A stretch of DNA of 64,000 bases, from the NCBI RefSeq assembly GCF_037943105.1, contig NZ_CP149803.1, forward strand, positions 3,638,001-3,702,000. The letters are read 5' to 3'. This DNA is from Pseudomonas sp. TMP9 (GTDB lineage Bacteria > Pseudomonadota > Gammaproteobacteria > Pseudomonadales > Pseudomonadaceae). Made by a program: the position numbers and the translations under genes. This document shows, piece by piece, positions 1-64,000 of this stretch. Positions within the stretch are counted from its first letter, which is position 1, and each line of letters starts with the position of its first letter. Under the pieces are notes generated by a model that did no database searches, was not told the DNA's origin, and saw nothing but the letters and a program-made list of their open reading frames with translations.

Positions 1-1
1 G

Positions 2-1009
2 ATTGGTCACTCACTGGAGTCGGCGCAGGCAATCAACGCCGCCATCGGCGCGGTGTTCGATGAGTCGCGGGTGTTCCGCATTGATCACTACCTGGGCAAG
101 GAGACGGTGCAAAACCTCATGGCCTTGCGCTTCGCTAACGCATTGTTTGAACCCGTATGGCGCGCCGGGCATATCGACCATGTGCAGATCAGCGTGTGCG
201 AAACCCTCGGTGTGGAAAACCGCGGCGCCTACTACGAAAAAGCCGGCGCCATGCGCGACATGATCCAGAACCACCTGCTGCAGTTGCTCTGCCTGGTGGC
301 CATGGAAGTGCCGGTGCGTTTCGACGCTGAATCGGTACGCAACGAGAAGGTGAAAATCCTCGAAGCACTGAAGCCCATCAGCGGCCTCGATGTGCAGGAC
401 AAGACCGTGCGCGGCCAGTACACCGCCGGTAAAATCGGCGGCCAAGAAGTCCCCGCCTATTACTTCGAAAAGAACGTCGACAACGACAGCGACACCGAAA
501 CCTTTGTCGCCGTGCAAGCCGAGATCGACAACTGGCGCTGGGCTGGCGTGCCGTTCTACCTGCGTACCGGCAAACGCCTGGGGCACAAAACCTCGGAAAT
601 TCTTATCCAGTTCAAGCCGGTGCCGCACCAGCTGTTTGGCGGCGGCGAAGCCAATCGCCTGCTGATCCGCCTGCAACCAGAAGAGCGCATCAGCCTGCAG
701 CTGATGGGCAAAAGCCCAGGCAAGGGCATGCACCTGCAGCCGGTAGAACTGGACCTCAACCTCGCCGATGCCTTCCACAAGCAACGCCGCTGGGACGCTT
801 ACGAGCGCTTGCTGCTCGATGTGATCGAGGGCGACTCCACCCTGTTTATGCGCCGCGATGAAGTCGAGGCCGCTTGGAATTGGGTCGACCCAATCATCAA
901 AGGCTGGCACCAACACTACCAAAGCCCACGTCCTTATCCGGCTGGCAGCGATGGCCCCGAGCAAGCCAGCAACTTGCTCGAACGCCATGAGCGGCAGTGG
1001 ATGGAATAG
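2..1009 (+). CDS. zwf: Glucose-6-phosphate 1-dehydrogenase, C-terminal part
   Basis: The frame is open from the first bases of the window, so the 5' end of the gene lies outside; about 336 residues are present of a usual ~490. It oxidises glucose 6-phosphate to 6-phosphogluconolactone with NAD(P)+, feeding the Entner-Doudoroff and pentose-phosphate routes in the cytoplasm. The diagnostic substrate-binding motif RIDHYLGKE is intact near the start of the visible part, followed by the typical FANALFEPVW segment and the family C-terminal domain. No pgl or eda gene follows, unlike the hex-regulon zwf locus of many pseudomonads, so this could be the second zwf copy (inference). It converges on the MFS gene, with 96 bp between the stops. 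Confidence 0.96.
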   Translation: MGHSLESAQAINAAIGAVFDESRVFRIDHYLGKETVQNLMALRFANALFEPVWRAGHIDHVQISVCETLGVENRGAYYEKAGAMRDMIQNHLLQLLCLVAMEVPVRFDAESVRNEKVKILEALKPISGLDVQDKTVRGQYTAGKIGGQEVPAYYFEKNVDNDSDTETFVAVQAEIDNWRWAGVPFYLRTGKRLGHKTSEILIQFKPVPHQLFGGGEANRLLIRLQPEERISLQLMGKSPGKGMHLQPVELDLNLADAFHKQRRWDAYERLLLDVIEGDSTLFMRRDEVEAAWNWVDPIIKGWHQHYQSPRPYPAGSDGPEQASNLLERHERQWME

Positions 1010-1105
1010 CTGCAGGTTGAGTACCGCGATAGCCATCGCCGACCGTCATGGTCATTGCCGTAATGGGTTACGCCTCTGCACTACAAACGACCCAGGCTGA
1101 GCTGA

Positions 1106-2368
1106 CTAACGCGGCACGGACGCCACCGGCAACTCTCGGCGGAAGTACAGCAGTACCACCGGCAATGCCAGCACGCCCAAAGCGCCAGCGGCCACAAACA
1201 ACACTTCATAGCCCAGCCACGTGGCCAGCAACCCGCTGGTGGCGCCCACTAAACCGGCGAGTAATAACTGCACGCTGGCCTGCAGGGTGAAGTCTGCGCC
1301 TTCATGCTCAGGCCGGCAGCGGCTCATCATCACTGCAAACAACGCCACCGTGGACATTCCATCGGCGGCTTGCTCAAACAATGCCACGGCGTAAACCAGC
1401 AGGCTGTTGCTACCGGCACTCACCAGCAACGCCATGGCTGCAATCCCGCCAGCCTGCAGCAGGCCGAAACCCATCAGCGCGTGCAGTGCGCCAATGCGCG
1501 CATACAGCAGACCACCAATAACCGCGCCAGCAATTCCGGCCAGGCTACTGATCAACGTCAGTTGGCCCAGCTCAGTATTGCTCCAACCTTGATCAACCAA
1601 CATCGGCTTGATCATCGGTGAACCTAGCGCATCACCCAGCTTGAAGCTGACCAACACCGCCAGCCACACGAGCATGCCGGGCTGCATCAGCAGGCCGCGG
1701 TAATGGCGCCATAATAATCCGGGGCCTGCCGGCTCTGCCTGCGCCGGCTGAAATGGCAGCTCGCGCTTTTCAGCAAAGCGCCAAATCGGCACGGTCATCA
1801 GCACCAGCAATGCCGCCACCAGCGCAAGGCCAAGGCTCCAGCCCAACGTGTCCATCATCAGCAATAAGCCACTGCCGCTGACCAGCATGCCGATCTTGTA
1901 ACCACCCACTTGCAGGCTGTTGCCCAGCCCACGCCAACGCTCTGGCAACAGCCGCACGGCGAGGCCATCGGTGGCGATATCCTGAGTAGAGGCTGCCAGA
2001 TTGACCAGCAGCAAAAGGCCAACCAGCAGCAGGAACTGGCTGTCGAACAGCCGCGCAGGCTCCATCAGCGCCAAGCCCGTAATCACCGCAATAACGCCTA
2101 ACTGCAACGGCAGAATCCAGCCGCGCCGGTGCCCCAAGCGTGGTGATGCGAGCCGATCCACCCACGGCGCCCACAACACCTTGAGCAACCAAGGCAACGC
2201 CAACAACTTGAGCAAACCGATCAGCGCCAGATCAACCCCCTGCTGACGCAACAACACCGGTAGCGAATGGGCGATCAGCCCAGAGGGTAAGCCTTGAGCG
2301 CAATACAGCGAGGCCAGCAGCACAAGGGTGGCATTAGCAGGGCGTCGGTCGGGCTGCAGCATCAGCAA
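1106..2368 (-). CDS. MFS transporter, AmpG / RhtX-FptX-like
   Basis: A 420-residue polytopic inner-membrane protein with about 12 hydrophobic segments. The opening segment (LASLYCAQGLPSGLIAHSL) and the motif KVLWAPWVDR resemble the AmpG / acetyl-CoA transporter / RhtX-FptX branch of the major facilitator superfamily, whose members import muropeptides or ferri-siderophores. The substrate cannot be read from the sequence: no peptidoglycan-recycling or siderophore gene is adjacent. The gene stands alone, convergent with zwf. The ATG at 2368 is the first in frame, and a short hydrophilic N-terminus precedes helix 1. Confidence 0.8.
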   Translation of the reverse strand: MLMLQPDRRPANATLVLLASLYCAQGLPSGLIAHSLPVLLRQQGVDLALIGLLKLLALPWLLKVLWAPWVDRLASPRLGHRRGWILPLQLGVIAVITGLALMEPARLFDSQFLLLVGLLLLVNLAASTQDIATDGLAVRLLPERWRGLGNSLQVGGYKIGMLVSGSGLLLMMDTLGWSLGLALVAALLVLMTVPIWRFAEKRELPFQPAQAEPAGPGLLWRHYRGLLMQPGMLVWLAVLVSFKLGDALGSPMIKPMLVDQGWSNTELGQLTLISSLAGIAGAVIGGLLYARIGALHALMGFGLLQAGGIAAMALLVSAGSNSLLVYAVALFEQAADGMSTVALFAVMMSRCRPEHEGADFTLQASVQLLLAGLVGATSGLLATWLGYEVLFVAAGALGVLALPVVLLYFRRELPVASVPR

Positions 2369-2673
2369 TTCTCAACTCACAGGGCGCGCAATAATTGCGA
2401 GCCTCACTTTATGCAAAAAACATTAACTGTTCACGCCGGGATATTTTCAGAACTCCACCGGTTCCCCTGAGAAAAATCGGCATAGGTAGCAGTATCGAGG
2501 GTATGCATCGAAACATCGGAGAGCCCGGTAAAGAGTCATACCGCTTAGGCGTTTCAGTTCAAGCACAAAAAAGCCCCGCCAGCGTGATGCTGTGCGGGGC
2601 TTTTCTATTATTGCTGTCACGCTGCTGTCACGGGCGCTGTCTGTACCGCGTAAAATTAGCGTAAGTCATTGTT
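2369..2673. other. Intergenic region left of the island
   Basis: About 300 bp with no convincing gene; short frames here lack a ribosome site and recognisable protein. It holds the terminator at 2567-2604 and, near 2615-2640, three close copies of GCTGTCAC-like octamers of unknown meaning. Before the island inserted, this DNA lay directly downstream of the tRNA-Arg gene now at 35319-35395. Confidence 0.5.
2567..2604 (-). terminator. Rho-independent terminator, ancestral tRNA-Arg terminator
   Basis: Arms AAGCCCCGC and GCGGGGCTT form a strong stem with a ~14-nt loop, and on the minus strand the stem is followed by a run of T. On that strand the only upstream gene, once the island is removed, is tRNA-Arg(CCG), so this is probably the tRNA's original terminator. 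Confidence 0.8.
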
Positions 2674-2694
2674 TTATATGGTGCACCAGACGGG
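2674..2694. repeat. Left attachment site (att core duplicate)
   Basis: This 21-bp stretch matches 35314-35334 with one mismatch; positions 2679-2694 are identical to the 3' end of tRNA-Arg including the CCA. It marks the left junction of the island and lacks the rest of the tRNA. Confidence 0.92.
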
Positions 2695-2753
2695 CCTCTA
2701 ACCAGAAACGCAAGCTATTGATTTATATTGATATAAATTCTTCTAAATTTCCT

Positions 2754-2774
2754 AGGCATACAGACTGGCATACA
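2754..2774. repeat. Putative integrase arm-type site, left end
   Basis: The octamer-like unit GGCATACA is followed two bases later by CTGGCATACA. The same pair with the same spacing and orientation occurs at 35183-35203 just inside the other end. Paired repeats close to both cores are typical arm-type binding sites of P4-family integrases (inference; no footprint is known for this element). Confidence 0.55.
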
Positions 2775-2853
2775 GAATGCGAGCTGCTAAATGATCCTTT
2801 TGGCCATCAGATATGGTCAGCTTCATTGTAAGCAAGTGCCGAGACTCACCTGA

Positions 2854-3594
2854 TTAATTTTTTTGACGAGGGCATCCTTCCGCTATTAGGTGGGCTAACT
2901 CGTCATATGAAAGGCCTGCGTGGATGCAGCGCTGGATTTCAGCTCTAAGCCAGTCGACACCTGACAACGGCTTCGACCAGTCGCTTTCATCAGAAAAATC
3001 GGGGAAGAATAAAAAGTCGATTTCCTCCTCTTGCGCCTTACTTAGACCGGTTTTCGAGCTGCTGCACTCGGCCAGGTACTTTCCAAGTTCCACAAGGTCG
3101 GCGGGCAAATTGGAAAGCACGCAGGGGATCAACAACTCTTTGGGGAAACCAAGGCTTTCGGTAACCACATGTGGATTCTGCCCTAGTCCAGGCTCTGCAG
3201 CGAGCCGGACAGCGATATGACCACCCTCACTGTGTGGTATCAAAATTAAGCGCTGCTGCGTGAATCCCTCTGTCTCGTCGATATACGTCCTCGTAGATTT
3301 TTTTTGGGGAGCCGCCACCAGCGCTGCTAGCACCGTAGTCAGATTTTCAAGGCCTCCCCTTAGCAGCCATGAATGCACTATATCTTTACGCAGCTCAGCA
3401 CCTTGGATTCCCAGGTGATAAAGCAGCTTCACTATGCGCGGCTCAGATATCACTTGAGATTTTCCGCGCAGCCATACAGATAGGTTGGGGGCTCGTATAC
3501 CTGTGGCATTACTAATGCTGGTTAACGTTTCGCTGCGCAGCTGGATCAGTGCTGACGCGAGGCTAACCGCCTGCTGCGGAGTGCTTGAGGACAT
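2854..3594 (-). CDS. HTH domain protein, likely regulator
   Basis: I start it at the ATG at 3594 (about 246 residues), where the protein becomes XRE-like; the longer frame to 3807 would overlap the divergent gene and encodes an unlikely N-terminus. Residues ~22-60 carry a helix-turn-helix (LTSISNATGIRAPNLSVWL), followed by a segment reading REPRIVKLLYHLGI-like helices. The remaining ~170 residues match nothing I recognise. It is divergent from the gene at 3700, with about 105 bp between starts, so it may autoregulate and control that gene. The ribosome site is weak. Confidence 0.6.
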   Translation of the reverse strand: MSSSTPQQAVSLASALIQLRSETLTSISNATGIRAPNLSVWLRGKSQVISEPRIVKLLYHLGIQGAELRKDIVHSWLLRGGLENLTTVLAALVAAPQKKSTRTYIDETEGFTQQRLILIPHSEGGHIAVRLAAEPGLGQNPHVVTESLGFPKELLIPCVLSNLPADLVELGKYLAECSSSKTGLSKAQEEEIDFLFFPDFSDESDWSKPLSGVDWLRAEIQRCIHAGLSYDELAHLIAEGCPRQKN

Positions 3595-3699
3595 CGCGAT
3601 TACCGAGAAATGACTGTAAATAACTATAACAAGTTTGGGGAGGCACAGAAACCTTGCACTGTCATAGATTATAGTAATGAATCCTGCGAGGTGACTACT

Positions 3700-4284
3700 A
3701 TGCGTCTGCCAATCGGCTCGTCTAAAGAATTCCGTCCGTTTACACATCCTCGACCGATGACTCGTGCACGGTATGAGCGCCTGGTGCTCACATTGCGAGC
3801 AAACCATCCATGGATGAACAATTACCTTCTAAGCCCTGCACCAGGACACCTGATTGCAACCGAGCAGTTCTTGCGGCAGGTCGAAACGGTAATTCCCCTT
3901 GAAGACATGGCTGATCTTGCCTTTCTATCGATTACAACGGCCTGTAACGTTCTAACGATTAACATGGAATTGCACACGGTGAGCAAGGCGCGATCAGCGG
4001 CTTTAGAGGCAGTAAAAACGTCGTGTGTACTTAACGCGAGAAACGTTTGCAGCGTCTGTGGCGTTAAACGGCAAACGGATGATGCAAATCGCCTATGGGA
4101 TGGGCGTTGCAGTGTTCATCACAAAAGGGACGGGGTTTTTGCTGAAGAGCTCAGGCGCAATCTTAATAGGGAGTCGGTTCAACTAGAGCCAAAAAAGACT
4201 TCGGTACAGTCTGATCAGCCAGAAAAATCTGCGGAGACCCACGATGAGTCGCCCGCGGTATTTACACCTTATGTAATGTTCTGA
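3700..4284 (+). CDS. Unknown protein with Cys/His cluster, 3'-truncated by IS
   Basis: The ATG at 3700 follows GAGGTG at good spacing, so it is preferred over the ATG at 3610. The product is 194 residues. A possible zinc-binding cluster is C117-x2-C120 ... C137-x2-H140-H141 near residues 117-141. Downstream residues are polar and low-complexity. The native frame ends exactly at the IS3 copy: the stop codon TGA is the first three bases of the insertion sequence, so the original C-terminus is lost. No family is recognised. It is divergent from the HTH gene. Confidence 0.6.
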   Translation: MRLPIGSSKEFRPFTHPRPMTRARYERLVLTLRANHPWMNNYLLSPAPGHLIATEQFLRQVETVIPLEDMADLAFLSITTACNVLTINMELHTVSKARSAALEAVKTSCVLNARNVCSVCGVKRQTDDANRLWDGRCSVHHKRDGVFAEELRRNLNRESVQLEPKKTSVQSDQPEKSAETHDESPAVFTPYVMF

Positions 4285-4299
4285 ATCGCCCCGGGTTTT

Positions 4300-5181
4300 C
4301 TAGACACCGGCCAGCCTCTGGAAATATCGCTTTTCAAACTCTACCGGTGACAGCTGATCATTGAAACCATGACGCCGTTTCGGGTTGTAAAACATCTCGA
4401 TGTAGTCGAACACGTCACTGCGTGCTTCCTGCCGAGAACCATAGACTTTCCGCTTGATTCGTTCTCGTTTCAGTAACTGGAAAAAGCTCTCAGCCACAGC
4501 GTTGTCATGACAGTTACCGCGCCTGCTCATGCTTCCTAGCAAGTTGTTGGCCTTCAGGAAGCTTTGCCAGTCTGAGCTGCTGTACTGGCTCCCCTGATCT
4601 GAGTGAATCATGACTTCCTGCTTCGGCTTACGTCGCCAGACCGCCATCAGTAACGCATCTATTGCCAAGTCGCTGGTCATGTTCGGTTTCATTGACCAGC
4701 CAATGACCTGACGCGAAAACAGATCGAGCACCACTGCCAAGTACAGCCAGCCCTCGTAAGTTCGGATGTACGTAATGTCGGTCACCCATACTTTATTGGG
4801 CTCTGTGACATTGAAGCGACGTTCCAAATAGTTTGGAGAGGCAACTGGCGGCTTACCACCGTAACGTCCCGGGCGTCGTCGATAGCCCGTCTGCGAACGC
4901 AGCCCCTCTTTACGCATCAGTCGAGCAACACGATGCCGACCGCAGACCTCTCCAAGCTCGCGCAGGTCGTCATGAATTTTACGGTAGCCGTAGACGCCGC
5001 CGCTCTCTAACCAAGAGTGCTTTATCAAGCCAAGCAGTCGCAGGTCATCCTTAGCGCGCGCCGACTTGGGCTCAGCCCGCCATGCGTAGTAACCGCTGAC
5101 GTGTACTTTCAACGTCAGGCACAGACGGCGAATCGAGTAACTCGCTGACATCTGATTAATGAAGGCGTACTTCAGCCGCAC
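4300..5181 (-). CDS. IS3-family transposase OrfB (copy 1)
   Basis: A 293-residue DDE integrase-core protein. Visible are HTH_21-like residues (GVYGYRKIHDDL), the rve core start NKVWVTDITYI (first D), IHSDQGSQY (second D) and the terminal NAVAESFFQLLKRE (E). The frame opens at GTG 5181 but is normally made as an OrfAB fusion by -1 frameshifting at AAAAAAG (5211-5205) inside orfA, within the codons CTA AAA AAG; the shifted frame reads directly into orfB. Confidence 0.95.
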   Translation of the reverse strand: MRLKYAFINQMSASYSIRRLCLTLKVHVSGYYAWRAEPKSARAKDDLRLLGLIKHSWLESGGVYGYRKIHDDLRELGEVCGRHRVARLMRKEGLRSQTGYRRRPGRYGGKPPVASPNYLERRFNVTEPNKVWVTDITYIRTYEGWLYLAVVLDLFSRQVIGWSMKPNMTSDLAIDALLMAVWRRKPKQEVMIHSDQGSQYSSSDWQSFLKANNLLGSMSRRGNCHDNAVAESFFQLLKRERIKRKVYGSRQEARSDVFDYIEMFYNPKRRHGFNDQLSPVEFEKRYFQRLAGV

Positions 5182-5450
5182 TCCTTGGCAAAGTACGCGG
5201 CGGCCTTTTTTAGGATGTCTCGCTCTTCAGTTACACGCTTGAGTTCGGCGCGCAGGCGCCGTAACTCAGCGTGCTGATCATCCTCTTGCAGGCGTTGCTC
5301 CGCAGGCTTGCTGTAGCGCTTCACCCAGGCATACAGGCTGTGTGTCGACATGCCCAGACGAGCGGACACCTCAGCGACCGGCAGGCCCCGTTCGGTAACC
5401 TGCCTAGCTGCTTCAATTTTGAACTCTTCGGAAAAACGCGGGTTGCTCAT
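5172..5450 (-). CDS. IS3-family transposase OrfA (copy 1)
   Basis: A 92-residue DNA-binding protein with an N-terminal helix-turn-helix (residues ~8-45, AARQVTERGLPVAEVSARLG) and a leucine-zipper-like coiled coil (~58-85). A strong AGGAGGT ribosome site lies three bases before the ATG at 5450. It carries the A-AAA-AAG slippery heptamer near its 3' end and overlaps orfB by 10 bp. Confidence 0.94.
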   Translation of the reverse strand: MSNPRFSEEFKIEAARQVTERGLPVAEVSARLGMSTHSLYAWVKRYSKPAEQRLQEDDQHAELRRLRAELKRVTEERDILKKAAAYFAKECG

Positions 5451-5512
5451 GGCACCTCCTGATGGGCCTTATTATGAGGCGTGGAGGTGTCTACGAAACT
5501 AGGGGCGATTCA

Positions 5513-6141
5513 AACTGCCATTCACACTTATCGATATGGCGTGCGCGCAATCAGGCGCGGCATTAGCGGGGAGTGAAAGTTTTTGGGGCAATAGCCAGCC
5601 TGGTCAACTTTTTAATTTGCTGGCAAGTCAGCAAAATGCAAATCCGATGGTCATGCTGGATGAGTTGGATAAAGCAGGTGGTGACGAACGCTTTGATCCA
5701 TTAGCTGCACTTCATACGCTTCTGGAGCCTGCTGCTGCCCGAAATTTTGTGGATCTTTCAGTACGTGATCTGGCTATTAACGCAAGTCACGTTAATTGGC
5801 TGGCCACGGCAAATGATCTTGAGCGTTTGTCGAAACCGATTCTGTCACGTTTCTCAGTGCTCCACATTCCTGCACCTAGTGCTGATCAGGTCAGCATCAT
5901 CGTAAGAAACCTATATAACCAGACTCGTGACGAGTCATCTTGGGGGCAACACTTCGCTGACACCTTGTGCGACGAAGTAGTTGAGCGCATGTCGACTCTT
6001 GCCCCTCGAAAAATTCGCATTACTTTACAGCGTGCCTTCGGCGCCGCTGCACGCTCAGGAAGGTCCTGTATCCAGCCTGAAGACCTAAAAATTCAAACTC
6101 CCGAAAAACCTAAAGTCTTTGGCTTCATTGCTAGTCCATGA
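5513..6141 (+). pseudogene. AAA+ ATPase (Lon-like ATPase module), 5'-truncated by IS
   Basis: The frame is open from the IS junction at 5513, reading through KLPFTLIDMACAQSG before the first ATG at 5536. It contains Walker B (VMLDELDKAG), a sensor-1-like segment (NWLATANDLERLSKPILSRF with arginine finger) and a sensor-2/lid region (APRKIRITLQRAFGAA). Walker A and everything upstream are missing, and the sequence on the other side of the IS is unrelated, so the N-terminal half was deleted rather than merely separated. It resembles the ATPase half of Lon-like proteins, but no protease domain follows. It is very unlikely to be active. Confidence 0.75.
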
Positions 6142-6326
6142 TCATGCAGAGGAAGCAATTACGTTCGAAAAGATTGGATTCGTGCGCTGCTGATCCGGTG
6201 GCTTTCCACGTTGCGTAGCTGGACCAGTCAATTCTAAGCGACGGCTATTCGCTCACGACTAGCAGTAGACACTTGATTAAAGGCGTGTCGCGGCCAGTAG
6301 GTTGTTGCGCAAAAGGACATATAGCG

Positions 6327-6860
6327 GTGGGCAATAACATCCTGATCGTTGATCTAGAGAGCACGTGCGAAAAAGGGCAGGTGCCAGGCGACGGCTATCA
6401 CAACCAAATCATTGAAATCGGCGCAGTGTGGGTGTCGCCCAACGGCCAAGTGTTAGACCAGTTCGAGCAGTTAGTTCAGGCAAACCTGCCGATCAGTGGG
6501 TATTGCACAGAGCTAACCACGATCACTCAGTCGGAGTCCGACGGAGGCGCTACTTTCGCAGAGGCCTGCGAGGCTCTCGCCGAGTTTGCGGGTCGTTACC
6601 CAAGTAACACTTGGGGTAGCTGGGGGGGTTCAGACCTCAGGGCGCTTGCATTCGACTGCGCCTACCACGGCATTAAAAGCCCCATAGACGGCTGGGTGCA
6701 TCGTAATCTGAAAGCTGAGTTCGCAAAGCAGCGAAAAATTAAACAGGTCGGCATGGCTCGTGCGCTAAAAATCATGGGGATTGTGCTGGAGGGAGCGCAT
6801 CACCGTGCGCTGCCAGATGTAATGAATATCGCCAAACTCCTTGCCGCAACGCAAAAGTGA
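6327..6860 (+). CDS. DEDDh-family 3'-5' exonuclease (DnaQ-like)
   Basis: A ~177-residue protein starting at GTG 6327, which has AAAGGA about nine bases upstream; a longer frame from 6273 has no ribosome site. Exo I is LIVDLEST with IIEIGAVWV after it, Exo II is GSWGGSDLRALAFDC, and Exo III is HHRALPDVMNIAKLL with the His and final Asp of the DEDDh set. It should remove nucleotides from 3' ends of DNA or RNA. It is followed by a HAD-domain remnant, a pairing seen in Pseudomonas accessory regions (general knowledge). Confidence 0.8.
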   Translation: MGNNILIVDLESTCEKGQVPGDGYHNQIIEIGAVWVSPNGQVLDQFEQLVQANLPISGYCTELTTITQSESDGGATFAEACEALAEFAGRYPSNTWGSWGGSDLRALAFDCAYHGIKSPIDGWVHRNLKAEFAKQRKIKQVGMARALKIMGIVLEGAHHRALPDVMNIAKLLAATQK

Positions 6861-6886
6861 GCGTCAAACACTGACTCAGAAGTTAC

Positions 6887-7026
6887 ATGATTCTGTTCCT
6901 CGATTTCGACGGCGTACCTCGCCTCGACGAAGCTTTTCGCACCAAGCGGGAGTAAACCTGCGTCCGCCAGGCGAGCTGTTCGTTTATGCGGTCAACTTTG
7001 AAGCGCTACTGGTCGATAAACCATGA
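6887..7026 (+). pseudogene. HAD-domain protein remnant, frameshifted and truncated
   Basis: The ATG at 6887 opens MILFLDFDGV, the classic N-terminal nucleophile motif DxD of HAD-domain proteins, but the frame stops at 6953. The next ~70 bp continue the same family in the +1-numbered frame, reading PGELFVYAVNFEALL before a stop at 7026. Both the frameshift and the missing C-terminal three quarters mark it as dead. It ends 4 bp from the 3' end of the convergent Toprim gene. Confidence 0.65.
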
Positions 7027-7029
7027 AAA

Positions 7030-7887
7030 TTAGGTTGTGAAATAGCTAAGGCTGTCGTGAATGAAATACTCCTGAGGCAGCGCGGCCCCATAGCGCCTAA
7101 GCAACGCCCAGCACTCTGATATCTCAGCATTTGTCGTGCGATCCAGAGTGGCTTTAGTTTGAATCAACTGCTTCTGATAACGTTCGTGATTGAGTGCATC
7201 CTGAAAGCTCGGAATAAGCACAGACTCTTCAGGCCAGATGAGCCCGGCAAAGTGCGGTAATCCCAGCGCTATCAATAGTCCAGCAGGGTCAAAATCCACA
7301 AAAGCTATTACAGGCACCGCAAGCGCCTCCAGCAACCTTGATGTCGAGTCTTGCTGGTATACCGGGCTCCCTCGGAACAGAACCAGCGGGTTATCGCCAG
7401 CGCGAGACAGGTCAAGCGTTACACGGTGAATAGCCTCGAAGGCTTCCCAGTTCTCAACAAGCAAGACTGATTCGTGAGCGCACAGCTCTACTACTTGCGC
7501 CCACGCAACATCAAGGTTGGCGCCAGCGGGCAGGATGATTGCCTCGCCGCCGATCAGCAGCGGTCGCCCAGGTAAGCTCTTGACTGCAACCCTGGCCGTT
7601 CGCACAGGAGCATCCGTAATTTTCTCGTTCTGGGCATACTTCAACGCCTCGGCGCGAGAAATCGAGTTCAAATCAACGCCATTTATCATCTCGGCATCTA
7701 TCCCTTCAGCTTTCAGGATGGCGTCAACCCTCCCCTTATCCTGCGCTGAGATGATCATGGCGGCCCCGGAAGGCCGACCAATGTTGTATTCCTCACAGAA
7801 GCGCTTCAGGCCTTTTGATGGTGACTGGAAGCGCTCATCGCTGCTGGTGCAAATACGCACCAGCGTTTGAATTAGGCTTTTGTCCAC
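7030..7887 (-). CDS. JetD/MksG-like Toprim nuclease of SMC defence operon
   Basis: A 285-residue protein, last gene of a four-gene minus-strand operon, overlapping the kleisin-like gene by 16 bp. The C-terminal half carries a topoisomerase VI/Spo11-type Toprim signature: E145 in VLLVENWEAF and D198/D200 in FVDFDPAGL, the metal-binding acidic set of JetD-type nucleases. The N-terminal ~90 residues look like winged-helix DNA-binding material. In Wadjet systems JetD cleaves the circular DNA that the JetABC loop extruder has reeled in. It is shorter than a typical type I JetD. The assignment rests on motifs plus operon context; I cannot give the Wadjet type. Confidence 0.72.
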   Translation of the reverse strand: MDKSLIQTLVRICTSSDERFQSPSKGLKRFCEEYNIGRPSGAAMIISAQDKGRVDAILKAEGIDAEMINGVDLNSISRAEALKYAQNEKITDAPVRTARVAVKSLPGRPLLIGGEAIILPAGANLDVAWAQVVELCAHESVLLVENWEAFEAIHRVTLDLSRAGDNPLVLFRGSPVYQQDSTSRLLEALAVPVIAFVDFDPAGLLIALGLPHFAGLIWPEESVLIPSFQDALNHERYQKQLIQTKATLDRTTNAEISECWALLRRYGAALPQEYFIHDSLSYFTT

Positions 7888-9101
7888 AGATGCACGTCCT
7901 TGATCGTGATATTCCCTGACAGGCTATAAGCGGCTGGGCCTTCTTCCCTGCGGACTTGCAGCCGTTTAGCGCCACGCACAATCTTGGATTGCGCAGCATC
8001 GAGCAGATAGATCAACCAACCGGCGTCTTCGATGGCAGAGAACTCGGCGTGCTGGCGCTTCCATGCCAGTGCCGACATTGGAGTGCCTGATGCCATGGCT
8101 ACGCGATAGAAGCGTTCGAATGCTGCCCTAGCCGGTGGAACCTCAAGATGAACCTCTTTTGCTGGGCCGTCAGGCTGAAGGGTGCCAGCGGTGCGCCCGC
8201 TTGGGGTGGCGATTGGCGTGCTTGCAGGTATTGAAAGCGCTATATCCACCAGCGCAGCTCTTGTTTGCGGGCAAGACAGGTCTGGTAGCGACTTGATGCG
8301 CGACCCCGGTATCCGCAGAGCCCATTCAGGAAGCACCCGAAGCCCCTCTTCATCAGGCGGTGTCCAGTCTGGGTTAGAGCGCATGAAGTAGGCGAATGTG
8401 CGTATCCGCCCCGCTGCGGCATCGATGTCGCGAAAGCTAAACAGGAACTTCTTGAGGATGTCGGTTACTTCAAGACAGGTTGAGCGCCAGCCGGTTACCA
8501 ACGCCAGCACCTGTTGCTGATAGGACGTGTGTAGAGAGGTCAGCATGGGGCTGTCATCTAGCAGGCCGGTAATAGCATCACCAGCAAGCGTTTCGATGAC
8601 CGATTGCACCCTCTCTGTACGGGTCAAGTAAAATTCGTTCTGGCGCTGCTTCTCGGCGACTGTCCTGACATCGGCAAATTTGTTTTCAGCGACGGCACGC
8701 AAGCCAAGCAAGTCGTTTGATAGCTGTTCAGCCAGCTCAAAAACAGCCTCATCAAAATCCGTTTCGTACTCATCGATCTCGGCAATACGTCCTTCCGAGC
8801 TGGCGTTAGTGAATCCCTCGATCAGGATTTTAAGCCGGTCGATCTGATCCGTATAATTTGCGCCAATTTCATAGCGCCGCTGACGCTGGGAATAGTCATC
8901 TAGATGGCGTTTAAGGCTGGTGTTTAGCCGGAACTCGCCATGGATTTTCGGCTTTAACACCCTGGCATTCTGAAGACGCTGTATTGCCGCCTTGTTATCG
9001 TCCGTGCGCAGCACGCCGCCATTGCAATATGCCTCCGCAATCAAAGCACGGTTCGAGCTGAGCAGGCCGATGTAGCCGGCGATGTCATCTGCGGCACTCA
9101 T
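7872..9101 (-). CDS. JetA/MksF-like kleisin-type subunit
   Basis: A 409-residue mostly helical cytoplasmic protein. Its N-terminus looks winged-helix-like and its middle (~80-200) is helical and charged, consistent with a MukF/MksF-type kleisin that bridges the SMC heads. No catalytic motif is visible. It overlaps the previous gene by four bases (ATGA) and the next by 16 bp, so translation is coupled. The identification comes mainly from position between a MukE-like and a Toprim gene in an SMC operon; sequence evidence alone is weak. Confidence 0.6.
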   Translation of the reverse strand: MSAADDIAGYIGLLSSNRALIAEAYCNGGVLRTDDNKAAIQRLQNARVLKPKIHGEFRLNTSLKRHLDDYSQRQRRYEIGANYTDQIDRLKILIEGFTNASSEGRIAEIDEYETDFDEAVFELAEQLSNDLLGLRAVAENKFADVRTVAEKQRQNEFYLTRTERVQSVIETLAGDAITGLLDDSPMLTSLHTSYQQQVLALVTGWRSTCLEVTDILKKFLFSFRDIDAAAGRIRTFAYFMRSNPDWTPPDEEGLRVLPEWALRIPGSRIKSLPDLSCPQTRAALVDIALSIPASTPIATPSGRTAGTLQPDGPAKEVHLEVPPARAAFERFYRVAMASGTPMSALAWKRQHAEFSAIEDAGWLIYLLDAAQSKIVRGAKRLQVRREEGPAAYSLSGNITIKDVHLWTKA

Positions 9102-9718
9102 AACAGGCTGGGCTCACTGACTGGCACGCCATCATCTATTGCTGCGACTGAATCATGCTCCATCAGGAAGTCGATAGTTTCCCTGAACAGCTCGATCTTG
9201 CCGGTGACCTGATACAGCTCCCGCTCTGGGTTGCTCAGATACAAATACCCATGGGAAACGAAGTGCTTGAGAATCTTCGTCAGCCTTGCTCGGTCAGTAC
9301 CGTCATTGGACGGTGAAAGCATGGTGGCAAGAGTCTGCAACTCATTGCGGAAGCTGGGGCTGGCGTCGATGGCTGCCATCAACTTGCTGGCTTCAATTAC
9401 GGAGCCTGGCATCAGGTAGTCATCGTTGCGCATGGCGCGCATCAGTAAGTCCATGAAGTAAACCAGCGGCCGATCAACCTGTTTGATTTCTTTGAAGACC
9501 TCCTTCGCCACCTTACGTGTCTCTGTGGATCCAGCCATACAGGCGGCATAGAAGGCGCTACGTCTTTGCGTTTGCGCCAGCTTTAGATTAATTCGCTGAA
9601 GGTGGGCGCTGACATCCTGTGCGTTGGCAGGATCGCTCAGGAAAGTATGTCCATCAGGATTGGATATGGCGCAGATAACCTCACCTGCTAATAGGCCGCG
9701 CACAACCTCACTGAACAT
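9098..9718 (-). CDS. JetB/MksE-like (MukE-type) subunit
   Basis: The start at ATG 9718 is favoured: AGGAAGG lies upstream, and the 11-bp overlap with the ATPase gene couples the two. The product is 206 residues, beginning MFSEVVRGLLAGEVIC, and is helical. Its second half (~120-190) resembles a tandem winged-helix MukE fold (LTKILKHFVSHGYLYLSNPERELYQVTGKIELF). It would bind the kleisin and DNA beneath the SMC heads. No enzymatic motif is present. The longer frame to 9772 lies entirely within the ATPase gene. Confidence 0.65.
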   Translation of the reverse strand: MFSEVVRGLLAGEVICAISNPDGHTFLSDPANAQDVSAHLQRINLKLAQTQRRSAFYAACMAGSTETRKVAKEVFKEIKQVDRPLVYFMDLLMRAMRNDDYLMPGSVIEASKLMAAIDASPSFRNELQTLATMLSPSNDGTDRARLTKILKHFVSHGYLYLSNPERELYQVTGKIELFRETIDFLMEHDSVAAIDDGVPVSEPSLL

Positions 9719-12700
9719 GGGCGAATTCCTTCCTGAGGGCTGCTGGTTCCGTATACAGCCTGTCATCGTCAATGATCACCGAAGACAATCGACGGTCTGG
9801 CTCAACTGTGTAGCGGTGCGCGAAGAGCGACAGCGTGTCGGGGTCTGGATCAGGGAATGCACTGACAAGGGTGATGTTGTTGCGCTTCAGCAGTGCCAGC
9901 AGTTGAAACACATTACCTGCAGATAAATCCTTCAATTCATCCAGCGCCCAGGTGATATTCAAGGTATTGGAATCGCCTCGAATACGGTTAATGAAGCCGA
10001 TGAAGATGGTTGTCAGAACCAAGTACGAAAGCCCATTAGACGATACCTCTTTGAGGTCGGATGCCTTCTTGAAGAACCGCCTGTTGCCGTTCTCTACAAC
10101 CTCCCCTTGTATTCGGATCAAGCTATTGAAGTCGGCACGGATGCCTGTTTTAACATCCCAGAAGCCCAGCAGCCGTTCGACATTTTGCGCGAACTCAGCG
10201 GATGGAAGTTCGGATGAATCACCAAGGGATAGTGCCTCGCGAGACTGGAACATCTCTTCAACAACACTCCAGTATTCTTTCTCTGCGATTGTCGAGATGA
10301 TTTCAACGCCGACATGAGAAATGCTTTCAAACGCAAGGCTGCGGTCGAGGCCAGTTTGCAGCTCACGGTTGAACTGATTCACACGCCGATGGAAGCTGGA
10401 CATCTTGGCGTGGAAACCCTTTATCTCGCCAGCAATCATTGATGATTCGGATATCAGTAGACGCCGATATTCAGTGTGGGCTCCCGCGTACCATGCAGAT
10501 AATGGCGCCACCCATTCCCTGCATGGCCTTGGGTAGTCGGTTGGTATGGCTTGCTCGATGTACTGTTTGGGTGCCCGACCCTTGAAACCCTCGTAAACCT
10601 CTCTTACGCCGCGCGCCACTGCGGCTTCTAGGTCGATTTCTTTATGAAGCTGCCTATTGGCTTGCGCGTTAAGCATGTCGAGCGTCCACGCGGGATCATA
10701 AGCAGGCGTTAGAGCGCTTGGGCGGTTCTCTAAATCGCTTATGCGGCGTCCAGCAGTCTCTACGGCGCCATTCAGCGCTTTCAGCTCTTTCTCTCGCTTG
10801 GTGATGCTGACACCAAGTTCGGTTGAGCGAATATCCCAAGCCTCTTTCTCATCCTGAAGCTTGGCAGCAATTTCGGTTTGCAAGACGCGCAGGCGCTCAC
10901 CTTCGCGAACATGCTCTTTATGTTTAGGCCATTCATCGCGGCACCAGTGCCGCCAATAACCAACATCTCTAGCCCAAGTTTCAGCATTACGAATAGCCGT
11001 TTTGGCGGTTTCAATCTGGGCCTCGATCGCAGCAAGCGCTGAAGTATCCACACCTTGCGCGCTCAGTAGCTGATCCCGGTCACTGTCATATCCGGCGAAC
11101 TTGGCCTGAAGCGAGTTTTCAACAAGTGTAAGGCCGTTCAAAATCGATTTAACATCGTGGCTGCATTCAGCCTTCAGAGCATCCTTTTTGGCAGAAAAAT
11201 CAGCAATAATGGATTTTCGCTCTCGCTCTGTGTCGCCTTTATGCTGAATCAGAGCAGCAGTAGCATCGCTGCGGGCCTGCCTCGCTACACGCAGATGCTC
11301 TTTTGCGCTGTCATGTGCCTCGGTTTTGCTTTTGGCAACAAGAGCGCCTGCGGCCTGCCTGTCAGCATCGGCGGCAGTAACAGTCAAACCAAGCGTTTGC
11401 ACATGACGCTTCTGCTTGTCCCTTGCTGTTTCAGCTTCTTTGAGTGCATCACCGATGCGCTTCAGTTCAATTACGGCAAGCCTGTGCGTCTCGGTAGCAG
11501 CGCCGGCAGCTGCCTGCGCTCGCTCTAAGGCCTGTTGAGCCACCGTCACGTCTGCTGATGGGTGAGCTTCCAAATAATCGAGGTTGAGAGACAGCCCGTA
11601 CACACCATTGACGTAATCGGAGACGGATGGGGCCAGATCGGTTCGCTCAAGGATGTCACCGCGAATGACTTTAGCGATTGACGATGACCATGCTGCCGGG
11701 CATTCGTCCCGCAAAAACCGTAACAAAGTTCCATCGCCAGGATTGAGCTGGCGCTTGCAGTCCTCCATGTAGGCGTTCGCCTCGATAACCGCCCGATCAA
11801 GAACACCAATCTTGCGCTCCTGATCACTGAAGTGAGTCCGGACTGTGAGATAGCTTTTTTCAAGCGCCGTGAGTGTTTCCTGTCCTAATCGGACTGTCTC
11901 GCGGGCGACTTCCAGTGCTTCTCGCTTCTGTTCAAGAAGCTCAACCAGCTCGGGATCAGCCTGCGGACTTTTCTCTGCAACCTCGCGCCGGGCAAACTCT
12001 TCGATTGCGGACTGTAGGCGCTCGTCCAGCACCATTCGCTTAACATCCGCCTCAGCGCGCGCGGCGTCATCCGCCTGCATCTGGGCTTCGTTAATGCGTT
12101 CAATGGCCTTATCGCAAGCCGCAAGCAGTTCTTTCTCGCGGGTCATGGCAACTTCTTTTGCGATATTGAACTCGGCCTGATCTTCGTTCTTCAGCCGGTC
12201 ATAACGCTCAGTGACCTCCCTAGACTCGCCAATAAGAATTCCGTGACGCTCTTTCAAGCTGTCTAGATTTGATTTCTGGTCTTGGAGCCCATCTACGCAT
12301 CGTGCTTTGTCTTGTATTTCAGAAGACTCGTAGTCAATAAAGCGCTTATTAAGTTGTGCCGCTGCGGCTTCAGCTGCGCTGGCAGCCTGGTTCGCATCAC
12401 CGTGCTTGTCGCGCAAGTTGGTTCGGGCCTGATCGTATTGATCTCGCTCGTTATGGAGGGTTTTCGTCAGGTGAACTAGCGCAGCATTGGCTTCTACCAC
12501 CTTCCCCTCAAGATGATTTTTCAAACTGGCATATTTTGCGCGAATCTCTGCAAGCGCATCGTCAATAGCCATAAGGTCTGATTCGGATTCTTCAACGGCA
12601 GCCATTCGAGGCTCCAGCTTCATTACCGCAACATAAGCGTTGTAATCACTAGTCCATCCTTCGATCTTGCTCCGATCCTGTGAGATCGAGATGCTGCCAG

Positions 12701-13421
12701 CCCCGCTATCGAAGCCAGCGTGCCCATCGGAAACACAATTGACGACCATGCTCTGAAGGTCTGAAAAGTTGGTTTCTCTGCGGAACATGCCTGTGACAAT
12801 CTTTTCGATCTGCCGCAAGGGCTGTTGCGAAAAGGAGTAGTCCTGCACCAACTGCTTGATCTCGCGCTGGCGCTGCCGGTCAGAAGTAGGGAATACCGCG
12901 CCCTGGATGATTGCGCGATATTCAGAAATCGTTTCAATTTGGCGATCTGCAAAAATAACGCCGGAAAGCTTGAGGTGGGCCTTCAGGTTCTGTGCTGTCA
13001 CAAGATCGGTGTCGGACGTTTTGAACATCGACTCATTAAAGCCTCCCCGTACAAACCTGTAGCTCAGTTTCTCCCCGCTCCCCGTTGAGTAACAGACCAC
13101 AAGTCGCAGCGATCCATCAGCTCGGGAATACTCGAAACAGATGTAAGAGGTCGTCCTTGGCAGGTAGTAATCGATAAAGCTGTCTTTACCTGCGTTCACC
13201 TTCACGATTTCACTTGGGCTTTCCCCGTAGAACAACGGCAGGAGCTGCAAGTACGAGGTTTTGCCACGGCCATTGATCCCGGTCAGCACTGCGCCACCGT
13301 CAAGGCGCATTTCGACGATCCGGCCGGGGCTCAGTGAGTCCACGAGGATAAGCCGAAGCAGTCTCGAGCCTAGGCCCGAGACGCTGCCAGTTTGCATAGT
13401 GCCCGTCGTGGAATCTGTCAT
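9708..13421 (-). CDS. JetC/MksB-like SMC ATPase
   Basis: A 1237-residue SMC-type ATPase, first gene of the operon. Walker A is GINGRGKTS at residues 48-56 (K54), preceded by LRLILVDSLSPGRI as in MukB/JetC N-heads. Long charged coiled-coil arms fill ~270-500 and ~610-860 around a central hinge-like region. The C-head has an SNGLS signature segment and Walker B ITWALDEL (D and E near 1161-1162). Such proteins dimerise and extrude DNA loops; in Wadjet this detects small circular plasmids. The gene order here (ATPase first) differs from canonical jetABCD. About 120 bp separate it from the upstream recombinase gene, room for its own promoter, though I see no clear -35/-10 pair. Confidence 0.82.
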   Translation of the reverse strand: MTDSTTGTMQTGSVSGLGSRLLRLILVDSLSPGRIVEMRLDGGAVLTGINGRGKTSYLQLLPLFYGESPSEIVKVNAGKDSFIDYYLPRTTSYICFEYSRADGSLRLVVCYSTGSGEKLSYRFVRGGFNESMFKTSDTDLVTAQNLKAHLKLSGVIFADRQIETISEYRAIIQGAVFPTSDRQRQREIKQLVQDYSFSQQPLRQIEKIVTGMFRRETNFSDLQSMVVNCVSDGHAGFDSGAGSISISQDRSKIEGWTSDYNAYVAVMKLEPRMAAVEESESDLMAIDDALAEIRAKYASLKNHLEGKVVEANAALVHLTKTLHNERDQYDQARTNLRDKHGDANQAASAAEAAAAQLNKRFIDYESSEIQDKARCVDGLQDQKSNLDSLKERHGILIGESREVTERYDRLKNEDQAEFNIAKEVAMTREKELLAACDKAIERINEAQMQADDAARAEADVKRMVLDERLQSAIEEFARREVAEKSPQADPELVELLEQKREALEVARETVRLGQETLTALEKSYLTVRTHFSDQERKIGVLDRAVIEANAYMEDCKRQLNPGDGTLLRFLRDECPAAWSSSIAKVIRGDILERTDLAPSVSDYVNGVYGLSLNLDYLEAHPSADVTVAQQALERAQAAAGAATETHRLAVIELKRIGDALKEAETARDKQKRHVQTLGLTVTAADADRQAAGALVAKSKTEAHDSAKEHLRVARQARSDATAALIQHKGDTERERKSIIADFSAKKDALKAECSHDVKSILNGLTLVENSLQAKFAGYDSDRDQLLSAQGVDTSALAAIEAQIETAKTAIRNAETWARDVGYWRHWCRDEWPKHKEHVREGERLRVLQTEIAAKLQDEKEAWDIRSTELGVSITKREKELKALNGAVETAGRRISDLENRPSALTPAYDPAWTLDMLNAQANRQLHKEIDLEAAVARGVREVYEGFKGRAPKQYIEQAIPTDYPRPCREWVAPLSAWYAGAHTEYRRLLISESSMIAGEIKGFHAKMSSFHRRVNQFNRELQTGLDRSLAFESISHVGVEIISTIAEKEYWSVVEEMFQSREALSLGDSSELPSAEFAQNVERLLGFWDVKTGIRADFNSLIRIQGEVVENGNRRFFKKASDLKEVSSNGLSYLVLTTIFIGFINRIRGDSNTLNITWALDELKDLSAGNVFQLLALLKRNNITLVSAFPDPDPDTLSLFAHRYTVEPDRRLSSVIIDDDRLYTEPAALRKEFAHVQ

Positions 13422-13543
13422 AAATATCCCTATCTGAATGGTGGCGCGCAGCTACTGCTGAGGCATGCCTAATTATCAATACTTGATCATCCGAGGCTCG
13501 GATGAAATCACAGTCCATGCACTGCCAGTGCCGCGCCTACAGG

Positions 13544-14575
13544 TTACCGACGTTTAGTTTTTAAGGCAGGGGACTCATTTGCAAAAAGATGCTTCGGGTC
13601 TCGCACCTCTCCGCGCAGTGCACGGTCCGCCTCTACTGCCAGCAAAGTGGTTCGCCCAGCGTGCCCATTTCGCGCCGAACCGTACCGGCTTTTGCTTGCA
13701 CGACTGACATGGCCTAGCGCTAGAGAGATTGAGTCAGGATCGGCTTTTTGCGCTTTCAAATCCCCCGCAAATGCATGCCGCAGGCTGTATGCACTAACGC
13801 CTTGAAACCCCAGTTTCTGAGCGGCTGCAGCAATAGCTTTTTGAAGGCCAAGGCCCTGTTTGGGCGCCACTGAAATTTGCCCGCCTTTACTCACAACCGC
13901 TTGGCGAAGTTTTTCGGCAATTCCGCCTCGGAGGGTTAGGCGCCGCCACGCTTGGCCTGCATCAGTGTTATCGCTAACTTTGGCCCCCTGAATTAATATC
14001 TCCAGGCTACTGTCCGGCAGAGCTCGTAGCTCAACCGGCTTTCCTAGCTCCTCTGGCCTGGCGCCGGTAAGCACCATTATTGCGCAATGCAGTTGATGTT
14101 TAGATGCAATGGCCTCTAATAACTGGTTGCGCCAATTGCTGGGCAATCCGGCTAGCGAACGCCGTTTAGCCTTTGAGTTTTCACGTTGCTTTTGGGGGAG
14201 ATTGTATTGCTCCTGACTCAGCAGTTGAGCTGCATAGTTTCTAGCCAGCACTCGTGCGGCTGCGCGATCCTCGGCTGTGGGGGCGTACTCTGATTCGCGT
14301 AATGCCTCGGACAACCAATAAGCCATCGACACGCGCCAGGCAGCCCTCAATGTAGCTGGGTTGCGTAACTGTCGAGCCGTCGCGTAATCATGCCAGTGAG
14401 CACCATCTAGGCGCAGCATAATGCGTCGATATTCAGCCTTGGTGGAGTCAGCTAGACCGCTATATCGGTCTAAAATCGGATTGGCGATTGCTCGGAGTTC
14501 ACCTCTGTCTGACGGCGCAACGGGGGTCGCAGAGTTCTTTGTTGAGCTGTCTACATTTTTAGCTGGTCGCCTCAT
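13544..14575 (-). CDS. Tyrosine recombinase (phage integrase family)
   Basis: A 343-residue site-specific recombinase. Catalytic residues are visible in order: R in TGARPEELGK, the RH pair in YSLRHAFAGDL, H in ALGHVSRAS and the nucleophile Y in KSRYGSARNG. The N-terminal ~130 residues look like a core-binding SAM-like domain. It is distinct from the P4-type integrase at the island's right end and lies just upstream of, and in the same direction as, the SMC operon. It could move that cargo separately or be a remnant of an older element. A perfect inverted repeat lies ~85 bp upstream of its start. Confidence 0.88.
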   Translation of the reverse strand: MRRPAKNVDSSTKNSATPVAPSDRGELRAIANPILDRYSGLADSTKAEYRRIMLRLDGAHWHDYATARQLRNPATLRAAWRVSMAYWLSEALRESEYAPTAEDRAAARVLARNYAAQLLSQEQYNLPQKQRENSKAKRRSLAGLPSNWRNQLLEAIASKHQLHCAIMVLTGARPEELGKPVELRALPDSSLEILIQGAKVSDNTDAGQAWRRLTLRGGIAEKLRQAVVSKGGQISVAPKQGLGLQKAIAAAAQKLGFQGVSAYSLRHAFAGDLKAQKADPDSISLALGHVSRASKSRYGSARNGHAGRTTLLAVEADRALRGEVRDPKHLFANESPALKTKRR

Positions 14576-14658
14576 AAATCCTCCTGATTACCCCGATTGC
14601 GTCTCTTTCTACGCTGCGCTCCGCCAGCCGCAATTGCCGCACAAATATTGCTTGCCCT

Positions 14659-14695
14659 CCCATTTTTGGCCGCCATTCTGGCCGCCAAAAATGGG
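14659..14695. repeat. Perfect 12-bp inverted repeat upstream of recombinase gene
   Basis: Arms CCCATTTTTGGC (14659-14670) and GCCAAAAATGGG (14684-14695) are exact complements around a 13-bp centre that also repeats GGCCGCC. There is no T-run, so it is not an ordinary terminator. Its position 84 bp before the recombinase start suggests an operator or a recombination site (inference). Confidence 0.6.
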
Positions 14696-14796
14696 TAAAT
14701 AATTCTCGGGTTAGCACGCGCCCTATTCGATTTGTCTGACATTAAACAAGGCGCTCTGCTATGCGTTCGTATATATAAAAGAGGCGGTTGCAGGAG

Positions 14797-15881
14797 CTGA
14801 GTGCAACACGGTTAATGAATTGAAGTCGGAGCATCATGCCGCATTGTCATGGCTGCTTGCATCACCTCGCCCATAACTTCGATGGGGCACTTGAAGTCGA
14901 AGCGCTTACGCGGCCGCATGTTCAGTTGCAGAGCGATGGCATCCAACTCTGCCTGGCTGTGTACCGACAGGTCTGTGCCTTTGGGCAGGTACTGGCGGAT
15001 CAGGCCATTGATGTTTTCGTTGCTACCTCGCTGCCAAGGGCTATGAGGGTCACAGAAGAAGATCGCTACACCCGTTTTCTGGGTGATCTCAGCGTGCCGC
15101 GCCATCTCCCGTCCTTGGTCGTAGGTCATGCTCTTGCGCATCGCAAACGGCATGCCATTGAGCGCTGCACTGAAGCCCTCCATCGCCGAGGTCGCCGTCG
15201 CGTCGTTCATCTTCACCAGCATCAAGTAACCACTGGTGCGCTCCACCAACGTGCCTACAGATGAGGCGTTGGCTTTACCCTTGATCAAGTCGCCTTCCCA
15301 ATGCCCCGGCATAAGCCGGTCTTCGATTTCAGGGGGGCGCACGTGAATGCTGACCATTTCAGGGATCTGGCCGCGCCGATCCACGCCGCCAGAGCGCGGT
15401 CTGCGCGTCGTCTTGCTTTGGCGCAAGCAGATGATCAACTCCTTACGCAGCTCGCCGACCGGCAGGGCATAAATCGCGTTATAGATCGTCTCGCGACAGA
15501 CGTAGGCCTCTCTGAGGCTGGGAATATTCATGCTGCGCAGCTTGCCGGCAATCTGCTCGGGAGACAAACGCTCACGCAGCATATGGGTCACCAACGCGAA
15601 GCGCTCGCTACCCGGCAACAGCTTTCGCATCGGTCGACACACCTGCCGGCGGGCTTGCATCTGCTGTTGTGCCACCCGGGCCGAGTAGCCGCCACAGGCA
15701 CCTTGATTACGCCGCAACTCCCGGCTGATGGTCGAAGGGGATCGAGTGATCAAGCAGGCAATCTCGCGCAGGCTGAAGCCCTGGGCACGACCGATTTGAA
15801 TGGTGGCGCGCTCTTCAACGCTGAGTTCGGTATAAGACATAGGGGCAGCACCGTACCGGAAAGGTCAGGTGTTGCACTCAG
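14797..15881 (-). mobile_element. IS30-family insertion sequence (~1085 bp)
   Basis: The transposase gene is bracketed by terminal inverted repeats of which CTGAGTGCAACAC is exact at both ends (14797-14809 and 15869-15881). No clear target duplication is seen. It separates the tyrosine recombinase from the AlpA/primase module. Confidence 0.85.
14812..15840 (-). CDS. IS30-family transposase
   Basis: A 342-residue DDE transposase. The N-terminus MSYTELSVEERATIQIGRAQG and the adjacent HTH (SLREIACLITRSPSTISREL) are typical of IS30. The catalytic core shows GHWEGDLI (first D), MTYDQGREM (second D) and PWQRGSNENINGLIRQY (E). Full length and apparently intact. Confidence 0.96.
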   Translation of the reverse strand: MSYTELSVEERATIQIGRAQGFSLREIACLITRSPSTISRELRRNQGACGGYSARVAQQQMQARRQVCRPMRKLLPGSERFALVTHMLRERLSPEQIAGKLRSMNIPSLREAYVCRETIYNAIYALPVGELRKELIICLRQSKTTRRPRSGGVDRRGQIPEMVSIHVRPPEIEDRLMPGHWEGDLIKGKANASSVGTLVERTSGYLMLVKMNDATATSAMEGFSAALNGMPFAMRKSMTYDQGREMARHAEITQKTGVAIFFCDPHSPWQRGSNENINGLIRQYLPKGTDLSVHSQAELDAIALQLNMRPRKRFDFKCPIEVMGEVMQAAMTMRHDAPTSIH

Positions 15882-16254
15882 ATTTTGCGGCCGCCAGATT
15901 TATTAATTCGAGGTAATAGTTGGCTCAAAATGCTTGCTGTCTTCTGCGTGCCTACAGGCAGCATGCACCAAAAATATATTATTAATCAAATTATTTACTT
16001 CGTGAGCAATATGACAGGTTGATTGCTTAAAAAATAGGATGGATGGCGCTGCAGGCCTCGTATGCTTTGGTAGTTGCGATAGCACAACATATGCGTGAAA
16101 TAACTTTATTCTTATGCAATTGCGATAGCACAACATATAAAGTTCTTAATTAAAGAGAGATAAAAATAAAATTTGCTTATGCTGTTTGTTTGAGCTTTTA
16201 ATTTGTTTGCGCGCAGCAATCCAGATCAACCAAATTCAATAAAATAGGCTCTAC
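15882..16254. other. AT-rich intergenic region before alpA
   Basis: About 370 bp without a credible gene. It is clearly more AT-rich than the flanks and contains the 19-bp direct repeats at 16074-16138. It is the probable control region for the AlpA-primase-helicase genes. No confident -35/-10 pair could be chosen. Confidence 0.5.
16074..16138. repeat. Pair of 19-bp direct repeats upstream of alpA
   Basis: TTGCGATAGCACAACATAT occurs identically at 16074-16092 and 16120-16138, 46 bp start to start, roughly four to five helical turns. It lies 117-181 bp before alpA. It is a candidate binding site for a regulator such as AlpA or the island integrase (inference). Confidence 0.7.
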
Positions 16255-16470
16255 ATGAACTCAAACTTACAGATTATTCGCATAGCGGATGTCCAGCGGA
16301 TAACAACCCTACGGCGCTCGACCATATATAAAAAACTACACACCGACTCCACGTTTCCACGGCCAATTCAGCTGAGTGACAGCACCGCCCGAGGAGCGCC
16401 CATCGGGTTCGTTCTCGGCGAGGTTCTTCTGTGGATCGAATCCAGAATCTCTAAACGTGAGGGCAAATAA
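16255..16470 (+). CDS. AlpA-family phage/island regulator
   Basis: A 71-residue DNA-binding protein of the MerR-like AlpA family: IIRIADVQRITTLRRSTIYK is the characteristic HTH, followed by FPRPIQLS and a C-terminal helix containing LGEVLLWIESRI. In CP4-57-type elements AlpA activates the integrase/excision genes. It starts a run of tightly spaced genes: one base separates it from the primase. Confidence 0.88.
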   Translation: MNSNLQIIRIADVQRITTLRRSTIYKKLHTDSTFPRPIQLSDSTARGAPIGFVLGEVLLWIESRISKREGK

Positions 16471-16471
16471 A

Positions 16472-17356
16472 ATGCGCCGAGTTAGCCAGGACATGAGCGA
16501 TTTTCACTCCGCACTACAGTCGGTATTTGGCCGTCTCGATTGGTGGCCCATAGCTGATGGCGGCATCCAAAGGTTTCACGCTCCCGGCGACAGGCCGGGG
16601 TCTAAAAACGGTTGGTATTTAGTTTTCAGTGGCGATATTTCGGCAGGGTGTTTTGGCAGTTGGAAAACCGGTGTGACCACGTACTGGAGTAGCAGAACGA
16701 CGGGCGTCCCCCTTGAGCACGCTTTGATGCGCGAGCGTATCGATCAGGCCCGTCGGAAGGGGGAGACTGAGCGGCTGCAGCGCCAGGCGAGTGTTGCCGC
16801 ATCTGCGCGTCAGTTATGGGATGCAGCTGTTAGCGCTGACCCACATCATCCGTACCTGCTTGAAAAGCAATGCCCTCCAACTGGGCTGCGGCAATGTGAA
16901 AATTGGTTGCTAGTGCCGCTGTTTCTCGGAGGTGAAATCGTCAGCATGCAGCGCATAGGGCCTAATGGTAAAAAACTTTTTTTAGCGGGCGGTAGGACCA
17001 CGGGGGCAGCGGCAATGCTGGGCACAATTAATGCTGGAGAACCACTGTATATCTGTGAGGGCTGGGCGACAGGCAGCACTATCCATGCGGCAACTGGCGC
17101 TGCTGTAGCCTGCGCGATGAGTGCCAACAACCTGCTTGAGGTTGGCACGCATTTACGTAACCAGCATCCGAATAGCATCCTGATTGTAGCCGGCGACGAC
17201 GATCGCCAGACCGAGGGAAATCCGGGCCGTAGATTGGCTCAAATCGCGGCCCAGAAACTCGGTTGCGGTTTGGTTTTTCCGCCCTGGCCGGTGGATGCAC
17301 CGCTTCATCTGACCGATTTTAATGATCTGCGCCAGTGGCAGGAGGCCGGCATATGA
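16472..17356 (+). CDS. Toprim-domain primase-like protein
   Basis: The start at ATG 16472, one base after the alpA stop, gives 294 residues; ATG 16493 is an alternative. The C-terminal half is a Toprim domain: LYICEGWATGSTIHAATG holds the Glu, and ILIVAGDDDRQ the Asp pair, with the ending FNDLRQW as in phage-plasmid primases. The N-terminal part (WYLVFSGDISAGCFGSWKTG) matches the N-terminal region of P4-alpha-like primases. It probably primes island DNA replication together with the next gene, which it overlaps by four bases. Confidence 0.82.
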   Translation: MRRVSQDMSDFHSALQSVFGRLDWWPIADGGIQRFHAPGDRPGSKNGWYLVFSGDISAGCFGSWKTGVTTYWSSRTTGVPLEHALMRERIDQARRKGETERLQRQASVAASARQLWDAAVSADPHHPYLLEKQCPPTGLRQCENWLLVPLFLGGEIVSMQRIGPNGKKLFLAGGRTTGAAAMLGTINAGEPLYICEGWATGSTIHAATGAAVACAMSANNLLEVGTHLRNQHPNSILIVAGDDDRQTEGNPGRRLAQIAAQKLGCGLVFPPWPVDAPLHLTDFNDLRQWQEAGI

Positions 17357-19236
17357 CCGGGGCCCAGGACAATAGTGACGTGCTCGAGCCTAGTGGCGGA
17401 ACTGACAGAACCCACGGAACTGGCAGCTTTCATGGGTCCTACGCCGGTTCCGTAACCGAAGTCGGTGACGGAACCGACGGAACCGACGGAACCGCATCGA
17501 GTGAACAGTTAACTCTCATCCCAGCGGCGGCGCACCCAGAGCCGAGGCGGCCAGGATTCCAGGCTTACGATCATCCTGCGAGGTGTCCAACGAGAACCTA
17601 TTTGCCTGGGGTTTGGTGGCTTGAATCGCGTGATAGTAAAGATGGTTCAGTGCCACGCGATCGTTGGATCTGCTCGCCGTTGCATGTCGATGCTATCACC
17701 AGTTGCAACAATGGCGAGTTCGGCCGTCTCCTGCGTTTTCGTAATAGTTTGGGCCGTTGGCGAGATTGGGCGATGCCGATGCGAATGCTCAAGGGCAGCG
17801 GTGAGGAGTTGCGCGGTGAATTGCTGAACTTGGGGCTAGAAATTGATCTCAACTCATTTCGATTGCTGAACCAATATATTCAGAGCCAGCGTCCGAGGCG
17901 TGAGGTAATTTCGGCGGCCGCCACAGGCTGGCAGTCTCCCGAGCTGTTTGTAATGCCCAACCTCAATATCGGAAAAGGCGATGCCATTTACCAAAGCGAA
18001 ACCGCAAATCTGGAGGAATACCGCCAGTCCGGAACGCTGGAGGGTTGGCAAGCAGAAATAGGTGCCCGCTGCGCAGGCAACCCCATTCTGATGCTCGGTG
18101 TATGCGCCGGGCTGGCTGGGCCGCTGCTTTATCACCTGAATCGGCAGAGCGGCGGGTTTCATATAGTCGGTGACAGTTCGACCGGAAAAAGCAGCTCTAT
18201 CCAGGCCGCCGCCTCAGTGTGGGGCAATGGCGAGCAGTTTAAACGGTCGTGGCGATCAACCGGCAATGGTCTGGAAGGCATTGCTGAACAGCGTAATGAC
18301 ACCCTGCTGGCATTGGACGAAATCGGTGAGGCTGATCCGGCCGAAATCGGAGCCGTTGTCTATGCAATCGCTAATGGCGTGGGCAGACAACGTGCTGACC
18401 GAACGGGGGCAGCTCGTGCGACGAGGCGATGGCGGACGGTTGTCTTTTCTTCGGGCGAGCTCGGTTTATCCGCGCATATGGCCGAGGGTGGTAAAACCAG
18501 TCGTGCAGGCCAGGAAATCCGCTTACTGGATATACCAGCACAACGCACATTCGGCGCGTGGGATGAGCTGCATGGCATGTCTGGAGGTCGGGAATTTTCC
18601 GATGCCCTGCAGAAAGCCAGCGTGACTCATTACGGTCACGCTGGCCCATTGTTCATTCGCCGATTGTTGGAGTCCGGCGAGGTAGAAGGTCTGTCCGCAA
18701 TGTCCGCGGCGTTGGTTGCGCAGTATCCCCATAACAGCGGTCAAGAGGGTCGAGCGGCTGAGCGCTTTGCTCTGCTGGGACTGGCCGGAGAACTGGCCAT
18801 CAAGTGGGGTATTTTGCCTGTCCCCACCGGCACAGCTCAGGCAGCAATGCTGGAGCTATTCGAGTCCTGGCGCATCGGGCGAGGACATGGCCAGAGCGAG
18901 GACGTCACGATCCTTCGCAGTCTGAGTGATTTCCTGAGCCGTCATGGGGATGCGTTGTTTTCCGCATTAAGAAGTGATGCTGTGGTGAAAGATCGCGTGG
19001 GTTGGTGGAGGGATGATGGCGACACGCGCACCTGGTTGTTCACTGCTGAAGGCTTGCGTCGTGCAGTGCAGGGCTATGAGATGACGCGCATTCTCACCGC
19101 GCTAGAAACGGCCGGCTGGATTGCCGCAAGGAGCTACAAAGAGCGCGCAAAAAAGGTCAAGGTCGCAGGCCGATCAATCTGGCTGTACCACCTGATCCTT
19201 AAAGAGGAAGGACAATCGAGTAATGCGAGTTCATGA
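17353..19236 (+). CDS. DUF927 helicase-like protein
   Basis: The start at ATG 17353 overlaps the primase stop (ATGA) and gives 627 residues. Walker A GDSSTGKSS is at about residues 273-281, and Walker B LLALDEIGEAD follows. This is the DUF927 P-loop family paired with primases in P4-like elements, acting as replicative helicase. The N-terminal ~60 residues are low-complexity, with a GTDGTDGT stretch encoded by tandem GACGGAACC units (17466-17492). The same GGAACC/GGTTCC motif clusters just after the stop codon. Confidence 0.85.
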   Translation: MTGAQDNSDVLEPSGGTDRTHGTGSFHGSYAGSVTEVGDGTDGTDGTASSEQLTLIPAAAHPEPRRPGFQAYDHPARCPTRTYLPGVWWLESRDSKDGSVPRDRWICSPLHVDAITSCNNGEFGRLLRFRNSLGRWRDWAMPMRMLKGSGEELRGELLNLGLEIDLNSFRLLNQYIQSQRPRREVISAAATGWQSPELFVMPNLNIGKGDAIYQSETANLEEYRQSGTLEGWQAEIGARCAGNPILMLGVCAGLAGPLLYHLNRQSGGFHIVGDSSTGKSSSIQAAASVWGNGEQFKRSWRSTGNGLEGIAEQRNDTLLALDEIGEADPAEIGAVVYAIANGVGRQRADRTGAARATRRWRTVVFSSGELGLSAHMAEGGKTSRAGQEIRLLDIPAQRTFGAWDELHGMSGGREFSDALQKASVTHYGHAGPLFIRRLLESGEVEGLSAMSAALVAQYPHNSGQEGRAAERFALLGLAGELAIKWGILPVPTGTAQAAMLELFESWRIGRGHGQSEDVTILRSLSDFLSRHGDALFSALRSDAVVKDRVGWWRDDGDTRTWLFTAEGLRRAVQGYEMTRILTALETAGWIAARSYKERAKKVKVAGRSIWLYHLILKEEGQSSNASS

Positions 19237-19653
19237 TTGCCCTCTGGTTCCGCCGGTTCCGTCAGCATCGCAACTCACGGAACCGTTACAAACCAAGGCA
19301 TTGCCGATGGTTCCGCCGGTTCTGCCGGTGCCGTCCGGGTGTCTATTTTAAATGTTGCTGATTGAGGGAGCGTGGTTAGCAGAATCGAGATTCCGGCCAA
19401 CTCCCCCCCAGAAGATCTGCCGATACAACGAGCACTGGCAAGCCACATGATGCTTAGACGGTATCGATATTTGTGCCCTGGCCGTGTGGGGACATATACA
19501 ACTGATACAGCTGGCACTGAACCCCGCTATTGCCCCTCGTCACCGCGACAGAGGGGCCTCCTGCTCAATGATCTCCAGTACACTTGCACCCATCTATATC
19601 CTGCCACCAGAGCAGGCTACCCGAACTGCTGTTCAAGATTTCCCCGAGTAAAA
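19237..19653. other. Intergenic region between helicase and hsdM
   Basis: About 417 bp. The first ~90 bp carry the GGTTCCG repeat cluster. The rest is open in the hsdM frame back to 19372, but the encoded residues do not look like HsdM and no ribosome site supports that start. No promoter could be assigned with confidence. Confidence 0.45.
19246..19324. repeat. GGTTCCG repeat cluster, candidate origin
   Basis: GGTTCCGCCGGTTC is present at 19246-19259 and again at 19309-19322, with the inverted form CGGAACCG between them at 19278-19285. Related GACGGAACC units lie at the 5' end of the upstream helicase gene. P4-type elements replicate from iteron clusters near their primase/helicase gene, so this may be an origin (inference). 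Confidence 0.5.
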
Positions 19654-21153
19654 ATGACCTTAATAAAGTTAAAAGACCTGGAAGCCCACCTATGGCATGC
19701 CGCGCATATCATCACCGGCCCCATTGACGCATCCGACTACAAAACCTACATATTCCCGATCCTGTTCTTTAAGCGGATCTGCGATGTCTATGAGGAAGAG
19801 TTCGAGGATGTGCTGGCCAAGGTCGGCAGCGAGAAGCTAGCGCGCGATAAAATGTTCCATCGAATCCAGGTACCAGTTGGCTGCCATTGGGATGACGTAT
19901 TCGCCAAGTCGCATGATGTTGGTCAAGCGCTCAAGGATGCCTTTCGCGGAGTAGAGCTCGCCAACCCTCGATTACACGGTATCTTCGGCGATGCCAGTTG
20001 GACGAATAAAGAGCGCTTGCCTGATGAGTTGCTGGCCACGCTGCTCAATCACTTCAATAAGGTCAATCTCGGCGTTGCCAGTGTTCGTAACGACGATATG
20101 GGCCGCGCTTACGAATACCTGATCAAGCGTTTCGCCGACAAAGCCAACAAGAAAGCCGGTGAGTTCTATACCCCGCGCACCATCGTGCGGTTGATGGTCA
20201 ACATCCTCGATCCCAAAGCAGGTGAAAGTGTTTATGACCCGGCCTGCGGTACGGGCGGCATGTTGCTGGAGACCATTCATCACGTTCGTGAAAACAATGG
20301 CGACCCCCGCTTACTGAAGCTCAAAGGTCAGGAAAAAAACCTGACCACCGAAGCCATTGCCCGCATGAACCTGTTTCTCCATGGCCAGGAAGATTTCGAG
20401 ATCGTGCGCGGCGATACCCTGCGCGAACCCAAGTTCCTCATTTACGACCGGCTCGAAACCTTTGACTGCGTGATCGCCAACCCACCATTCAGCCTTAGCG
20501 AGTGGGGCCGTGAGCAGTGGGCAGCGGACGCTTACAGTCGCAACAAATACGGGCTCGCGCCGAAGACCAATGGCGACTTTGCCTGGGTGCAGCATATGTT
20601 TGCTTCGCTCAATGATAATGGGCGCATGGCGGTTGTGCTGCCGCATGGCGTGCTGTTTCGCGGTGCAGCAGAGGGCAGAATCCGCACTAGCCTGCTCAAG
20701 GAAAACCGCATCGAAGCGGTTATCGGTGTAGCCCAAAACCTGTTTTACGGCACCTCTATCCCTGCGTGCATTTTGCTACTGCGCAAGCAGCGCCCTGATG
20801 AGCACCGCGACCATGTACTGATCATCAATGCCGAAGAAATCTTCACCAAGGGTCGTGCGCAAAACACCCTGAGCAACACCCAGGCGGATGAGATTTATCA
20901 GACATACGCGGATCAATACCAGCAGGGCCCTAGTGCGACTGCACTGGAAGGGGTGGCGCGCTGGGTGCCACTGAGCGAAATCGCAGAGAACGACTTCAAT
21001 CTGAACATTGCCCGCTATGTGCAAAAGCCACTGGAAGAAGAGACCATCAGCGTCGAAGAGGCGTTGAAGGACTTCCAGCAGAAACTGGCAGCGCTGGAGC
21101 AGGCCGAACAGGAACTTGAAGAGCTGCTGATCAAGGAGGGTTTTGAACTATGA
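19654..21153 (+). CDS. hsdM: Type I restriction-modification methyltransferase HsdM (first copy)
   Basis: A 499-residue N6-adenine methyltransferase starting at ATG 19654 (MTLIKLKDLEAHLWHAAHII). The N-terminal HsdM domain runs to ~150. SAM-binding motif I DPACGTGGM is at about 195, and catalytic motif IV NPPF at about 276. It ends in a coiled-coil-like tail (LAALEQAEQELEELL). It overlaps rhuM by four bases. It has no HsdS of its own: the nearest one lies beyond a second hsdM. It may share that HsdS, form a mixed complex, or be a leftover of an exchanged system. Confidence 0.93.
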   Translation: MTLIKLKDLEAHLWHAAHIITGPIDASDYKTYIFPILFFKRICDVYEEEFEDVLAKVGSEKLARDKMFHRIQVPVGCHWDDVFAKSHDVGQALKDAFRGVELANPRLHGIFGDASWTNKERLPDELLATLLNHFNKVNLGVASVRNDDMGRAYEYLIKRFADKANKKAGEFYTPRTIVRLMVNILDPKAGESVYDPACGTGGMLLETIHHVRENNGDPRLLKLKGQEKNLTTEAIARMNLFLHGQEDFEIVRGDTLREPKFLIYDRLETFDCVIANPPFSLSEWGREQWAADAYSRNKYGLAPKTNGDFAWVQHMFASLNDNGRMAVVLPHGVLFRGAAEGRIRTSLLKENRIEAVIGVAQNLFYGTSIPACILLLRKQRPDEHRDHVLIINAEEIFTKGRAQNTLSNTQADEIYQTYADQYQQGPSATALEGVARWVPLSEIAENDFNLNIARYVQKPLEEETISVEEALKDFQQKLAALEQAEQELEELLIKEGFEL

Positions 21154-22190
21154 GCACGGATGATGCCGACAGCAACGCCTCACAATTCATCATTTATCAG
21201 AGCGAAGACGGGCAAACCCGTTTGGATGTGCGCTTTGTCGACGAGACGGTATGGCTGACCCAAGCTCTTATGGCAGAGCTGTTCAGCACCACGCCAGAGA
21301 ACGTGCTAATGCACCTGAAGAACATCTTCAGCGATGGCGAGCTTGATCAAAACGCAACCACTAAGGATTTCTTAGTAGTTCGCCAGGAAGGCAACCGCCA
21401 GGTAAAACGCAGCCTCAAGCACTACAACCTAGATGCCATCATTTCCGTGGGTTACCGCGTGCAAAGCCATACGGCAACGCGCTTCCGCCAATGGGCTACC
21501 CGCCAGCTGCGTGAATACATCGTCAAAGGTTTTGTTCTCGATGATGAGCGTCTGAAGAACCCCGACCAGCCCTTCGACTACTTCGAAGAGCTGACGCGGC
21601 GCATTCAGGATATTCGCACCAGTGAAAAACGCTTCTACCAGAAGATCACCGATATCTACGCCACCAGCGTCGATTACGACCCCACCCAGGACGCCAGCAT
21701 CGGTTTCTTCAAAACCGTGCAGAACAAAGTGCACTGGGCAATTACTGGGCAAACCGCAGCCGAGCTTATTCACAGCCGCGCGGACAGCAGCAAACCGCAT
21801 ATGGGCCTGACCAACTGGCGCGGCGCCAAGGTGCGCAAACAAGATATCGCCAATGCCAAGAACTACCTCACGGCAGACGAACTCAGCGCCCTCAACAACC
21901 TAGTCGAGCAGTACCTAGTATTTGCCGAAGGCCAGGCCATGCGCCGTATCCCCATGTCCATGATCGACTGGGTGAAAAAGCTCGATGGTTTTCTGACCCT
22001 GAACGACCGCGACATTCTCGACAACGCCGGCAAGATCTCCCACGACATGGCCAAACAGCATGCCGAGACGCAGTACGAGCTGTTTCATCAGCAGCGCCAG
22101 CAGCTCGATACCGCTAACGCGGATAATCGCCTTGCCGACTTGAGCCAGCTTACTCACCAGCTATCAGACAAGACCCGCAAAAATGATTGA
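21150..22190 (+). CDS. rhuM: RhuM-family protein
   Basis: A 346-residue cytoplasmic protein of the RhuM family. The N-terminus carries the family signature VWLTQALMAELFSTTPENVLMHLKNIF, then YNLDAIISVGYRVQS and RFRQWATRQLREYIVKGF. The biochemical role of RhuM is not established; it is frequent in islands and inside type I R-M loci. It is translationally coupled at both ends, overlapping hsdM1 by 4 bp and hsdM2 by 8 bp, implying co-expression with the R-M genes. Confidence 0.9.
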   Translation: MSTDDADSNASQFIIYQSEDGQTRLDVRFVDETVWLTQALMAELFSTTPENVLMHLKNIFSDGELDQNATTKDFLVVRQEGNRQVKRSLKHYNLDAIISVGYRVQSHTATRFRQWATRQLREYIVKGFVLDDERLKNPDQPFDYFEELTRRIQDIRTSEKRFYQKITDIYATSVDYDPTQDASIGFFKTVQNKVHWAITGQTAAELIHSRADSSKPHMGLTNWRGAKVRKQDIANAKNYLTADELSALNNLVEQYLVFAEGQAMRRIPMSMIDWVKKLDGFLTLNDRDILDNAGKISHDMAKQHAETQYELFHQQRQQLDTANADNRLADLSQLTHQLSDKTRKND

Positions 22191-23706
22191 GCAACAAAAA
22201 CACCAGGCTTCGCGCCTCGGCAAAAAGAAACTCGAAGACCTGCTTTGGGGGGCCGCCGAGTTTCTGCGTGGGCAGATCGATGCTTCCGACTACAAGCAGT
22301 ACGTGTTTCCGCTGCTGTTTTACAAACGCCTGTCCGACGTTTACCTCGAAGAGTATGTCGAGGCCCTGGAGGTCAGCGAAGGCGACGCGGACTACGCGGT
22401 TATGCCCATGTTTCACCGCTTCCATATTCCCCAGGAAGCGCGCTGGGAAAAGGTGCGCCACACCAGCAAAAACATCGGCGAGGCGATCCAGAATGCACTG
22501 CGCCTAATCGAGACCCACAACGAACGCTTGCACGGCGTATTCGGCGATGCCCAGTGGACCAACAAGGAGCGCCTGCCCGATCACCTACTGGCCGATCTGA
22601 TCCAGCACTTCAGCAAAATCCCCCTAGGCATCAAATCAGTGGCCCAAGACGACTTGGGCGAAGCCTACGAGTACTTGATCAAGAAATTTGCCGACGACTC
22701 CGGTCATACCGCCGCCGAGTTCTATACCAACCGCACCGTGGTGCACCTGATGACCCGCATCATGGGTTTGAAGCCAGGTGAAACCGCCTACGACCCCACC
22801 TGCGGCACTGGCGGCATGCTGCTCAATGCGGTGATGGACCTGCGCGATGAAGGTAAGGAATGGCGCAGCGTCAAACTCTATGGCCAGGAAGTGAACCTAC
22901 TCACCTCCGCCATCGCCCGTATGAACATGTTTCTGCACGAGATCGAAGAGTTCGAGGTGCTTCGCGGCGACACATTGGCTGAGCCTAAATTTATCGAGGG
23001 CGATCAGCTCAAGCAGTTCGACGTGATCTTCGCCAACCCGCCGTACTCCATCAAAAAATGGAACCGCGACAAGTTCGCCGCCGACCCCTACGGGCGCAAC
23101 CTCTTCGGCGCACCGCCCCAGGGCTGCGCTGATTACGGTTTCTATACCCATATCATCAAAAGCCTGAAGCCCGACACAGGCCGCGCCGCGATGCTCTGGC
23201 CCCATGGCGTACTGTTCCGTGATTCCGAGCAGGCCATTCGTAAGCAGGTCATCGAGTCGGACATTATCGAGGCGGTGATCGGGCTCGGTCCCAACCTGTT
23301 CTACAACTCGCCGATGGAATCCTGCGTGGTGGTGCTCAACTGCAACAAGCCAGTCGAGCGCAGAGGCAAGATTCTGTTTATCAATGGCGTCGAGCATGTC
23401 AGCCGCGAGCGCGCCAACAGCCGGCTCTCGGATGACGACCTTACTGTGCTAATCGAAGCCTATACAGCTCCGGACAAGCACTCAGCCATTACCGCACTTG
23501 TGGATATGGCGGCTATTCGTGAGAACCTGCACAATTTGTCTATCCCACTCTATGTGGCTGCCAGTGGGAATAAAGAAGTACAAGGGATTGAGCATGCGGT
23601 AGAAATGTGGAAAGTCGAACGCATACAGCTACATAAGAAAAACAGCATATTAATAAAGTGCTTGAACGATGCGGGTTACCGTGTTCACGGCGAGGATCTG
23701 AGCTGA
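22183..23706 (+). CDS. hsdM: Type I restriction-modification methyltransferase HsdM (second copy)
   Basis: A 507-residue N6-adenine methyltransferase. Motif I DPTCGTGGM is at about residue 204, motif IV NPPY at about 285, and the N-terminal domain begins LEDLLWGAAEFLRGQIDASDYKQYVFP. It parallels the first HsdM throughout but is clearly diverged, so this is not a recent duplication. It overlaps hsdS by one base (TGATG), making it the natural partner of that specificity subunit. Confidence 0.95.
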   Translation: MIEQQKHQASRLGKKKLEDLLWGAAEFLRGQIDASDYKQYVFPLLFYKRLSDVYLEEYVEALEVSEGDADYAVMPMFHRFHIPQEARWEKVRHTSKNIGEAIQNALRLIETHNERLHGVFGDAQWTNKERLPDHLLADLIQHFSKIPLGIKSVAQDDLGEAYEYLIKKFADDSGHTAAEFYTNRTVVHLMTRIMGLKPGETAYDPTCGTGGMLLNAVMDLRDEGKEWRSVKLYGQEVNLLTSAIARMNMFLHEIEEFEVLRGDTLAEPKFIEGDQLKQFDVIFANPPYSIKKWNRDKFAADPYGRNLFGAPPQGCADYGFYTHIIKSLKPDTGRAAMLWPHGVLFRDSEQAIRKQVIESDIIEAVIGLGPNLFYNSPMESCVVVLNCNKPVERRGKILFINGVEHVSRERANSRLSDDDLTVLIEAYTAPDKHSAITALVDMAAIRENLHNLSIPLYVAASGNKEVQGIEHAVEMWKVERIQLHKKNSILIKCLNDAGYRVHGEDLS

Positions 23707-24863
23707 TGAGTATATGGCACAAGACTAAGTTTGGTGAAATTTGCCGCGAAGTTAACCTCTCCACTAAAAACCCCATTATTGATGGATATGAACGCTATAT
23801 AGGTTTAGAACATCTAGATTCCGGCTCTTTAAAAATTAATAGATGGGGAATAATAGCTAAGGACAACCCGAGTTTCACACGTGTTTTTAAGAAAGGACAT
23901 ATTTTGTTTGGAAAGCGGCGATCATACTTAAAAAAAGCAGCCCTCGCTGAATTTGATGGAATATGCTCTGGCGACATTCTGGTGCTAGAGCCTAAAGAAA
24001 ACACAGTCAGCACTGACTATTTATCCAGAATTATTCATACGGATTACTTTTGGGACTGGGCCATTAAAACCTCCTCAGGATCACTGTCGCCCAGAACTAA
24101 ATTTTCCGCTTTAAAAGACTTACAACTTACAATAGCCAATCTGAACCGTCAGTCAGCAGTGGTGAATATTTTAGACCGTGTTGATCAGACTTTTTCATTG
24201 AAAGAGCACTGCTTGAGCTCTGCAGAAAAAATGTTCTGCACACTCATGTTCAAGGAGATATGGAAGACTGACAGCTCTTTGCGAGAGTACAAAATTGAAG
24301 CTTTAGGTGAAATTAAGCTTGGGCGACAAAGATCTCCAAAATATACGAAAGGTCTAAATTCAAAGCCTTACCTAAGAGTTGTTAATGTACTAGACGGGGA
24401 GTTGGATTTTGACGATGTAGAGCAAATGGACTTCAATGAAAAAGATTATGAGAACCACAAATTACTACCCAAAGACATCCTGATCACCGAAGGTGACATA
24501 ACTAGCATTTTTAATGTCGGCCGATCCGCCATGTATAATGGCGAGATAGACAACTGCTGCATCCAGAACACCCTAATTAGATTCAGGTGCGGCCCCCTAA
24601 TAATCCCAGAATTTGCTTTGTATCTGTTTCGTTGCGCATATTACAAGCGGATTTTTGCATATGCGGCAAATGTAACGACTGTAGCGCATTTAGGAGTCGG
24701 CAGATTTGGCGCAATAAAATTATCCATACCATCAATAGAAAAGCAGAGAGGAATTGTAGAAAGGCTAAGCGCCGCCAACGAAATAGTTAACAACTTAAGG
24801 ACGGGGCTGACTAGTAAAAATAGTTTTAGACGAGCTATGTCCGCGGGGCTTATGGAGACTTAA
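23706..24863 (+). CDS. hsdS: Type I restriction specificity subunit HsdS
   Basis: A 385-residue protein with two target-recognition domains, ~3-150 (starting WHKTKFGEICREV) and ~200-350 (starting EYKIEALGEIKLG), each followed by a helical spacer (RQSAVVNILDRVDQTF; KQRGIVERLSAANEIV). It sets the bipartite DNA target of the methylase and restriction complex. Its DNA is visibly more AT-rich than hsdM and hsdR on either side, consistent with exchange of the specificity gene. The start at 23706 overlaps the hsdM stop; three bases separate it from hsdR. Confidence 0.93.
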   Translation: MSIWHKTKFGEICREVNLSTKNPIIDGYERYIGLEHLDSGSLKINRWGIIAKDNPSFTRVFKKGHILFGKRRSYLKKAALAEFDGICSGDILVLEPKENTVSTDYLSRIIHTDYFWDWAIKTSSGSLSPRTKFSALKDLQLTIANLNRQSAVVNILDRVDQTFSLKEHCLSSAEKMFCTLMFKEIWKTDSSLREYKIEALGEIKLGRQRSPKYTKGLNSKPYLRVVNVLDGELDFDDVEQMDFNEKDYENHKLLPKDILITEGDITSIFNVGRSAMYNGEIDNCCIQNTLIRFRCGPLIIPEFALYLFRCAYYKRIFAYAANVTTVAHLGVGRFGAIKLSIPSIEKQRGIVERLSAANEIVNNLRTGLTSKNSFRRAMSAGLMET

Positions 24864-24866
24864 TTA

Positions 24867-27800
24867 ATGTTTAACGAACAAACCGTCACCGAAAATGGAA
24901 TTATCGACTGCTTAAAGAATTTGAGCGGGATAAAGTGGACTTACTGTCACGGCGAGAACCTGCCAAAACAAGCGCAGAATATCTTTGTCGATGAGTGGCT
25001 AAAAGACGCGTTATGTTCGTTAAACCCAGCTATCGCCAAGCAGCCGGATTACGCCGATGAGGTGGTCCATAAGCTGCGCGGGGTTCTGCTGGAGGCGCCG
25101 CACAGTGGCCTAGTCCGGGCCAATGAGAATTTCCAGGCATGGCTGCTGGCCGAAAAGACCTTGCCCTTTGGCGAGAACGGCGACCATGTCACCATCAACC
25201 TAGTCGACTTCGACAACATCGAGAACAACCACTTCGTGGTGGCCCAGCAGGTGCATTACCTAGCGGCCAGCGAGGTGTATTTCGATATCGTGCTCTACGT
25301 GAACGGCATCCCGTTGGTAGTCGGTGAAGTGAAAAGCGCCACCCGCCCCAGCGTCAGTTGGCAGGACGGTGCCGCTGACTTTATGGGCGGCAAGAAGCAT
25401 TACTGGCACAACGTGCAGCCCTTCTTTGTTCCCAACCTGCTGTGCTTTGCTAGCGAGGGTAAAACCTTTGCCTATGGCGCGATCAATGCGCGGGTTAAAG
25501 ACTGGGGCCCTTGGCACCACACCGATCAGCGCGAGGATATTTCCGCCACACTGGCATCCGTGCTGGAAAGCGCAGCTGGGTTGTTGAACCCGCAAACCCT
25601 ACTGCAACTGCTGGCCTCCTTTGCCCTGTTCTCCACCCACAAAACGGGCAAAGACACTGCGCCCAAACGCATCAAGTTACTGCCGCGCTACCCGCAGTTC
25701 GAAGCTGCCAAACAGATCGTCGAGCGGGTCAAGCATGGCTACCCGAAAAAGGGCCTGATCTGGCACTTCCAAGGCTCGGGCAAGTCGCTGCTGATGCTCT
25801 ACGCGGCCAAGATGCTACGCACCGACAACGAACTGAAAAACCCTACCGTGCTGATCGTGGTGGATCGCCGCGATCTCGACAGCCAGATCAGCGAGACCTT
25901 CGGCGGTGCCGATGTAAAAAACCTGATCAAGGTACAGAGCTGCAAAAAGCTTGGCGAACATATCGAGCAGGACAGTCGCGGCATCCTGATCACCACCATT
26001 TTCAAGTTCAAGGATGTCGAGGTTGATGAGCACAACCTTGATGGCCTGAACCCTCGCGACAACATCATCGTGCTGGTGGATGAAGCCCACCGCACTCAAG
26101 AAGGCGGCTTGGGCGAGAAGATGCGCTGGGCTCTGCCCAACGCCCACTTCTACGGCCTGACGGGTACACCGATATCCGGTATCGAGCGCAACACCTTCAA
26201 GCTGTTTGGCGCCGATGAAGACCCTGGCCGCTACATGAACCGTTACAGCTACAAGCAGTCGATCCGCGACGGTGCCACCAACCCGGTGAAGTTCGAACCA
26301 CGCCTGGCCGAACTGCGGGTCGACCGCGAGGCGATCAACCAGGAGTTCGAGCAACTGGTTAAAGACAACAACCTAGACGATGACGAAAAGGCCGCGCTGT
26401 CCAAGCGCGCCGGCAAGCTCTCCGTCATGCTCAAGGCCCCGAAACGCATGGAGGCCATCAGCGCAGACATTGCCGAGCACTTCACCAGCCATGTGCTGCC
26501 GAAGAAGATGAAAGCCATGTTGGTGGTCTATGACCGCGAGGCCTGCGTGCAGATGTACGACCTGCTCGGCAGCAAACTCGGTTTCGACGCTTTAGAAGTG
26601 GTGATGAACGTTGACCAAGCCCTGGTGAAGGATGAGAGCGGCAAGCTCAACAAGGACTGGAACCGTTGGCATGAAGAGCTTGAGTTGCCAATCAAGCAGG
26701 CTGACTTTGAGCGCTGGCAGAAATTTGATGGTGACGAGCAGGCCCAGAAGAACCTGTTGGAAACTTATAAAGACCCGAAGCAACCACTGCAACTGCTGAT
26801 CGTTACCGCCAAGCTACTCACCGGTTTCGATGCGCCCATCTGTTACTGCATGTACTTGGACAAGCCGCTACGCGATCACACCCTGCTGCAGGCCATGTGC
26901 CGCACCAACCGCCTGTATGAGGCGGATGGAGTGGTCAAGCGTATGGGTCTGATTATCGATTACCTGGGCGTATTCGAAAACCTGCGCACGGCGCTGGCTT
27001 ACAACCCAGAAGAGATCGACGGGATTGTCGAGGGCATCGAAAAATTCAAGGAACTGCTGCCGGAACAGCTGAAGCAGTGTCTGGCCTTTTTCCCGAACGT
27101 GGACCGCACGCTGGAAGGCTTCGACGGCATCATGGCCGCTCAAGAGTGCTTGCCGAACAACAAGAAGCGTGATGAGTTTGCCGCAGCCTTTGGGGTGCTA
27201 GCCAAGCTTTGGTCAGCCATCAACCCCGACCCGTTCCTGTCGCCCTACCGCCAGGATTACAAATGGCTGGCGCAAATTTATGAGTCCGTACGCCCGGTTG
27301 GCCAAACAGGCGCGCTGGTCTGGGCCGCACTGGGGCCTGAGACCATCAAAATGATTCACGAGCACACCGATATCAAACGCATCCGCGATGACATCGATGA
27401 GCTGATCATGGATGAACACGCGATCTTCACCCTCACCGAGAAAGAGCAGGAGAAGCGCGCCCGTCGCCTGGAAATCGACCTGATGGGGCGGCTGCGCGGC
27501 AGTGGCGAACCTACATTCGTTGAGCTTGGTGAACGCTTAGAGAAGCTACGCCGCGACTATGAGGCTGGTGTAATCAAGGCCATCGACTGGCTCAAAGGTT
27601 TGCTTCAAGCGGCCAAAGATACGGTGCAGGCCGAGCGCGAAACCGGCGAGAAGGTGGTGACAGAGGAAGACAACAAGCAAGCGCTGACCACGCTCTTCCT
27701 GGAAACCCGCCCGGAAACCACGCCGAAACTGATTGGTGATGTAGTCGAACAGATCGACAAGATTGTGAAGGCGACTCGTTTTGAGGGCTGGCAGAACTCG

Positions 27801-27917
27801 AACAGCGGCCCGCGTGAAATCCAGAAAGCACTCATGCTAACCCTGGCGCAGTTTGGCCTAAGCAAAGACAAGGACCTGTTTGAAAAGGCATACGCGTACA
27901 TTGAAGAGCACTACTAA
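24867..27917 (+). CDS. hsdR: Type I restriction endonuclease subunit HsdR
   Basis: A 1016-residue motor-nuclease. The PD-(D/E)xK nuclease is N-terminal: D140 in YFDIVLYVNG and E154/K156 in GEVKS. The SF2 translocase follows with Walker A FQGSGKSL (301-308), DEAH box VDEAHRT (405-411) and GLTGTPI. The C-terminal helical region binds the HsdM2S core. All catalytic residues are present and the length is normal, so the system should be able to restrict if hsdS and hsdM2 are expressed. Confidence 0.96.
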   Translation: MFNEQTVTENGIIDCLKNLSGIKWTYCHGENLPKQAQNIFVDEWLKDALCSLNPAIAKQPDYADEVVHKLRGVLLEAPHSGLVRANENFQAWLLAEKTLPFGENGDHVTINLVDFDNIENNHFVVAQQVHYLAASEVYFDIVLYVNGIPLVVGEVKSATRPSVSWQDGAADFMGGKKHYWHNVQPFFVPNLLCFASEGKTFAYGAINARVKDWGPWHHTDQREDISATLASVLESAAGLLNPQTLLQLLASFALFSTHKTGKDTAPKRIKLLPRYPQFEAAKQIVERVKHGYPKKGLIWHFQGSGKSLLMLYAAKMLRTDNELKNPTVLIVVDRRDLDSQISETFGGADVKNLIKVQSCKKLGEHIEQDSRGILITTIFKFKDVEVDEHNLDGLNPRDNIIVLVDEAHRTQEGGLGEKMRWALPNAHFYGLTGTPISGIERNTFKLFGADEDPGRYMNRYSYKQSIRDGATNPVKFEPRLAELRVDREAINQEFEQLVKDNNLDDDEKAALSKRAGKLSVMLKAPKRMEAISADIAEHFTSHVLPKKMKAMLVVYDREACVQMYDLLGSKLGFDALEVVMNVDQALVKDESGKLNKDWNRWHEELELPIKQADFERWQKFDGDEQAQKNLLETYKDPKQPLQLLIVTAKLLTGFDAPICYCMYLDKPLRDHTLLQAMCRTNRLYEADGVVKRMGLIIDYLGVFENLRTALAYNPEEIDGIVEGIEKFKELLPEQLKQCLAFFPNVDRTLEGFDGIMAAQECLPNNKKRDEFAAAFGVLAKLWSAINPDPFLSPYRQDYKWLAQIYESVRPVGQTGALVWAALGPETIKMIHEHTDIKRIRDDIDELIMDEHAIFTLTEKEQEKRARRLEIDLMGRLRGSGEPTFVELGERLEKLRRDYEAGVIKAIDWLKGLLQAAKDTVQAERETGEKVVTEEDNKQALTTLFLETRPETTPKLIGDVVEQIDKIVKATRFEGWQNSNSGPREIQKALMLTLAQFGLSKDKDLFEKAYAYIEEHY

Positions 27918-27945
27918 TGTGCATGCGCGCGATCAGAACAACCCG

Positions 27946-27972
27946 CTGGAGCGCTCCAGTTTTAAACTGGAG
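27946..27972 (+). terminator. Overlapping palindromes after hsdR
   Basis: CTGGAGCGCTCCAG (27946-27959) is a perfect palindrome, and its right half also pairs with a downstream arm as CTCCAGT-TTTAA-ACTGGAG (27954-27972). The two stems exclude each other. It is placed 28 bp after the hsdR stop; no long T-run follows, so termination is only a guess. Confidence 0.4.
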
Positions 27973-28088
27973 TCTTCAGTGATCGATGACTCACAGTGGC
28001 TGAGCTAGAGCACTTGGCAATGCTTTCGCCCACTGCTGCTTACTTTCGGTAATATCCGGGATATCTCAGGATTGCTGAAGGCTAAGAA

Positions 28089-28651
28089 ATGGACGTCGCC
28101 CAAATATCGGTATCGCTGCACGATCTTGGCCTTGCCTACCGCAAGGCTAAGGTTGACCTCTACTACTCAACTAACCCCTCGCTGTTCGACATCGCCAACT
28201 ATGAAGACGACCTGAGCCAAAACCTCACTCGCCTGAAAGATCGGATCGAAGCCGCGAGCGAGGACTGGGTGAAAGACCCCGCATTTCTCGGCACTTGGAC
28301 GCTGGCACCCAAAGAAATCCAGCCAGAGAAGGCAGAGAAGACAGAGAAGGATCAAAGCCTGATCTTCGCCTCACCGGAAGCCGAGTGGCTAAGCGCGACT
28401 GAAGCCGGTAACCACCCCACCGCCATATTCCGCCTCATGGCCCGCTGCAGCATCGACTTTCACGTGCTGTCATCGCTATGGATGATGGAAGTCGGCGGCC
28501 TCTTCGACAAGCAGCTAAGCAGTAACGTCTTTGGCAGCCGCCTGCGCCGTAACCGGCATGACGAGATCAACACGTGGGCACTTGGCTCCTTCAAGCCTTA
28601 CCTCAGGCCCTTTCGCGAATGGCGCGATGGTGGCATCAAGGCGATGCGCTC
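28089..28651 (+). pseudogene. Probable defence (UG/DRT-type) reverse transcriptase, 5' remnant
   Basis: The start at ATG 28089 follows GAAGG. About 188 native residues remain before IS copy 2; the last seven residues of the present frame come from the IS. The text resembles the N-terminal region of unknown-group bacterial reverse transcriptases: a YRKAKVDLYY opening, a WTLAPKEI segment, a FRLMARCSIDFHVLSSLWM stretch, then GSRLRRN and SFKPYLRPFREWRDGG. These precede the RT palm in that group. The palm with its YxDD motif is absent, and what lies beyond the IS is unrelated, so it was deleted. I recognise the family from memory of its N-terminus only. Confidence 0.5.
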
Positions 28652-28669
28652 TGAATCGCCCCGGGTTTT

Positions 28670-29551
28670 CTAGACACCGGCCAGCCTCTGGAAATATCGC
28701 TTTTCAAACTCTACCGGTGACAGCTGATCATTGAAACCATGACGCCGTTTCGGGTTGTAAAACATCTCGATGTAGTCGAACACGTCACTGCGTGCTTCCT
28801 GCCGAGAACCATAGACTTTCCGCTTGATTCGTTCTCGTTTCAGTAACTGGAAAAAGCTCTCAGCCACAGCGTTGTCATGACAGTTACCGCGCCTGCTCAT
28901 GCTTCCTAGCAAGTTGTTGGCCTTCAGGAAGCTTTGCCAGTCTGAGCTGCTGTACTGGCTCCCCTGATCTGAGTGAATCATGACTTCCTGCTTCGGCTTA
29001 CGTCGCCAGACCGCCATCAGTAACGCATCTATTGCCAAGTCGCTGGTCATGTTCGGTTTCATTGACCAGCCAATGACCTGACGCGAAAACAGATCGAGCA
29101 CCACTGCCAAGTACAGCCAGCCCTCGTAAGTTCGGATGTACGTAATGTCGGTCACCCATACTTTATTGGGCTCTGTGACATTGAAGCGACGTTCCAAATA
29201 GTTTGGAGAGGCAACTGGCGGCTTACCACCGTAACGTCCCGGGCGTCGTCGATAGCCCGTCTGCGAACGCAGCCCCTCTTTACGCATCAGTCGAGCAACA
29301 CGATGCCGACCGCAGACCTCTCCAAGCTCGCGCAGGTCGTCATGAATTTTACGGTAGCCGTAGACGCCGCCGCTCTCTAACCAAGAGTGCTTTATCAAGC
29401 CAAGCAGTCGCAGGTCATCCTTAGCGCGCGCCGACTTGGGCTCAGCCCGCCATGCGTAGTAACCGCTGACGTGTACTTTCAACGTCAGGCACAGACGGCG
29501 AATCGAGTAACTCGCTGACATCTGATTAATGAAGGCGTACTTCAGCCGCAC
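28670..29551 (-). CDS. IS3-family transposase OrfB (copy 2)
   Basis: Encodes the same 293 residues as the OrfB of copy 1, with all DDE residues. It starts at GTG and is expected to be made as an OrfAB fusion by -1 frameshifting in orfA. Confidence 0.95.
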   Translation of the reverse strand: MRLKYAFINQMSASYSIRRLCLTLKVHVSGYYAWRAEPKSARAKDDLRLLGLIKHSWLESGGVYGYRKIHDDLRELGEVCGRHRVARLMRKEGLRSQTGYRRRPGRYGGKPPVASPNYLERRFNVTEPNKVWVTDITYIRTYEGWLYLAVVLDLFSRQVIGWSMKPNMTSDLAIDALLMAVWRRKPKQEVMIHSDQGSQYSSSDWQSFLKANNLLGSMSRRGNCHDNAVAESFFQLLKRERIKRKVYGSRQEARSDVFDYIEMFYNPKRRHGFNDQLSPVEFEKRYFQRLAGV

Positions 29552-29820
29552 TCCTTGGCAAAGTACGCGGCGGCCTTTTTTAGGATGTCTCGCTCTTCAG
29601 TTACACGCTTGAGTTCGGCGCGCAGGCGCCGTAACTCAGCGTGCTGATCATCCTCTTGCAGGCGTTGCTCCGCAGGCTTGCTGTAGCGCTTCACCCAGGC
29701 ATACAGGCTGTGTGTCGACATGCCCAGACGAGCGGACACCTCAGCGACCGGCAGGCCCCGTTCGGTAACCTGCCTAGCTGCTTCAATTTTGAACTCTTCG
29801 GAAAAACGCGGGTTGCTCAT
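29542..29820 (-). CDS. IS3-family transposase OrfA (copy 2)
   Basis: Encodes the same 92 residues as the OrfA of copy 1, with the same AGGAGGT ribosome site and the slippery AAAAAAG heptamer near the 3' end. Confidence 0.94.
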   Translation of the reverse strand: MSNPRFSEEFKIEAARQVTERGLPVAEVSARLGMSTHSLYAWVKRYSKPAEQRLQEDDQHAELRRLRAELKRVTEERDILKKAAAYFAKECG

Positions 29821-29831
29821 GGCACCTCCTG

Positions 29832-32800
29832 ATGGGCCTTATTATGAGGCGTGGAGGTGTCTACGAAACTAGGGGCGATTCAATCTACCTTCTGGCACAT
29901 GAGCTCGGCCATTGGTATCTCGACTCTTCAGAGCCCGTAAATGGAACGACCTCAACACCATTTATCTCCGAAGAGTCTGGGCAAACGCCCGGCTACGCAG
30001 TGGTTGAAGGGTATGGCGCATGGGAGCGCCAAGAGCTTCAAGCCAACGTCTTTGCGCGAGAGCTGCTGTTGCCCAAGCCTGCGGCCAGAGCTCTGTGGCA
30101 AAACGGATGGCGCTCCCGGCATATCGCTACAACGTTCCAGTTGCCTCTAGAGGTGGTACGGCAGCAATTGGCTGACGCGTTACTGCTCCCGGATGTTGCT
30201 CCAGTAGCACCCTCTGCGACGCACCCACCAAGCGATGCGCAGTGGCGTGCTGCACAAGCTCCCGAGAGATACGTCAATGTCGTAGCAGGGCCAGGCACGG
30301 GCAAGACCACTACCTTGGTGCACCGTGTAGCCCACCTAATTTCCAGTGGCGTGCCTGCCAGTAAAATCCTGGTCATGACGTTCACCAACCTTGCAGCACA
30401 GGAGCTTGTTGAGCGGCTGACTGCGGCCAATGTCCCGAGTGTTTCCCAAATATGGGCGGGCACATTTCACTCGTTCGGGTTAGAGCTACTTCGAAAGCAT
30501 CATCATCACTTTGAGTTAACCCCTCAGATCAAGATTGCGGATCTACTCCAGCAGGTCAGGATGATGGTCAACGAGCTGCCCAATCTGGAGCTCAAGTATT
30601 TTTTCAGGCTGCGCAATCCGTACGATTGGCTTCCTGACGTCCTGAAGATTATTCACCGGCTTAAGGAAGAGCTGGTCTTTCCTGACGACTACGCAGCAAT
30701 CCTTCGAACGCTTCCAGCTGTCGATCCAGAGGTTGCCCTGGAGCGCGAGGACATCATCACTCTATACCGGGCCTACGAGGGCGTCCTGCGCAGGGAGGGT
30801 TGGGTCGACTATCCAGACCTATTGGTTCGTCCCGTCCTCAAGGCGCGTGATGATCGCCCGTCTATAGCCGCTTTCCTTGAGCAGTACGACCATGTCCTGG
30901 TGGACGAGTATCAGGACGTCAACCACGTCATGATCGAGCTCGTTAAAAAGATCGGGGCATCACAGCGTCATTTGTGGGTGGTCGGCGACATTCGCCAAGC
31001 AATTCACCATTGGCGTGGCGCATCGATCCAGAGTTTGCTCAAGTTCGATGAGGCGTACGTCGCGAGGGGCCAGGCAGCGTCGATCAAGCGGTATAGCCTG
31101 GACATCAATCGCCGTAGTTCGCCGGAAATTCTGCGTGCTATTGAACGGGCCGGCACTGATCACGTCCTGCAGCCCCAGGTGCCCCTCGATCCTGTCTCAC
31201 CTTCTCGCTCTGCGGTCGGTGTCTATCCGGCTTTGATCCATGCGGAGAAAGATGCACAGAGCGGCACTATCGTTGCCCAGATTGAGCAATGCCGGGTGTC
31301 CGGCCACCCCCTCGGCAGCCAAGGCATCATCAGCTCCACCAACGCCCAGTTGGATAAGTTGGCCCAAGACATCGAGCAGACGGGGATTCCCGTGCTGCAC
31401 ATCGGTGATCTGAGTCAGCGCGCTGAAGTCAAAGAATTCCTGTGCTTGATGCAGCTCCTGACTCAGCGAATACCGGGCGCGCTCATGGGCTTGCTCCGGT
31501 TCAGTAACCTCAGTATGCCAGCCTCGGACATAGACCTGCTCACGAACCTGTCCAAGTTAGATCCTGATTTTCAGCGCGGCGGCTGGCTCAAGCAGCCATT
31601 ACCGGGGCTGTCGCCTAAGGGGCAAGAGGTCGTCCAGGCGCTGAGTGATCTGCTTGGCACATCGACCCGCAATTCCCGGCCCTGGGCTTTTGTGTGTGAT
31701 CTAATGTTTGAAAAAGGCTTTGGCCTTGACTCGCTGAGCGACCAGTCTGCGAATGCCCAGATCCGGCGTCTGGCCCTGCGGCAATTCCTCTACGCTGTGC
31801 GCAACAGCGATGGGGTTGGTAGCCAGGCGACGCTGTCCAAATATCTGGAGAGGGAAGATTTCCGACGCTATATCGGTCAGCCCTCGATGGATCGCTCACT
31901 GCCGCCTGAGGCCGCTGTAATCGACGCCGTAAGGCTCATGACGGTTCACGGTAGCAAAGGGCTCGAATTTGACGTGGTGCATATGGCCAACGTCGAGAAG
32001 TCTCGGTTCGGCGCAGATGCTTCACCACGTTTTGATGACGACCACAAAGCTTTATTGTTGCCCCCTGAGGCGCTCAACAGTACGTCTCAGATGCGGGCCG
32101 AAGATGAGGCTATCGAGCGTAACAACCTGCTCTACGTCGGGGTCTCCAGGGCGAAAAGCAGGCTCAACGTCTATTGCGGCACCGATGCGTCTAGGATCCC
32201 AACCCCTCTGTGTGACCCGTTGATCTTCACCCCAAGTCGTGGAACCGCCGCGGCGTTGCCGGCACCGACTTTCCTGGCTCGCGTTCCACTAAGCGCGCCC
32301 GCCGCAATCAGCTTCTCAGCACTCAACGGGTTCATATCCTGCTCGCTTCAGTATCACTATGCTCACGAGCTGAACCTGCCACCTGATCAAGAGCAGGACA
32401 TCTCGATTCGGGCTCGTCGATCAGTGCTCGCCGGCCTTGAGTATGTTTATCGAGATGGTGTGAACCCCCAGGCGGCATTCGAGCAGGCCTGGGGCGAGAG
32501 GCCGCTGCCAACTGAGTTTGAAGACAAAACACTGGTGGAGCACGCCCGGATCGCTTTCTCTCGCGGTACCGCTTTGCTACCTGATATCGAGCAGTACGTC
32601 CCAGAAACCACCGCCATTGTGAATGGCCAGGTCATTACCATGCCCTGGATGCTTCGTGACACTAACGGTGATCTGGTTTGGCTACGCACGGGTATCGGAC
32701 TATCCGAGGTTTCTAGGCATGTCCGACCCATCTTGGAAAACCTCGGCGGCAGGCGCTGTAGCAGCATCTCCACCCACTCACTTGTCACTGGATGTTCGGA

Positions 32801-32942
32801 AGACGCGGTTCCCTCCAGTAGGGCGAGCGGCACGAGTATGTTCAAGGCGATCACGGCGTTGCGGGCCGGCGAGCGCTCCGCCAGTCGGGGGAGGCACTGC
32901 AATCGATGCGCTTACTCAAGCATTTGCGGACAGCGGTTTTGA
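29832..32942 (+). CDS. ImmA/IrrE metallopeptidase - UvrD helicase - nuclease fusion, 5' end replaced by IS
   Basis: The 1036-residue frame opens at ATG 29832 inside the IS; the first ~17 residues are IS-encoded and native sequence begins at 29883. Residues 18-80 are the C-terminal part of an M78 (ImmA/IrrE) peptidase: HELGH zinc motif at 23-27 and E68 in QELQANVFARELLLP. A UvrD/REP SF1 helicase follows: Walker A GPGTGKTT at 153-160, LVDEYQDVN, and a late GSKGLEFDVVH motif. The C-terminus resembles a PD-(D/E)xK domain with Fe-S cysteines (SC in NGFISCSLQYHY, then C1023, C1026, C1032), but the expected D...D/ExK residues read as LVWLRTG, so the nuclease may be inactive. The N-terminal part of the peptidase, and any HTH before it, is lost. 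Confidence 0.75.
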   Translation: MGLIMRRGGVYETRGDSIYLLAHELGHWYLDSSEPVNGTTSTPFISEESGQTPGYAVVEGYGAWERQELQANVFARELLLPKPAARALWQNGWRSRHIATTFQLPLEVVRQQLADALLLPDVAPVAPSATHPPSDAQWRAAQAPERYVNVVAGPGTGKTTTLVHRVAHLISSGVPASKILVMTFTNLAAQELVERLTAANVPSVSQIWAGTFHSFGLELLRKHHHHFELTPQIKIADLLQQVRMMVNELPNLELKYFFRLRNPYDWLPDVLKIIHRLKEELVFPDDYAAILRTLPAVDPEVALEREDIITLYRAYEGVLRREGWVDYPDLLVRPVLKARDDRPSIAAFLEQYDHVLVDEYQDVNHVMIELVKKIGASQRHLWVVGDIRQAIHHWRGASIQSLLKFDEAYVARGQAASIKRYSLDINRRSSPEILRAIERAGTDHVLQPQVPLDPVSPSRSAVGVYPALIHAEKDAQSGTIVAQIEQCRVSGHPLGSQGIISSTNAQLDKLAQDIEQTGIPVLHIGDLSQRAEVKEFLCLMQLLTQRIPGALMGLLRFSNLSMPASDIDLLTNLSKLDPDFQRGGWLKQPLPGLSPKGQEVVQALSDLLGTSTRNSRPWAFVCDLMFEKGFGLDSLSDQSANAQIRRLALRQFLYAVRNSDGVGSQATLSKYLEREDFRRYIGQPSMDRSLPPEAAVIDAVRLMTVHGSKGLEFDVVHMANVEKSRFGADASPRFDDDHKALLLPPEALNSTSQMRAEDEAIERNNLLYVGVSRAKSRLNVYCGTDASRIPTPLCDPLIFTPSRGTAAALPAPTFLARVPLSAPAAISFSALNGFISCSLQYHYAHELNLPPDQEQDISIRARRSVLAGLEYVYRDGVNPQAAFEQAWGERPLPTEFEDKTLVEHARIAFSRGTALLPDIEQYVPETTAIVNGQVITMPWMLRDTNGDLVWLRTGIGLSEVSRHVRPILENLGGRRCSSISTHSLVTGCSEDAVPSSRASGTSMFKAITALRAGERSASRGRHCNRCAYSSICGQRF

Positions 32943-33022
32943 TATTTATCGGAGCGCTTCTGGGACTCCACGTCGCAGCCCCGGGGCGCTCAAGTTGACA
33001 TGACATAAGGACAGTTTTGGAC

Positions 33023-33712
33023 ATGAGCTACATCAACCTACCCCCGGATCAGCAGCGTGAAATTGCTGCGATCGACGTAAGAGCGCTTCGAGCGGCGTTG
33101 GAAAAATGTGAGAGGGACGAGCTGATAACACCGATCTATTCCCTTGGCCTGAGTGGTTGCGGCGAGTTCATCGCCGCCGAATACCGTGCGTTCGAGCGAG
33201 CTTTGACTGCCCACAGCAAAGCGAAGGCTCATGCCAAGCGAGAGCAAACCAGGGCTGATGTGTTGCGTGCAGGGAGCAACCTAGTTCATGCCGTGGAGCA
33301 GATGCAGGAACGTGTCAGAACGGCGCAGGAACAGGCTCAGCTGTTTGTCGTGGACGACCAGATTTTGGCACCGTCCAGATTCAGCTCTCCGCTAAAAGTC
33401 ACCGTTCGCTACCAATGGCGCCCATCCTCGGACGCGCAATGGGCTTACGGACAGGCGACGTTCGTCCACGAGTTCACGCCAATGCCTGACTACACTCAGC
33501 TGCTGCCGAAGCGAAAGCCTAGCGCTGCCAAAGCGGCCAGCGATCTGCAGGACAAGCTCTACCGGGAATGGGAGTACCTGAAGATGCATGCGCTGTGTGC
33601 TGTCAGAGACTTTCTGCGCGATAGTGGTGACGGTATAGATATCCCTGAGTCGTTTGTTGTTCGGGCAAGTCAGTACGGTGGAGGCCTCAACAATTTCAGT
33701 TGCAAGTTTTGA
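33023..33712 (+). CDS. Unknown protein downstream of the peptidase-helicase
   Basis: About 230 residues from ATG 33023 (TTG 33017 also possible), preceded by AAGGA. It has a helical, charged stretch at ~60-110 (AKREQTRADVLRAG, QMQERVRTAQEQAQLF), possibly a coiled coil, then a beta-like region (KVTVRYQWRPSSDAQW). No family is recognised. It lies 80 bp after the helicase fusion on the same strand, so it may be part of the same operon, perhaps a partner of that protein (inference). Confidence 0.6.
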   Translation: MSYINLPPDQQREIAAIDVRALRAALEKCERDELITPIYSLGLSGCGEFIAAEYRAFERALTAHSKAKAHAKREQTRADVLRAGSNLVHAVEQMQERVRTAQEQAQLFVVDDQILAPSRFSSPLKVTVRYQWRPSSDAQWAYGQATFVHEFTPMPDYTQLLPKRKPSAAKAASDLQDKLYREWEYLKMHALCAVRDFLRDSGDGIDIPESFVVRASQYGGGLNNFSCKF

Positions 33713-33825
33713 TTAGTCCGCTCTTGGCCGAAACTAGCCCATCGAATCTCTGTTGCATTGGGTCAAGCCTGGAGTATCGCCGGTTAAGGCAAGTGCGCTT
33801 TACTGGTCAGGTGCAATGCAATTGG

Positions 33826-33858
33826 TGGCTAAGCTAGATGCAGTTTTGCATTTAGCCA
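33826..33858. terminator. Hairpin between convergent genes
   Basis: TGGCTAA (33826-33832) pairs with TTAGCCA (33852-33858), and inside it ATGCA pairs with TGCAT around a GTTT loop. It sits between the ends of the unknown gene and the convergent integrase, where a bidirectional terminator would be expected. T-runs are weak. Confidence 0.45.
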
Positions 33859-33916
33859 GTGCAGGCCTTCACTAAGGTGTTGAAAAAATGAACCGCGTAA
33901 AGCCTAAAGCACTCCG

Positions 33917-35152
33917 TTACGATTTCTGATTGAGCGGGGGATTTACTGCTGTCTGTGTCTCTAGTCTGTCTAGGTGATCGGCGTACCACTGCATCATGGT
34001 TCGGCGCTGTTCCAGGTAGGTGGCCTTGTTGTAAACACCTGATACGCCATCTTCAACGTGGGAGAGCTGAGCTTCTACATGATCCTTGGCGAAACCCTTC
34101 TCGCGCAGGGTAGTGGACGCGATATGGCGGAAGCCGTGGCCCGTTTGCCGACCTGCATAGCCCATACGGCGCAGAGCCATATTGAAAACCATGTTGCTGC
34201 GCGGTTGAGTACGGTCGTTGCGCCCAGGAAACAGCAGCGGGTAAGCCCCACTCATCTTGTGTAACTGCTCAAGAGCATCAAGCACTTGGCGCGAGAGCGG
34301 CACGGTGTGCGGGCGGCGCTTCTTCATTCGTTCGGCGGGGATCATCCACAAACCTGCTTTGCGGTCGAACTCATCCCAGCGGGCTTCGCGTAGTTCGCTG
34401 GGGCGTACACCCGTAAGCATCAGCATGCGCAAACCAAGGCGCACATCATGGGCGTGAGGGTAAGCAGCAATGGCCCGCAGCAGAGTGGGCAACTCTTTGG
34501 CGGTAACGTGGGCATAGTTCTCGGCAGACTTGGTTTGCAGAAAGCGGCTCAACCCTTCAAGTGGGTTATGCACGGCACGGCCAGTGACGCGGGCAAGGTC
34601 GTAGATTTCTTTACAGGATCGGCGCACCCGGCTCATCTGCTCAATAATGCCTTGCTGCTCCATACCCCGCAGAAACTCCATCCACTCAATCGGCAGGATG
34701 CTGGCATACAAGCGCTTACCGAATATCGGGAATACATGCAGCTCTAGTGCCCCGATGTTGCGAGTGGCGGTGCTGGGTGCCCAGCCGGGTCGGCGTATCT
34801 CTATCCACTCCCGTGCCAGTGCATCAAAAGTGTTGTTGGCAGCTTCCAACTCAGAAGCCTTGCGAGCGTGCTTAGCCGTCAGGGGGCTAACACCATCCAC
34901 GGCGTCAGTGCGCAGCTCGGCAGCCTTTTGCCTAGCGCCTGCTCCACTCACTTCGGGGTAACTGCCAAGGCCAAGCCATGACCACTTACCGTCTGGCTTC
35001 TTGTAACGCAGTTCCCAAGATTTGCCGCCGTTGGGCTTCACACGAAAGTACAGACCTTGGCCGTCTTGCTCCCTGTAGGTCGCTTTTTCTGGCTCTAAAC
35101 CCGACAGAGTGGTGTCTGCTAACGGGCGGCGCTTGATCTCACTGCGTTTCAT
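33917..35152 (-). CDS. int: P4-type tyrosine integrase
   Basis: A 411-residue integrase. The N-terminal arm-binding DUF4102 domain (~1-90) shows [17 protein letters not shown] and the [13 protein letters not shown] pattern. The catalytic domain has R in [13 protein letters not shown], the HxxR box [15 protein letters not shown] in [11 protein letters not shown] and Y in [11 protein letters not shown]. Full length. It starts 167 bp from the 3' end of tRNA-Arg, its attachment site, and would mediate integration and excision of the island. Confidence 0.96.
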
Positions 35153-35182
35153 GCCTGTATGCCTCCGGTTCTAATTTTTCGC

Positions 35183-35203
35183 CAGCATACAAGCTGGCAT
35201 ACA
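35183..35203. repeat. Putative integrase arm-type site, right end
   Basis: AGCATACA then CTGGCATACA, two bases apart, matching the left-end pair at 2754-2774 in order, spacing and orientation. It lies between the integrase start and the attachment core. Confidence 0.55.
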
Positions 35204-35251
35204 CGAAGGGAAGATATAGTGGCAGGCAGAGATAAACAGCCAGATACAAGA

Positions 35252-35272
35252 AAGCCCGCACGGGGCGGGCTT
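35252..35272 (-). terminator. Terminator supplied by the island for tRNA-Arg
   Basis: Arms AAGCCCGC and GCGGGCTT (35252-35259 and 35265-35272) around a 5-nt loop; on the minus strand it is followed by TTTCTTG. It lies 47 bp beyond the tRNA 3' end and can end tRNA transcription now that the original terminator is 32 kb away. Confidence 0.7.
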
Positions 35273-35313
35273 ACTGGGGTGTTTCGTAGACTGCTAGAGA
35301 CAGCAGTGAACAG

Positions 35314-35334
35314 TTATTTGGTGCACCAGACGGG
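35314..35334. repeat. Right attachment site (3' end of tRNA-Arg)
   Basis: Matches 2674-2694 with one mismatch; the identical 16 bp are the tRNA's 3' acceptor strand, CCA and part of the T-arm. Confidence 0.92.
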
Positions 35335-35395
35335 ATTCGAACCCATGACCACTGCCTTCGGAGGGCAGTACTCTATCCAGCTGAGCTACTGGTGC
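35319..35395 (-). tRNA. tRNA-Arg (anticodon CCG)
   Basis: A 77-nt gene with encoded CCA. The acceptor stem GCACCAG/CTGGTGC pairs fully, the D-arm reads AGCTCAGCTGGATAGAG, the anticodon stem-loop CTGCC-CTCCGAA-GGCAG gives anticodon CCG, and the T-loop is GGTTCGAATCC. It is the island's integration target and remains intact. Confidence 0.97.
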
Positions 35396-35407
35396 AGTGC
35401 GGGCGCA

Positions 35408-35436
35408 ATCATACGCATGTCGCTGATGGGCGTCCA
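35408..35436 (-). promoter_or_regulatory. Sigma-70 promoter of tRNA-Arg
   Basis: On the minus strand, -35 TGGACG (35436-35431) and -10 TATGAT (35413-35408) are 17 bp apart, and the -10 box ends 12 bp before the tRNA 5' end. It is followed by the GC-rich stretch CGCCCGC, as in stringently controlled stable-RNA promoters. Confidence 0.7.
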
Positions 35437-35573
35437 TGCTGGTACTTTGTTCGTGATTCTGCACGGCAATCAGCTTCAAACTGACAATTCATAGAAAGAC
35501 CTCAGACACAGACGGCATTTCGTTAAATTTTTCGAACAGACGCTTGCCCTTTACCCCTCTTAACCCTAGCATT

Positions 35574-35591
35574 CGTTTGAGATTTCAAACG
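35574..35591. promoter_or_regulatory. Inverted repeat in the gabD upstream region
   Basis: CGTTTGA-GATT-TCAAACG, perfect 7-bp arms, about 150 bp upstream of gabD. It could be an operator for a dimeric regulator; no regulator gene is adjacent. The rest of the ~345-bp tRNA-gabD interval shows no gene. Confidence 0.35.
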
Positions 35592-35741
35592 CTCTTGGCC
35601 ACAGCGCTTCATCATGTAGCACAATCAATTCGTGCGTATGCGCTGGGGCTGTTCAAGAGTCGCATCAGGGCCATGCCCGATTGCGCGCCTCAGACCGCAT
35701 TAATGATCCGATACCTGGGTGTCGGAATTTAGGAGACTGCC

Positions 35742-37190
35742 ATGCAACTCAAAGACACCCAGCTGTTCCGTCAGCAGGCCTATATCGATGGCGTCTGGCT
35801 GGATGCTGACAGCGGCCAGACCATTAAGGTTAACAACCCAGCGACCGGTGAAATCATCGGAACCGTACCGAAGATGGGTGCCGCAGAAACTCGCCGCGCG
35901 ATTGAAGCAGCCGACCGTGCACTGCCTGCTTGGCGCGCCCTAACCGCCAAAGAACGCTCGAACAAGCTGCGCCGCTGGTTCGAGTTGCTGATCGAGAATC
36001 AAGATGACCTTGGCCGCCTAATGACGCTGGAGCAAGGCAAACCGCTGGCCGAAGCCAAGGGCGAGATTGTTTACGCGGCCTCCTTTATTGAATGGTTCGC
36101 TGAAGAAGCTAAGCGCGTCTATGGCGATGTGATTCCCGGTCATCAACCAGACAAGCGCCTGATTGTAATCAAGCAGCCCATCGGCGTGACCGCCGCGATT
36201 ACCCCGTGGAACTTCCCGGCGGCGATGATCACCCGTAAAGCCGGCCCAGCTCTGGCCGCGGGCTGCACTATGGTCATCAAGCCGGCTTCGCAAACGCCGT
36301 TTTCGGCATTAGCGCTGGTTGAGCTGGCACATCGTGCGGGCATCCCTAAAGGTGTGCTTAGCGTGGTCACGGGCAGCGCCGGCGATATCGGCAGCGAGCT
36401 GACCAGCAACCCGATCGTGCGTAAGTTGAGCTTTACCGGCTCCACCGAAATTGGTCGTCAGCTAATGGCTGAATGCGCCAAAGACGTCAAAAAGGTCTCA
36501 TTGGAGTTGGGCGGCAACGCGCCGTTTATCGTGTTCGATGATGCCGACTTGGATAAAGCCGTTGAAGGCGCACTGATTTCCAAGTACCGCAACAATGGCC
36601 AAACCTGCGTCTGTGCTAACCGTTTATATATTCAAGACAGCGTGTATGACGCCTTTGCCGAGAAGCTGGTTGCGGCAGTAGCCAAGCTGCAAATCGGTAA
36701 TGGTCTGGATGAAGGCACCACCACCGGCCCGCTGATTGACGACAAAGCCGTGGCCAAAGTTCAGGAACATATCGATGATGCGCTGAGTAAAGGCGCGCGC
36801 CTGCTTATGGGCGGCAAGCCGCACGCGCTGGGCGGCAGCTTCTTCGAGCCGACCATCTTGGTTGACGTACCGAAGACCGCCGCGGTGGCTAAAGAAGAGA
36901 CCTTCGGCCCACTGGCGCCGCTGTTCCGTTTCAAGGACGAGGCCGATGTGATCGCCATGGCCAACGACACTGAATTTGGCCTGGCTTCGTATTTTTATGC
37001 ACGTGACCTTGGCCGCGTGTTCCGGGTTGCCGAAGCGCTGGAATACGGCATGGTAGGCGTTAACACCGGGCTGATCTCCAATGAAGTCGCGCCGTTTGGC
37101 GGCGTTAAAGCCTCCGGTCTCGGCCGTGAAGGCTCGAAGTACGGCATTGAGGATTATCTGGAAATTAAGTACCTCTGCCTCGGCATCTAG
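35742..37190 (+). CDS. gabD: NADP-dependent succinate-semialdehyde dehydrogenase
   Basis: A 482-residue aldehyde dehydrogenase that oxidises succinate semialdehyde to succinate, the second step of GABA degradation. Visible are the N-terminal YIDGVWLDADSG, TPWNFPAAMITRK, the cofactor-loop FTGSTEIGRQL, the catalytic Glu in SLELGGNAPFI, the catalytic Cys in NNGQTCVCANR, and the C-terminal PFGGVKASGLGREG, all typical of GabD. The ribosome site AGGAG lies seven bases before the ATG. It is followed by gabT on the same strand after 325 bp. Confidence 0.96.
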   Translation: MQLKDTQLFRQQAYIDGVWLDADSGQTIKVNNPATGEIIGTVPKMGAAETRRAIEAADRALPAWRALTAKERSNKLRRWFELLIENQDDLGRLMTLEQGKPLAEAKGEIVYAASFIEWFAEEAKRVYGDVIPGHQPDKRLIVIKQPIGVTAAITPWNFPAAMITRKAGPALAAGCTMVIKPASQTPFSALALVELAHRAGIPKGVLSVVTGSAGDIGSELTSNPIVRKLSFTGSTEIGRQLMAECAKDVKKVSLELGGNAPFIVFDDADLDKAVEGALISKYRNNGQTCVCANRLYIQDSVYDAFAEKLVAAVAKLQIGNGLDEGTTTGPLIDDKAVAKVQEHIDDALSKGARLLMGGKPHALGGSFFEPTILVDVPKTAAVAKEETFGPLAPLFRFKDEADVIAMANDTEFGLASYFYARDLGRVFRVAEALEYGMVGVNTGLISNEVAPFGGVKASGLGREGSKYGIEDYLEIKYLCLGI

Positions 37191-37515
37191 GTAGTCGCTA
37201 CTGCGCTTCGGTGATGCTGCGTTGGCGGATTTGGTAAAAATGCTCATTGGCAACAGCCAACTCCGCTTTTTCCCAACCCCGCCGCCTGGCCTGACCTTCG
37301 CTCGCTACGCTCCGAAAATTCGCTGACCCGTTACTCAAAGATTGAAATACCCCAGGTTTAACCAACGAGTCGGCCACCTGGGTTTGCAGCAGCGTAATAA
37401 AGAACCTGAGCAACCGGCAGGGCGTGGCAGTCGATCATCGAATGCTGCACACGCCTTTCCCCGATTGCATTCATCCTTGAACCACACCGGCCGATGAGCG
37501 GTGAATGAGGACTGT
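37191..37515 (+). other. gabD-gabT intergenic region
   Basis: A 325-bp spacer, unusually long for the gab pair. Short frames in it show no recognisable protein, and no clear hairpin or promoter stands out. gabT may have its own promoter here. Confidence 0.4.
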
Positions 37516-38796
37516 ATGAGCAAGACCAACGAATCTTTAATGCAACGTCGCGCCGCTGCTGTTCCACGCGGCGTGGGTCAGATTCACCCGATTTTTGCTG
37601 AGTCGGCAAAAAACGCCACCGTAACTGACGTCGAAGGTCGTGAATTTATCGACTTCGCTGGCGGTATCGCGGTGCTCAACACCGGCCACCTGCACCCTAA
37701 AGTGATTGCGGCCGTGCAGAAACAGCTGACCAAGCTGACCCACACCTGCTTCCAAGTATTGGCGTACGAGCCTTACGTTGAGCTGTGCGAAAAAATCAAT
37801 GCACGGGTGCCGGGCGACTTCGTCAAGAAGACCCTGCTGGTTACAACAGGCTCAGAAGCGGTGGAAAACGCCGTGAAAATCGCCCGCGCTGCGACCGGTC
37901 GTGCCGGAGTGATTGCCTTCACTGGCGGCTACCACGGCCGCACCATGATGACCCTAGGGTTGACGGGCAAAGTGGTGCCCTACTCCGCCGGCATGGGCCT
38001 AATGCCCGGTGGCATCTTCCGTGCGCAGTACCCATGCGCGCTGCACGGCGTCAGCACAGACGACTCGATCGCCAGCATTGAGCGTATTTTCAAGAACGAT
38101 GCTGAGCCTAAAGACATCGCCGCGATCATCATTGAGCCGGTGCAGGGCGAAGGTGGTTTTTACGTTGCGCCGAAAGACTTCATGCTGCGCCTGCGTGCAC
38201 TGTGCGATCAGCACGGCATTCTGCTGATCGCTGACGAAGTGCAAACCGGCGCGGGTCGCACCGGCACCTTCTTCGCCATGGAGCAGATGGGGGTCAGTGC
38301 TGACTTGACCACCTTCGCTAAATCTATCGCTGGCGGTTTCCCGGTGGCTGGCGTGTGCGGCAAAGCCGAATACATGGATGCCATCGCTCCGGGCGGTTTG
38401 GGCGGCACCTATGCTGGCAGCCCGATTGCCTGCGCGGCAGCCCTGGCGGTCATCGAAGTATTTGAAGAAGAAAACCTGCTGGAGCGTTGCAAGGTTGTCG
38501 GTGAGCATTTGGTCACCGGCCTCAAGGCTATTCAAGCCAAGCACAAGGTCATCGGTGAAGTACGCGCCCTCGGTGCGATGATCGCCATTGAATTGTTTGA
38601 GGGTGGCGATCACCACAAACCCGCAGCTGCGTTGGTTGGCCAGATTGTGGCCAAGGCTCGCGATAAAGGGTTGATCCTGCTGTCGTGCGGCACCTACGGC
38701 AACGTCTTGCGCGTGCTGGTGCCTCTGACTGCCGAAGATGAACTGCTGGATCGTGGTTTGGCGATCATCGCCGAATGCTTTGACGAACTGGCGTAA
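37516..38796 (+). CDS. gabT: 4-aminobutyrate aminotransferase
   Basis: A 426-residue class III PLP aminotransferase converting GABA and 2-oxoglutarate to succinate semialdehyde and glutamate. Visible are the GSEAVENAVKIARAATGR and FTGGYHGRTMMTLGLTG segments, LLIADEVQTGAGRTG with the PLP-binding Asp, and the Schiff-base Lys in TTFAKSIAGGFP. The start at ATG 37516 follows GAGGAC; an upstream in-frame ATG at 37501 lacks a good site. It works with gabD. Confidence 0.96.
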   Translation: MSKTNESLMQRRAAAVPRGVGQIHPIFAESAKNATVTDVEGREFIDFAGGIAVLNTGHLHPKVIAAVQKQLTKLTHTCFQVLAYEPYVELCEKINARVPGDFVKKTLLVTTGSEAVENAVKIARAATGRAGVIAFTGGYHGRTMMTLGLTGKVVPYSAGMGLMPGGIFRAQYPCALHGVSTDDSIASIERIFKNDAEPKDIAAIIIEPVQGEGGFYVAPKDFMLRLRALCDQHGILLIADEVQTGAGRTGTFFAMEQMGVSADLTTFAKSIAGGFPVAGVCGKAEYMDAIAPGGLGGTYAGSPIACAAALAVIEVFEEENLLERCKVVGEHLVTGLKAIQAKHKVIGEVRALGAMIAIELFEGGDHHKPAAALVGQIVAKARDKGLILLSCGTYGNVLRVLVPLTAEDELLDRGLAIIAECFDELA

Positions 38797-38821
38797 TCAC
38801 GAAGTATTAAGTTGGCAGCAA

Positions 38822-38846
38822 AAAAGACCCGCTTTGCGGGTCTTTT
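38822..38846 (+). terminator. Rho-independent terminator after gabT
   Basis: AAAAGACCCGC-TTT-GCGGGTCTTTT, a perfect 11-bp stem with T-run, 25 bp after the gabT stop. It is symmetrical and could also serve the convergent chemoreceptor gene. Confidence 0.9.
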
Positions 38847-38899
38847 GCGTTTGCTGCGGTGCATCGAAACAGACTTGAACTGCGACGCCTGATAACGGC

Positions 38900-39982
38900 T
38901 TAGCTGCCTGCCAGCTCGGCGATCAGTGAATTGACTTGCATGCTGGCCTTCTCCATATCCGTTACGGCGCGCAAGACCTTGCTCCACTCCTTCGCCTGAG
39001 CCGCCTGCAAGGCGTCATGCGCGCTGTCGTGCACCACACGGTGCGGGTGTTCCAGTTGCTGAAAGCTCCGCTGCACGCCATAGCGGGACTTAGTCTCGCT
39101 GTTCTGGTACCACTGCCCCAGACGGCATGTGGTGTGGGTGCTGAGCTGGGTATTACTGTCGTGCATAAACAAGCGCTGGTACACCGTCAGCTTAAACAGC
39201 AGGTGATCGAGTTTGACCGCCTCACAGAATGAGCCGAGCGCAATGCCTTCGATCAACCGCGTCATGTGCTCGCCCAATACCACCATCTCATTAAGCGTCT
39301 GCGCCGACCGTGAAACATCAGCAGACAAGCGCGTGGCCTCATTTGAGAGGCTGCCGATAGAGCGGCTGGCGCTGTCAGTTTCCTGGTTGATGCTGCCCAC
39401 CAGCGCACTGATCTCTTGAGTGGCCTGACTGGTACGTTGCGCCAGCGCACGAACCTCATCAGCAACCACGGCAAAGCCGCGGCCTTGTTCACCGGCGCGG
39501 GCCGCCTCAATGGCGGCATTCAGTGCCAGCAAGTTAGTTTGGTCGGAGATGGCTTTGATCAGCTCGACGATACGGCTGATTTCACTGACGCGTTGCTGCA
39601 GCAAACCGACGCTTTGCACACTGCTTACGCCCTGCACTGCCATACCGCTCAACGAATCGGAGAAGCCACCCAGCAGGGCTGAAGTCTGCTGGAAGATGCC
39701 GCTGTTTTGCTCCAGCTTGGTCACTTCACGGCTCAGCTGCTCAGCCTGCGCCACGACACCATCGCGGGTCTGCGAAAGCGAATCTTCAAACTGTGAGAGT
39801 TTGCCGTGCAAGTCATGCTGATAACGGGTGACCCCATTAAGGTCGCTGCGCGCCTGCTGGTCCTGTTGGTTCTGGCTACGCAAGGCATCCAGCTCACGCT
39901 GCATGGCTAGTTTTTCTTGGTTAAGGCGACTGACTTCCTGCTCCAGACTCTCACAACGCAAACGCCACTTACTGTCGAACAT
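38900..39982 (-). CDS. Soluble chemoreceptor with CZB zinc-binding domain
   Basis: About 360 residues from ATG 39982 ([17 protein letters not shown]); the frame to 40027 adds an unlikely Cys-rich N-terminus. It begins with a coiled coil (~5-60), then the MCP signalling hairpin with [36 protein letters not shown] core split around residue ~165-195, then a C-terminal CZB domain: H in KLDHLLFK, and CRLGQWY, with later His pairs. No membrane segment is present. CZB domains bind zinc and sense redox or HOCl in relatives. It stands alone, not in a che operon. Confidence 0.9.
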
Positions 39983-40126
39983 GATGCGTATTACTCCAAA
40001 GGAACAGCAGCAGAGGTTATCCGGCACACCGGGTGCACAGCTTGTGTCGGCGGCCTTGTATAAAGGTTGAGGGGCATTACTGGCCGCCGCACTAGCCGCC
40101 GTGTTGCGACCTCGCTAACCGCCATT

Positions 40127-43015
40127 CTAGGCGCCGCGCACTAGGTGCATCTGCGCGTTATCTAGGGTGCTATCGGCCAATTGCGTCAGTGGCTGCGGAT
40201 GGCCAATGCAGTAGCCTTGGGCGTAATCCAACCCCAGCGCTCGCACACATTCAAGCGTCGCTTGGCTTTCGACAAATTCCGCCACAGTACTCAAGCCCAG
40301 TTGGCGGGCAATCTGCTGCATTGAGCCGACCATGGCCTGGTTGATCGGGTCGGCCTCGATACCGCGAATAAAGCTGCCGTCGATCTTGACGATATCCAGC
40401 GGCAGATGGCGCAGGTAGGCATAGGACGCGAAGCCGCTGCCAAAATCATCCAGCGCCACTTTCAGGCCCAGGCTGCGCAGCTGTTTGATCCACTGCGCAG
40501 AGACGCCCAATTCGCCAAGGGCAACCATCTCCGTGACTTCAATGCACAGCTTATGCGCCGGCAGCTTATGGCGCAGTAACTCGCTGTGGAGCATGTCGTG
40601 AAAGTGCGCGTTAAGCAGCGAGCTGGCGGTCAGGTTGAAATTCACCTGAGCCAATTGCTGCACATGCCGCGGGTTGTCCGCCAACCACTGCAGCAGGCGC
40701 ATCACCACCCAGCGGTCAATCGCGCCGAGGAAGCCATAGCGCTCAGCGGCGCCGAGGAACTGGCCGGGACTGACCCACTCACCGTTGTGCGGGTCGTGAT
40801 AGCGCAGTAATACTTCATAGCGCAGGCCCTCGCTTTGCCCCTTTAACGCCAGCACGGGCTGGTAGAACAGCTCGAAATGCCCGTGCTCAATAGCGTCACG
40901 CAAGCGAGTAATCCATTGCAGCTGGCGTTGATGTTCGAGCAACACGCCATCAGCCGGGTTGAACTGCTGCACCTGATTACGCCCCAGCTGTTTGGCCAGC
41001 TGGCTGGCGCTGTCTGACCAGCTCAGCGCGGTTTCCCAATCGCTGACATCGTCGCCCAATTCCAGCAGGCCAATGCTGGCCTGCACCCTGAACGGCCGGC
41101 CCTGCCAACTAAAGACAAACTGCTCGACACAGTGGCGCAAGCTTTCCGCCTGCACCAGCGCCGCTTGAGTGTTGATTTCCCGCAGCAGCACGGCAAATTC
41201 ATCGCCGCCGATGCGGGCCAGTTCAGCCTTTGCCGGCAGGTGATGCTGCAGGTGATTGGCAAGCTGGCGCAGCAGCTGATCGCCAGCAACGTGCCCGCAG
41301 AGGTCGTTGACCTGTTTGAACTGGTCAAGATCGATACTGAGCAAATGGCTGAAGCCCAACTGGCTCTCGCCTTTTAGGGTTTCACGCAACAAGCGCTCCA
41401 GCTCACGGCGATTGAGCAACCCGGTCAGCGAGTCATGGGCGGCTAGGTATTGCAGGCGCTCCTCCAGTGCACGGCGCTCACTGAGGTCGACAATAATGCC
41501 TTCGATGCAATCCTGATTAGGGCGCAGATGCAGGGACAAGTACACCCAGTACGGCTGTCCGTCGAGGCCCTGCATCTGGCATTCCTGGCTGATGGCTACC
41601 TGATTACGATGCAACTGCGCCACGTGCTCAGCCCATTGCGCCGCGCCCAATAGTTGCGGCATGGACAGCTGGTTAACGTTCGGCCCAAGGCCTAACAGGG
41701 CTGTAAAGCTGGGGTTGGCTTCAATCAGCGTACCGTTGCCGGTACAACGGAAAATCCCCTCACCGCTGCTGCTAAACAATGCTTGGTATTGCTCAAGGTT
41801 GCCCAGTGCCTGAGCATTGCTGTGCAGCAAGGCGCGACGAACACGCTCCAGCTGTTTATCGAGGATGACGCCAAACAGCAGCATGCTCAGCACTGGCAGA
41901 TAGGTGTGCATGTAATCAAAGCTCGACGGCAACGGAATCACTCCACTGCGTCCCAACGGTGTCAACAGCATCAATAGCAGCACCGAACTCCAGCACAGTA
42001 AGTAGCCAAAAGCGTAAGGGCGACGCTGTCGTACACCGAGAATCAGTAGCACTAACTGGAATCCGCCGGTCAGCAGGATCAGCATATTTAACGTCTGGTA
42101 GGCGCGGTAATCACCGTAACTGCCAATGGTCCAGCCGCACACAAGCAGGATCAGCATAAACAAGCCATTGCGCAGCAAACGCAGACGACCGAGTTCTAAC
42201 TTGAGTGCGCGGATAAGAAACAGGCTACTAAAAATCAGCATGCCAGGGTTCGCCAGATTGGCCAGCTGGGCCGACAACCACACCCACTGTGGCCACAGCA
42301 AGCCAGTGACTCCATGCAGGCTAGCGTTATACAACGCCACGCTAGCTGCCGTTAGGCAAAACCATAACAGCGACGTTTCACGCAGGGTGCTAAACCTCAC
42401 CCAAAAAAACAGGGCCAAACTGAGTAAGGCCCCCAGCAACAGACCGCTGTGCATCCATTGTTCAGCCAGCAATAAGGAGCTTTGCTCAGCTGCCACCAGC
42501 TGCATCGGCATGCTCACCGCCGAGCCGCTTTGCACGCGAAGTAATAGGGTGTGCGGCCCTTCGCCAAGGCGCGGCAGGTTGAGCAAAATGTGCGGTGACG
42601 GAGCGCCACGCTGCAAAAAAGGCCGATGATCACCGCTATAAAGAGGCGCGATCAGCCGCTCGCGGTCGTACAACCAGACTTCAATATCGTCGAGCAGCGG
42701 CCGGTCGATGATTAAGTCGAGACTCGCGGCGCCCGGCGCATCCAAGCGAAACGCTAACCACCACGCACTGTCCGAGTAGCCCATGTGCGGCGTGCCGCGC
42801 ACCAGCTGGCCGTTTTGTGCGATCAACTGCCGCACTTCACTCGCGGCCAGGTCGCCACTGGGGTCTTCCAAGACCAGGCTGACGGGCACATCCACAGGCT
42901 GTTTGAGCTGCTCATTATTGAGCACCAGGGTTGGCACATCAGCACATACCGGGGCACTGCCCAGTACTAAACCGAGCAGCAGGGCCAGCAGAGGAAGGTT
43001 GAACAGTCGGGTCAT
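40127..43015 (-). CDS. 7TM-DISM / PAS / GGDEF / EAL membrane protein
   Basis: A 962-residue cyclic-di-GMP enzyme. Signal peptide (~1-25, ending CADV), periplasmic 7TMR-DISMED2-like sensor (~30-175), seven membrane segments (~185-385), PAS (~400-510), GGDEF with intact RIGGDEFAVL near residue 603, and EAL with EVLLR near 733 plus LDDFGSGFASYAYL and TEMVALGEL. The conserved Ala of EAL is Val; most metal-binding acidic residues remain, so phosphodiesterase activity is plausible. It lies 85 bp downstream of a BLUF gene on the same strand. Confidence 0.92.
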   Translation of the reverse strand: MTRLFNLPLLALLLGLVLGSAPVCADVPTLVLNNEQLKQPVDVPVSLVLEDPSGDLAASEVRQLIAQNGQLVRGTPHMGYSDSAWWLAFRLDAPGAASLDLIIDRPLLDDIEVWLYDRERLIAPLYSGDHRPFLQRGAPSPHILLNLPRLGEGPHTLLLRVQSGSAVSMPMQLVAAEQSSLLLAEQWMHSGLLLGALLSLALFFWVRFSTLRETSLLWFCLTAASVALYNASLHGVTGLLWPQWVWLSAQLANLANPGMLIFSSLFLIRALKLELGRLRLLRNGLFMLILLVCGWTIGSYGDYRAYQTLNMLILLTGGFQLVLLILGVRQRRPYAFGYLLCWSSVLLLMLLTPLGRSGVIPLPSSFDYMHTYLPVLSMLLFGVILDKQLERVRRALLHSNAQALGNLEQYQALFSSSGEGIFRCTGNGTLIEANPSFTALLGLGPNVNQLSMPQLLGAAQWAEHVAQLHRNQVAISQECQMQGLDGQPYWVYLSLHLRPNQDCIEGIIVDLSERRALEERLQYLAAHDSLTGLLNRRELERLLRETLKGESQLGFSHLLSIDLDQFKQVNDLCGHVAGDQLLRQLANHLQHHLPAKAELARIGGDEFAVLLREINTQAALVQAESLRHCVEQFVFSWQGRPFRVQASIGLLELGDDVSDWETALSWSDSASQLAKQLGRNQVQQFNPADGVLLEHQRQLQWITRLRDAIEHGHFELFYQPVLALKGQSEGLRYEVLLRYHDPHNGEWVSPGQFLGAAERYGFLGAIDRWVVMRLLQWLADNPRHVQQLAQVNFNLTASSLLNAHFHDMLHSELLRHKLPAHKLCIEVTEMVALGELGVSAQWIKQLRSLGLKVALDDFGSGFASYAYLRHLPLDIVKIDGSFIRGIEADPINQAMVGSMQQIARQLGLSTVAEFVESQATLECVRALGLDYAQGYCIGHPQPLTQLADSTLDNAQMHLVRGA

Positions 43016-43100
43016 CCTGGCGCCTCAATAAACTGCGAGGTGCGCCAAGGTTCAGGCTGAACACAGCCCGCCAATTAAGGCGGGATGACGCCTGCTCAGT

Positions 43101-43535
43101 CTAGCTGAGAACCGGTGATTTGATTGCGCTGACAGTCTCACTCAGCTCTAACAACAAGCCGTTGATTTGCTCGGCACTCATGTTGAAGGGGTCAAAACAG
43201 TCGCTGCTGGAGTACTTCAGGAACAACCCACGGTTGATCTGCTTGGCGCCAGCCCAGCCCATGCTCCAGCTGCTGTAACGACGCACGTTTATCTCGGCGT
43301 AGTCGAGGATGGTTAAGTCCTTGTGGCGGCTGTCATCGGCGAGCCGGTTGTACAAGGCATTGACCTCAGCACGCGGACCTTCCAGCGCCTGCAAAAAGAT
43401 ATCAGCATTGCAGCACAGCAGCCCAGTGAGCCCTTTGCGCGGGTTATTGCGCTGCGAACTGTCGAGAATTTCGCGGATCAGCTCCGCAGATACCGAATGA
43501 CTGGCGCGGCTGGCATAGGTAAGACGAACAAGCAT
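43101..43535 (-). CDS. BLUF-domain blue-light sensor
   Basis: 144 residues, starting at ATG 43535 with GGAG upstream. A single BLUF domain: flavin-contacting Y7 (LTYASRA), N30/N31 (RNNPRKGLTG) and Q49 (FLQALEG), plus the W in SSWSMGWAG. It binds FAD and senses blue light. It has no output domain, so it must act through a partner; the GGDEF/EAL protein encoded next downstream is the obvious candidate (inference). Confidence 0.92.
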   Translation of the reverse strand: MLVRLTYASRASHSVSAELIREILDSSQRNNPRKGLTGLLCCNADIFLQALEGPRAEVNALYNRLADDSRHKDLTILDYAEINVRRYSSWSMGWAGAKQINRGLFLKYSSSDCFDPFNMSAEQINGLLLELSETVSAIKSPVLS

Positions 43536-43567
43536 AGAAGGCTCCATTACAGATGGTGTGAGCAGGA

Positions 43568-43984
43568 TCAGCGGGCAAACAAGCTGCGTGCGAAAATCAG
43601 CGTACCGACGCCCCATGCCGCATTGACCAAAAAGCCAATCAACATACGGCCCGGCAGTTTTGCCACGTCAAAGCCCATGCCCTTGAGCGGGAACACGATG
43701 ACCAAGGCCACGGCAGTCAAGGCAATACCGCCAAACAGCAGCGCTTTGATCCAAGGCTGCGGCTTGCTCGGCTCCCAGCGCAGCACCAGCAGCATAATCA
43801 CCGCCCAGATACCGCCCCAGAAGGATGCAGACACCAACGAAGGCACCCCAAACGGTAAGGTTGGGCTTAAATTGAAGGGCGCAACCGGCACAATAGCCAA
43901 GGCGTTTAACAGACCCAGCACCGGTTGATGGAAGAACGGTACGGCTAGGAAACCCGCAACAAAGAACAGGCAAATACGCAGCAT
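43568..43984 (-). CDS. Small integral membrane protein, unknown
   Basis: 138 residues with four hydrophobic segments (~2-25, 50-67, 80-100, 115-135). No family is recognised. It is 32 bp upstream of the BLUF gene on the same strand, so the two may be co-transcribed. Its own upstream region (43985-44199) is shared with the divergent arsS. Confidence 0.65.
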   Translation of the reverse strand: MLRICLFFVAGFLAVPFFHQPVLGLLNALAIVPVAPFNLSPTLPFGVPSLVSASFWGGIWAVIMLLVLRWEPSKPQPWIKALLFGGIALTAVALVIVFPLKGMGFDVAKLPGRMLIGFLVNAAWGVGTLIFARSLFAR

Positions 43985-44199
43985 TGGACGACTCTCATTT
44001 GAATATTAGTGTCGATTTTGCCTTACCTGTACAAGATTTGTACAAATAAACACATAAGTATTGAAGCTTTGTAACAAATGCCTGCGGCCGCACTCTAGGT
44101 TGCTATGGAAAGATAACCTGCGGCACCGCAGACTTACGCCCCACCCCGCAGGCTCATCGAGTGCTGCCCAACCGCTCACGATTGGCCAAGGAGTCACAT

Positions 44200-45177
44200 T
44201 TGCTCGCCATGCTCCCGCTGCTCGACCAGCTCGCGTTTCCCTCTATTCAACGAGGTCGACTGGAAGCGCTGCAAATCAACCTGACTTACCTGTGCAACCA
44301 ACGTTGCCTGCATTGCCATGTGAATGCCGGGCCGACCCGCACCGAGGCCATGACCGACGAGAGTCTGGCCTTGGTGCATCAGGTGATCGACGCGCACTCG
44401 GTGCAAACCCTCGACCTCACCGGCGGCGCGCCAGAAATGCACCCACGCTTTCGCGAACTGGTCAGCCATGCCCGCCGTGCAGGCTTGCGGGTCATTGACC
44501 GCTGCAACCTGACCATTCTTAGCGAACCGGGTTATGCCGACTTGGCCCAGTTCCTCGCGGATCAGGGCGTGGAGGTCAGTGCCTCACTGCCCTGCTACTC
44601 GCGCGACAATGTGGATAAACAACGTGGCGATGGCGTATTCGATGCCAGCATCAAAGGCCTGCAACAGCTCAACGCATTGGGTTATGGCCAGCCTGGCAGC
44701 GGTCTGATCCTGAATCTGGTGTTCAACCCCCAAGGCGCCAGCCTACCGCCCCCGCAAGCCGCGCTGGAAGCGGAGTACAAACGCCACTTGGCTGAAGATT
44801 TTGGCATCGTCTTTAATCACCTGCTGACCATCACCAACCAGCCGATTGCACGCTTTGGTAGCACCTTGGTCAGCAAGGGCCAGTTCAATGACTATATGCA
44901 GTTGCTGCGCGACAGTTACCGCCCGGAAAACCTTGAGCCGCTGATGTGCCGCTCGCTGGTCAGCGTCGACTGGCAGGGTTACTTGTATGACTGCGACTTC
45001 AACCAGATGCTCGATCTGCCGCTACAGTTGCAAAGCCAGCTGATCGGCCGTGAGCGGGCGCATTTGCGTGACCTGCTTAACGCGAACCTAGACGGCAACG
45101 CTATCGTCACCCGTGACCACTGTTACGCCTGCACGGCCGGGCAAGGCTCCAGCTGCGCGGGCAGTCTCACTTCCTAA
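44200..45177 (+). CDS. arsS: Radical SAM protein ArsS (arsenosugar biosynthesis type)
   Basis: A ~325-residue radical SAM enzyme. The cluster motif CNQRCLHC (CxxxCxxC) follows LQINLTYL, the SAM-binding TGGAPEMHP comes next, and the C-terminal Cys-rich tail reads CYACTAGQGSSCAGS, diagnostic of ArsS. I favour TTG 44200 as the start, since AAGGAG lies six bases upstream; ATG 44209 would be too far from it. ArsS is linked to adding the adenosyl group in arsenosugar synthesis, but no arsM is adjacent, so the true substrate here is uncertain. First gene of a five-gene cluster. Confidence 0.9.
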   Translation: MLAMLPLLDQLAFPSIQRGRLEALQINLTYLCNQRCLHCHVNAGPTRTEAMTDESLALVHQVIDAHSVQTLDLTGGAPEMHPRFRELVSHARRAGLRVIDRCNLTILSEPGYADLAQFLADQGVEVSASLPCYSRDNVDKQRGDGVFDASIKGLQQLNALGYGQPGSGLILNLVFNPQGASLPPPQAALEAEYKRHLAEDFGIVFNHLLTITNQPIARFGSTLVSKGQFNDYMQLLRDSYRPENLEPLMCRSLVSVDWQGYLYDCDFNQMLDLPLQLQSQLIGRERAHLRDLLNANLDGNAIVTRDHCYACTAGQGSSCAGSLTS

Positions 45178-45187
45178 GGATCGATTC

Positions 45188-46579
45188 ATGCAACCGACCA
45201 GTCTTACCGGGCTTTTTTTCTGGGGCTTTTTGCTGGTCTACGGCGCGTTAATGCTGGCCTTATCGCCACGCGCCGTGACCCTTGGTGGTTTCTTCAATGG
45301 TGAGGACAGCCGCGGCCGCAGCGCCAGCCCTTGGCTGATCACCTCGAGTATTTTTATCAGCTGGATCTTCGCCAAGTCGGTAACCAACGCGGCTAACCTT
45401 GGCGCGACGTATGGTTTGGTCGGTGGCCTAGCCTATGCCATGTATTGGTTGTCGATTCCGCTGACCGGTTTTGTCATCTATCGCCTGCGCCGACGTTTTG
45501 CGGCCACGGGTTTGGTCAGCTTTCTCAGCAGTCATTACGGCCGTGGCGCGGCGCTGGCATTCTCGGCCGCGATTTTAATCCGCCTGTTCAATGAGGTATG
45601 GAGCAACACCGCCGTGGTCGGCGGTTACTACGGCGACTCGGGCAGCCTTGAGTTTATTGCCTCAGCGTTGTTATTCACCGCGGTAACCCTGGCCTACAGC
45701 CTACGCGGCGGCTTGCGCAGCTCGATCCTTACCGATGCCGCGCAGGCGGCGATCTTTGTCGTCGCGCTGGTCTGGGTGCTGGGTTTGGTCTTGCCGCAGC
45801 ATTCCCCCAGCGAGCTGGCCAGCACCAGCAACTGGGCGCTGAATGCGGGGGTTGATCTGCTGCTGGTGGCCGGTCTGCAAGCCTTTAGTTATGGCTTCCA
45901 TGACCCGGTGCTGACCGATCGCGGCTTTATCAGTGAAGAAAAAGCCATGCGCCGCTCCTTCGTCATTGCCGGTGTGCTGGGCTTTATCGCCATCTTGGCG
46001 TTCAGCCTGATCGGTGTGCATGCGCAACTCACCGGCCTCGCCGCCTCAGACAACGTACCCGCCGCCTTGGCTAAAACCATGGGCATTGGCGCGCTGATGG
46101 TGATGACCGTGGTGATGGTTTCCGCCGCCGGCTCAACCCTGGACTCCACCTTCTCTAGCCTGGCCAAACTGGCCGGGCGTGAGCTACCCAAGCTGGCCGG
46201 GCGCGACTTGGGGCAGAAAGCCATTGGCGTGGGCATGGCCGTGATGGTGGTGTTCGCCCTGCTCGGCAACTTGCCGATGATTGCCGGCACCGACATTCTC
46301 AAGGCCACCACGATTAGCGGCACCATGGTCATCGGCCTGGCCCCCGTGTTTATTCTGCATGGCCTGACCACGCCCACGCGTTTGGGCTTTCACCTGAGTT
46401 TCTGGACCGGCATCGGCCTCGGCGTGGGCCTGACCCTGAACTGGATTCCACAAAGCTGGGCCATCGGTGATGGCAAATACGCCGTGCTGCTGGGCACCAA
46501 CCTGTATGGCTTGGGCCTCTGTGTGCTGGGCTACCTGATTCCCGGCTGGTTACGCACTCGCCCGCAAGGTATCGCTTGA
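45188..46579 (+). CDS. Sodium:solute symporter family protein
   Basis: 463 residues from ATG 45188 (AAGGA eight bases upstream), about 12-13 membrane helices of the SSS fold. Recognisable stretches include WLITSSIFISWIFAKSV, GGLRSSILTDAAQAAIF and AAGSTLDSTFSSLAKL. The substrate is unknown; its place in an arsS operon suggests a related small organic or arsenical compound (inference). It overlaps the next gene by one base. Confidence 0.85.
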   Translation: MQPTSLTGLFFWGFLLVYGALMLALSPRAVTLGGFFNGEDSRGRSASPWLITSSIFISWIFAKSVTNAANLGATYGLVGGLAYAMYWLSIPLTGFVIYRLRRRFAATGLVSFLSSHYGRGAALAFSAAILIRLFNEVWSNTAVVGGYYGDSGSLEFIASALLFTAVTLAYSLRGGLRSSILTDAAQAAIFVVALVWVLGLVLPQHSPSELASTSNWALNAGVDLLLVAGLQAFSYGFHDPVLTDRGFISEEKAMRRSFVIAGVLGFIAILAFSLIGVHAQLTGLAASDNVPAALAKTMGIGALMVMTVVMVSAAGSTLDSTFSSLAKLAGRELPKLAGRDLGQKAIGVGMAVMVVFALLGNLPMIAGTDILKATTISGTMVIGLAPVFILHGLTTPTRLGFHLSFWTGIGLGVGLTLNWIPQSWAIGDGKYAVLLGTNLYGLGLCVLGYLIPGWLRTRPQGIA

Positions 46580-47547
46580 TGCGTGCAGGCCGCGATTGCC
46601 CGCTGGACTATCGCCTAGCGCGAGATGCCTTCGCCGGCGAGCCACTTTTCGATTGTGAAGCCCTCTACGTGGTCGGTGGCTTGTACGGCAATCGTCAGGC
46701 CCTGAGCGCGTTAGAGAAACGTTTGATCACTGAACCGGGCGCGCGCGTGGTGTTTAACGGTGATGCCCACTGGTTTGATCGCGATGCCGAGATTTTTCAG
46801 CAGATCGAACACGGTCTAAGCGCTCATCTGGCGCTGCGTGGCAATGTCGAAACGGAGCTGGGCCGTGCCGATGACAGCGGCGCCGGCTGTGGCTGCGCTT
46901 ACCCCGCAAGCGTGGACGACGGCGTGGTCGAACGCTCCAATGCGATCCAGCTGGCGTTAAACCACACCGTGCAGAGCCTGCCCGGTATGGCCGAACGCTT
47001 GGCCGCGCGACCCAGCACCGCGCTGGTCAACGTAGGCGGCCAACGCGTTGCCATCAGCCATGGTGACGAGCAATCCCTGGCTGGCTGGGCGTGCTCGCGT
47101 GAAGCCCTGACTGACAAGCCCCGCCAGCAGCAGCTGGACGCTTGGCTGCAGGCGCAAAACCTTCAGGTATTGGCCACCAGCCATAGCTGCGCGGCCGCCG
47201 CGTTGAACCTTACGCACGGCGCGGTGATCAATAACGGTGCCGCCGGCCTGCCCAATTTTGCCGGCGGCTACTATGGCCTGCTCAGCCGCATCGCCACCAC
47301 GCCACATCCGGCGGCGCTGTACCGCTGTCAGCGTGACGGGCTATTTATCGAGGCCTTGGCGCTGAACTACGATCACCCTGCTTTTCTCGCCGACTTCGAC
47401 CGCCATTGGCCTGCATCCAGCCCGGCGGCGTTATCTTATCGCTCACGTATTTTAGGGGCTGTTGCGGATCAGCCGCAGCTCGCCCTACTGGCCGGTTTTA
47501 GCCTGTGCCAAAGCCTTTGCGCTCTGGAGGCGCTGACTGATGAATAG
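46579..47547 (+). CDS. Metallophosphoesterase family protein
   Basis: 322 residues from ATG 46579, sharing one base with the upstream stop. It shows a degraded calcineurin-like pattern: LYVVGGLYGN (GDxHG is replaced), VVFNGDAHWFD (GDxxD/N), LALRGNVETELG (GNHE-like), AISHGDE and ATSHSCAAA. The first motif departs from consensus, so metal binding may differ. A conserved GAGCGCAYP cysteine pair is notable. Member of the arsS cluster. Confidence 0.7.
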   Translation: MRAGRDCPLDYRLARDAFAGEPLFDCEALYVVGGLYGNRQALSALEKRLITEPGARVVFNGDAHWFDRDAEIFQQIEHGLSAHLALRGNVETELGRADDSGAGCGCAYPASVDDGVVERSNAIQLALNHTVQSLPGMAERLAARPSTALVNVGGQRVAISHGDEQSLAGWACSREALTDKPRQQQLDAWLQAQNLQVLATSHSCAAAALNLTHGAVINNGAAGLPNFAGGYYGLLSRIATTPHPAALYRCQRDGLFIEALALNYDHPAFLADFDRHWPASSPAALSYRSRILGAVADQPQLALLAGFSLCQSLCALEALTDE

Positions 47548-49681
47548 CCGCAAACTTGCCTTGATGGGCGTGATTTTGGCCCTGCTGGGCAGCTTCTTTA
47601 TTTTTGATATTGGCCAATACCTGAACCTTGATGCACTCAAGGCTCAGCAGACGGCGCTGAATGCTCACGTCGCCGATCAGCCCTGGCTGGCTGCTGGGGT
47701 GTTCTTCCTCGCCTACGTTGCGGTTACGGCGCTGTCGCTGCCTGGCGCAGCGTTGATGACCCTGCTTGCTGGCGCACTGTTTGGCCTGCTTGAAGGCTTT
47801 GTACTGGTGTCATTTGCCTCCACCGCCGGGGCCACGCTGGCCATGCTCAGCAGTCGTTTCCTGCTGCGTGACTGGGTACAGGGGCGTTTTGGTCAACGGC
47901 TGGCCAAGATCGACGCCGGCATAGAGCGCGAAGGTCCTTTCTATCTGTTCGCCCTGCGCCTGGTGCCGGCTTTCCCATTCTTCCTGATCAACCTGGCCAT
48001 GGGCCTGACGCGGCTGCCGGTTCGCACCTATTGGTGGGTCAGCCAGCTGGGCATGCTGCCGGGTACCTTGGTGTTCGTGAACGCCGGCCGTGAGCTGGGC
48101 CAGCTGGAGTCGCTTTCCGGCATCCTCTCGCCGGGCCTGCTCGGCGCCTTCGTGCTGCTCGGCGTGTTCCCGCTGATCGCCCGTAAGCTGCTCGGGCTGA
48201 TTCAGGCTCGTCGGGTTTACGCCGGCTGGCACAAACCAAAAAGCTTTGATCGCAACCTGCTGGTGATTGGCGCCGGTGCCGGCGGCTTGGTCAGCGCCTA
48301 TATCGCTGCAGCGGTGAAGGCCAAGGTCAGCCTGATCGAAAAACACCAAATGGGTGGCGACTGCCTGAACACCGGCTGCGTACCTTCCAAGGCGCTGCTG
48401 CGCTCAGCCAAACTGGCTAACGAATTGAAGAAAGGTGAGGCCCTGGGCTTCACCGGCGTGCAGGGACAAGTGGACTTCCCCGCCGTCATGGCGCGCATTC
48501 AGCGGGTTATTGCTGATATCGAGCCGCACGATTCGGTGGAACGTTACACCGGGCTAGGTGTTGAGGTGATTCAGGGTGAGGCGAAAATCCTCTCGCCTTG
48601 GTCAGTTGCAGTTAATGGCCAAACCCTGACCAGCCGCAACTTGATCATCGCGGCCGGCGCACGGCCACTGGTGCCGAATATTCCCGGCCTGGATCAAGTT
48701 CGCGCCTACACCTCGGACACCATCTGGGGCCTACGCGAACAACCGCGCTGGTTGCTGGTGCTGGGGGGCGGGCCGATTGGCTGCGAGTTAGCCCAGGCCT
48801 TCCAGCGCCTTGGCAGCCAAGTGATTCAGGTCGAACTGGCCGAGCGCCTGCTGCCGCGCGAGGACGCTGACGCCAGCGAGCTGGTGCTCAACAGCCTGCG
48901 CGCTGACGGCGTCGATGTGCGCCTGCAACACCGCGCTGAGCGCTTTGAAGTGATCAACGGCGAGCAACGCATGATCGCCCGTCGCCAAGATACGGGTGAG
49001 GAAGTCACCATCGCGTTCGATGGCCTGCTGCTGGCCCTCGGTCGGGTGGCCAATGTCAGCGGTTACGGCGTCGAAGAGCTGGGCCTGACGGTGCGGCCCA
49101 ACGGCACCTTGGAAACCGATGAATACCTCGCCACGCGCTTCCCCAATATCTATGCCGTGGGCGATGTCACCGGGCCTTACCAGTTCACCCATGTCGCGGC
49201 GCATCAAGCCTGGTTTGCTGCAGTCAATGCACTGTTTAGCGGTTTCAAGCGCTTCAAAGTGGATTACCGGGTGATCCCCGCTTGCACCTTTACCGACCCG
49301 GAAGTGGCGCGGGTCGGCCTCTCCGAAGGCGAAGCCAAAGCGCAGAACATCCCGTATGAGGTGACCCGCTATGGCATTGACGATCTTGATCGCGCCATCG
49401 CCGACGAAGCCGCCCACGGTTATGTAAAAGTGCTGACCGTGCCGGGCAAAGATAAGATTCTTGGGGCCACTATTGTCGGCGAGCACGCGGGCGAACTCCT
49501 CGCCGAGTACGTGTTGGCGATGAAGCACAACTTGGGCCTGAATAAGATTCTCGGCACCATTCACACGTACCCGACCATGGCCGAAGCGAACAAGTATGCA
49601 GCGGGTGAATGGAAGCGTGCGCATGCCCCGCAAGGACTGTTGCGATTGGTTGAACGCTTCCACACATGGCGGCGCAGCTGA
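47540..49681 (+). CDS. Fusion of TVP38/DedA-like membrane domain and FAD disulfide reductase
   Basis: 713 residues. The N-terminal ~220 form a TVP38/TMEM64 (VTT) membrane domain: LPGAALMTLLAGALFG, FALRLVPAFPFFLINLAMG. From ~233 it is a class I pyridine nucleotide-disulfide reductase: FAD motif VIGAGAGGLVSAY, redox-active CLNTGC near residue 275, NAD-binding LGGGPIGCELAQAF, and the dimerisation domain ending HTYPTMAEANKYAAGEWKR. It resembles mercuric and dihydrolipoamide reductases. It probably reduces a substrate at the inner face of the membrane domain that transports or anchors it. It overlaps the previous gene by 8 bp. Confidence 0.92.
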   Translation: MNSRKLALMGVILALLGSFFIFDIGQYLNLDALKAQQTALNAHVADQPWLAAGVFFLAYVAVTALSLPGAALMTLLAGALFGLLEGFVLVSFASTAGATLAMLSSRFLLRDWVQGRFGQRLAKIDAGIEREGPFYLFALRLVPAFPFFLINLAMGLTRLPVRTYWWVSQLGMLPGTLVFVNAGRELGQLESLSGILSPGLLGAFVLLGVFPLIARKLLGLIQARRVYAGWHKPKSFDRNLLVIGAGAGGLVSAYIAAAVKAKVSLIEKHQMGGDCLNTGCVPSKALLRSAKLANELKKGEALGFTGVQGQVDFPAVMARIQRVIADIEPHDSVERYTGLGVEVIQGEAKILSPWSVAVNGQTLTSRNLIIAAGARPLVPNIPGLDQVRAYTSDTIWGLREQPRWLLVLGGGPIGCELAQAFQRLGSQVIQVELAERLLPREDADASELVLNSLRADGVDVRLQHRAERFEVINGEQRMIARRQDTGEEVTIAFDGLLLALGRVANVSGYGVEELGLTVRPNGTLETDEYLATRFPNIYAVGDVTGPYQFTHVAAHQAWFAAVNALFSGFKRFKVDYRVIPACTFTDPEVARVGLSEGEAKAQNIPYEVTRYGIDDLDRAIADEAAHGYVKVLTVPGKDKILGATIVGEHAGELLAEYVLAMKHNLGLNKILGTIHTYPTMAEANKYAAGEWKRAHAPQGLLRLVERFHTWRRS

Positions 49682-50391
49682 TGCGTTACTTGGCGCTGAG
49701 CCTGCTGCTGGCGGCACCGCTGGCTCAAGCCGACAACCTGCTGACAGCGTGGACAGCTGGCCCGCCGGCCGGCGAATGGTCCACGCCGTGGAAGCGGGCG
49801 GACATTCCCAAGCTCAAGCCATCTGAACGCACGCTGGTGGACATGGGCGGCAAACGTGCCCTGCGCATCAACGCCGATGCCGCCGCCGGTGGTCTGCTGC
49901 ATCCGCTGAGCCTGCCCGGCGATCAAGCCTGGCAACTCAGCTGGCAATGGCGCACTGAGCAGCGCCTAGACAAGGCCCGCTTCGCCACCCGCGAGGGCGA
50001 CGATTACGCCGCGCGAGTGTATGTGTTGCTGGATTATCCGCTGGACTCGCTGAGCTTTGTCACCCGGCAAAAGCTGCGCTTAGCGCGCACCTTTTTTGAT
50101 CCCGACCTGCCGGCGGCAACCCTCAGTTACGTCTGGGACAACCGCGAAGCGCCGGGCACACATGCCCGTAGCGCCTACACCGAAACGGTCGAGATGGTTG
50201 TGCTGCGCGGCCCGCAAGCGCCGCTCGGGCAATGGTTAACCGAGTCGCGCGACCTGCGCGCCGATGCCATCGCTGCCTTCGGCAGCGCGCCGCGCAAGAT
50301 CCTCGGTGTGGTGTTTGCAGCGGACAGCGACAACACCGGCGAGTCCGCCGAAAGCTACTTTGCCGCGCCGCAGGTGCGTCGCGCCCCTTAA
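49681..50391 (+). CDS. DUF3047 periplasmic protein
   Basis: 236 residues from ATG 49681, which shares a base with the upstream stop. The signal peptide is MRYLALSLLLAAPLAQA. The mature part has the DUF3047 pattern: LSWQWRTEQRL, DDYAARVYVLLDYP, LSYVWDNREAPG, VFAADSDNTGESAESYF. The function of the family is unknown. Last gene of the arsS cluster; its stop overlaps the convergent methyltransferase by four bases. Confidence 0.85.
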   Translation: MRYLALSLLLAAPLAQADNLLTAWTAGPPAGEWSTPWKRADIPKLKPSERTLVDMGGKRALRINADAAAGGLLHPLSLPGDQAWQLSWQWRTEQRLDKARFATREGDDYAARVYVLLDYPLDSLSFVTRQKLRLARTFFDPDLPAATLSYVWDNREAPGTHARSAYTETVEMVVLRGPQAPLGQWLTESRDLRADAIAAFGSAPRKILGVVFAADSDNTGESAESYFAAPQVRRAP

Positions 50392-50852
50392 ACCCAACGC
50401 CGCACCCGCGCGCAGTATTGGGCAAAGTCCTGCCCAAACAGCGCGTGCAGTGCGCGCTCCTCCGCACTGATCTGGAAGCGGTTCATGTACAGCACAAAAC
50501 CGACCACCCCGAGCAGAGCCGGTGGCCAGGCCAGCAGCAGCGTCCACGCCAACAGCACCACGGCGATGCCTAAATACATGGGGTTGCGCGTGTACTGATA
50601 GACCCCAGAGGTGACCAATGCCGAGGCCTTCTGCGGCTTCAACGGGCTAAATGTGGTGCGCACTTGCTTAAATAAGCGCATCCCAGCCATGGACAACAGA
50701 ACCCCCAACAGCATAATCGGCAGGGCAATGCCCAGCCGCCATGGAAAGGCCACCTGAAGGTTGAATGACCATTGCTGTGCTCCCAGCCACATCAGCAGCG
50801 CGCAAAGAAAGGCGATCAGAGGTGGGGGAATACGGTTGTTTAACCCATTCAT
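50388..50852 (-). CDS. Isoprenylcysteine methyltransferase-like membrane protein
   Basis: 154 residues from ATG 50852. It has about four membrane helices and the ICMT/PEMT-type SAM site: GVYQYTRNPMYLGI with the Arg-Asn-Pro core, then AEERALHALFGQDFAQYCARVRRW, whose Glu/Arg residues contact the cofactor. In bacteria these methylate small or lipid substrates; the substrate here is unknown. The frame upstream to 50999 is not supported. Confidence 0.85.
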   Translation of the reverse strand: MNGLNNRIPPPLIAFLCALLMWLGAQQWSFNLQVAFPWRLGIALPIMLLGVLLSMAGMRLFKQVRTTFSPLKPQKASALVTSGVYQYTRNPMYLGIAVVLLAWTLLLAWPPALLGVVGFVLYMNRFQISAEERALHALFGQDFAQYCARVRRWV

Positions 50853-51058
50853 GTGGACATGTCCTTCGCTTCTGGTGACTGTGGTCTGCTGTATGTTGTC
50901 TATTGCCCAAGCGCCTGGATAGACACTGTGGCCGGTTCGACTTGGGTAATGCGGGCCACGCTTGTGTGTGCGATCGCAAGCGTTGCATAGATTGGCCACC
51001 CGTTACGACCCGCGTATTGCTGCGCATCAACCTCTTCGACAATCAGGGACGCCTCACA

Positions 51059-52132
51059 TTGACTGACCACTACGACCTGCTACTGATCGGCGCCGGTCAC
51101 GCCCACCTCGGCGTGCTGCGCCGCTGGGCATTGGTCGACCGCCCGCCGGGGCGTATTGCTCTGATTAGCCCTGGCCCTGCGGCCTGGTATTCCGGCATGT
51201 TGCCGGGTCTGCTGGCAGGGCGGCACAGCGCCGCAGATTGCCAAGTGGAGCTGCCGGCGCTCTGTCGCGCGGCCAAGGTCGAGCTGATCATCAGCCCGGT
51301 TGAAGGCCTGTCTGCGGCTCAACAGCAAGTGCAGTTGAGTGATGGTCGCAGCCTTAATGCGGACTGGTTGTCGCTCAATGTTGGCGCACAAATCGGCCTA
51401 CCACCCCAGCGTGGCGAGGGCATGCAACTGCTGGCCGTCAAACCCTTCGACACCTTCTTTGCCGGCTGGCAACGCTGGCAGGCTGCACCACAACCTATGG
51501 CGATTCTTGGTGGCGGCGCAGCAGGGGTTGAGTTGGCGCTGGCCTTGGCCGGTAAAGTGCCGCACGTGGCGTTGTTCAGCGCCGGTCATCTGCTTGATGG
51601 CTTGTCGCCGGGGGTGCGTTTGCGTGCGCTGGGGCATCTGCGTCAACACGCCGTGGAGGTGCGCGAGGACTGCCCGATCAGCCGCATCGAAAACGACTGC
51701 CTACTCAGCGGTAATGAGCCCGTGTGGCGTGGCCAGCGCTTGTTACTGGCCAGCGGCGCCAAGGCATTTGCGTGGCCAACACACAGCGGCCTAGGCTGCG
51801 ATGAACGCGGTTTTGTCCTGATTGCACCCACGCTGCAAAGTTACACCCACCCCACTATTTTTGCCGTGGGTGACTGCGCCAGCCTACCCGGCGCACGCAA
51901 AAGCGGCGTCTATGCCGTGCGCCAAGGCCCGGTGCTAGCAGCCAATTTGAATGCCGCGCTGCGCGGCTTGGCGCTTAAACGCTACCGCCCACAACCACAA
52001 AGCTTGGCCTTGCTGGCCACTGGCGATGGCGGCGCACTGCTGGACTGGCATGGCTACAGCGCCGACGGCCAACTCTATGGCCGGTGGAAGGACTACCTTG
52101 ATAAGGGCTTTATCCAGCGTCATCGTTTTTAG
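51059..52132 (+). CDS. FAD-dependent oxidoreductase, NDH-2-like (SelD N-terminal-domain family)
   Basis: 357 residues. No ATG fits; TTG 51059 with AGGGA upstream gives a normal N-terminus just before the FAD motif LLLIGAGHAHLGVLRRWAL. PAAWYSGMLPGLLAGRH, ILGGGAAGVELALALAG (NAD site) and FAVGDCASLPGARKSGVYAVRQG follow. This matches the oxidoreductase family often fused to, or next to, selenide-water dikinase; no selD is visible here, so the physiological role is open. Single gene. Confidence 0.82.
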   Translation: MTDHYDLLLIGAGHAHLGVLRRWALVDRPPGRIALISPGPAAWYSGMLPGLLAGRHSAADCQVELPALCRAAKVELIISPVEGLSAAQQQVQLSDGRSLNADWLSLNVGAQIGLPPQRGEGMQLLAVKPFDTFFAGWQRWQAAPQPMAILGGGAAGVELALALAGKVPHVALFSAGHLLDGLSPGVRLRALGHLRQHAVEVREDCPISRIENDCLLSGNEPVWRGQRLLLASGAKAFAWPTHSGLGCDERGFVLIAPTLQSYTHPTIFAVGDCASLPGARKSGVYAVRQGPVLAANLNAALRGLALKRYRPQPQSLALLATGDGGALLDWHGYSADGQLYGRWKDYLDKGFIQRHRF

Positions 52133-52415
52133 CCTCTGGGCGCTTCACCAAGCGAAGCGATAAGCGTACGTGCGACCAAAGTGCCATGGCCCATGACCGT
52201 CATGGGTGCTCGAATCAGCCTTACGGTTAAGGTTGGCCGCAGGAGCATCACCCACTATGGTCTACAGAATCGACGACAACAGCCGATTGCCTACCCAGGC
52301 CAAGCAAACAGCAGCAACAGGCTCGACCCGCCTACGCCAGGCCCATGGCCATAGCGGCACGGCGCAGAAAGGCTCTGGTGTGAGCCCGGCCAGAACAAAA
52401 ATAATGAGGTTTGTC

Positions 52416-53987
52416 ATGCGTTCTGCGTTTATTACCTACCCCAAGGCCTGCCTGCTGCACGCCATCGGCCTGGCCGGATTGATGGCGGTCTACCAGCAAA
52501 TTCAGCTGCCTTGGTTTATCAGCATTCCATCTTTTCTTCTGTTGGCCCTGTGGCCGTGGTTAGGGCCATGGCAGCGCCAACATGAAGAACAACCGCTGCA
52601 CACCGATGCGCAGCAAAGTCCGTTCAGCAGCCTTAGCCAAAATTTGTCACGGCAAACCTGCCACAACGCCCTCGCGGCCGCTGAGGTGGCCCATGCGGCG
52701 CAACATTTAGCCGGCAAACTGACCTCGCAGCTGGCCGCGACCGAGCAAATCGACCACGCCGCCGAAGCCATCACTCACACCGAACAGGACAACGCCCAGC
52801 GCGCCGAGCACACCTTGCTGGCGGCGCAAAGCGTGCGGCAGAGCAGCAACAGCGGGCAGCAGGAACTGCGTCAAGCCATCACCACCATGCAGCACCTGAG
52901 CGCACAAACCAGCACCAGCCGCGAGCTGATTGATGGCCTCAGTGCGCGCACTGAGCAGATCGAAAAAGTCACTCAGGTGATCCAATCTATCGCCAGCCAA
53001 ACTAACTTGCTGGCGCTCAATGCGGCCATCGAGGCCGCCCGCGCCGGTGACCTCGGCCGCGGCTTTGCCGTGGTCGCCGATGAAGTGCGCAACCTCGCTG
53101 GACGCACCAGCAGCGCCACCGAAGAGGTTACGCAAATGGTCAGCGACATCCGCCAGCAGAGCGCCGCAGTGGTCAGCCATATGCAACAACAAGCCGAGCA
53201 GCTGACCTTGGCCGCACAGCAGGTTGAGCACACCGGCGAGCAATTACAGGGTATCGCCAGCCTGGCCGAGGAGGTTGAAGTGCAGGTCGGGCACATCGAC
53301 ACCGGCACCCGACACAACCATGAACGCCTAGCGGAGTTGTCCGTTGCCGTCGGCCAACTGCGCAACGATGTCAGCGACAGCGAGGGCCAAACCCGCCAGC
53401 TCAGCAGCGCGGCTGAGCGCTTAGTCGGTCAGGCCGAACGCATCAGCGAGCAGCTCGCCGAAGTCGGCTTGGATGACTATCACCAGCGTATTTTTGACCT
53501 GGCGCTTAGCGCCGCCAAGCAAATTGCCGTGCAGTTTGAAACCGATATAAGCCAAGGCAGAATCAGCGCAAATGATTTGTTCGACCGCCATTACCAGCCG
53601 ATTGCGGGTAGCTTCCCGGCCAAATACAGCACCCGCTTTGACCGCTATGCCGACGGCGTGCTGCCTGCCATTCAGGAACCGCTGCTCAGCCAGCACGAAG
53701 GCTTGGTATTCGTCATCGCCTGCACGCCGGAAGGCTATGTACCGACCCACAACAGCGCCTTCAACCATGCACAAACCGGCGACCGCGCCGTGGACAGCCT
53801 GAAGAGCCGCAGCAAACGCCTGTTCAACGACCGCACCGGCATCCGCTGCGGCAGCCATCAGAAGCCTTTGCTGCTGCAAACCTACATGCGCGACACCGGC
53901 GAGCTGATGCACGACTTGTCTGTGCCGATCATGATTCAGGGCCGGCATTGGGGCGGCCTGCGTTTGGGCTACAAGCCGCAGCCATAA
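52416..53987 (+). CDS. Methyl-accepting chemotaxis protein with C-terminal sensor-like domain
   Basis: 523 residues from ATG 52416 (GAGG six bases upstream). Two close hydrophobic segments (~10-50) form a short membrane hairpin with almost no periplasmic loop. The MCP signalling domain core ([20 protein letters not shown], then [17 protein letters not shown]) lies at about 195-235, and after ~350 comes a domain with [45 protein letters not shown] and [17 protein letters not shown], a PAS/cache-like cytoplasmic sensor. It likely senses an internal signal. The 283 bp upstream of this start show no other gene. Confidence 0.9.
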
Positions 53988-54229
53988 CGCCTAAACGCCC
54001 AGCGCCCGGCGCCTTAATCCGGCCCGGCGCAGCGACCTGCGCCGTGGCTATGCGCGGTGCCCTATGGACACTCCAGCGCTTAGCCTGCTTGCGGTCTTAA
54101 CGCTGCAAGGGCTGGGTTATGCATACACTCGATACTCATCATTAAGCCTTTTCAGTTATCGAGACGGCACAACCCGCTTAACCTGCACGCCATTCATACC
54201 ATTACGGGCTGTGGCCCAAGGAATACGCC

Positions 54230-54913
54230 ATGAAGATTCTGTTAGTACTGACATCGCACGACCAACTCGGCGACACCGGGAAAAAGACCGGCTTCTGGCT
54301 GGAGGAATTCGCCTCACCCTACTACGTCTTTAAAGATGCTGGCGCGCAGCTGACCCTGGCATCACCCAAGGGTGGCCAGCCGCCGCTTGATCCCAAAAGT
54401 GACGACGCCGATGCACAAACAGCGGCCACCGAGCGCTTTAAGGCTGACCCCGCCGCACAACACGCGCTGGCCAACACCGTGCCGCTGAACCAGGTAAAAG
54501 CCGACGACTTTGACGCCGTGTTTTACCCAGGTGGCCATGGCCCGCTGTGGGATTTGGCCGAGGACCGCACCTCCATCGCCCTGATCGAGCACTTCCACAG
54601 ACAAAACAAACCCGTGGCAGCGGTCTGCCATGCACCGGGGGTGCTGCGCCATGTGAAGGCCGCTGACGGCCAGCCCTTAGTCAGCGGCAAAAAGGTGACC
54701 GGCTTTAGCAACAGCGAAGAAGCCGCTGTGCAGCTGACCACGGTGGTGCCGTTTTTGCTGCAGGACATGCTGATCGCTAACGGTGGGCATTACTCCAGCG
54801 TCAACGACTGGCAGAGCCATGTGAAGGTCGATGGCCTGCTTATCACGGGGCAAAATCCGGCGTCCTCGGAGGCGACAGCCGAAGCCTTGCTGACGCTGCT
54901 CAAGCACCACTAA
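54230..54913 (+). CDS. DJ-1/PfpI-family protein (Hsp31/glyoxalase III-like)
   Basis: 227 residues of a class I glutamine-amidotransferase-like fold. It has TGFWLEEFASPYYVF with the catalytic-region Glu, the nucleophile Cys in AAVCHAPGVLRHV, and FYPGGHGPLWDLAED. Relatives act as glutathione-independent glyoxalases or deglycases against methylglyoxal. The start at 54230 follows AAGGA. The cupin gene lies 58 bp downstream and may be co-transcribed. Confidence 0.9.
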   Translation: MKILLVLTSHDQLGDTGKKTGFWLEEFASPYYVFKDAGAQLTLASPKGGQPPLDPKSDDADAQTAATERFKADPAAQHALANTVPLNQVKADDFDAVFYPGGHGPLWDLAEDRTSIALIEHFHRQNKPVAAVCHAPGVLRHVKAADGQPLVSGKKVTGFSNSEEAAVQLTTVVPFLLQDMLIANGGHYSSVNDWQSHVKVDGLLITGQNPASSEATAEALLTLLKHH

Positions 54914-54971
54914 CCCGCACTCAGCACACGCCGTGCGCCACGCCGTTTGACCGCCAGAGGAAATTTCGACC

Positions 54972-55628
54972 ATGCAACTGAATGCCGATTTCAGCCAACG
55001 TGCGCTGGTGCGCCCGGACGACAGCCCTTGGCGCGCATCGCCGATGCCGGGGGTGGAACGGCGCATGCTCGACCGCATTGGCGAAGAGGTGGCCCGCGCC
55101 ACCTCCATCGTGCGCTATGCCGCAGACTCTCACTTCAGCGCCCATCAGCATCCGGGCGGTGAAGAGTTTTTGGTGCTCGACGGCGTCTTTTCCGATGAGC
55201 GCGGCGATTACCCGGCCGGCACCTACGTGCGCAACCCCATCGGCAGCCAGCACGCACCCTTCAGCCGAGAGGGCTGCACAATCTTGGTCAAACTGATGCA
55301 ATTTGCCGAAGATGACCGCGAACATGTGGTGATCGACAGCCGCCGCGCCGAATGGCGTCAAGGTTTAGTCCCGGGCCTGCAGGTATTGCCGCTGCATCAA
55401 CATGGCAGCGAAAACGTGGCCCTGGTGCGCTGGGCGCCCGGCACTTATTTCAACGCGCACCGGCATTGGGGCGGTGAGGAAATTTTTGTCCTTGAAGGCA
55501 CCTTTCAAGATGAGTTCGGTGACTACCCGGCCGGGAGCTGGCTGCGCAGCCCGCACCTGTCACAGCACACCCCGTTCAGCGAACAGGGCTGCCTGATTTG
55601 GGTGAAAACCGGGCACCTGCCCGATTAA
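54972..55628 (+). CDS. Double-cupin ChrR-like protein
   Basis: 218 residues with two cupin repeats. Cupin 1 has FSAHQHPGGEEFLVLDGVFSDE, broken here around residues 53-75; cupin 2 has FNAHRHWGGEEIFVLEGTFQDE near 160-180. Both carry the HxH...E metal ligands and the GDYPAG turn. It resembles the ChrR cupin domain of anti-sigma factors but lacks the N-terminal anti-sigma zinc domain, so it is probably a stand-alone metal-binding protein. GAGG precedes the ATG. It converges with the flavin oxidoreductase, overlapping by four bases. Confidence 0.85.
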   Translation: MQLNADFSQRALVRPDDSPWRASPMPGVERRMLDRIGEEVARATSIVRYAADSHFSAHQHPGGEEFLVLDGVFSDERGDYPAGTYVRNPIGSQHAPFSREGCTILVKLMQFAEDDREHVVIDSRRAEWRQGLVPGLQVLPLHQHGSENVALVRWAPGTYFNAHRHWGGEEIFVLEGTFQDEFGDYPAGSWLRSPHLSQHTPFSEQGCLIWVKTGHLPD

Positions 55629-56857
55629 CCCAGGCTGGCCATCAACCGCTTATAAACACGGGTGCGGCGCGCGGTTTTCAGTTGCTCCAGCAGCAACGCG
55701 CGCAACGGCGACACCTGCGCATCAGTGCGTTTACCGTTACTGAGCCGGCGCAGTTGAAACTTCACCGTGGCCATGTACGCCAGCGAGGCAAAGGCCTTGT
55801 TCTTCCAGCGAATCGGCGGCAACTCGGCACGCGCTTCGCGCTGCCCGGCCTGCCATTGTTTCGGCAATGCCGGCTCAATCGCCAGCGCCGTGCCGATGCC
55901 CGCCATGGCCACACCGCTGGCCAATACTTGCTCGACGACCGGCAAGCGGCGAATGCCGCCGGTGACCATGATCGGCATCTTCGCCACAGCGGCAATCTCG
56001 CCGGCGAACTCCAGAAAATAGGCCTCGCGCGCCAAGGTCCGACCGTCGCGCGCATCACCCTGCATCGCCGGTGCTTCGTAGCTGCCACCCGACAATTCGA
56101 CCATGTCTACCGCCAACCCATTAAGCAGCAACACCACCTGCTTAGCGTCCGCTTCGGCAAAGCCGCCGCGCTGAAAGTCCGCCGAATTGAGTTTGACCGC
56201 CACGCTGAAACCCGGCGTGACCCGTGCACGCACCGCCTTGATCACTTCCAGCAGCAGCCGGGCGCGGTTCTCCAGCGAACCGCCCCAGCTGTCGGTGCGC
56301 TTATTGCTCAACGGCGAAAGAAATTGGCTAATTAGATAGCCATGCGCAGCATGAATCTGCACGCCATTAAAACCAGCCTCCTCAGCCAGTTGCGCACTGC
56401 GCGCAAAGCGCTGAATCAAATCTGCAATCTCGGCCTCATCCAGCGCCTTGGGCAGCGGGAACATCTTCGACAAACCGCCCAACTCCAGCGCCACGGCCGA
56501 GGGCGCGACGGTTTGCTGGCCAAGATTGGCCTGCATCTGCCGCCCCGGATGATTGAGTTGCATCCAGATCTGCGCGCCTTGGCAGCGGCCAATACGTGCC
56601 CACTCGCGGAATTTATCCAGCTGACGCTCGTCTTCCAACACCACCCCGCCGGGGCCGGTCATGGCGTGCCGGTCGATCATCACATTACCGGTCAGGAGCA
56701 AACCGGTGCCGCCTTCAGCCCACGCCTGATACAAGCGCAACAGCTCGGCAGACGGGCCCTGCGTGAGGTCGGCCAGGTTTTCTTCCATCGCCGCCTTGGC
56801 AATACGATTGGGGATGACGCTGCCGTTGGGCAGGTGCAGGGCTTCGAACGGGCTCAT
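55625..56857 (-). CDS. NADH:flavin oxidoreductase (Old Yellow Enzyme family)
   Basis: 410 residues from ATG 56857, with GGAG seven bases upstream; the longer frame to 56932 is unsupported. It is an FMN TIM-barrel protein: IPNRIAKAAMEENLAD, QLNHPGRQ, the substrate-site HAAHGYLISQFLSPLSN, and KRTDSWGGSLENRARL typical of the family. GGI and GIGTALAIEPAL bind the FMN phosphate. It reduces activated alkenes; the natural substrate is unknown. Isolated gene. Confidence 0.9.
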   Translation of the reverse strand: MSPFEALHLPNGSVIPNRIAKAAMEENLADLTQGPSAELLRLYQAWAEGGTGLLLTGNVMIDRHAMTGPGGVVLEDERQLDKFREWARIGRCQGAQIWMQLNHPGRQMQANLGQQTVAPSAVALELGGLSKMFPLPKALDEAEIADLIQRFARSAQLAEEAGFNGVQIHAAHGYLISQFLSPLSNKRTDSWGGSLENRARLLLEVIKAVRARVTPGFSVAVKLNSADFQRGGFAEADAKQVVLLLNGLAVDMVELSGGSYEAPAMQGDARDGRTLAREAYFLEFAGEIAAVAKMPIMVTGGIRRLPVVEQVLASGVAMAGIGTALAIEPALPKQWQAGQREARAELPPIRWKNKAFASLAYMATVKFQLRRLSNGKRTDAQVSPLRALLLEQLKTARRTRVYKRLMASLG

Positions 56858-57004
56858 AAAGGACTCCGGGATGGCTGATGGGGTAATTAGACTCTGCGAC
56901 AGCATCGGCAGTAACCGCGAAGGCTTGGGCACTCACCGCCGATCTGTTTCACGTTGCCCAAGGCAGCCGTGCAGCGCTTGACCCGCAGCACGGCCCGGCC
57001 TTCG

Positions 57005-59884
57005 TCACGGTTCCATTTGCTCGCGCAGCAGCTGCGCAAACTGTTCGGCTGGCACCGGCTTGCTGATCAAGTAGCCCTGAATTTCATCGCAGCGTTGGCT
57101 TTTGAGGAAATCCATCTGCGCTTGGGTTTCGACGCCCTCGGCGACCACTTTCAGCTCCAAGCTGTGAGCCATGACGATAATTGCGCGGGTGATCGCAGCG
57201 TCTTCGCTGCCATGCGTGAGATCACGAATAAAGGTTTGGTCGATCTTGACGTAATCCACCGGGAAGCGTTTGAGGTAGCTGAGCGAAGAATAACCGGTGC
57301 CGAAGTCATCAATCGCCAGCTTCACCCCCAGATCACGCAGCTGTTGGAAAGTGCTGATCACGCTTTCAACGTTCTCTAGAAGCTGACTTTCGGTCAGTTC
57401 CAACTCAAGAAATGGCGCGGCCAAGCCGGTTTCGTCCAGCACTTGGCGTACCAGGCTGAGCAAGTTGCCTTGGCGCAGCTGATGCCCCGAAAGGTTCACC
57501 GAGACGCGTATCTGGGCCAAGCCTGCAACCTGCCAAGCACGCGCTTGATAGCAGGCCTGACGCAGAACAAATTCACCAATCGCACCAATTAAGCCGGTTT
57601 CTTCGGCCAGGCCGATAAAGTCGCTCGGCGCTACCAAGCCTCGCTCTGGGTGTCGCCAGCGCACCAACGCTTCTGCAGCGTTGAGGCTGTCGGTGGCCAG
57701 GCACAGTTTGGGCTGATAGAACACCTCCAGCTGGCCTTCTTCGATGCCTTTTCGCAACTGATTTTCCAGCTGCAAACGCTCCAACGTGCAGGCCTGCAGG
57801 TTGTCGGTGTAGAACTGGAAGGTGTTGCCACCCAAGTGCTTGGCATGTTGCATGGCCATATTGGCCTGGCTGACCAATGCGGAGACTTCCCGCGCGTTGT
57901 CAGGCAGCACGCTAATACCCAGCGAGGCGCTGACCACCAATTCGTGACCGTCCACGGTGATTGGCAGGTGCAGCTGGCTTAGCAAATGACTGGCCAGCTG
58001 GGACAGGCTGGAGAGGCTGTCGCATGAGTCGAGCAAAATAGCGAACTCGTCACCGGACAACCGCGCCAAGGTATCGGCCGCAGGCATCGCTTGGGTTAAG
58101 CGCAGGCTGATCTGGCGTAATAGCTGGTCGGCCACTTCATGACCGAGGCTGTCGTTGAGTAACTTGAAGCGGTCTAGGTTGATATGCAGCAGGGCAATGC
58201 TACGTCCGCGCTGTCGCGCCCGCTGAGCAGCTTCGTGCAGGCGCTGCTTAAACAGGCTGCGATTAACTAAACCGGTCAGCTCGTCATAATCTGATAGGTA
58301 ACGCAGGCGCTCCTCGGCCTCGCGCCGAGAGGACAGGTCGGCAAAGAAACCGACGATGTGGCTGAGGTGGCCTCGCGCATCACGCACCACGTTGAGCTGC
58401 AGCCACTGCGGATAAAACTCGCCATTTTTACGCGCCTCAGTCAACTCGCCGCACCAAGTGTCGCTTTTCTCCAGCTCCTGACGGATCCGCTGGTACTGGC
58501 GTCGAGAGTCGTCGCTGCTAGTAAGGCTGATTGCACTTTTACCGAGCACTTCATCTTGGCGATAACCGGTGAGTTCACAAAAAGCCTGGTTGACCGACAG
58601 CAGGCGATAATGCGGATCAAGAATCACGATGCCTTCGCGCGTCGCCTCGAACACCGTGGCGGCTAATTGCTGTTGCTGCTCCTGCACCTTCCGTGCGCTG
58701 ATGTCGCGACGGGTGCCAAGCATGCGCAGCACGCGGCCCTCGGCATCACGCTCCACCGCGCGGCCACGGTCTTCAACCCACACCCAGTGACCGTTGGCGT
58801 GTTTGATACGGTACTCAACCTGATAATCGTCGCTACGCCCCTTCATATGCTCGACAAGGGCGTGGCGCAGCGCCGGCAGATCATCAGGGTGCAGGCGTGG
58901 GGTCAGGTCGCGCAGCATCACCTGCACATCGTCGGGCTCTAGGCCGAATATTTCTTTGAGTCGCGAATGGTGCACGGCATCACTTTGCAGGTCCCAGTCC
59001 CACAGGCCCAGTTCACTGGCCTCAACAGCCAAGGTCAGGCGCGCACGACTTTTGCCTAGGGCGACACTGGTTTTATCCAGCTCGAGGGTGCGCTCGATCA
59101 CGCGTATTTCCAGCTCGCTGTGGGCCTGACGCAGCTCACCCTCGGCGCGCCGGCGCTGTTCCACTTCATGGGCCAGCTCGCTGTTAAGCCCATCCGCCTG
59201 CTGCTTGGCATGTTCCAGGTTGTTAATCAGCATTTGATTGTGAAAACGCTGCAGCAAGCTGCGCTGCACCAGACGATTGACCTGCCAAGCGACCACCAGC
59301 AAGGCCAGCATCAAGATACTGCCGAGCAGGCCCCAGCCCTGTTGCAGTGTATTGTCGCTGATCAGCAAGTAGCCCACAGAGGGCAACAGACAAGGCAAGG
59401 CAAAGGCCAGAAACGCCGAAAAGCTTATCGCATAGGCCACGCTGGCAGAGAGGATTACCGCTGAAATAAGGCCATAGACCAGCGCTTGCAGGTAAAACAC
59501 ATCAGCGGGCACCAGCGCGATGACCGCAAATGCCAATGTCAGCCCAGAGGCTCCAGCGCCTAGTAAAAACAGCAGCAACCAATGGCGCTCAGCCTGTCGG
59601 CTGGGCAAGGCCTTGTTAAAGGTATGCACCTGCACCAGGCGCAGCACGGCGAGGATCACCAGCCAAATCGACCAGCTGACCAACAACGCCGGCGGCAGCG
59701 GCGCCCATAATAAGAACGCACAGGCTACGCCGCAGAGCAGCATAAACAGGGTAGGCACTTCCGAGCCCTGATAAAGCATACGGGTGCGCTCGGCGGCGAT
59801 GTCGGTTGCAAACAGCTCAGCAACATCCTGCCCAGAGGTCGGTTTGAGGCCATCGGGTATGGCAGATAAAAGTGAGGCGGTCAT
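57005..59884 (-). CDS. Membrane PAS-PAS-GGDEF-EAL cyclic-di-GMP protein
   Basis: 959 residues. An N-terminal membrane region (~45-205, about six helices), a coiled coil (~215-280), two PAS/PAC domains (~285-400 and 405-525), then GGDEF (~535-690), where the motif is SGDEF near residue 612, and a complete EAL domain (~700-950) with EALVRW near 736, NLSGHQLRQ, IDDFGTGYSSLSYL, KIDQTFIRDL and EGVETQ. SGDEF is tolerated in some active cyclases. It probably makes or breaks cyclic-di-GMP in response to a membrane or redox cue. Confidence 0.92.
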   Translation of the reverse strand: MTASLLSAIPDGLKPTSGQDVAELFATDIAAERTRMLYQGSEVPTLFMLLCGVACAFLLWAPLPPALLVSWSIWLVILAVLRLVQVHTFNKALPSRQAERHWLLLFLLGAGASGLTLAFAVIALVPADVFYLQALVYGLISAVILSASVAYAISFSAFLAFALPCLLPSVGYLLISDNTLQQGWGLLGSILMLALLVVAWQVNRLVQRSLLQRFHNQMLINNLEHAKQQADGLNSELAHEVEQRRRAEGELRQAHSELEIRVIERTLELDKTSVALGKSRARLTLAVEASELGLWDWDLQSDAVHHSRLKEIFGLEPDDVQVMLRDLTPRLHPDDLPALRHALVEHMKGRSDDYQVEYRIKHANGHWVWVEDRGRAVERDAEGRVLRMLGTRRDISARKVQEQQQQLAATVFEATREGIVILDPHYRLLSVNQAFCELTGYRQDEVLGKSAISLTSSDDSRRQYQRIRQELEKSDTWCGELTEARKNGEFYPQWLQLNVVRDARGHLSHIVGFFADLSSRREAEERLRYLSDYDELTGLVNRSLFKQRLHEAAQRARQRGRSIALLHINLDRFKLLNDSLGHEVADQLLRQISLRLTQAMPAADTLARLSGDEFAILLDSCDSLSSLSQLASHLLSQLHLPITVDGHELVVSASLGISVLPDNAREVSALVSQANMAMQHAKHLGGNTFQFYTDNLQACTLERLQLENQLRKGIEEGQLEVFYQPKLCLATDSLNAAEALVRWRHPERGLVAPSDFIGLAEETGLIGAIGEFVLRQACYQARAWQVAGLAQIRVSVNLSGHQLRQGNLLSLVRQVLDETGLAAPFLELELTESQLLENVESVISTFQQLRDLGVKLAIDDFGTGYSSLSYLKRFPVDYVKIDQTFIRDLTHGSEDAAITRAIIVMAHSLELKVVAEGVETQAQMDFLKSQRCDEIQGYLISKPVPAEQFAQLLREQMEP

Positions 59885-60106
59885 AGGCGATTTTCTTGTA
59901 ATGGTTGCCTAACTAGCGCGCCAGCATACGCGAGCTAGAGGCTTCGCCCAAGCAACAAAGGGGTTAATTCACCCGGTAAATACCTGATGCTGAGTACCCG
60001 CAGCCAGCCCTCATCGAGGGCCACCAAGCTGACTGGCCAGTCGTCCATTAAAATCTGCGCAACGGCCTGGTTTGCCCTGCCTGACGCAGCCCCCTAGAAT
60101 GCCGCG

Positions 60107-62311
60107 ATGCAAAATGACCCTGAACTGCTGATTGCCTCCCTTAACGATGCCCAACGCCAGGCAGTTGCCGCGCGTGTGGGCCGCCAACTGGTGCTGGCCG
60201 GTGCCGGCTCCGGTAAAACCCGCGTGCTGGTGCACCGTATCGCCTGGTTGATCCAGATCGAGAACGCCTCGCCGCACAGTATTTTGTCGGTGACGTTCAC
60301 CAATAAAGCCGCCGCCGAAATGCGCCACCGCATCGAACAGATGCTTGGGCAGAGCCCGGCCGGCATGTGGGTCGGCACCTTCCACGGTTTAGCCCATCGC
60401 CTGTTGCGCGCGCACTGGCAGGAAGCCGGCCTGGCCGAGAACTTCCAGATTCTCGATTCCGACGACCAGCAGCGCATCGTTAAACGGGTGATCCGCGACC
60501 TCGGCCTGGACGAACAACGCTGGCCGCCCAAGCAGGCGCAGTGGTTTATCAACGGGCAGAAGGATGAAGGCCTGCGGCCGAAGAATATCCAGCCCGGCGG
60601 TGACCTGTTCCTCGCCACCATGCTGAAAATCTACGAAGACTATGAGGCTGCTTGCGCACGTGCTGGGGTGATCGACTTCTCCGAGTTGCTGCTGCGTGCG
60701 CTTGATTTGTGGCGCGATAAACCGGGCCTGCTGGAGCACTACCAGCGGCGCTTCCGCCATGTGTTGGTGGATGAGTTCCAAGACACCAACGCGGTGCAGT
60801 ACGCCTGGCTGCGCCTGCTCGCCAAAGGTGGCGACAGCCTGATGGTGGTGGGTGATGACGACCAGTCGATTTATGGCTGGCGCGGGGCGAAGATCGAGAA
60901 TATCCAACAGTTCTCCGCTGACTTTGCCGACGCCGAAGTGATCCGCCTGGAGCAGAACTACCGCTCCACCGCCGGCATCCTCAAGGCCGCTAACGCACTG
61001 ATTGCCAACAACCAGGGCCGCCTAGGCAAAGAACTGTGGACCGAAGACGCTGACGGCGAGCCGATCAACCTGTACTCGGCGTTTAACGAGCACGACGAAG
61101 CGCGTTACGTGGTCGAGACGATCGAGGACGCCCTGCGCAAAGACGGCCTCAAGCGCAGCGACATCGCCATCCTTTACCGCTCTAACGCGCAATCACGGGT
61201 ACTCGAAGAAGCGCTGCTGCGCGAGAAGATTCCGTACCGCATCTATGGCGGCCAGCGCTTCTTCGAGCGGGCCGAAATCAAGAACGCCATGGCCTACCTG
61301 CGCCTGCTCGATGGCCGTGGCAACGATGCGGCGCTGGAGCGGGTGATCAACGTGCCGGCGCGCGGTATTGGCGAAAAAAGCGTCGAAACCATTCGCGAAT
61401 ACGCCCGCGAACATGATGTGTCGATGTGGGGCGCGATCAACCTGATGGTCGCGGCCAAGGCCCTGCCAGCCCGCGCTTCGGGTGCCCTGGCCGGGTTTGT
61501 CGAGCTGATCAACACCTTAACTGCCAAAGCGCAGGACATGTCCCTGCACCTGTTAACCCAGACAGTCATCGAGCAGAGCGGGCTGATCGCCTATCACAAA
61601 GCTGAGAAAGGCGAAAAAGCCCAAGCGCGCATCGAAAACTTGGAAGAGCTGGTCAGCGCCGCACGCACCTTCGAGAACAACGAAGACGACGAGCTGAGCC
61701 CGCTGCAAGCCTTCCTCAGCCACGCCTCGCTGGAAGCCGGCGACACCCAAGCGGCGGAAAACGAAGACAGCATCCAGCTGATGACCCTGCACAGCGCCAA
61801 GGGTTTGGAGTTCCCCCAAGTGTTTCTGGTGGGCATGGAAGAAGGCCTGTTCCCGCACAAGATGAGCCTAGAAGAACCCGGCCGTTTGGAGGAGGAACGC
61901 CGCCTGGCGTACGTCGGCATCACCCGCGCCATGAGCAAGCTGGTGATCACCTATGCCGAAACGCGCCGGTTGTATGGCAGCGAAACCTACAACAAGGTGT
62001 CGCGCTTCGTCCGTGAGATTCCACCGCAGCTGATTCAGGAAGTGCGCCTGTCCAACAGCGTCAGCCGGCCGTTCGGCGCGGTGAGCCGCAACATGGGCAG
62101 CAACAGCATGAGCGGCGACAGCCTGTTCGCCGGCAGCGCCGTGCCGGACACCGGCTTCAACCTCGGCCAGCGCGTGCAGCATTCATTGTTTGGCGAAGGC
62201 ACCATCCTCAACTTCGAAGGCGCAGGCGCCCAGGCACGGGTGCAGGTGAATTTTGAGAACGAAGGCAGCAAGTGGCTGATGCTGAGCTATGCCAAGCTGC
62301 AGGCGCTTTAA
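60107..62311 (+). CDS. uvrD: DNA helicase II
   Basis: 734 residues, SF1A 3'-5' helicase of nucleotide-excision and mismatch repair. Visible are the Q motif (LNDAQRQAVAA), Walker A LAGAGSGKTRVL, VTFTNKAAAEMRHR, DEFQDTN, GDDDQSIYGWRGA, LEQNYRS, and motif V/VI TLHSAKGLEFPQVF and EERRLAYVGITRA. The C-terminal Tudor-like tail reads RVQHSLFGEGTILNFEG. All motifs intact. It is separate from the island's UvrD-like fusion. Confidence 0.97.
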   Translation: MQNDPELLIASLNDAQRQAVAARVGRQLVLAGAGSGKTRVLVHRIAWLIQIENASPHSILSVTFTNKAAAEMRHRIEQMLGQSPAGMWVGTFHGLAHRLLRAHWQEAGLAENFQILDSDDQQRIVKRVIRDLGLDEQRWPPKQAQWFINGQKDEGLRPKNIQPGGDLFLATMLKIYEDYEAACARAGVIDFSELLLRALDLWRDKPGLLEHYQRRFRHVLVDEFQDTNAVQYAWLRLLAKGGDSLMVVGDDDQSIYGWRGAKIENIQQFSADFADAEVIRLEQNYRSTAGILKAANALIANNQGRLGKELWTEDADGEPINLYSAFNEHDEARYVVETIEDALRKDGLKRSDIAILYRSNAQSRVLEEALLREKIPYRIYGGQRFFERAEIKNAMAYLRLLDGRGNDAALERVINVPARGIGEKSVETIREYAREHDVSMWGAINLMVAAKALPARASGALAGFVELINTLTAKAQDMSLHLLTQTVIEQSGLIAYHKAEKGEKAQARIENLEELVSAARTFENNEDDELSPLQAFLSHASLEAGDTQAAENEDSIQLMTLHSAKGLEFPQVFLVGMEEGLFPHKMSLEEPGRLEEERRLAYVGITRAMSKLVITYAETRRLYGSETYNKVSRFVREIPPQLIQEVRLSNSVSRPFGAVSRNMGSNSMSGDSLFAGSAVPDTGFNLGQRVQHSLFGEGTILNFEGAGAQARVQVNFENEGSKWLMLSYAKLQAL

Positions 62312-62325
62312 TAACAGCCCGGCAA

Positions 62326-62725
62326 CAACACCGTAGCCCGGATAAACGCAGCACAATCCGGGGCGGCCTCAAGGGTGGTCCCGGATTGCATCCGGGCTAC
62401 GAGGTTGTGATGCCAAAGGTTATGGCTATTGCACAAGCAAAGCGGCGATGGCGTAGCCTTATCCACCGTTAGCCAACACCAGCGACAACACCGTAGCCCG
62501 GATAAACGCAGCACAATCCGGGGCGGCCTCAAGGGTTGTCCCGGATTGCATCCGGGCTACGAGGTTGTGATGCCAAAGGTTATGGCTATTGCACAAGCAA
62601 GGCGGCGATGGCGTAGCCTTATCCACCGTTAGCCAACACCGGCGACAACACCGTAGCCCGGATAAGCGCAGCGCCATCCGGGGCCACTTCAAGATTTATC
62701 CCGGACTGGATCCGGGCTACGGAAT
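62326..62725. repeat. 160-bp tandem repeat containing a GTAGCCCGGAT palindrome
   Basis: About two and a half units with period 160 bp (the segment CCGTAGCCCGGATAA begins at 62331, 62491 and 62651). Each unit has an inverted repeat, GTAGCCCGGAT ... ATCCGGGCTAC, plus a ~90-bp spacer. The third copy carries only the palindromic part, with some changes. The palindrome is of the extragenic type common in pseudomonads. It fills the uvrD-dctP interval; no gene is supported here. Confidence 0.9.
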
Positions 62726-62751
62726 CAACCTGCGAATAATAAGGAGCCTCC

Positions 62752-63840
62752 ATGATCCGCCGTCCTTTGCTGCTCGCCAGCGCCCTGCTCGCCGCTCTCG
62801 GCCTGAGCGGTTGCAAGGAAGAACCTGCCGCCCCACAAGCCAGCGCTGAGCCGGTGCAGACCTTCCAATGGAAGATGGTCACCGCCTGGCCGAAGAACTA
62901 CCCCGGCTTGGGCACCGCTGCCGAGCGCCTGGCCGAGCGGGTCGCGGCCATGAGCGCCGGGCGCCTGACGATCAAGGTGTACGCCGGTGGCGAGCTGGTG
63001 CCGCCACTGGAAGTCTTTGATGCGGTCTCGCGCGGTACCGCCGAGCTGGGCCATGGCGCGGCGTATTACTGGAAGGGCAAGGTGCCGGCCGCGCAGTTCT
63101 TCACTGCCGTACCCTTTGGCCTATCCGCCAGCGAAATGAATGCCTGGCTGAGCAAGGGCGGCGGCCAAGCGTTGTGGGAAGAAGCCTATCAACCGTTCGG
63201 CGTAAAACCCTTAGCAGTGGGTAATACCGGCATGCAAATGGGTGGCTGGTACAACAAAGAAATCAACTCACTGGATGATCTTAAAGGCCTGAAAATCCGT
63301 ATGCCCGGCCTCGGCGGCGAAGTGCTCAGCAGGCTCGGCGCCACCACCGTCAACCTGCCCGGCGGTGAGGTGTTCACCGCGCTGCAAACCAACGCCATCG
63401 ACGCCACCGACTGGGTCAGCCCTTACAACGACCTGGCGTTCGGCCTGCACAAAGCGGCCAAGTTCTACTACTACCCGGGCTGGCAAGAGCCGCAGGCGGT
63501 GCTCGAGTTGCTGATCAACCAGCAAGCGCTCGACAGCCTGCCGGCTGATTTGCAGGCCATCCTTACCGAAGCCGCGCGGGCCGCCAACCAAGACTTACTC
63601 GACGATTACGTTTACCACAACGCCCTGGCACTCGATCAGCTCAAGCAGCAAGGCACCCTGCTCAAACGCTTCCCCGACGAGGTGCTTGAGGCGCTGCAGC
63701 GCGAGTCAGAAGTTGTGCTTGGCGAGCTGGCCGGGCAAACCGAGCTCAATGGTCGTATCTGGGCGTCGATGCAGGCATTTCAGGCACACGCGCGCCTGAT
63801 GCACGAGCTGTCTGAGAAAGAACTCTACAACTGGCGCTAA
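62752..63840 (+). CDS. TRAP transporter substrate-binding lipoprotein (DctP family)
   Basis: 362 residues. A lipoprotein signal MIRRPLLLASALLAALGLSGC with lipobox cysteine at 21 places it on the periplasmic side of the membrane. The mature part has WKMVTAWPKNYPGLG, the conserved GLKIRMPGLGGEVL and the carboxylate-binding region LQTNAIDATDWVSPYND, typical of DctP-type receptors for 2-oxo or other organic acids. AAGGAG lies seven bases before the ATG. The membrane DctQ/DctM genes would be expected nearby, probably beyond the window. Confidence 0.9.
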   Translation: MIRRPLLLASALLAALGLSGCKEEPAAPQASAEPVQTFQWKMVTAWPKNYPGLGTAAERLAERVAAMSAGRLTIKVYAGGELVPPLEVFDAVSRGTAELGHGAAYYWKGKVPAAQFFTAVPFGLSASEMNAWLSKGGGQALWEEAYQPFGVKPLAVGNTGMQMGGWYNKEINSLDDLKGLKIRMPGLGGEVLSRLGATTVNLPGGEVFTALQTNAIDATDWVSPYNDLAFGLHKAAKFYYYPGWQEPQAVLELLINQQALDSLPADLQAILTEAARAANQDLLDDYVYHNALALDQLKQQGTLLKRFPDEVLEALQRESEVVLGELAGQTELNGRIWASMQAFQAHARLMHELSEKELYNWR

Positions 63841-63968
63841 TCCAGCGTCACACAGCCGGTGCACAGCGTTACACCGGGCAAAAGCCGGAAACATTCTATG
63901 CCTAGCCAGCAGCCGTTTCGCCGGGCAAGATGCCGCGCATAGATCCAATAACCAAGAGACAGCTAATC

Positions 63969-64000
63969 ATGCAGCGTTTCCTTAGCATTGCCCTGGCCAT
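63969..64000 (+). CDS. Start of a new gene, cut by the window edge
   Basis: ATG 63969 opens MQRFLSIALA, which looks like the beginning of a signal peptide. Only about ten codons are visible, so no identity can be given. It may be the next TRAP component or another exported protein. Confidence 0.4.
   Translation, partial: MQRFLSIALA

Follow-up and report, generated by a model that had tools for sequence, protein, structure and literature searches.

Wadjet has a subunit set of a KITE protein, a kleisin and a TopoVI-type Toprim nuclease, unlike Lamassu and PARIS, neither of which is known to have a kleisin and KITE pair. Wadjet types were still counted as three in November 2025 (PMC12647877), and the Mks genes are given in the order mksFEBG (PMC10123090). 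A 2025 paper on MukBEF reports a search of 257,542 genomes for MksB-F-E operons, with MksG optional, and several members of the Wadjet group without a nuclease (PMC7617805).

The operon described here occupies positions 13421 to 7030, on the (-) strand, of the window (the whole stretch of 64,000 nucleotides that was analysed). Its four overlapping genes, in the order C-B-A-D, are listed below with their motifs; D+ and D- denote loci with and without gene D.

9708..13421, (-) strand: gene C, SMC ATPase, 1237 aa; ATG start, ORF verified; PF12128 (DUF3584) match of 598 bits over residues 25-1207
13257..13280, (-) strand: Walker A of C, GINGRGKT; intact in 60/60 D+ and 23/23 D- loci
10020..10043, (-) strand: ABC signature of C, SSNGLSYL; conserved S and G retained in 60/60 D+ and 23/23 D- loci
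9927..9950, (-) strand: Walker B region of C, WALDELKD; D-E pair intact in 60/60 D+ and 23/23 D- loci
9098..9718, (-) strand: gene B, KITE protein (MksE/JetB type), 206 aa; PF21980 (MksE) match of 38.9 bits, cut-off 27
7872..9101, (-) strand: gene A, MukF-like kleisin by predicted structure (best Foldseek match MukF), 409 aa; ATG start
7030..7887, (-) strand: gene D, short JetD/MksG-type Toprim nuclease, 285 aa; GTG start; Pfam DUF7281
7453..7455, (-) strand: codon of E145 of D, predicted metal-binding residue, by sequence check and alignment
7288..7296, (-) strand: codons of D198-F-D200 of D, predicted metal-binding DxD, by sequence check and alignment

A sequence-only reading of this DNA had proposed four coupled genes with overlaps of 11 bp (C/B), 4 bp (B/A) and 16 bp (A/D), in the order C-B-A-D, with a Toprim protein carrying E145, D198 and D200. 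Coordinates, strand, overlaps, order and residues were all verified, and the three residues are invariant in 43/43 aligned D proteins, window D among them. The interpretation that accompanied this reading is supported in part. The start of B was placed at the ATG at 9718, which is favoured by the family alignment; the TTG offered as an alternative by the ORF tool would give a protein of 224 aa. A scan for promoters and terminators returned fewer sites than were found in shuffles.

Recurrence was assessed in 80 loci picked by C alone (L030-L109), which were the best-scoring of 565 and not a random sample. The C-B-A-D order was found in 48 of them and C-B-A in 27, with four loci holding C only (L034, L051, L065, L070) and one with C and D split (L090). 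Recurrence in 48/80 loci rules out a chance arrangement. Four of the C-B-A loci are cut by a contig end (L032, L049, L050, L107), leaving 23 that are intact without D. Across all 95 loci, C-B-A-D was found in 60; 12 of these supplied the profiles of C, A and D, and 11 that of B. The fair count is that of the 80 loci chosen by C; selection had been through D for L017-L029 and through DNA similarity for L001.

In C-B-A-D loci the genes lie on one strand and overlap or abut in nearly all cases, and the ATPase motifs of C were intact in 83/83 loci, with and without D. Pairwise identities of D and C correlated across 59 loci (rho 0.756; 0/500 permutations as high), about as strongly as those of A and B (rho 0.767). 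These data directly support the gene content, its order and overlaps, the integrity of the ATPase and Toprim residues and a coherent evolution of the four genes.

Within the window's genus C is sporadic, with 7/199 genomes above the cut-off when the best few candidates per genome were scored; two genomes, G650 and G681, are probably those of L045 and L042, respectively, met twice. Seven plasmids carried at least 80% of C. They ranged from 107 kb to 1.17 Mb and were larger than the reported Wadjet size limit of 50-100 kb (PMC10586767). In the annotation of four plasmids C appears as 'ATP-binding protein', and B, A and D each as 'hypothetical protein'. A pattern search of the viral_contigs set gave two matches, neither related to D, and one phage record, that of Dolichospermum phage Dfl-JY45, covered 37% of C (E limit 1e-10).

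At the level of sequence profiles, three of the four subunits (C, B and D) match Wadjet/Mks counterparts. The N-terminal head of C aligned with MksB of locus L027 (hhalign E 3e-9, probability 96%) and with type I JetC (E 2e-5, probability 79%). The best match of B among 11 references was type I JetB, over residues 13-191, at E 1e-3 and a probability of only 22%. Most of D aligned with MksG of L027 (hhalign E 3e-9, probability 96%), and D also matched type I JetD (E 3e-4, probability 41%). The sequence-only reading had made its case depend on a JetD/MksG fold for this protein; the predicted fold of D (pLDDT 93) does match MksG and JetD and is that of the MksG/JetD/TopoVI-A/Spo11 group, with TopoVI-A as the top Foldseek match and also a sequence-profile match (E 6e-4).

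The kleisin assignment of A draws on an AF2 model (pLDDT 81, pTM 0.47), for which the best PDB match by Foldseek was MukF 7nz2_C1 (E 5.5e-4, TM 0.26). The predicted fold and MukF are colinear from residue 1, and unrelated helical bundles score equally on A residues 80-221. A had no Pfam or PADLOC match and is unrelated to JetA by sequence, and in profile comparisons neither A and MukF nor B and MukE were similar. A search for homologues of A, in which 7,996 candidates were scored, returned 9 proteins, and PDB sequence searches were uninformative for C (coiled coils only), B and A. Of the two middle proteins, proposed earlier to be MukE-like and kleisin-like, B is supported as a KITE subunit by its profile match above the MksE cut-off, and A is a candidate kleisin.

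The operon is carried by a 32.7-kb tRNA-Arg island, delimited as follows.

33917..35152, (-) strand: island integrase, part of the carrier and outside the system; Phage_integrase 79.9 bits, Arm-DNA-bind_3 64.8 bits; beside tRNA-Arg
2679..2694, no strand: left attachment-site copy, 16 bp identical to the tRNA-Arg 3' end
35319..35334, no strand: right attachment site, the 3' end of the tRNA-Arg gene, by sequence comparison

A Toprim/DUF927 gene pair with the look of a P4 primase is also found on the island, and the operon is surrounded by defence genes, including type I restriction M, S and R genes, RhuM, a GajB-like helicase and a DRT fragment. The location first proposed, on a P4-like island next to a second recombinase, is upheld for the island, with its integrase, tRNA-Arg and 16-bp copy. 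The recombinase (13544-14575) has a sub-threshold integrase match (21.4 bits against a cut-off of 27.1) and, by phmmer, no relative in the ORF sets of any other locus, and it was rejected as a part of the system.

In a number of relatives the nuclease seems to have been lost and the motor kept. D was absent from an intact C-B-A operon in 23/80 of the loci picked by C, and was not found genome-wide in any of the 18 of these 23 genomes that were searched, a set without L077, L078, L081 and L097. At one conserved site, Moritella sp. PE36 and JT01 contrast cleanly in having or lacking D, and so do Bowmanella denitrificans, which has it, and B. pacifica and B. yangjiangensis, which do not; the distribution of D on trees needs at least 8-9 state changes. 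The D-less operons have intact ATPase motifs and a low dN/dS, which makes a conversion from defence to condensin testable.

D+ loci with 80% or more identity between their C proteins had on average 0.18 of their flanking genes in common (6 pairs). A contrast in flank sharing between D- and D+ loci was seen only at this level of identity, among pairs that are not independent; at 65-80% identity sharing was low in both (0.05 in 10 D- pairs, 0.00 in 9 D+ pairs). No conserved accessory gene emerged from this comparison of flanking genes, few of which D+ loci share. It is conceivable, though slightly less likely than not, that the family is a fourth Wadjet-group branch which has repeatedly and recently become a chromosome condensin, and that in Alteromonadales D was deleted in place several times, leaving fixed SMC-KITE-kleisin machines under strong purifying selection. 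If true, living sister species would display the transition from which MksBEF and MukBEF have been proposed to arise, in which a defence system loses JetD, and the Moritella and Bowmanella sets, where the nuclease is present in some species and missing in their relatives at a single locus, would allow a direct test of it.

For the complete operon, we consider it likely that the four products make up one complex of the Wadjet/Mks group, a motor that would extrude and cut small closed circular DNA. That the products would assemble, extrude loops, sense how large a circle is, cut through D and exclude plasmids is extrapolated from published experiments with types I and II. Two C ATPases would be bridged by the kleisin A, which would carry the KITE subunits B, and the C-B-A complex would load on DNA and reel in a loop using ATP. 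Once a small closed circle had been fully extruded the motor would be halted, and D, carried by the complex, would be licensed for a double-strand cut. The operon probably defends against plasmids and would represent a type that the defence catalogue used here does not contain, adding an SMC-based branch of such defence with a shorter nuclease and a putative MukF-like kleisin.

Seen from the viewpoint of the carrier, the same cutting mechanism could serve in rivalry between mobile elements, with islands and large plasmids excluding competing small plasmids and protection of the cell not being the aim. The tRNA-Arg island, the large plasmids that carry C and the small share of flanking genes common to closely similar D+ loci are consistent with this somewhat doubtful possibility, which is compatible with plasmid defence. 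An anti-phage role, in which phage DNA, whether linear, circularised or replicating, would be sensed by the complex and then cut by D, or the cell killed by D, would fit the other anti-phage genes on the island (type I restriction, the DRT fragment and the GajB-like helicase) and the weak PADLOC matches of C, which include Lamassu LmuB and PARIS AriA. However, the subunit set is that of Wadjet, and the matches are weak (AriA E 2.5e-4, LmuB E 0.03 to 6, LmuC E 0.02), those to AriA and LmuB falling on the ATPase or coiled coil; we regard this role as unlikely. The existence of strongly conserved D-less operons, and a predicted fold of D in common with TopoVI-A, would suit a condensin-like chromosome organiser in which D would not be a nuclease of defence but a topoisomerase-like accessory. 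Against this stand the CAP domain without a catalytic tyrosine reported for the characterised JetD and MksG (PMC10586767, PMC10123090), the sporadic occurrence of C, unlike that of a housekeeping gene, and the presence of ScpA already in the window genome, and such a role appears decidedly improbable.

A search against JetA-D of types I-III had been called for by the sequence-only reading. None of the four window proteins matched a PADLOC Jet model (E limit 10; HMMER filters drop most matches above 0.1), whereas the positive control, a type I operon only, gave E 9e-104 to 0. Eight proteins from two relatives gave only partial weak matches to PADLOC, the best being JetD3 at 4e-6. That the operon is an ordinary Wadjet operon of types I-III in rearranged form could be argued from the PADLOC description of the JetC models as 'DUF3584 domain; MukB-like', C belonging to DUF3584, and from the comparison with types II and III having been made solely via PADLOC models. 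Given the lack of Jet matches beside so strong a control, we find this very hard to credit, and the C-B-A-D order, conserved in 48/80 loci, is not a local rearrangement. The best reading of the four genes remains an uncatalogued system of the Wadjet/Mks group, on a separate branch that PADLOC's type I-III models do not cover. Among the literature titles and abstract openings searched, none described a C-B-A-D order; 'DUF7281' occurred in no paper, and the titles of the five with 'DUF3584' name neither Wadjet nor an SMC complex; the branch may already be listed, unnamed, in the operon list of PMC7617805 (Data S1).

Membership of MukBEF was rejected based on the absence of PF04310, the different gene order and the presence of a nuclease. 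Pfam MukB was found in 0/25 genomes searched, and PF04310 was absent from G000 (the E. coli control was positive). The operon resembles MukBEF/MksBEF in the predicted MukF-like fold of its kleisin and in the three-part composition of the D-less C-B-A operons, whereas the E. coli order, mukFEB, is opposite to C-B-A and MukBEF has no nuclease. Lamassu and PARIS are similar in combining an SMC/Rad50-like ATPase with an effector partner and in the weak LmuB, LmuC and AriA matches; Lamassu membership was rejected, the LmuB and LmuC matches being weak and a kleisin-like gene being present. Membership of Wadjet types I, II and III was likewise rejected, no type-specific Jet model having matched.

By its co-directional genes, nuclease fold and KITE type the operon qualifies for the Wadjet/Mks group in the broad sense. 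The closest likeness is to Wadjet type I and MksBEFG, which likewise have four genes, for an SMC protein, a KITE protein, a kleisin (putative in the window) and a Toprim nuclease of TopoVI type; D corresponds to JetD/MksG by predicted fold and weakly by profile, B weakly to JetB, and the head of C to JetC. In the MksFEB and DUF7281 operon of L027 (MksBEFG type), the nuclease shares its Pfam family with window D and the KITE protein is an MksE (100 bits), as is window B; this operon differs in its A-B-C-D order and in a 923-aa SMC protein without a DUF3584 match. The ATPase-first order and the 285-residue nuclease had been held to set the locus apart from jetABCD, and they do so: all 4 type I loci used run A-B-C, and in 3 of these a D of 404-427 aa comes next, whereas the window operon reads C-B-A-D and its D is the shorter by about 120 residues.

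The sequence-only reading had described four tightly coupled genes, and the re-read coordinates on the minus strand bore out their overlaps of 11, 4 and 16 bp. The Toprim residues named in the nuclease (E145, D198 and D200) are likewise present. The host genome is a single contig of 3.75 Mb.

Features of the operon and its island in the window
13421-9708, minus strand: gene C, SMC ATPase (DUF3584)
9718-9098, minus strand: gene B, MksE-type KITE protein
9101-7872, minus strand: gene A, predicted MukF-like kleisin
7887-7030, minus strand: gene D, short Toprim nuclease (DUF7281, 285 aa)
2679-2694 and 35319-35334: boundary copies of the tRNA-Arg 3' end, 16 bp
33917-35152: island integrase

The start of B is most likely the ATG at 9718, giving 206 aa, because an N-terminal MFxxxxxxLLxG pattern is common to its relatives; the alternative start from the ORF tool (TTG at 9772) merely extends the protein.

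The operon lies inside a 32.7-kb island with a copy of the tRNA-Arg 3' end at each boundary, which, with the integrase, upheld the proposed island location; the adjoining recombinase (13544-14575), also offered as a distinguishing feature, did not recur beside the other operons compared. Toprim/DUF927 genes, type I restriction genes, RhuM and a GajB-like helicase are also carried. An IS3-type element is present in two identical 1151-bp copies (4300-5450 and 28670-29820); a short AAA ATPase gene (5536-6141) adjoins the first, and a fragment matching the start of the UG5-nitrilase defence reverse transcriptase (DRT; 28089-28673) is truncated beside such an element. The 1036-aa protein encoded at 29832-32942 combines a GajB-like UvrD helicase with an IrrE-like peptidase domain and also matches PD-(D/E)XK weakly; it could be a helicase-nuclease that acts in defence. 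A DEDDh exonuclease gene (6273-6860) adjoins the operon; a plasmid of Pseudomonas serbica carries a relative (L037, 3675-4265) some 5.7 kb away from its operon, and none was found among ORFs of the remaining loci compared.

GTDB representatives were scanned with an SMC alignment, and the best 80 of 565 confirmed loci were retained. Among these 80, chosen by C alone, C-B-A-D occurred on one strand in 48, and in 60 of 95 once the window, a plasmid locus chosen by DNA similarity (L001) and loci chosen by D (L017-L029) were added. C/B and B/A overlapped or abutted in all 60, and A/D in 51, with a largest gap of 144 bp. Hosts with the nuclease (D+) include, by name, Pseudomonas, Massilia, Polynucleobacter, Methylobacter, Thiocapsa, Idiomarina and Stutzerimonas, among others. 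In the phylum, 12 of 398 genomes had DUF7281 above cut-off. In the window's genus, C was above its cut-off in 7 of 199 genomes, and all five full-length relatives fetched from this genus were C-B-A-D. Relatives of C (E below 1e-20) were found in 14 of 72,556 plasmid records; seven of these plasmids cover at least 80% of C and range in length from 107 kb to 1.17 Mb, and the smallest of the 14, a 40-kb Acinetobacter plasmid, covers 17%. On four annotated plasmids, four genes agree with the operon in size and order; one is annotated as 'ATP-binding protein' and the other three as 'hypothetical protein', with the profile check made on L001 only. The sole phage record matched by C was Dolichospermum phage Dfl-JY45 (PP438435.1), in which a gene at 86994-90560 is partly similar (37% of C covered, E 4e-21).

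In 23 of the best 80 loci, C, B and A were intact and D was absent (D-). The genes 3' of A in these loci are unrelated to D, and their sequences read as TerB-like, HlyD-like and DnaB-like. A whole-genome search for DUF7281 detected none in 18 of 18 D- genomes searched, and recovered it from 6 of 6 D+ genomes. The most useful added result is a set of close relatives in which a single locus has the nuclease gene in some species and lacks it in others: Moritella sp. PE36 (D+) and JT01 (D-) share 90-92% DNA identity on either side of a ∼0.9-kb gap that corresponds to D, and the same pattern (79-81%, gap ∼1.1 kb) separates Bowmanella denitrificans (D+) from B. pacifica and B. yangjiangensis (D-).

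The D state changed at least eight times on a FastTree phylogeny of 87 C proteins and nine times at minimum on a head-only IQ-TREE phylogeny of 56, both with long branches and unsure deep placements. The trees alone give no direction to these changes, which could represent repeated gains of D from outside or losses of an ancestral D. Pairwise identities of D followed those of C (rho 0.756, 59 loci) about as closely as A followed B (0.767), and the D of B. denitrificans was closest to D proteins from the nearest D+ relatives of its C; these sequence relationships favour an ancestral D that was later lost.

Flanks were compared across 61 loci with sufficient sequence (40 D+, 20 D- and one undetermined). 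Where C was at least 80% identical, the share of flanking genes in common was 0.82 for D-/D- pairs (n = 17), 0.18 for D+/D+ pairs (n = 6) and 0.96 for mixed pairs (n = 3), which, from few and non-independent pairs, suggests that D- operons occupy stable places and D+ operons are mobile. Below 80% identity, D- and D+ pairs alike had little flank in common. ATPase motifs were intact in all 23 D- and all 60 D+ loci. The dN/dS of C, B and A was 0.008-0.028 in D-/D- pairs (one value undefined) and 0.009-0.167 in mixed and D+/D+ pairs, the former ratios being rough and the two ranges not closely comparable since dS exceeded 1 in D-/D- pairs. Among 79 genomes from the family to which the Alteromonas lipolytica genome belongs, 37 had C above cut-off and four had D, three of these together with C; that C is common but not universal argues against an essential role there. 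Of 25 genomes checked, 24 had ScpA and none had Pfam MukB, so the D- operon would normally be an additional condensin. The genome matching neither, Moritella sp. JT01, may reflect an assembly gap or dependence on the C-B-A complex.

The simplest reading of C-B-A-D would be a Wadjet-type motor with a licensed nuclease: C-B-A would extrude DNA, and a small circle fully reeled in would license D to cut. Reports on types I and II Wadjet describe such extrusion, with cutting once the whole of a small circle has been drawn in (PMC10586767, PMC12647877). Judging by its short N-terminus, D may have only a reduced form of the arm that keeps type I JetD inactive, so its control by C-B-A may differ from type I.

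None of the four window proteins matched the PADLOC Jet models for Wadjet types I-III at an E limit of 10, at which HMMER's filters discard most matches above 0.1. Eight proteins of two relatives gave partial or weak matches only (best JetD3, 4e-6, for the D of L017). As a control, a genuine type I operon (L125) was run against this library, and its four proteins gave E 9e-104 to 0. Profiles of A, B and D were compared with 11 reference proteins or alignments, and that of C with four. B matched type I JetB over residues 13-191 (E 1e-3, probability 22%). D matched MksG of L027, an MksFEB operon with DUF7281 (E 3e-9, 96%), and type I JetD (E 3e-4, 41%); the head of C matched MksB of L027 (E 3e-9, 96%), type I JetC (E 2e-5, 79%) and MukB (E 1e-3, 21%). 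A matched none of the kleisins JetA, MukF or MksF. The top match of B, C and D was in each case the expected counterpart, as would be predicted for a distant member of the Wadjet group.

The L027 operon (6356-11876) is ordered A-B-C-D (mksFEBG) with a 923-aa SMC; the same nuclease family is thus paired with two or more SMC types. A third arrangement, D-C-A, with SMCs of about 980-1000 aa, occurs in L028 (479-6349), L029 (11255-16454) and L145 (7445-14067); its DUF7281-like nuclease scored 28.7 bits in L145 and under the cut-off of 27 in L028 and L029. An MksE-type KITE gene follows in L028 and L145, and a WYL-domain gene precedes D in L145.

Type I operons found in the same class have the order A-B-C in all four loci used, whereas the window operon is C-B-A-D; their D, directly after C in three of the four, is 404-427 aa, longer than that of the window, and in the fourth (L128) the ORF after C is 1013 aa. 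We infer, in support of the Wadjet/Mks-like classification first proposed, that the operon is an order-reversed branch of the Wadjet/Mks group lying outside the PADLOC models.
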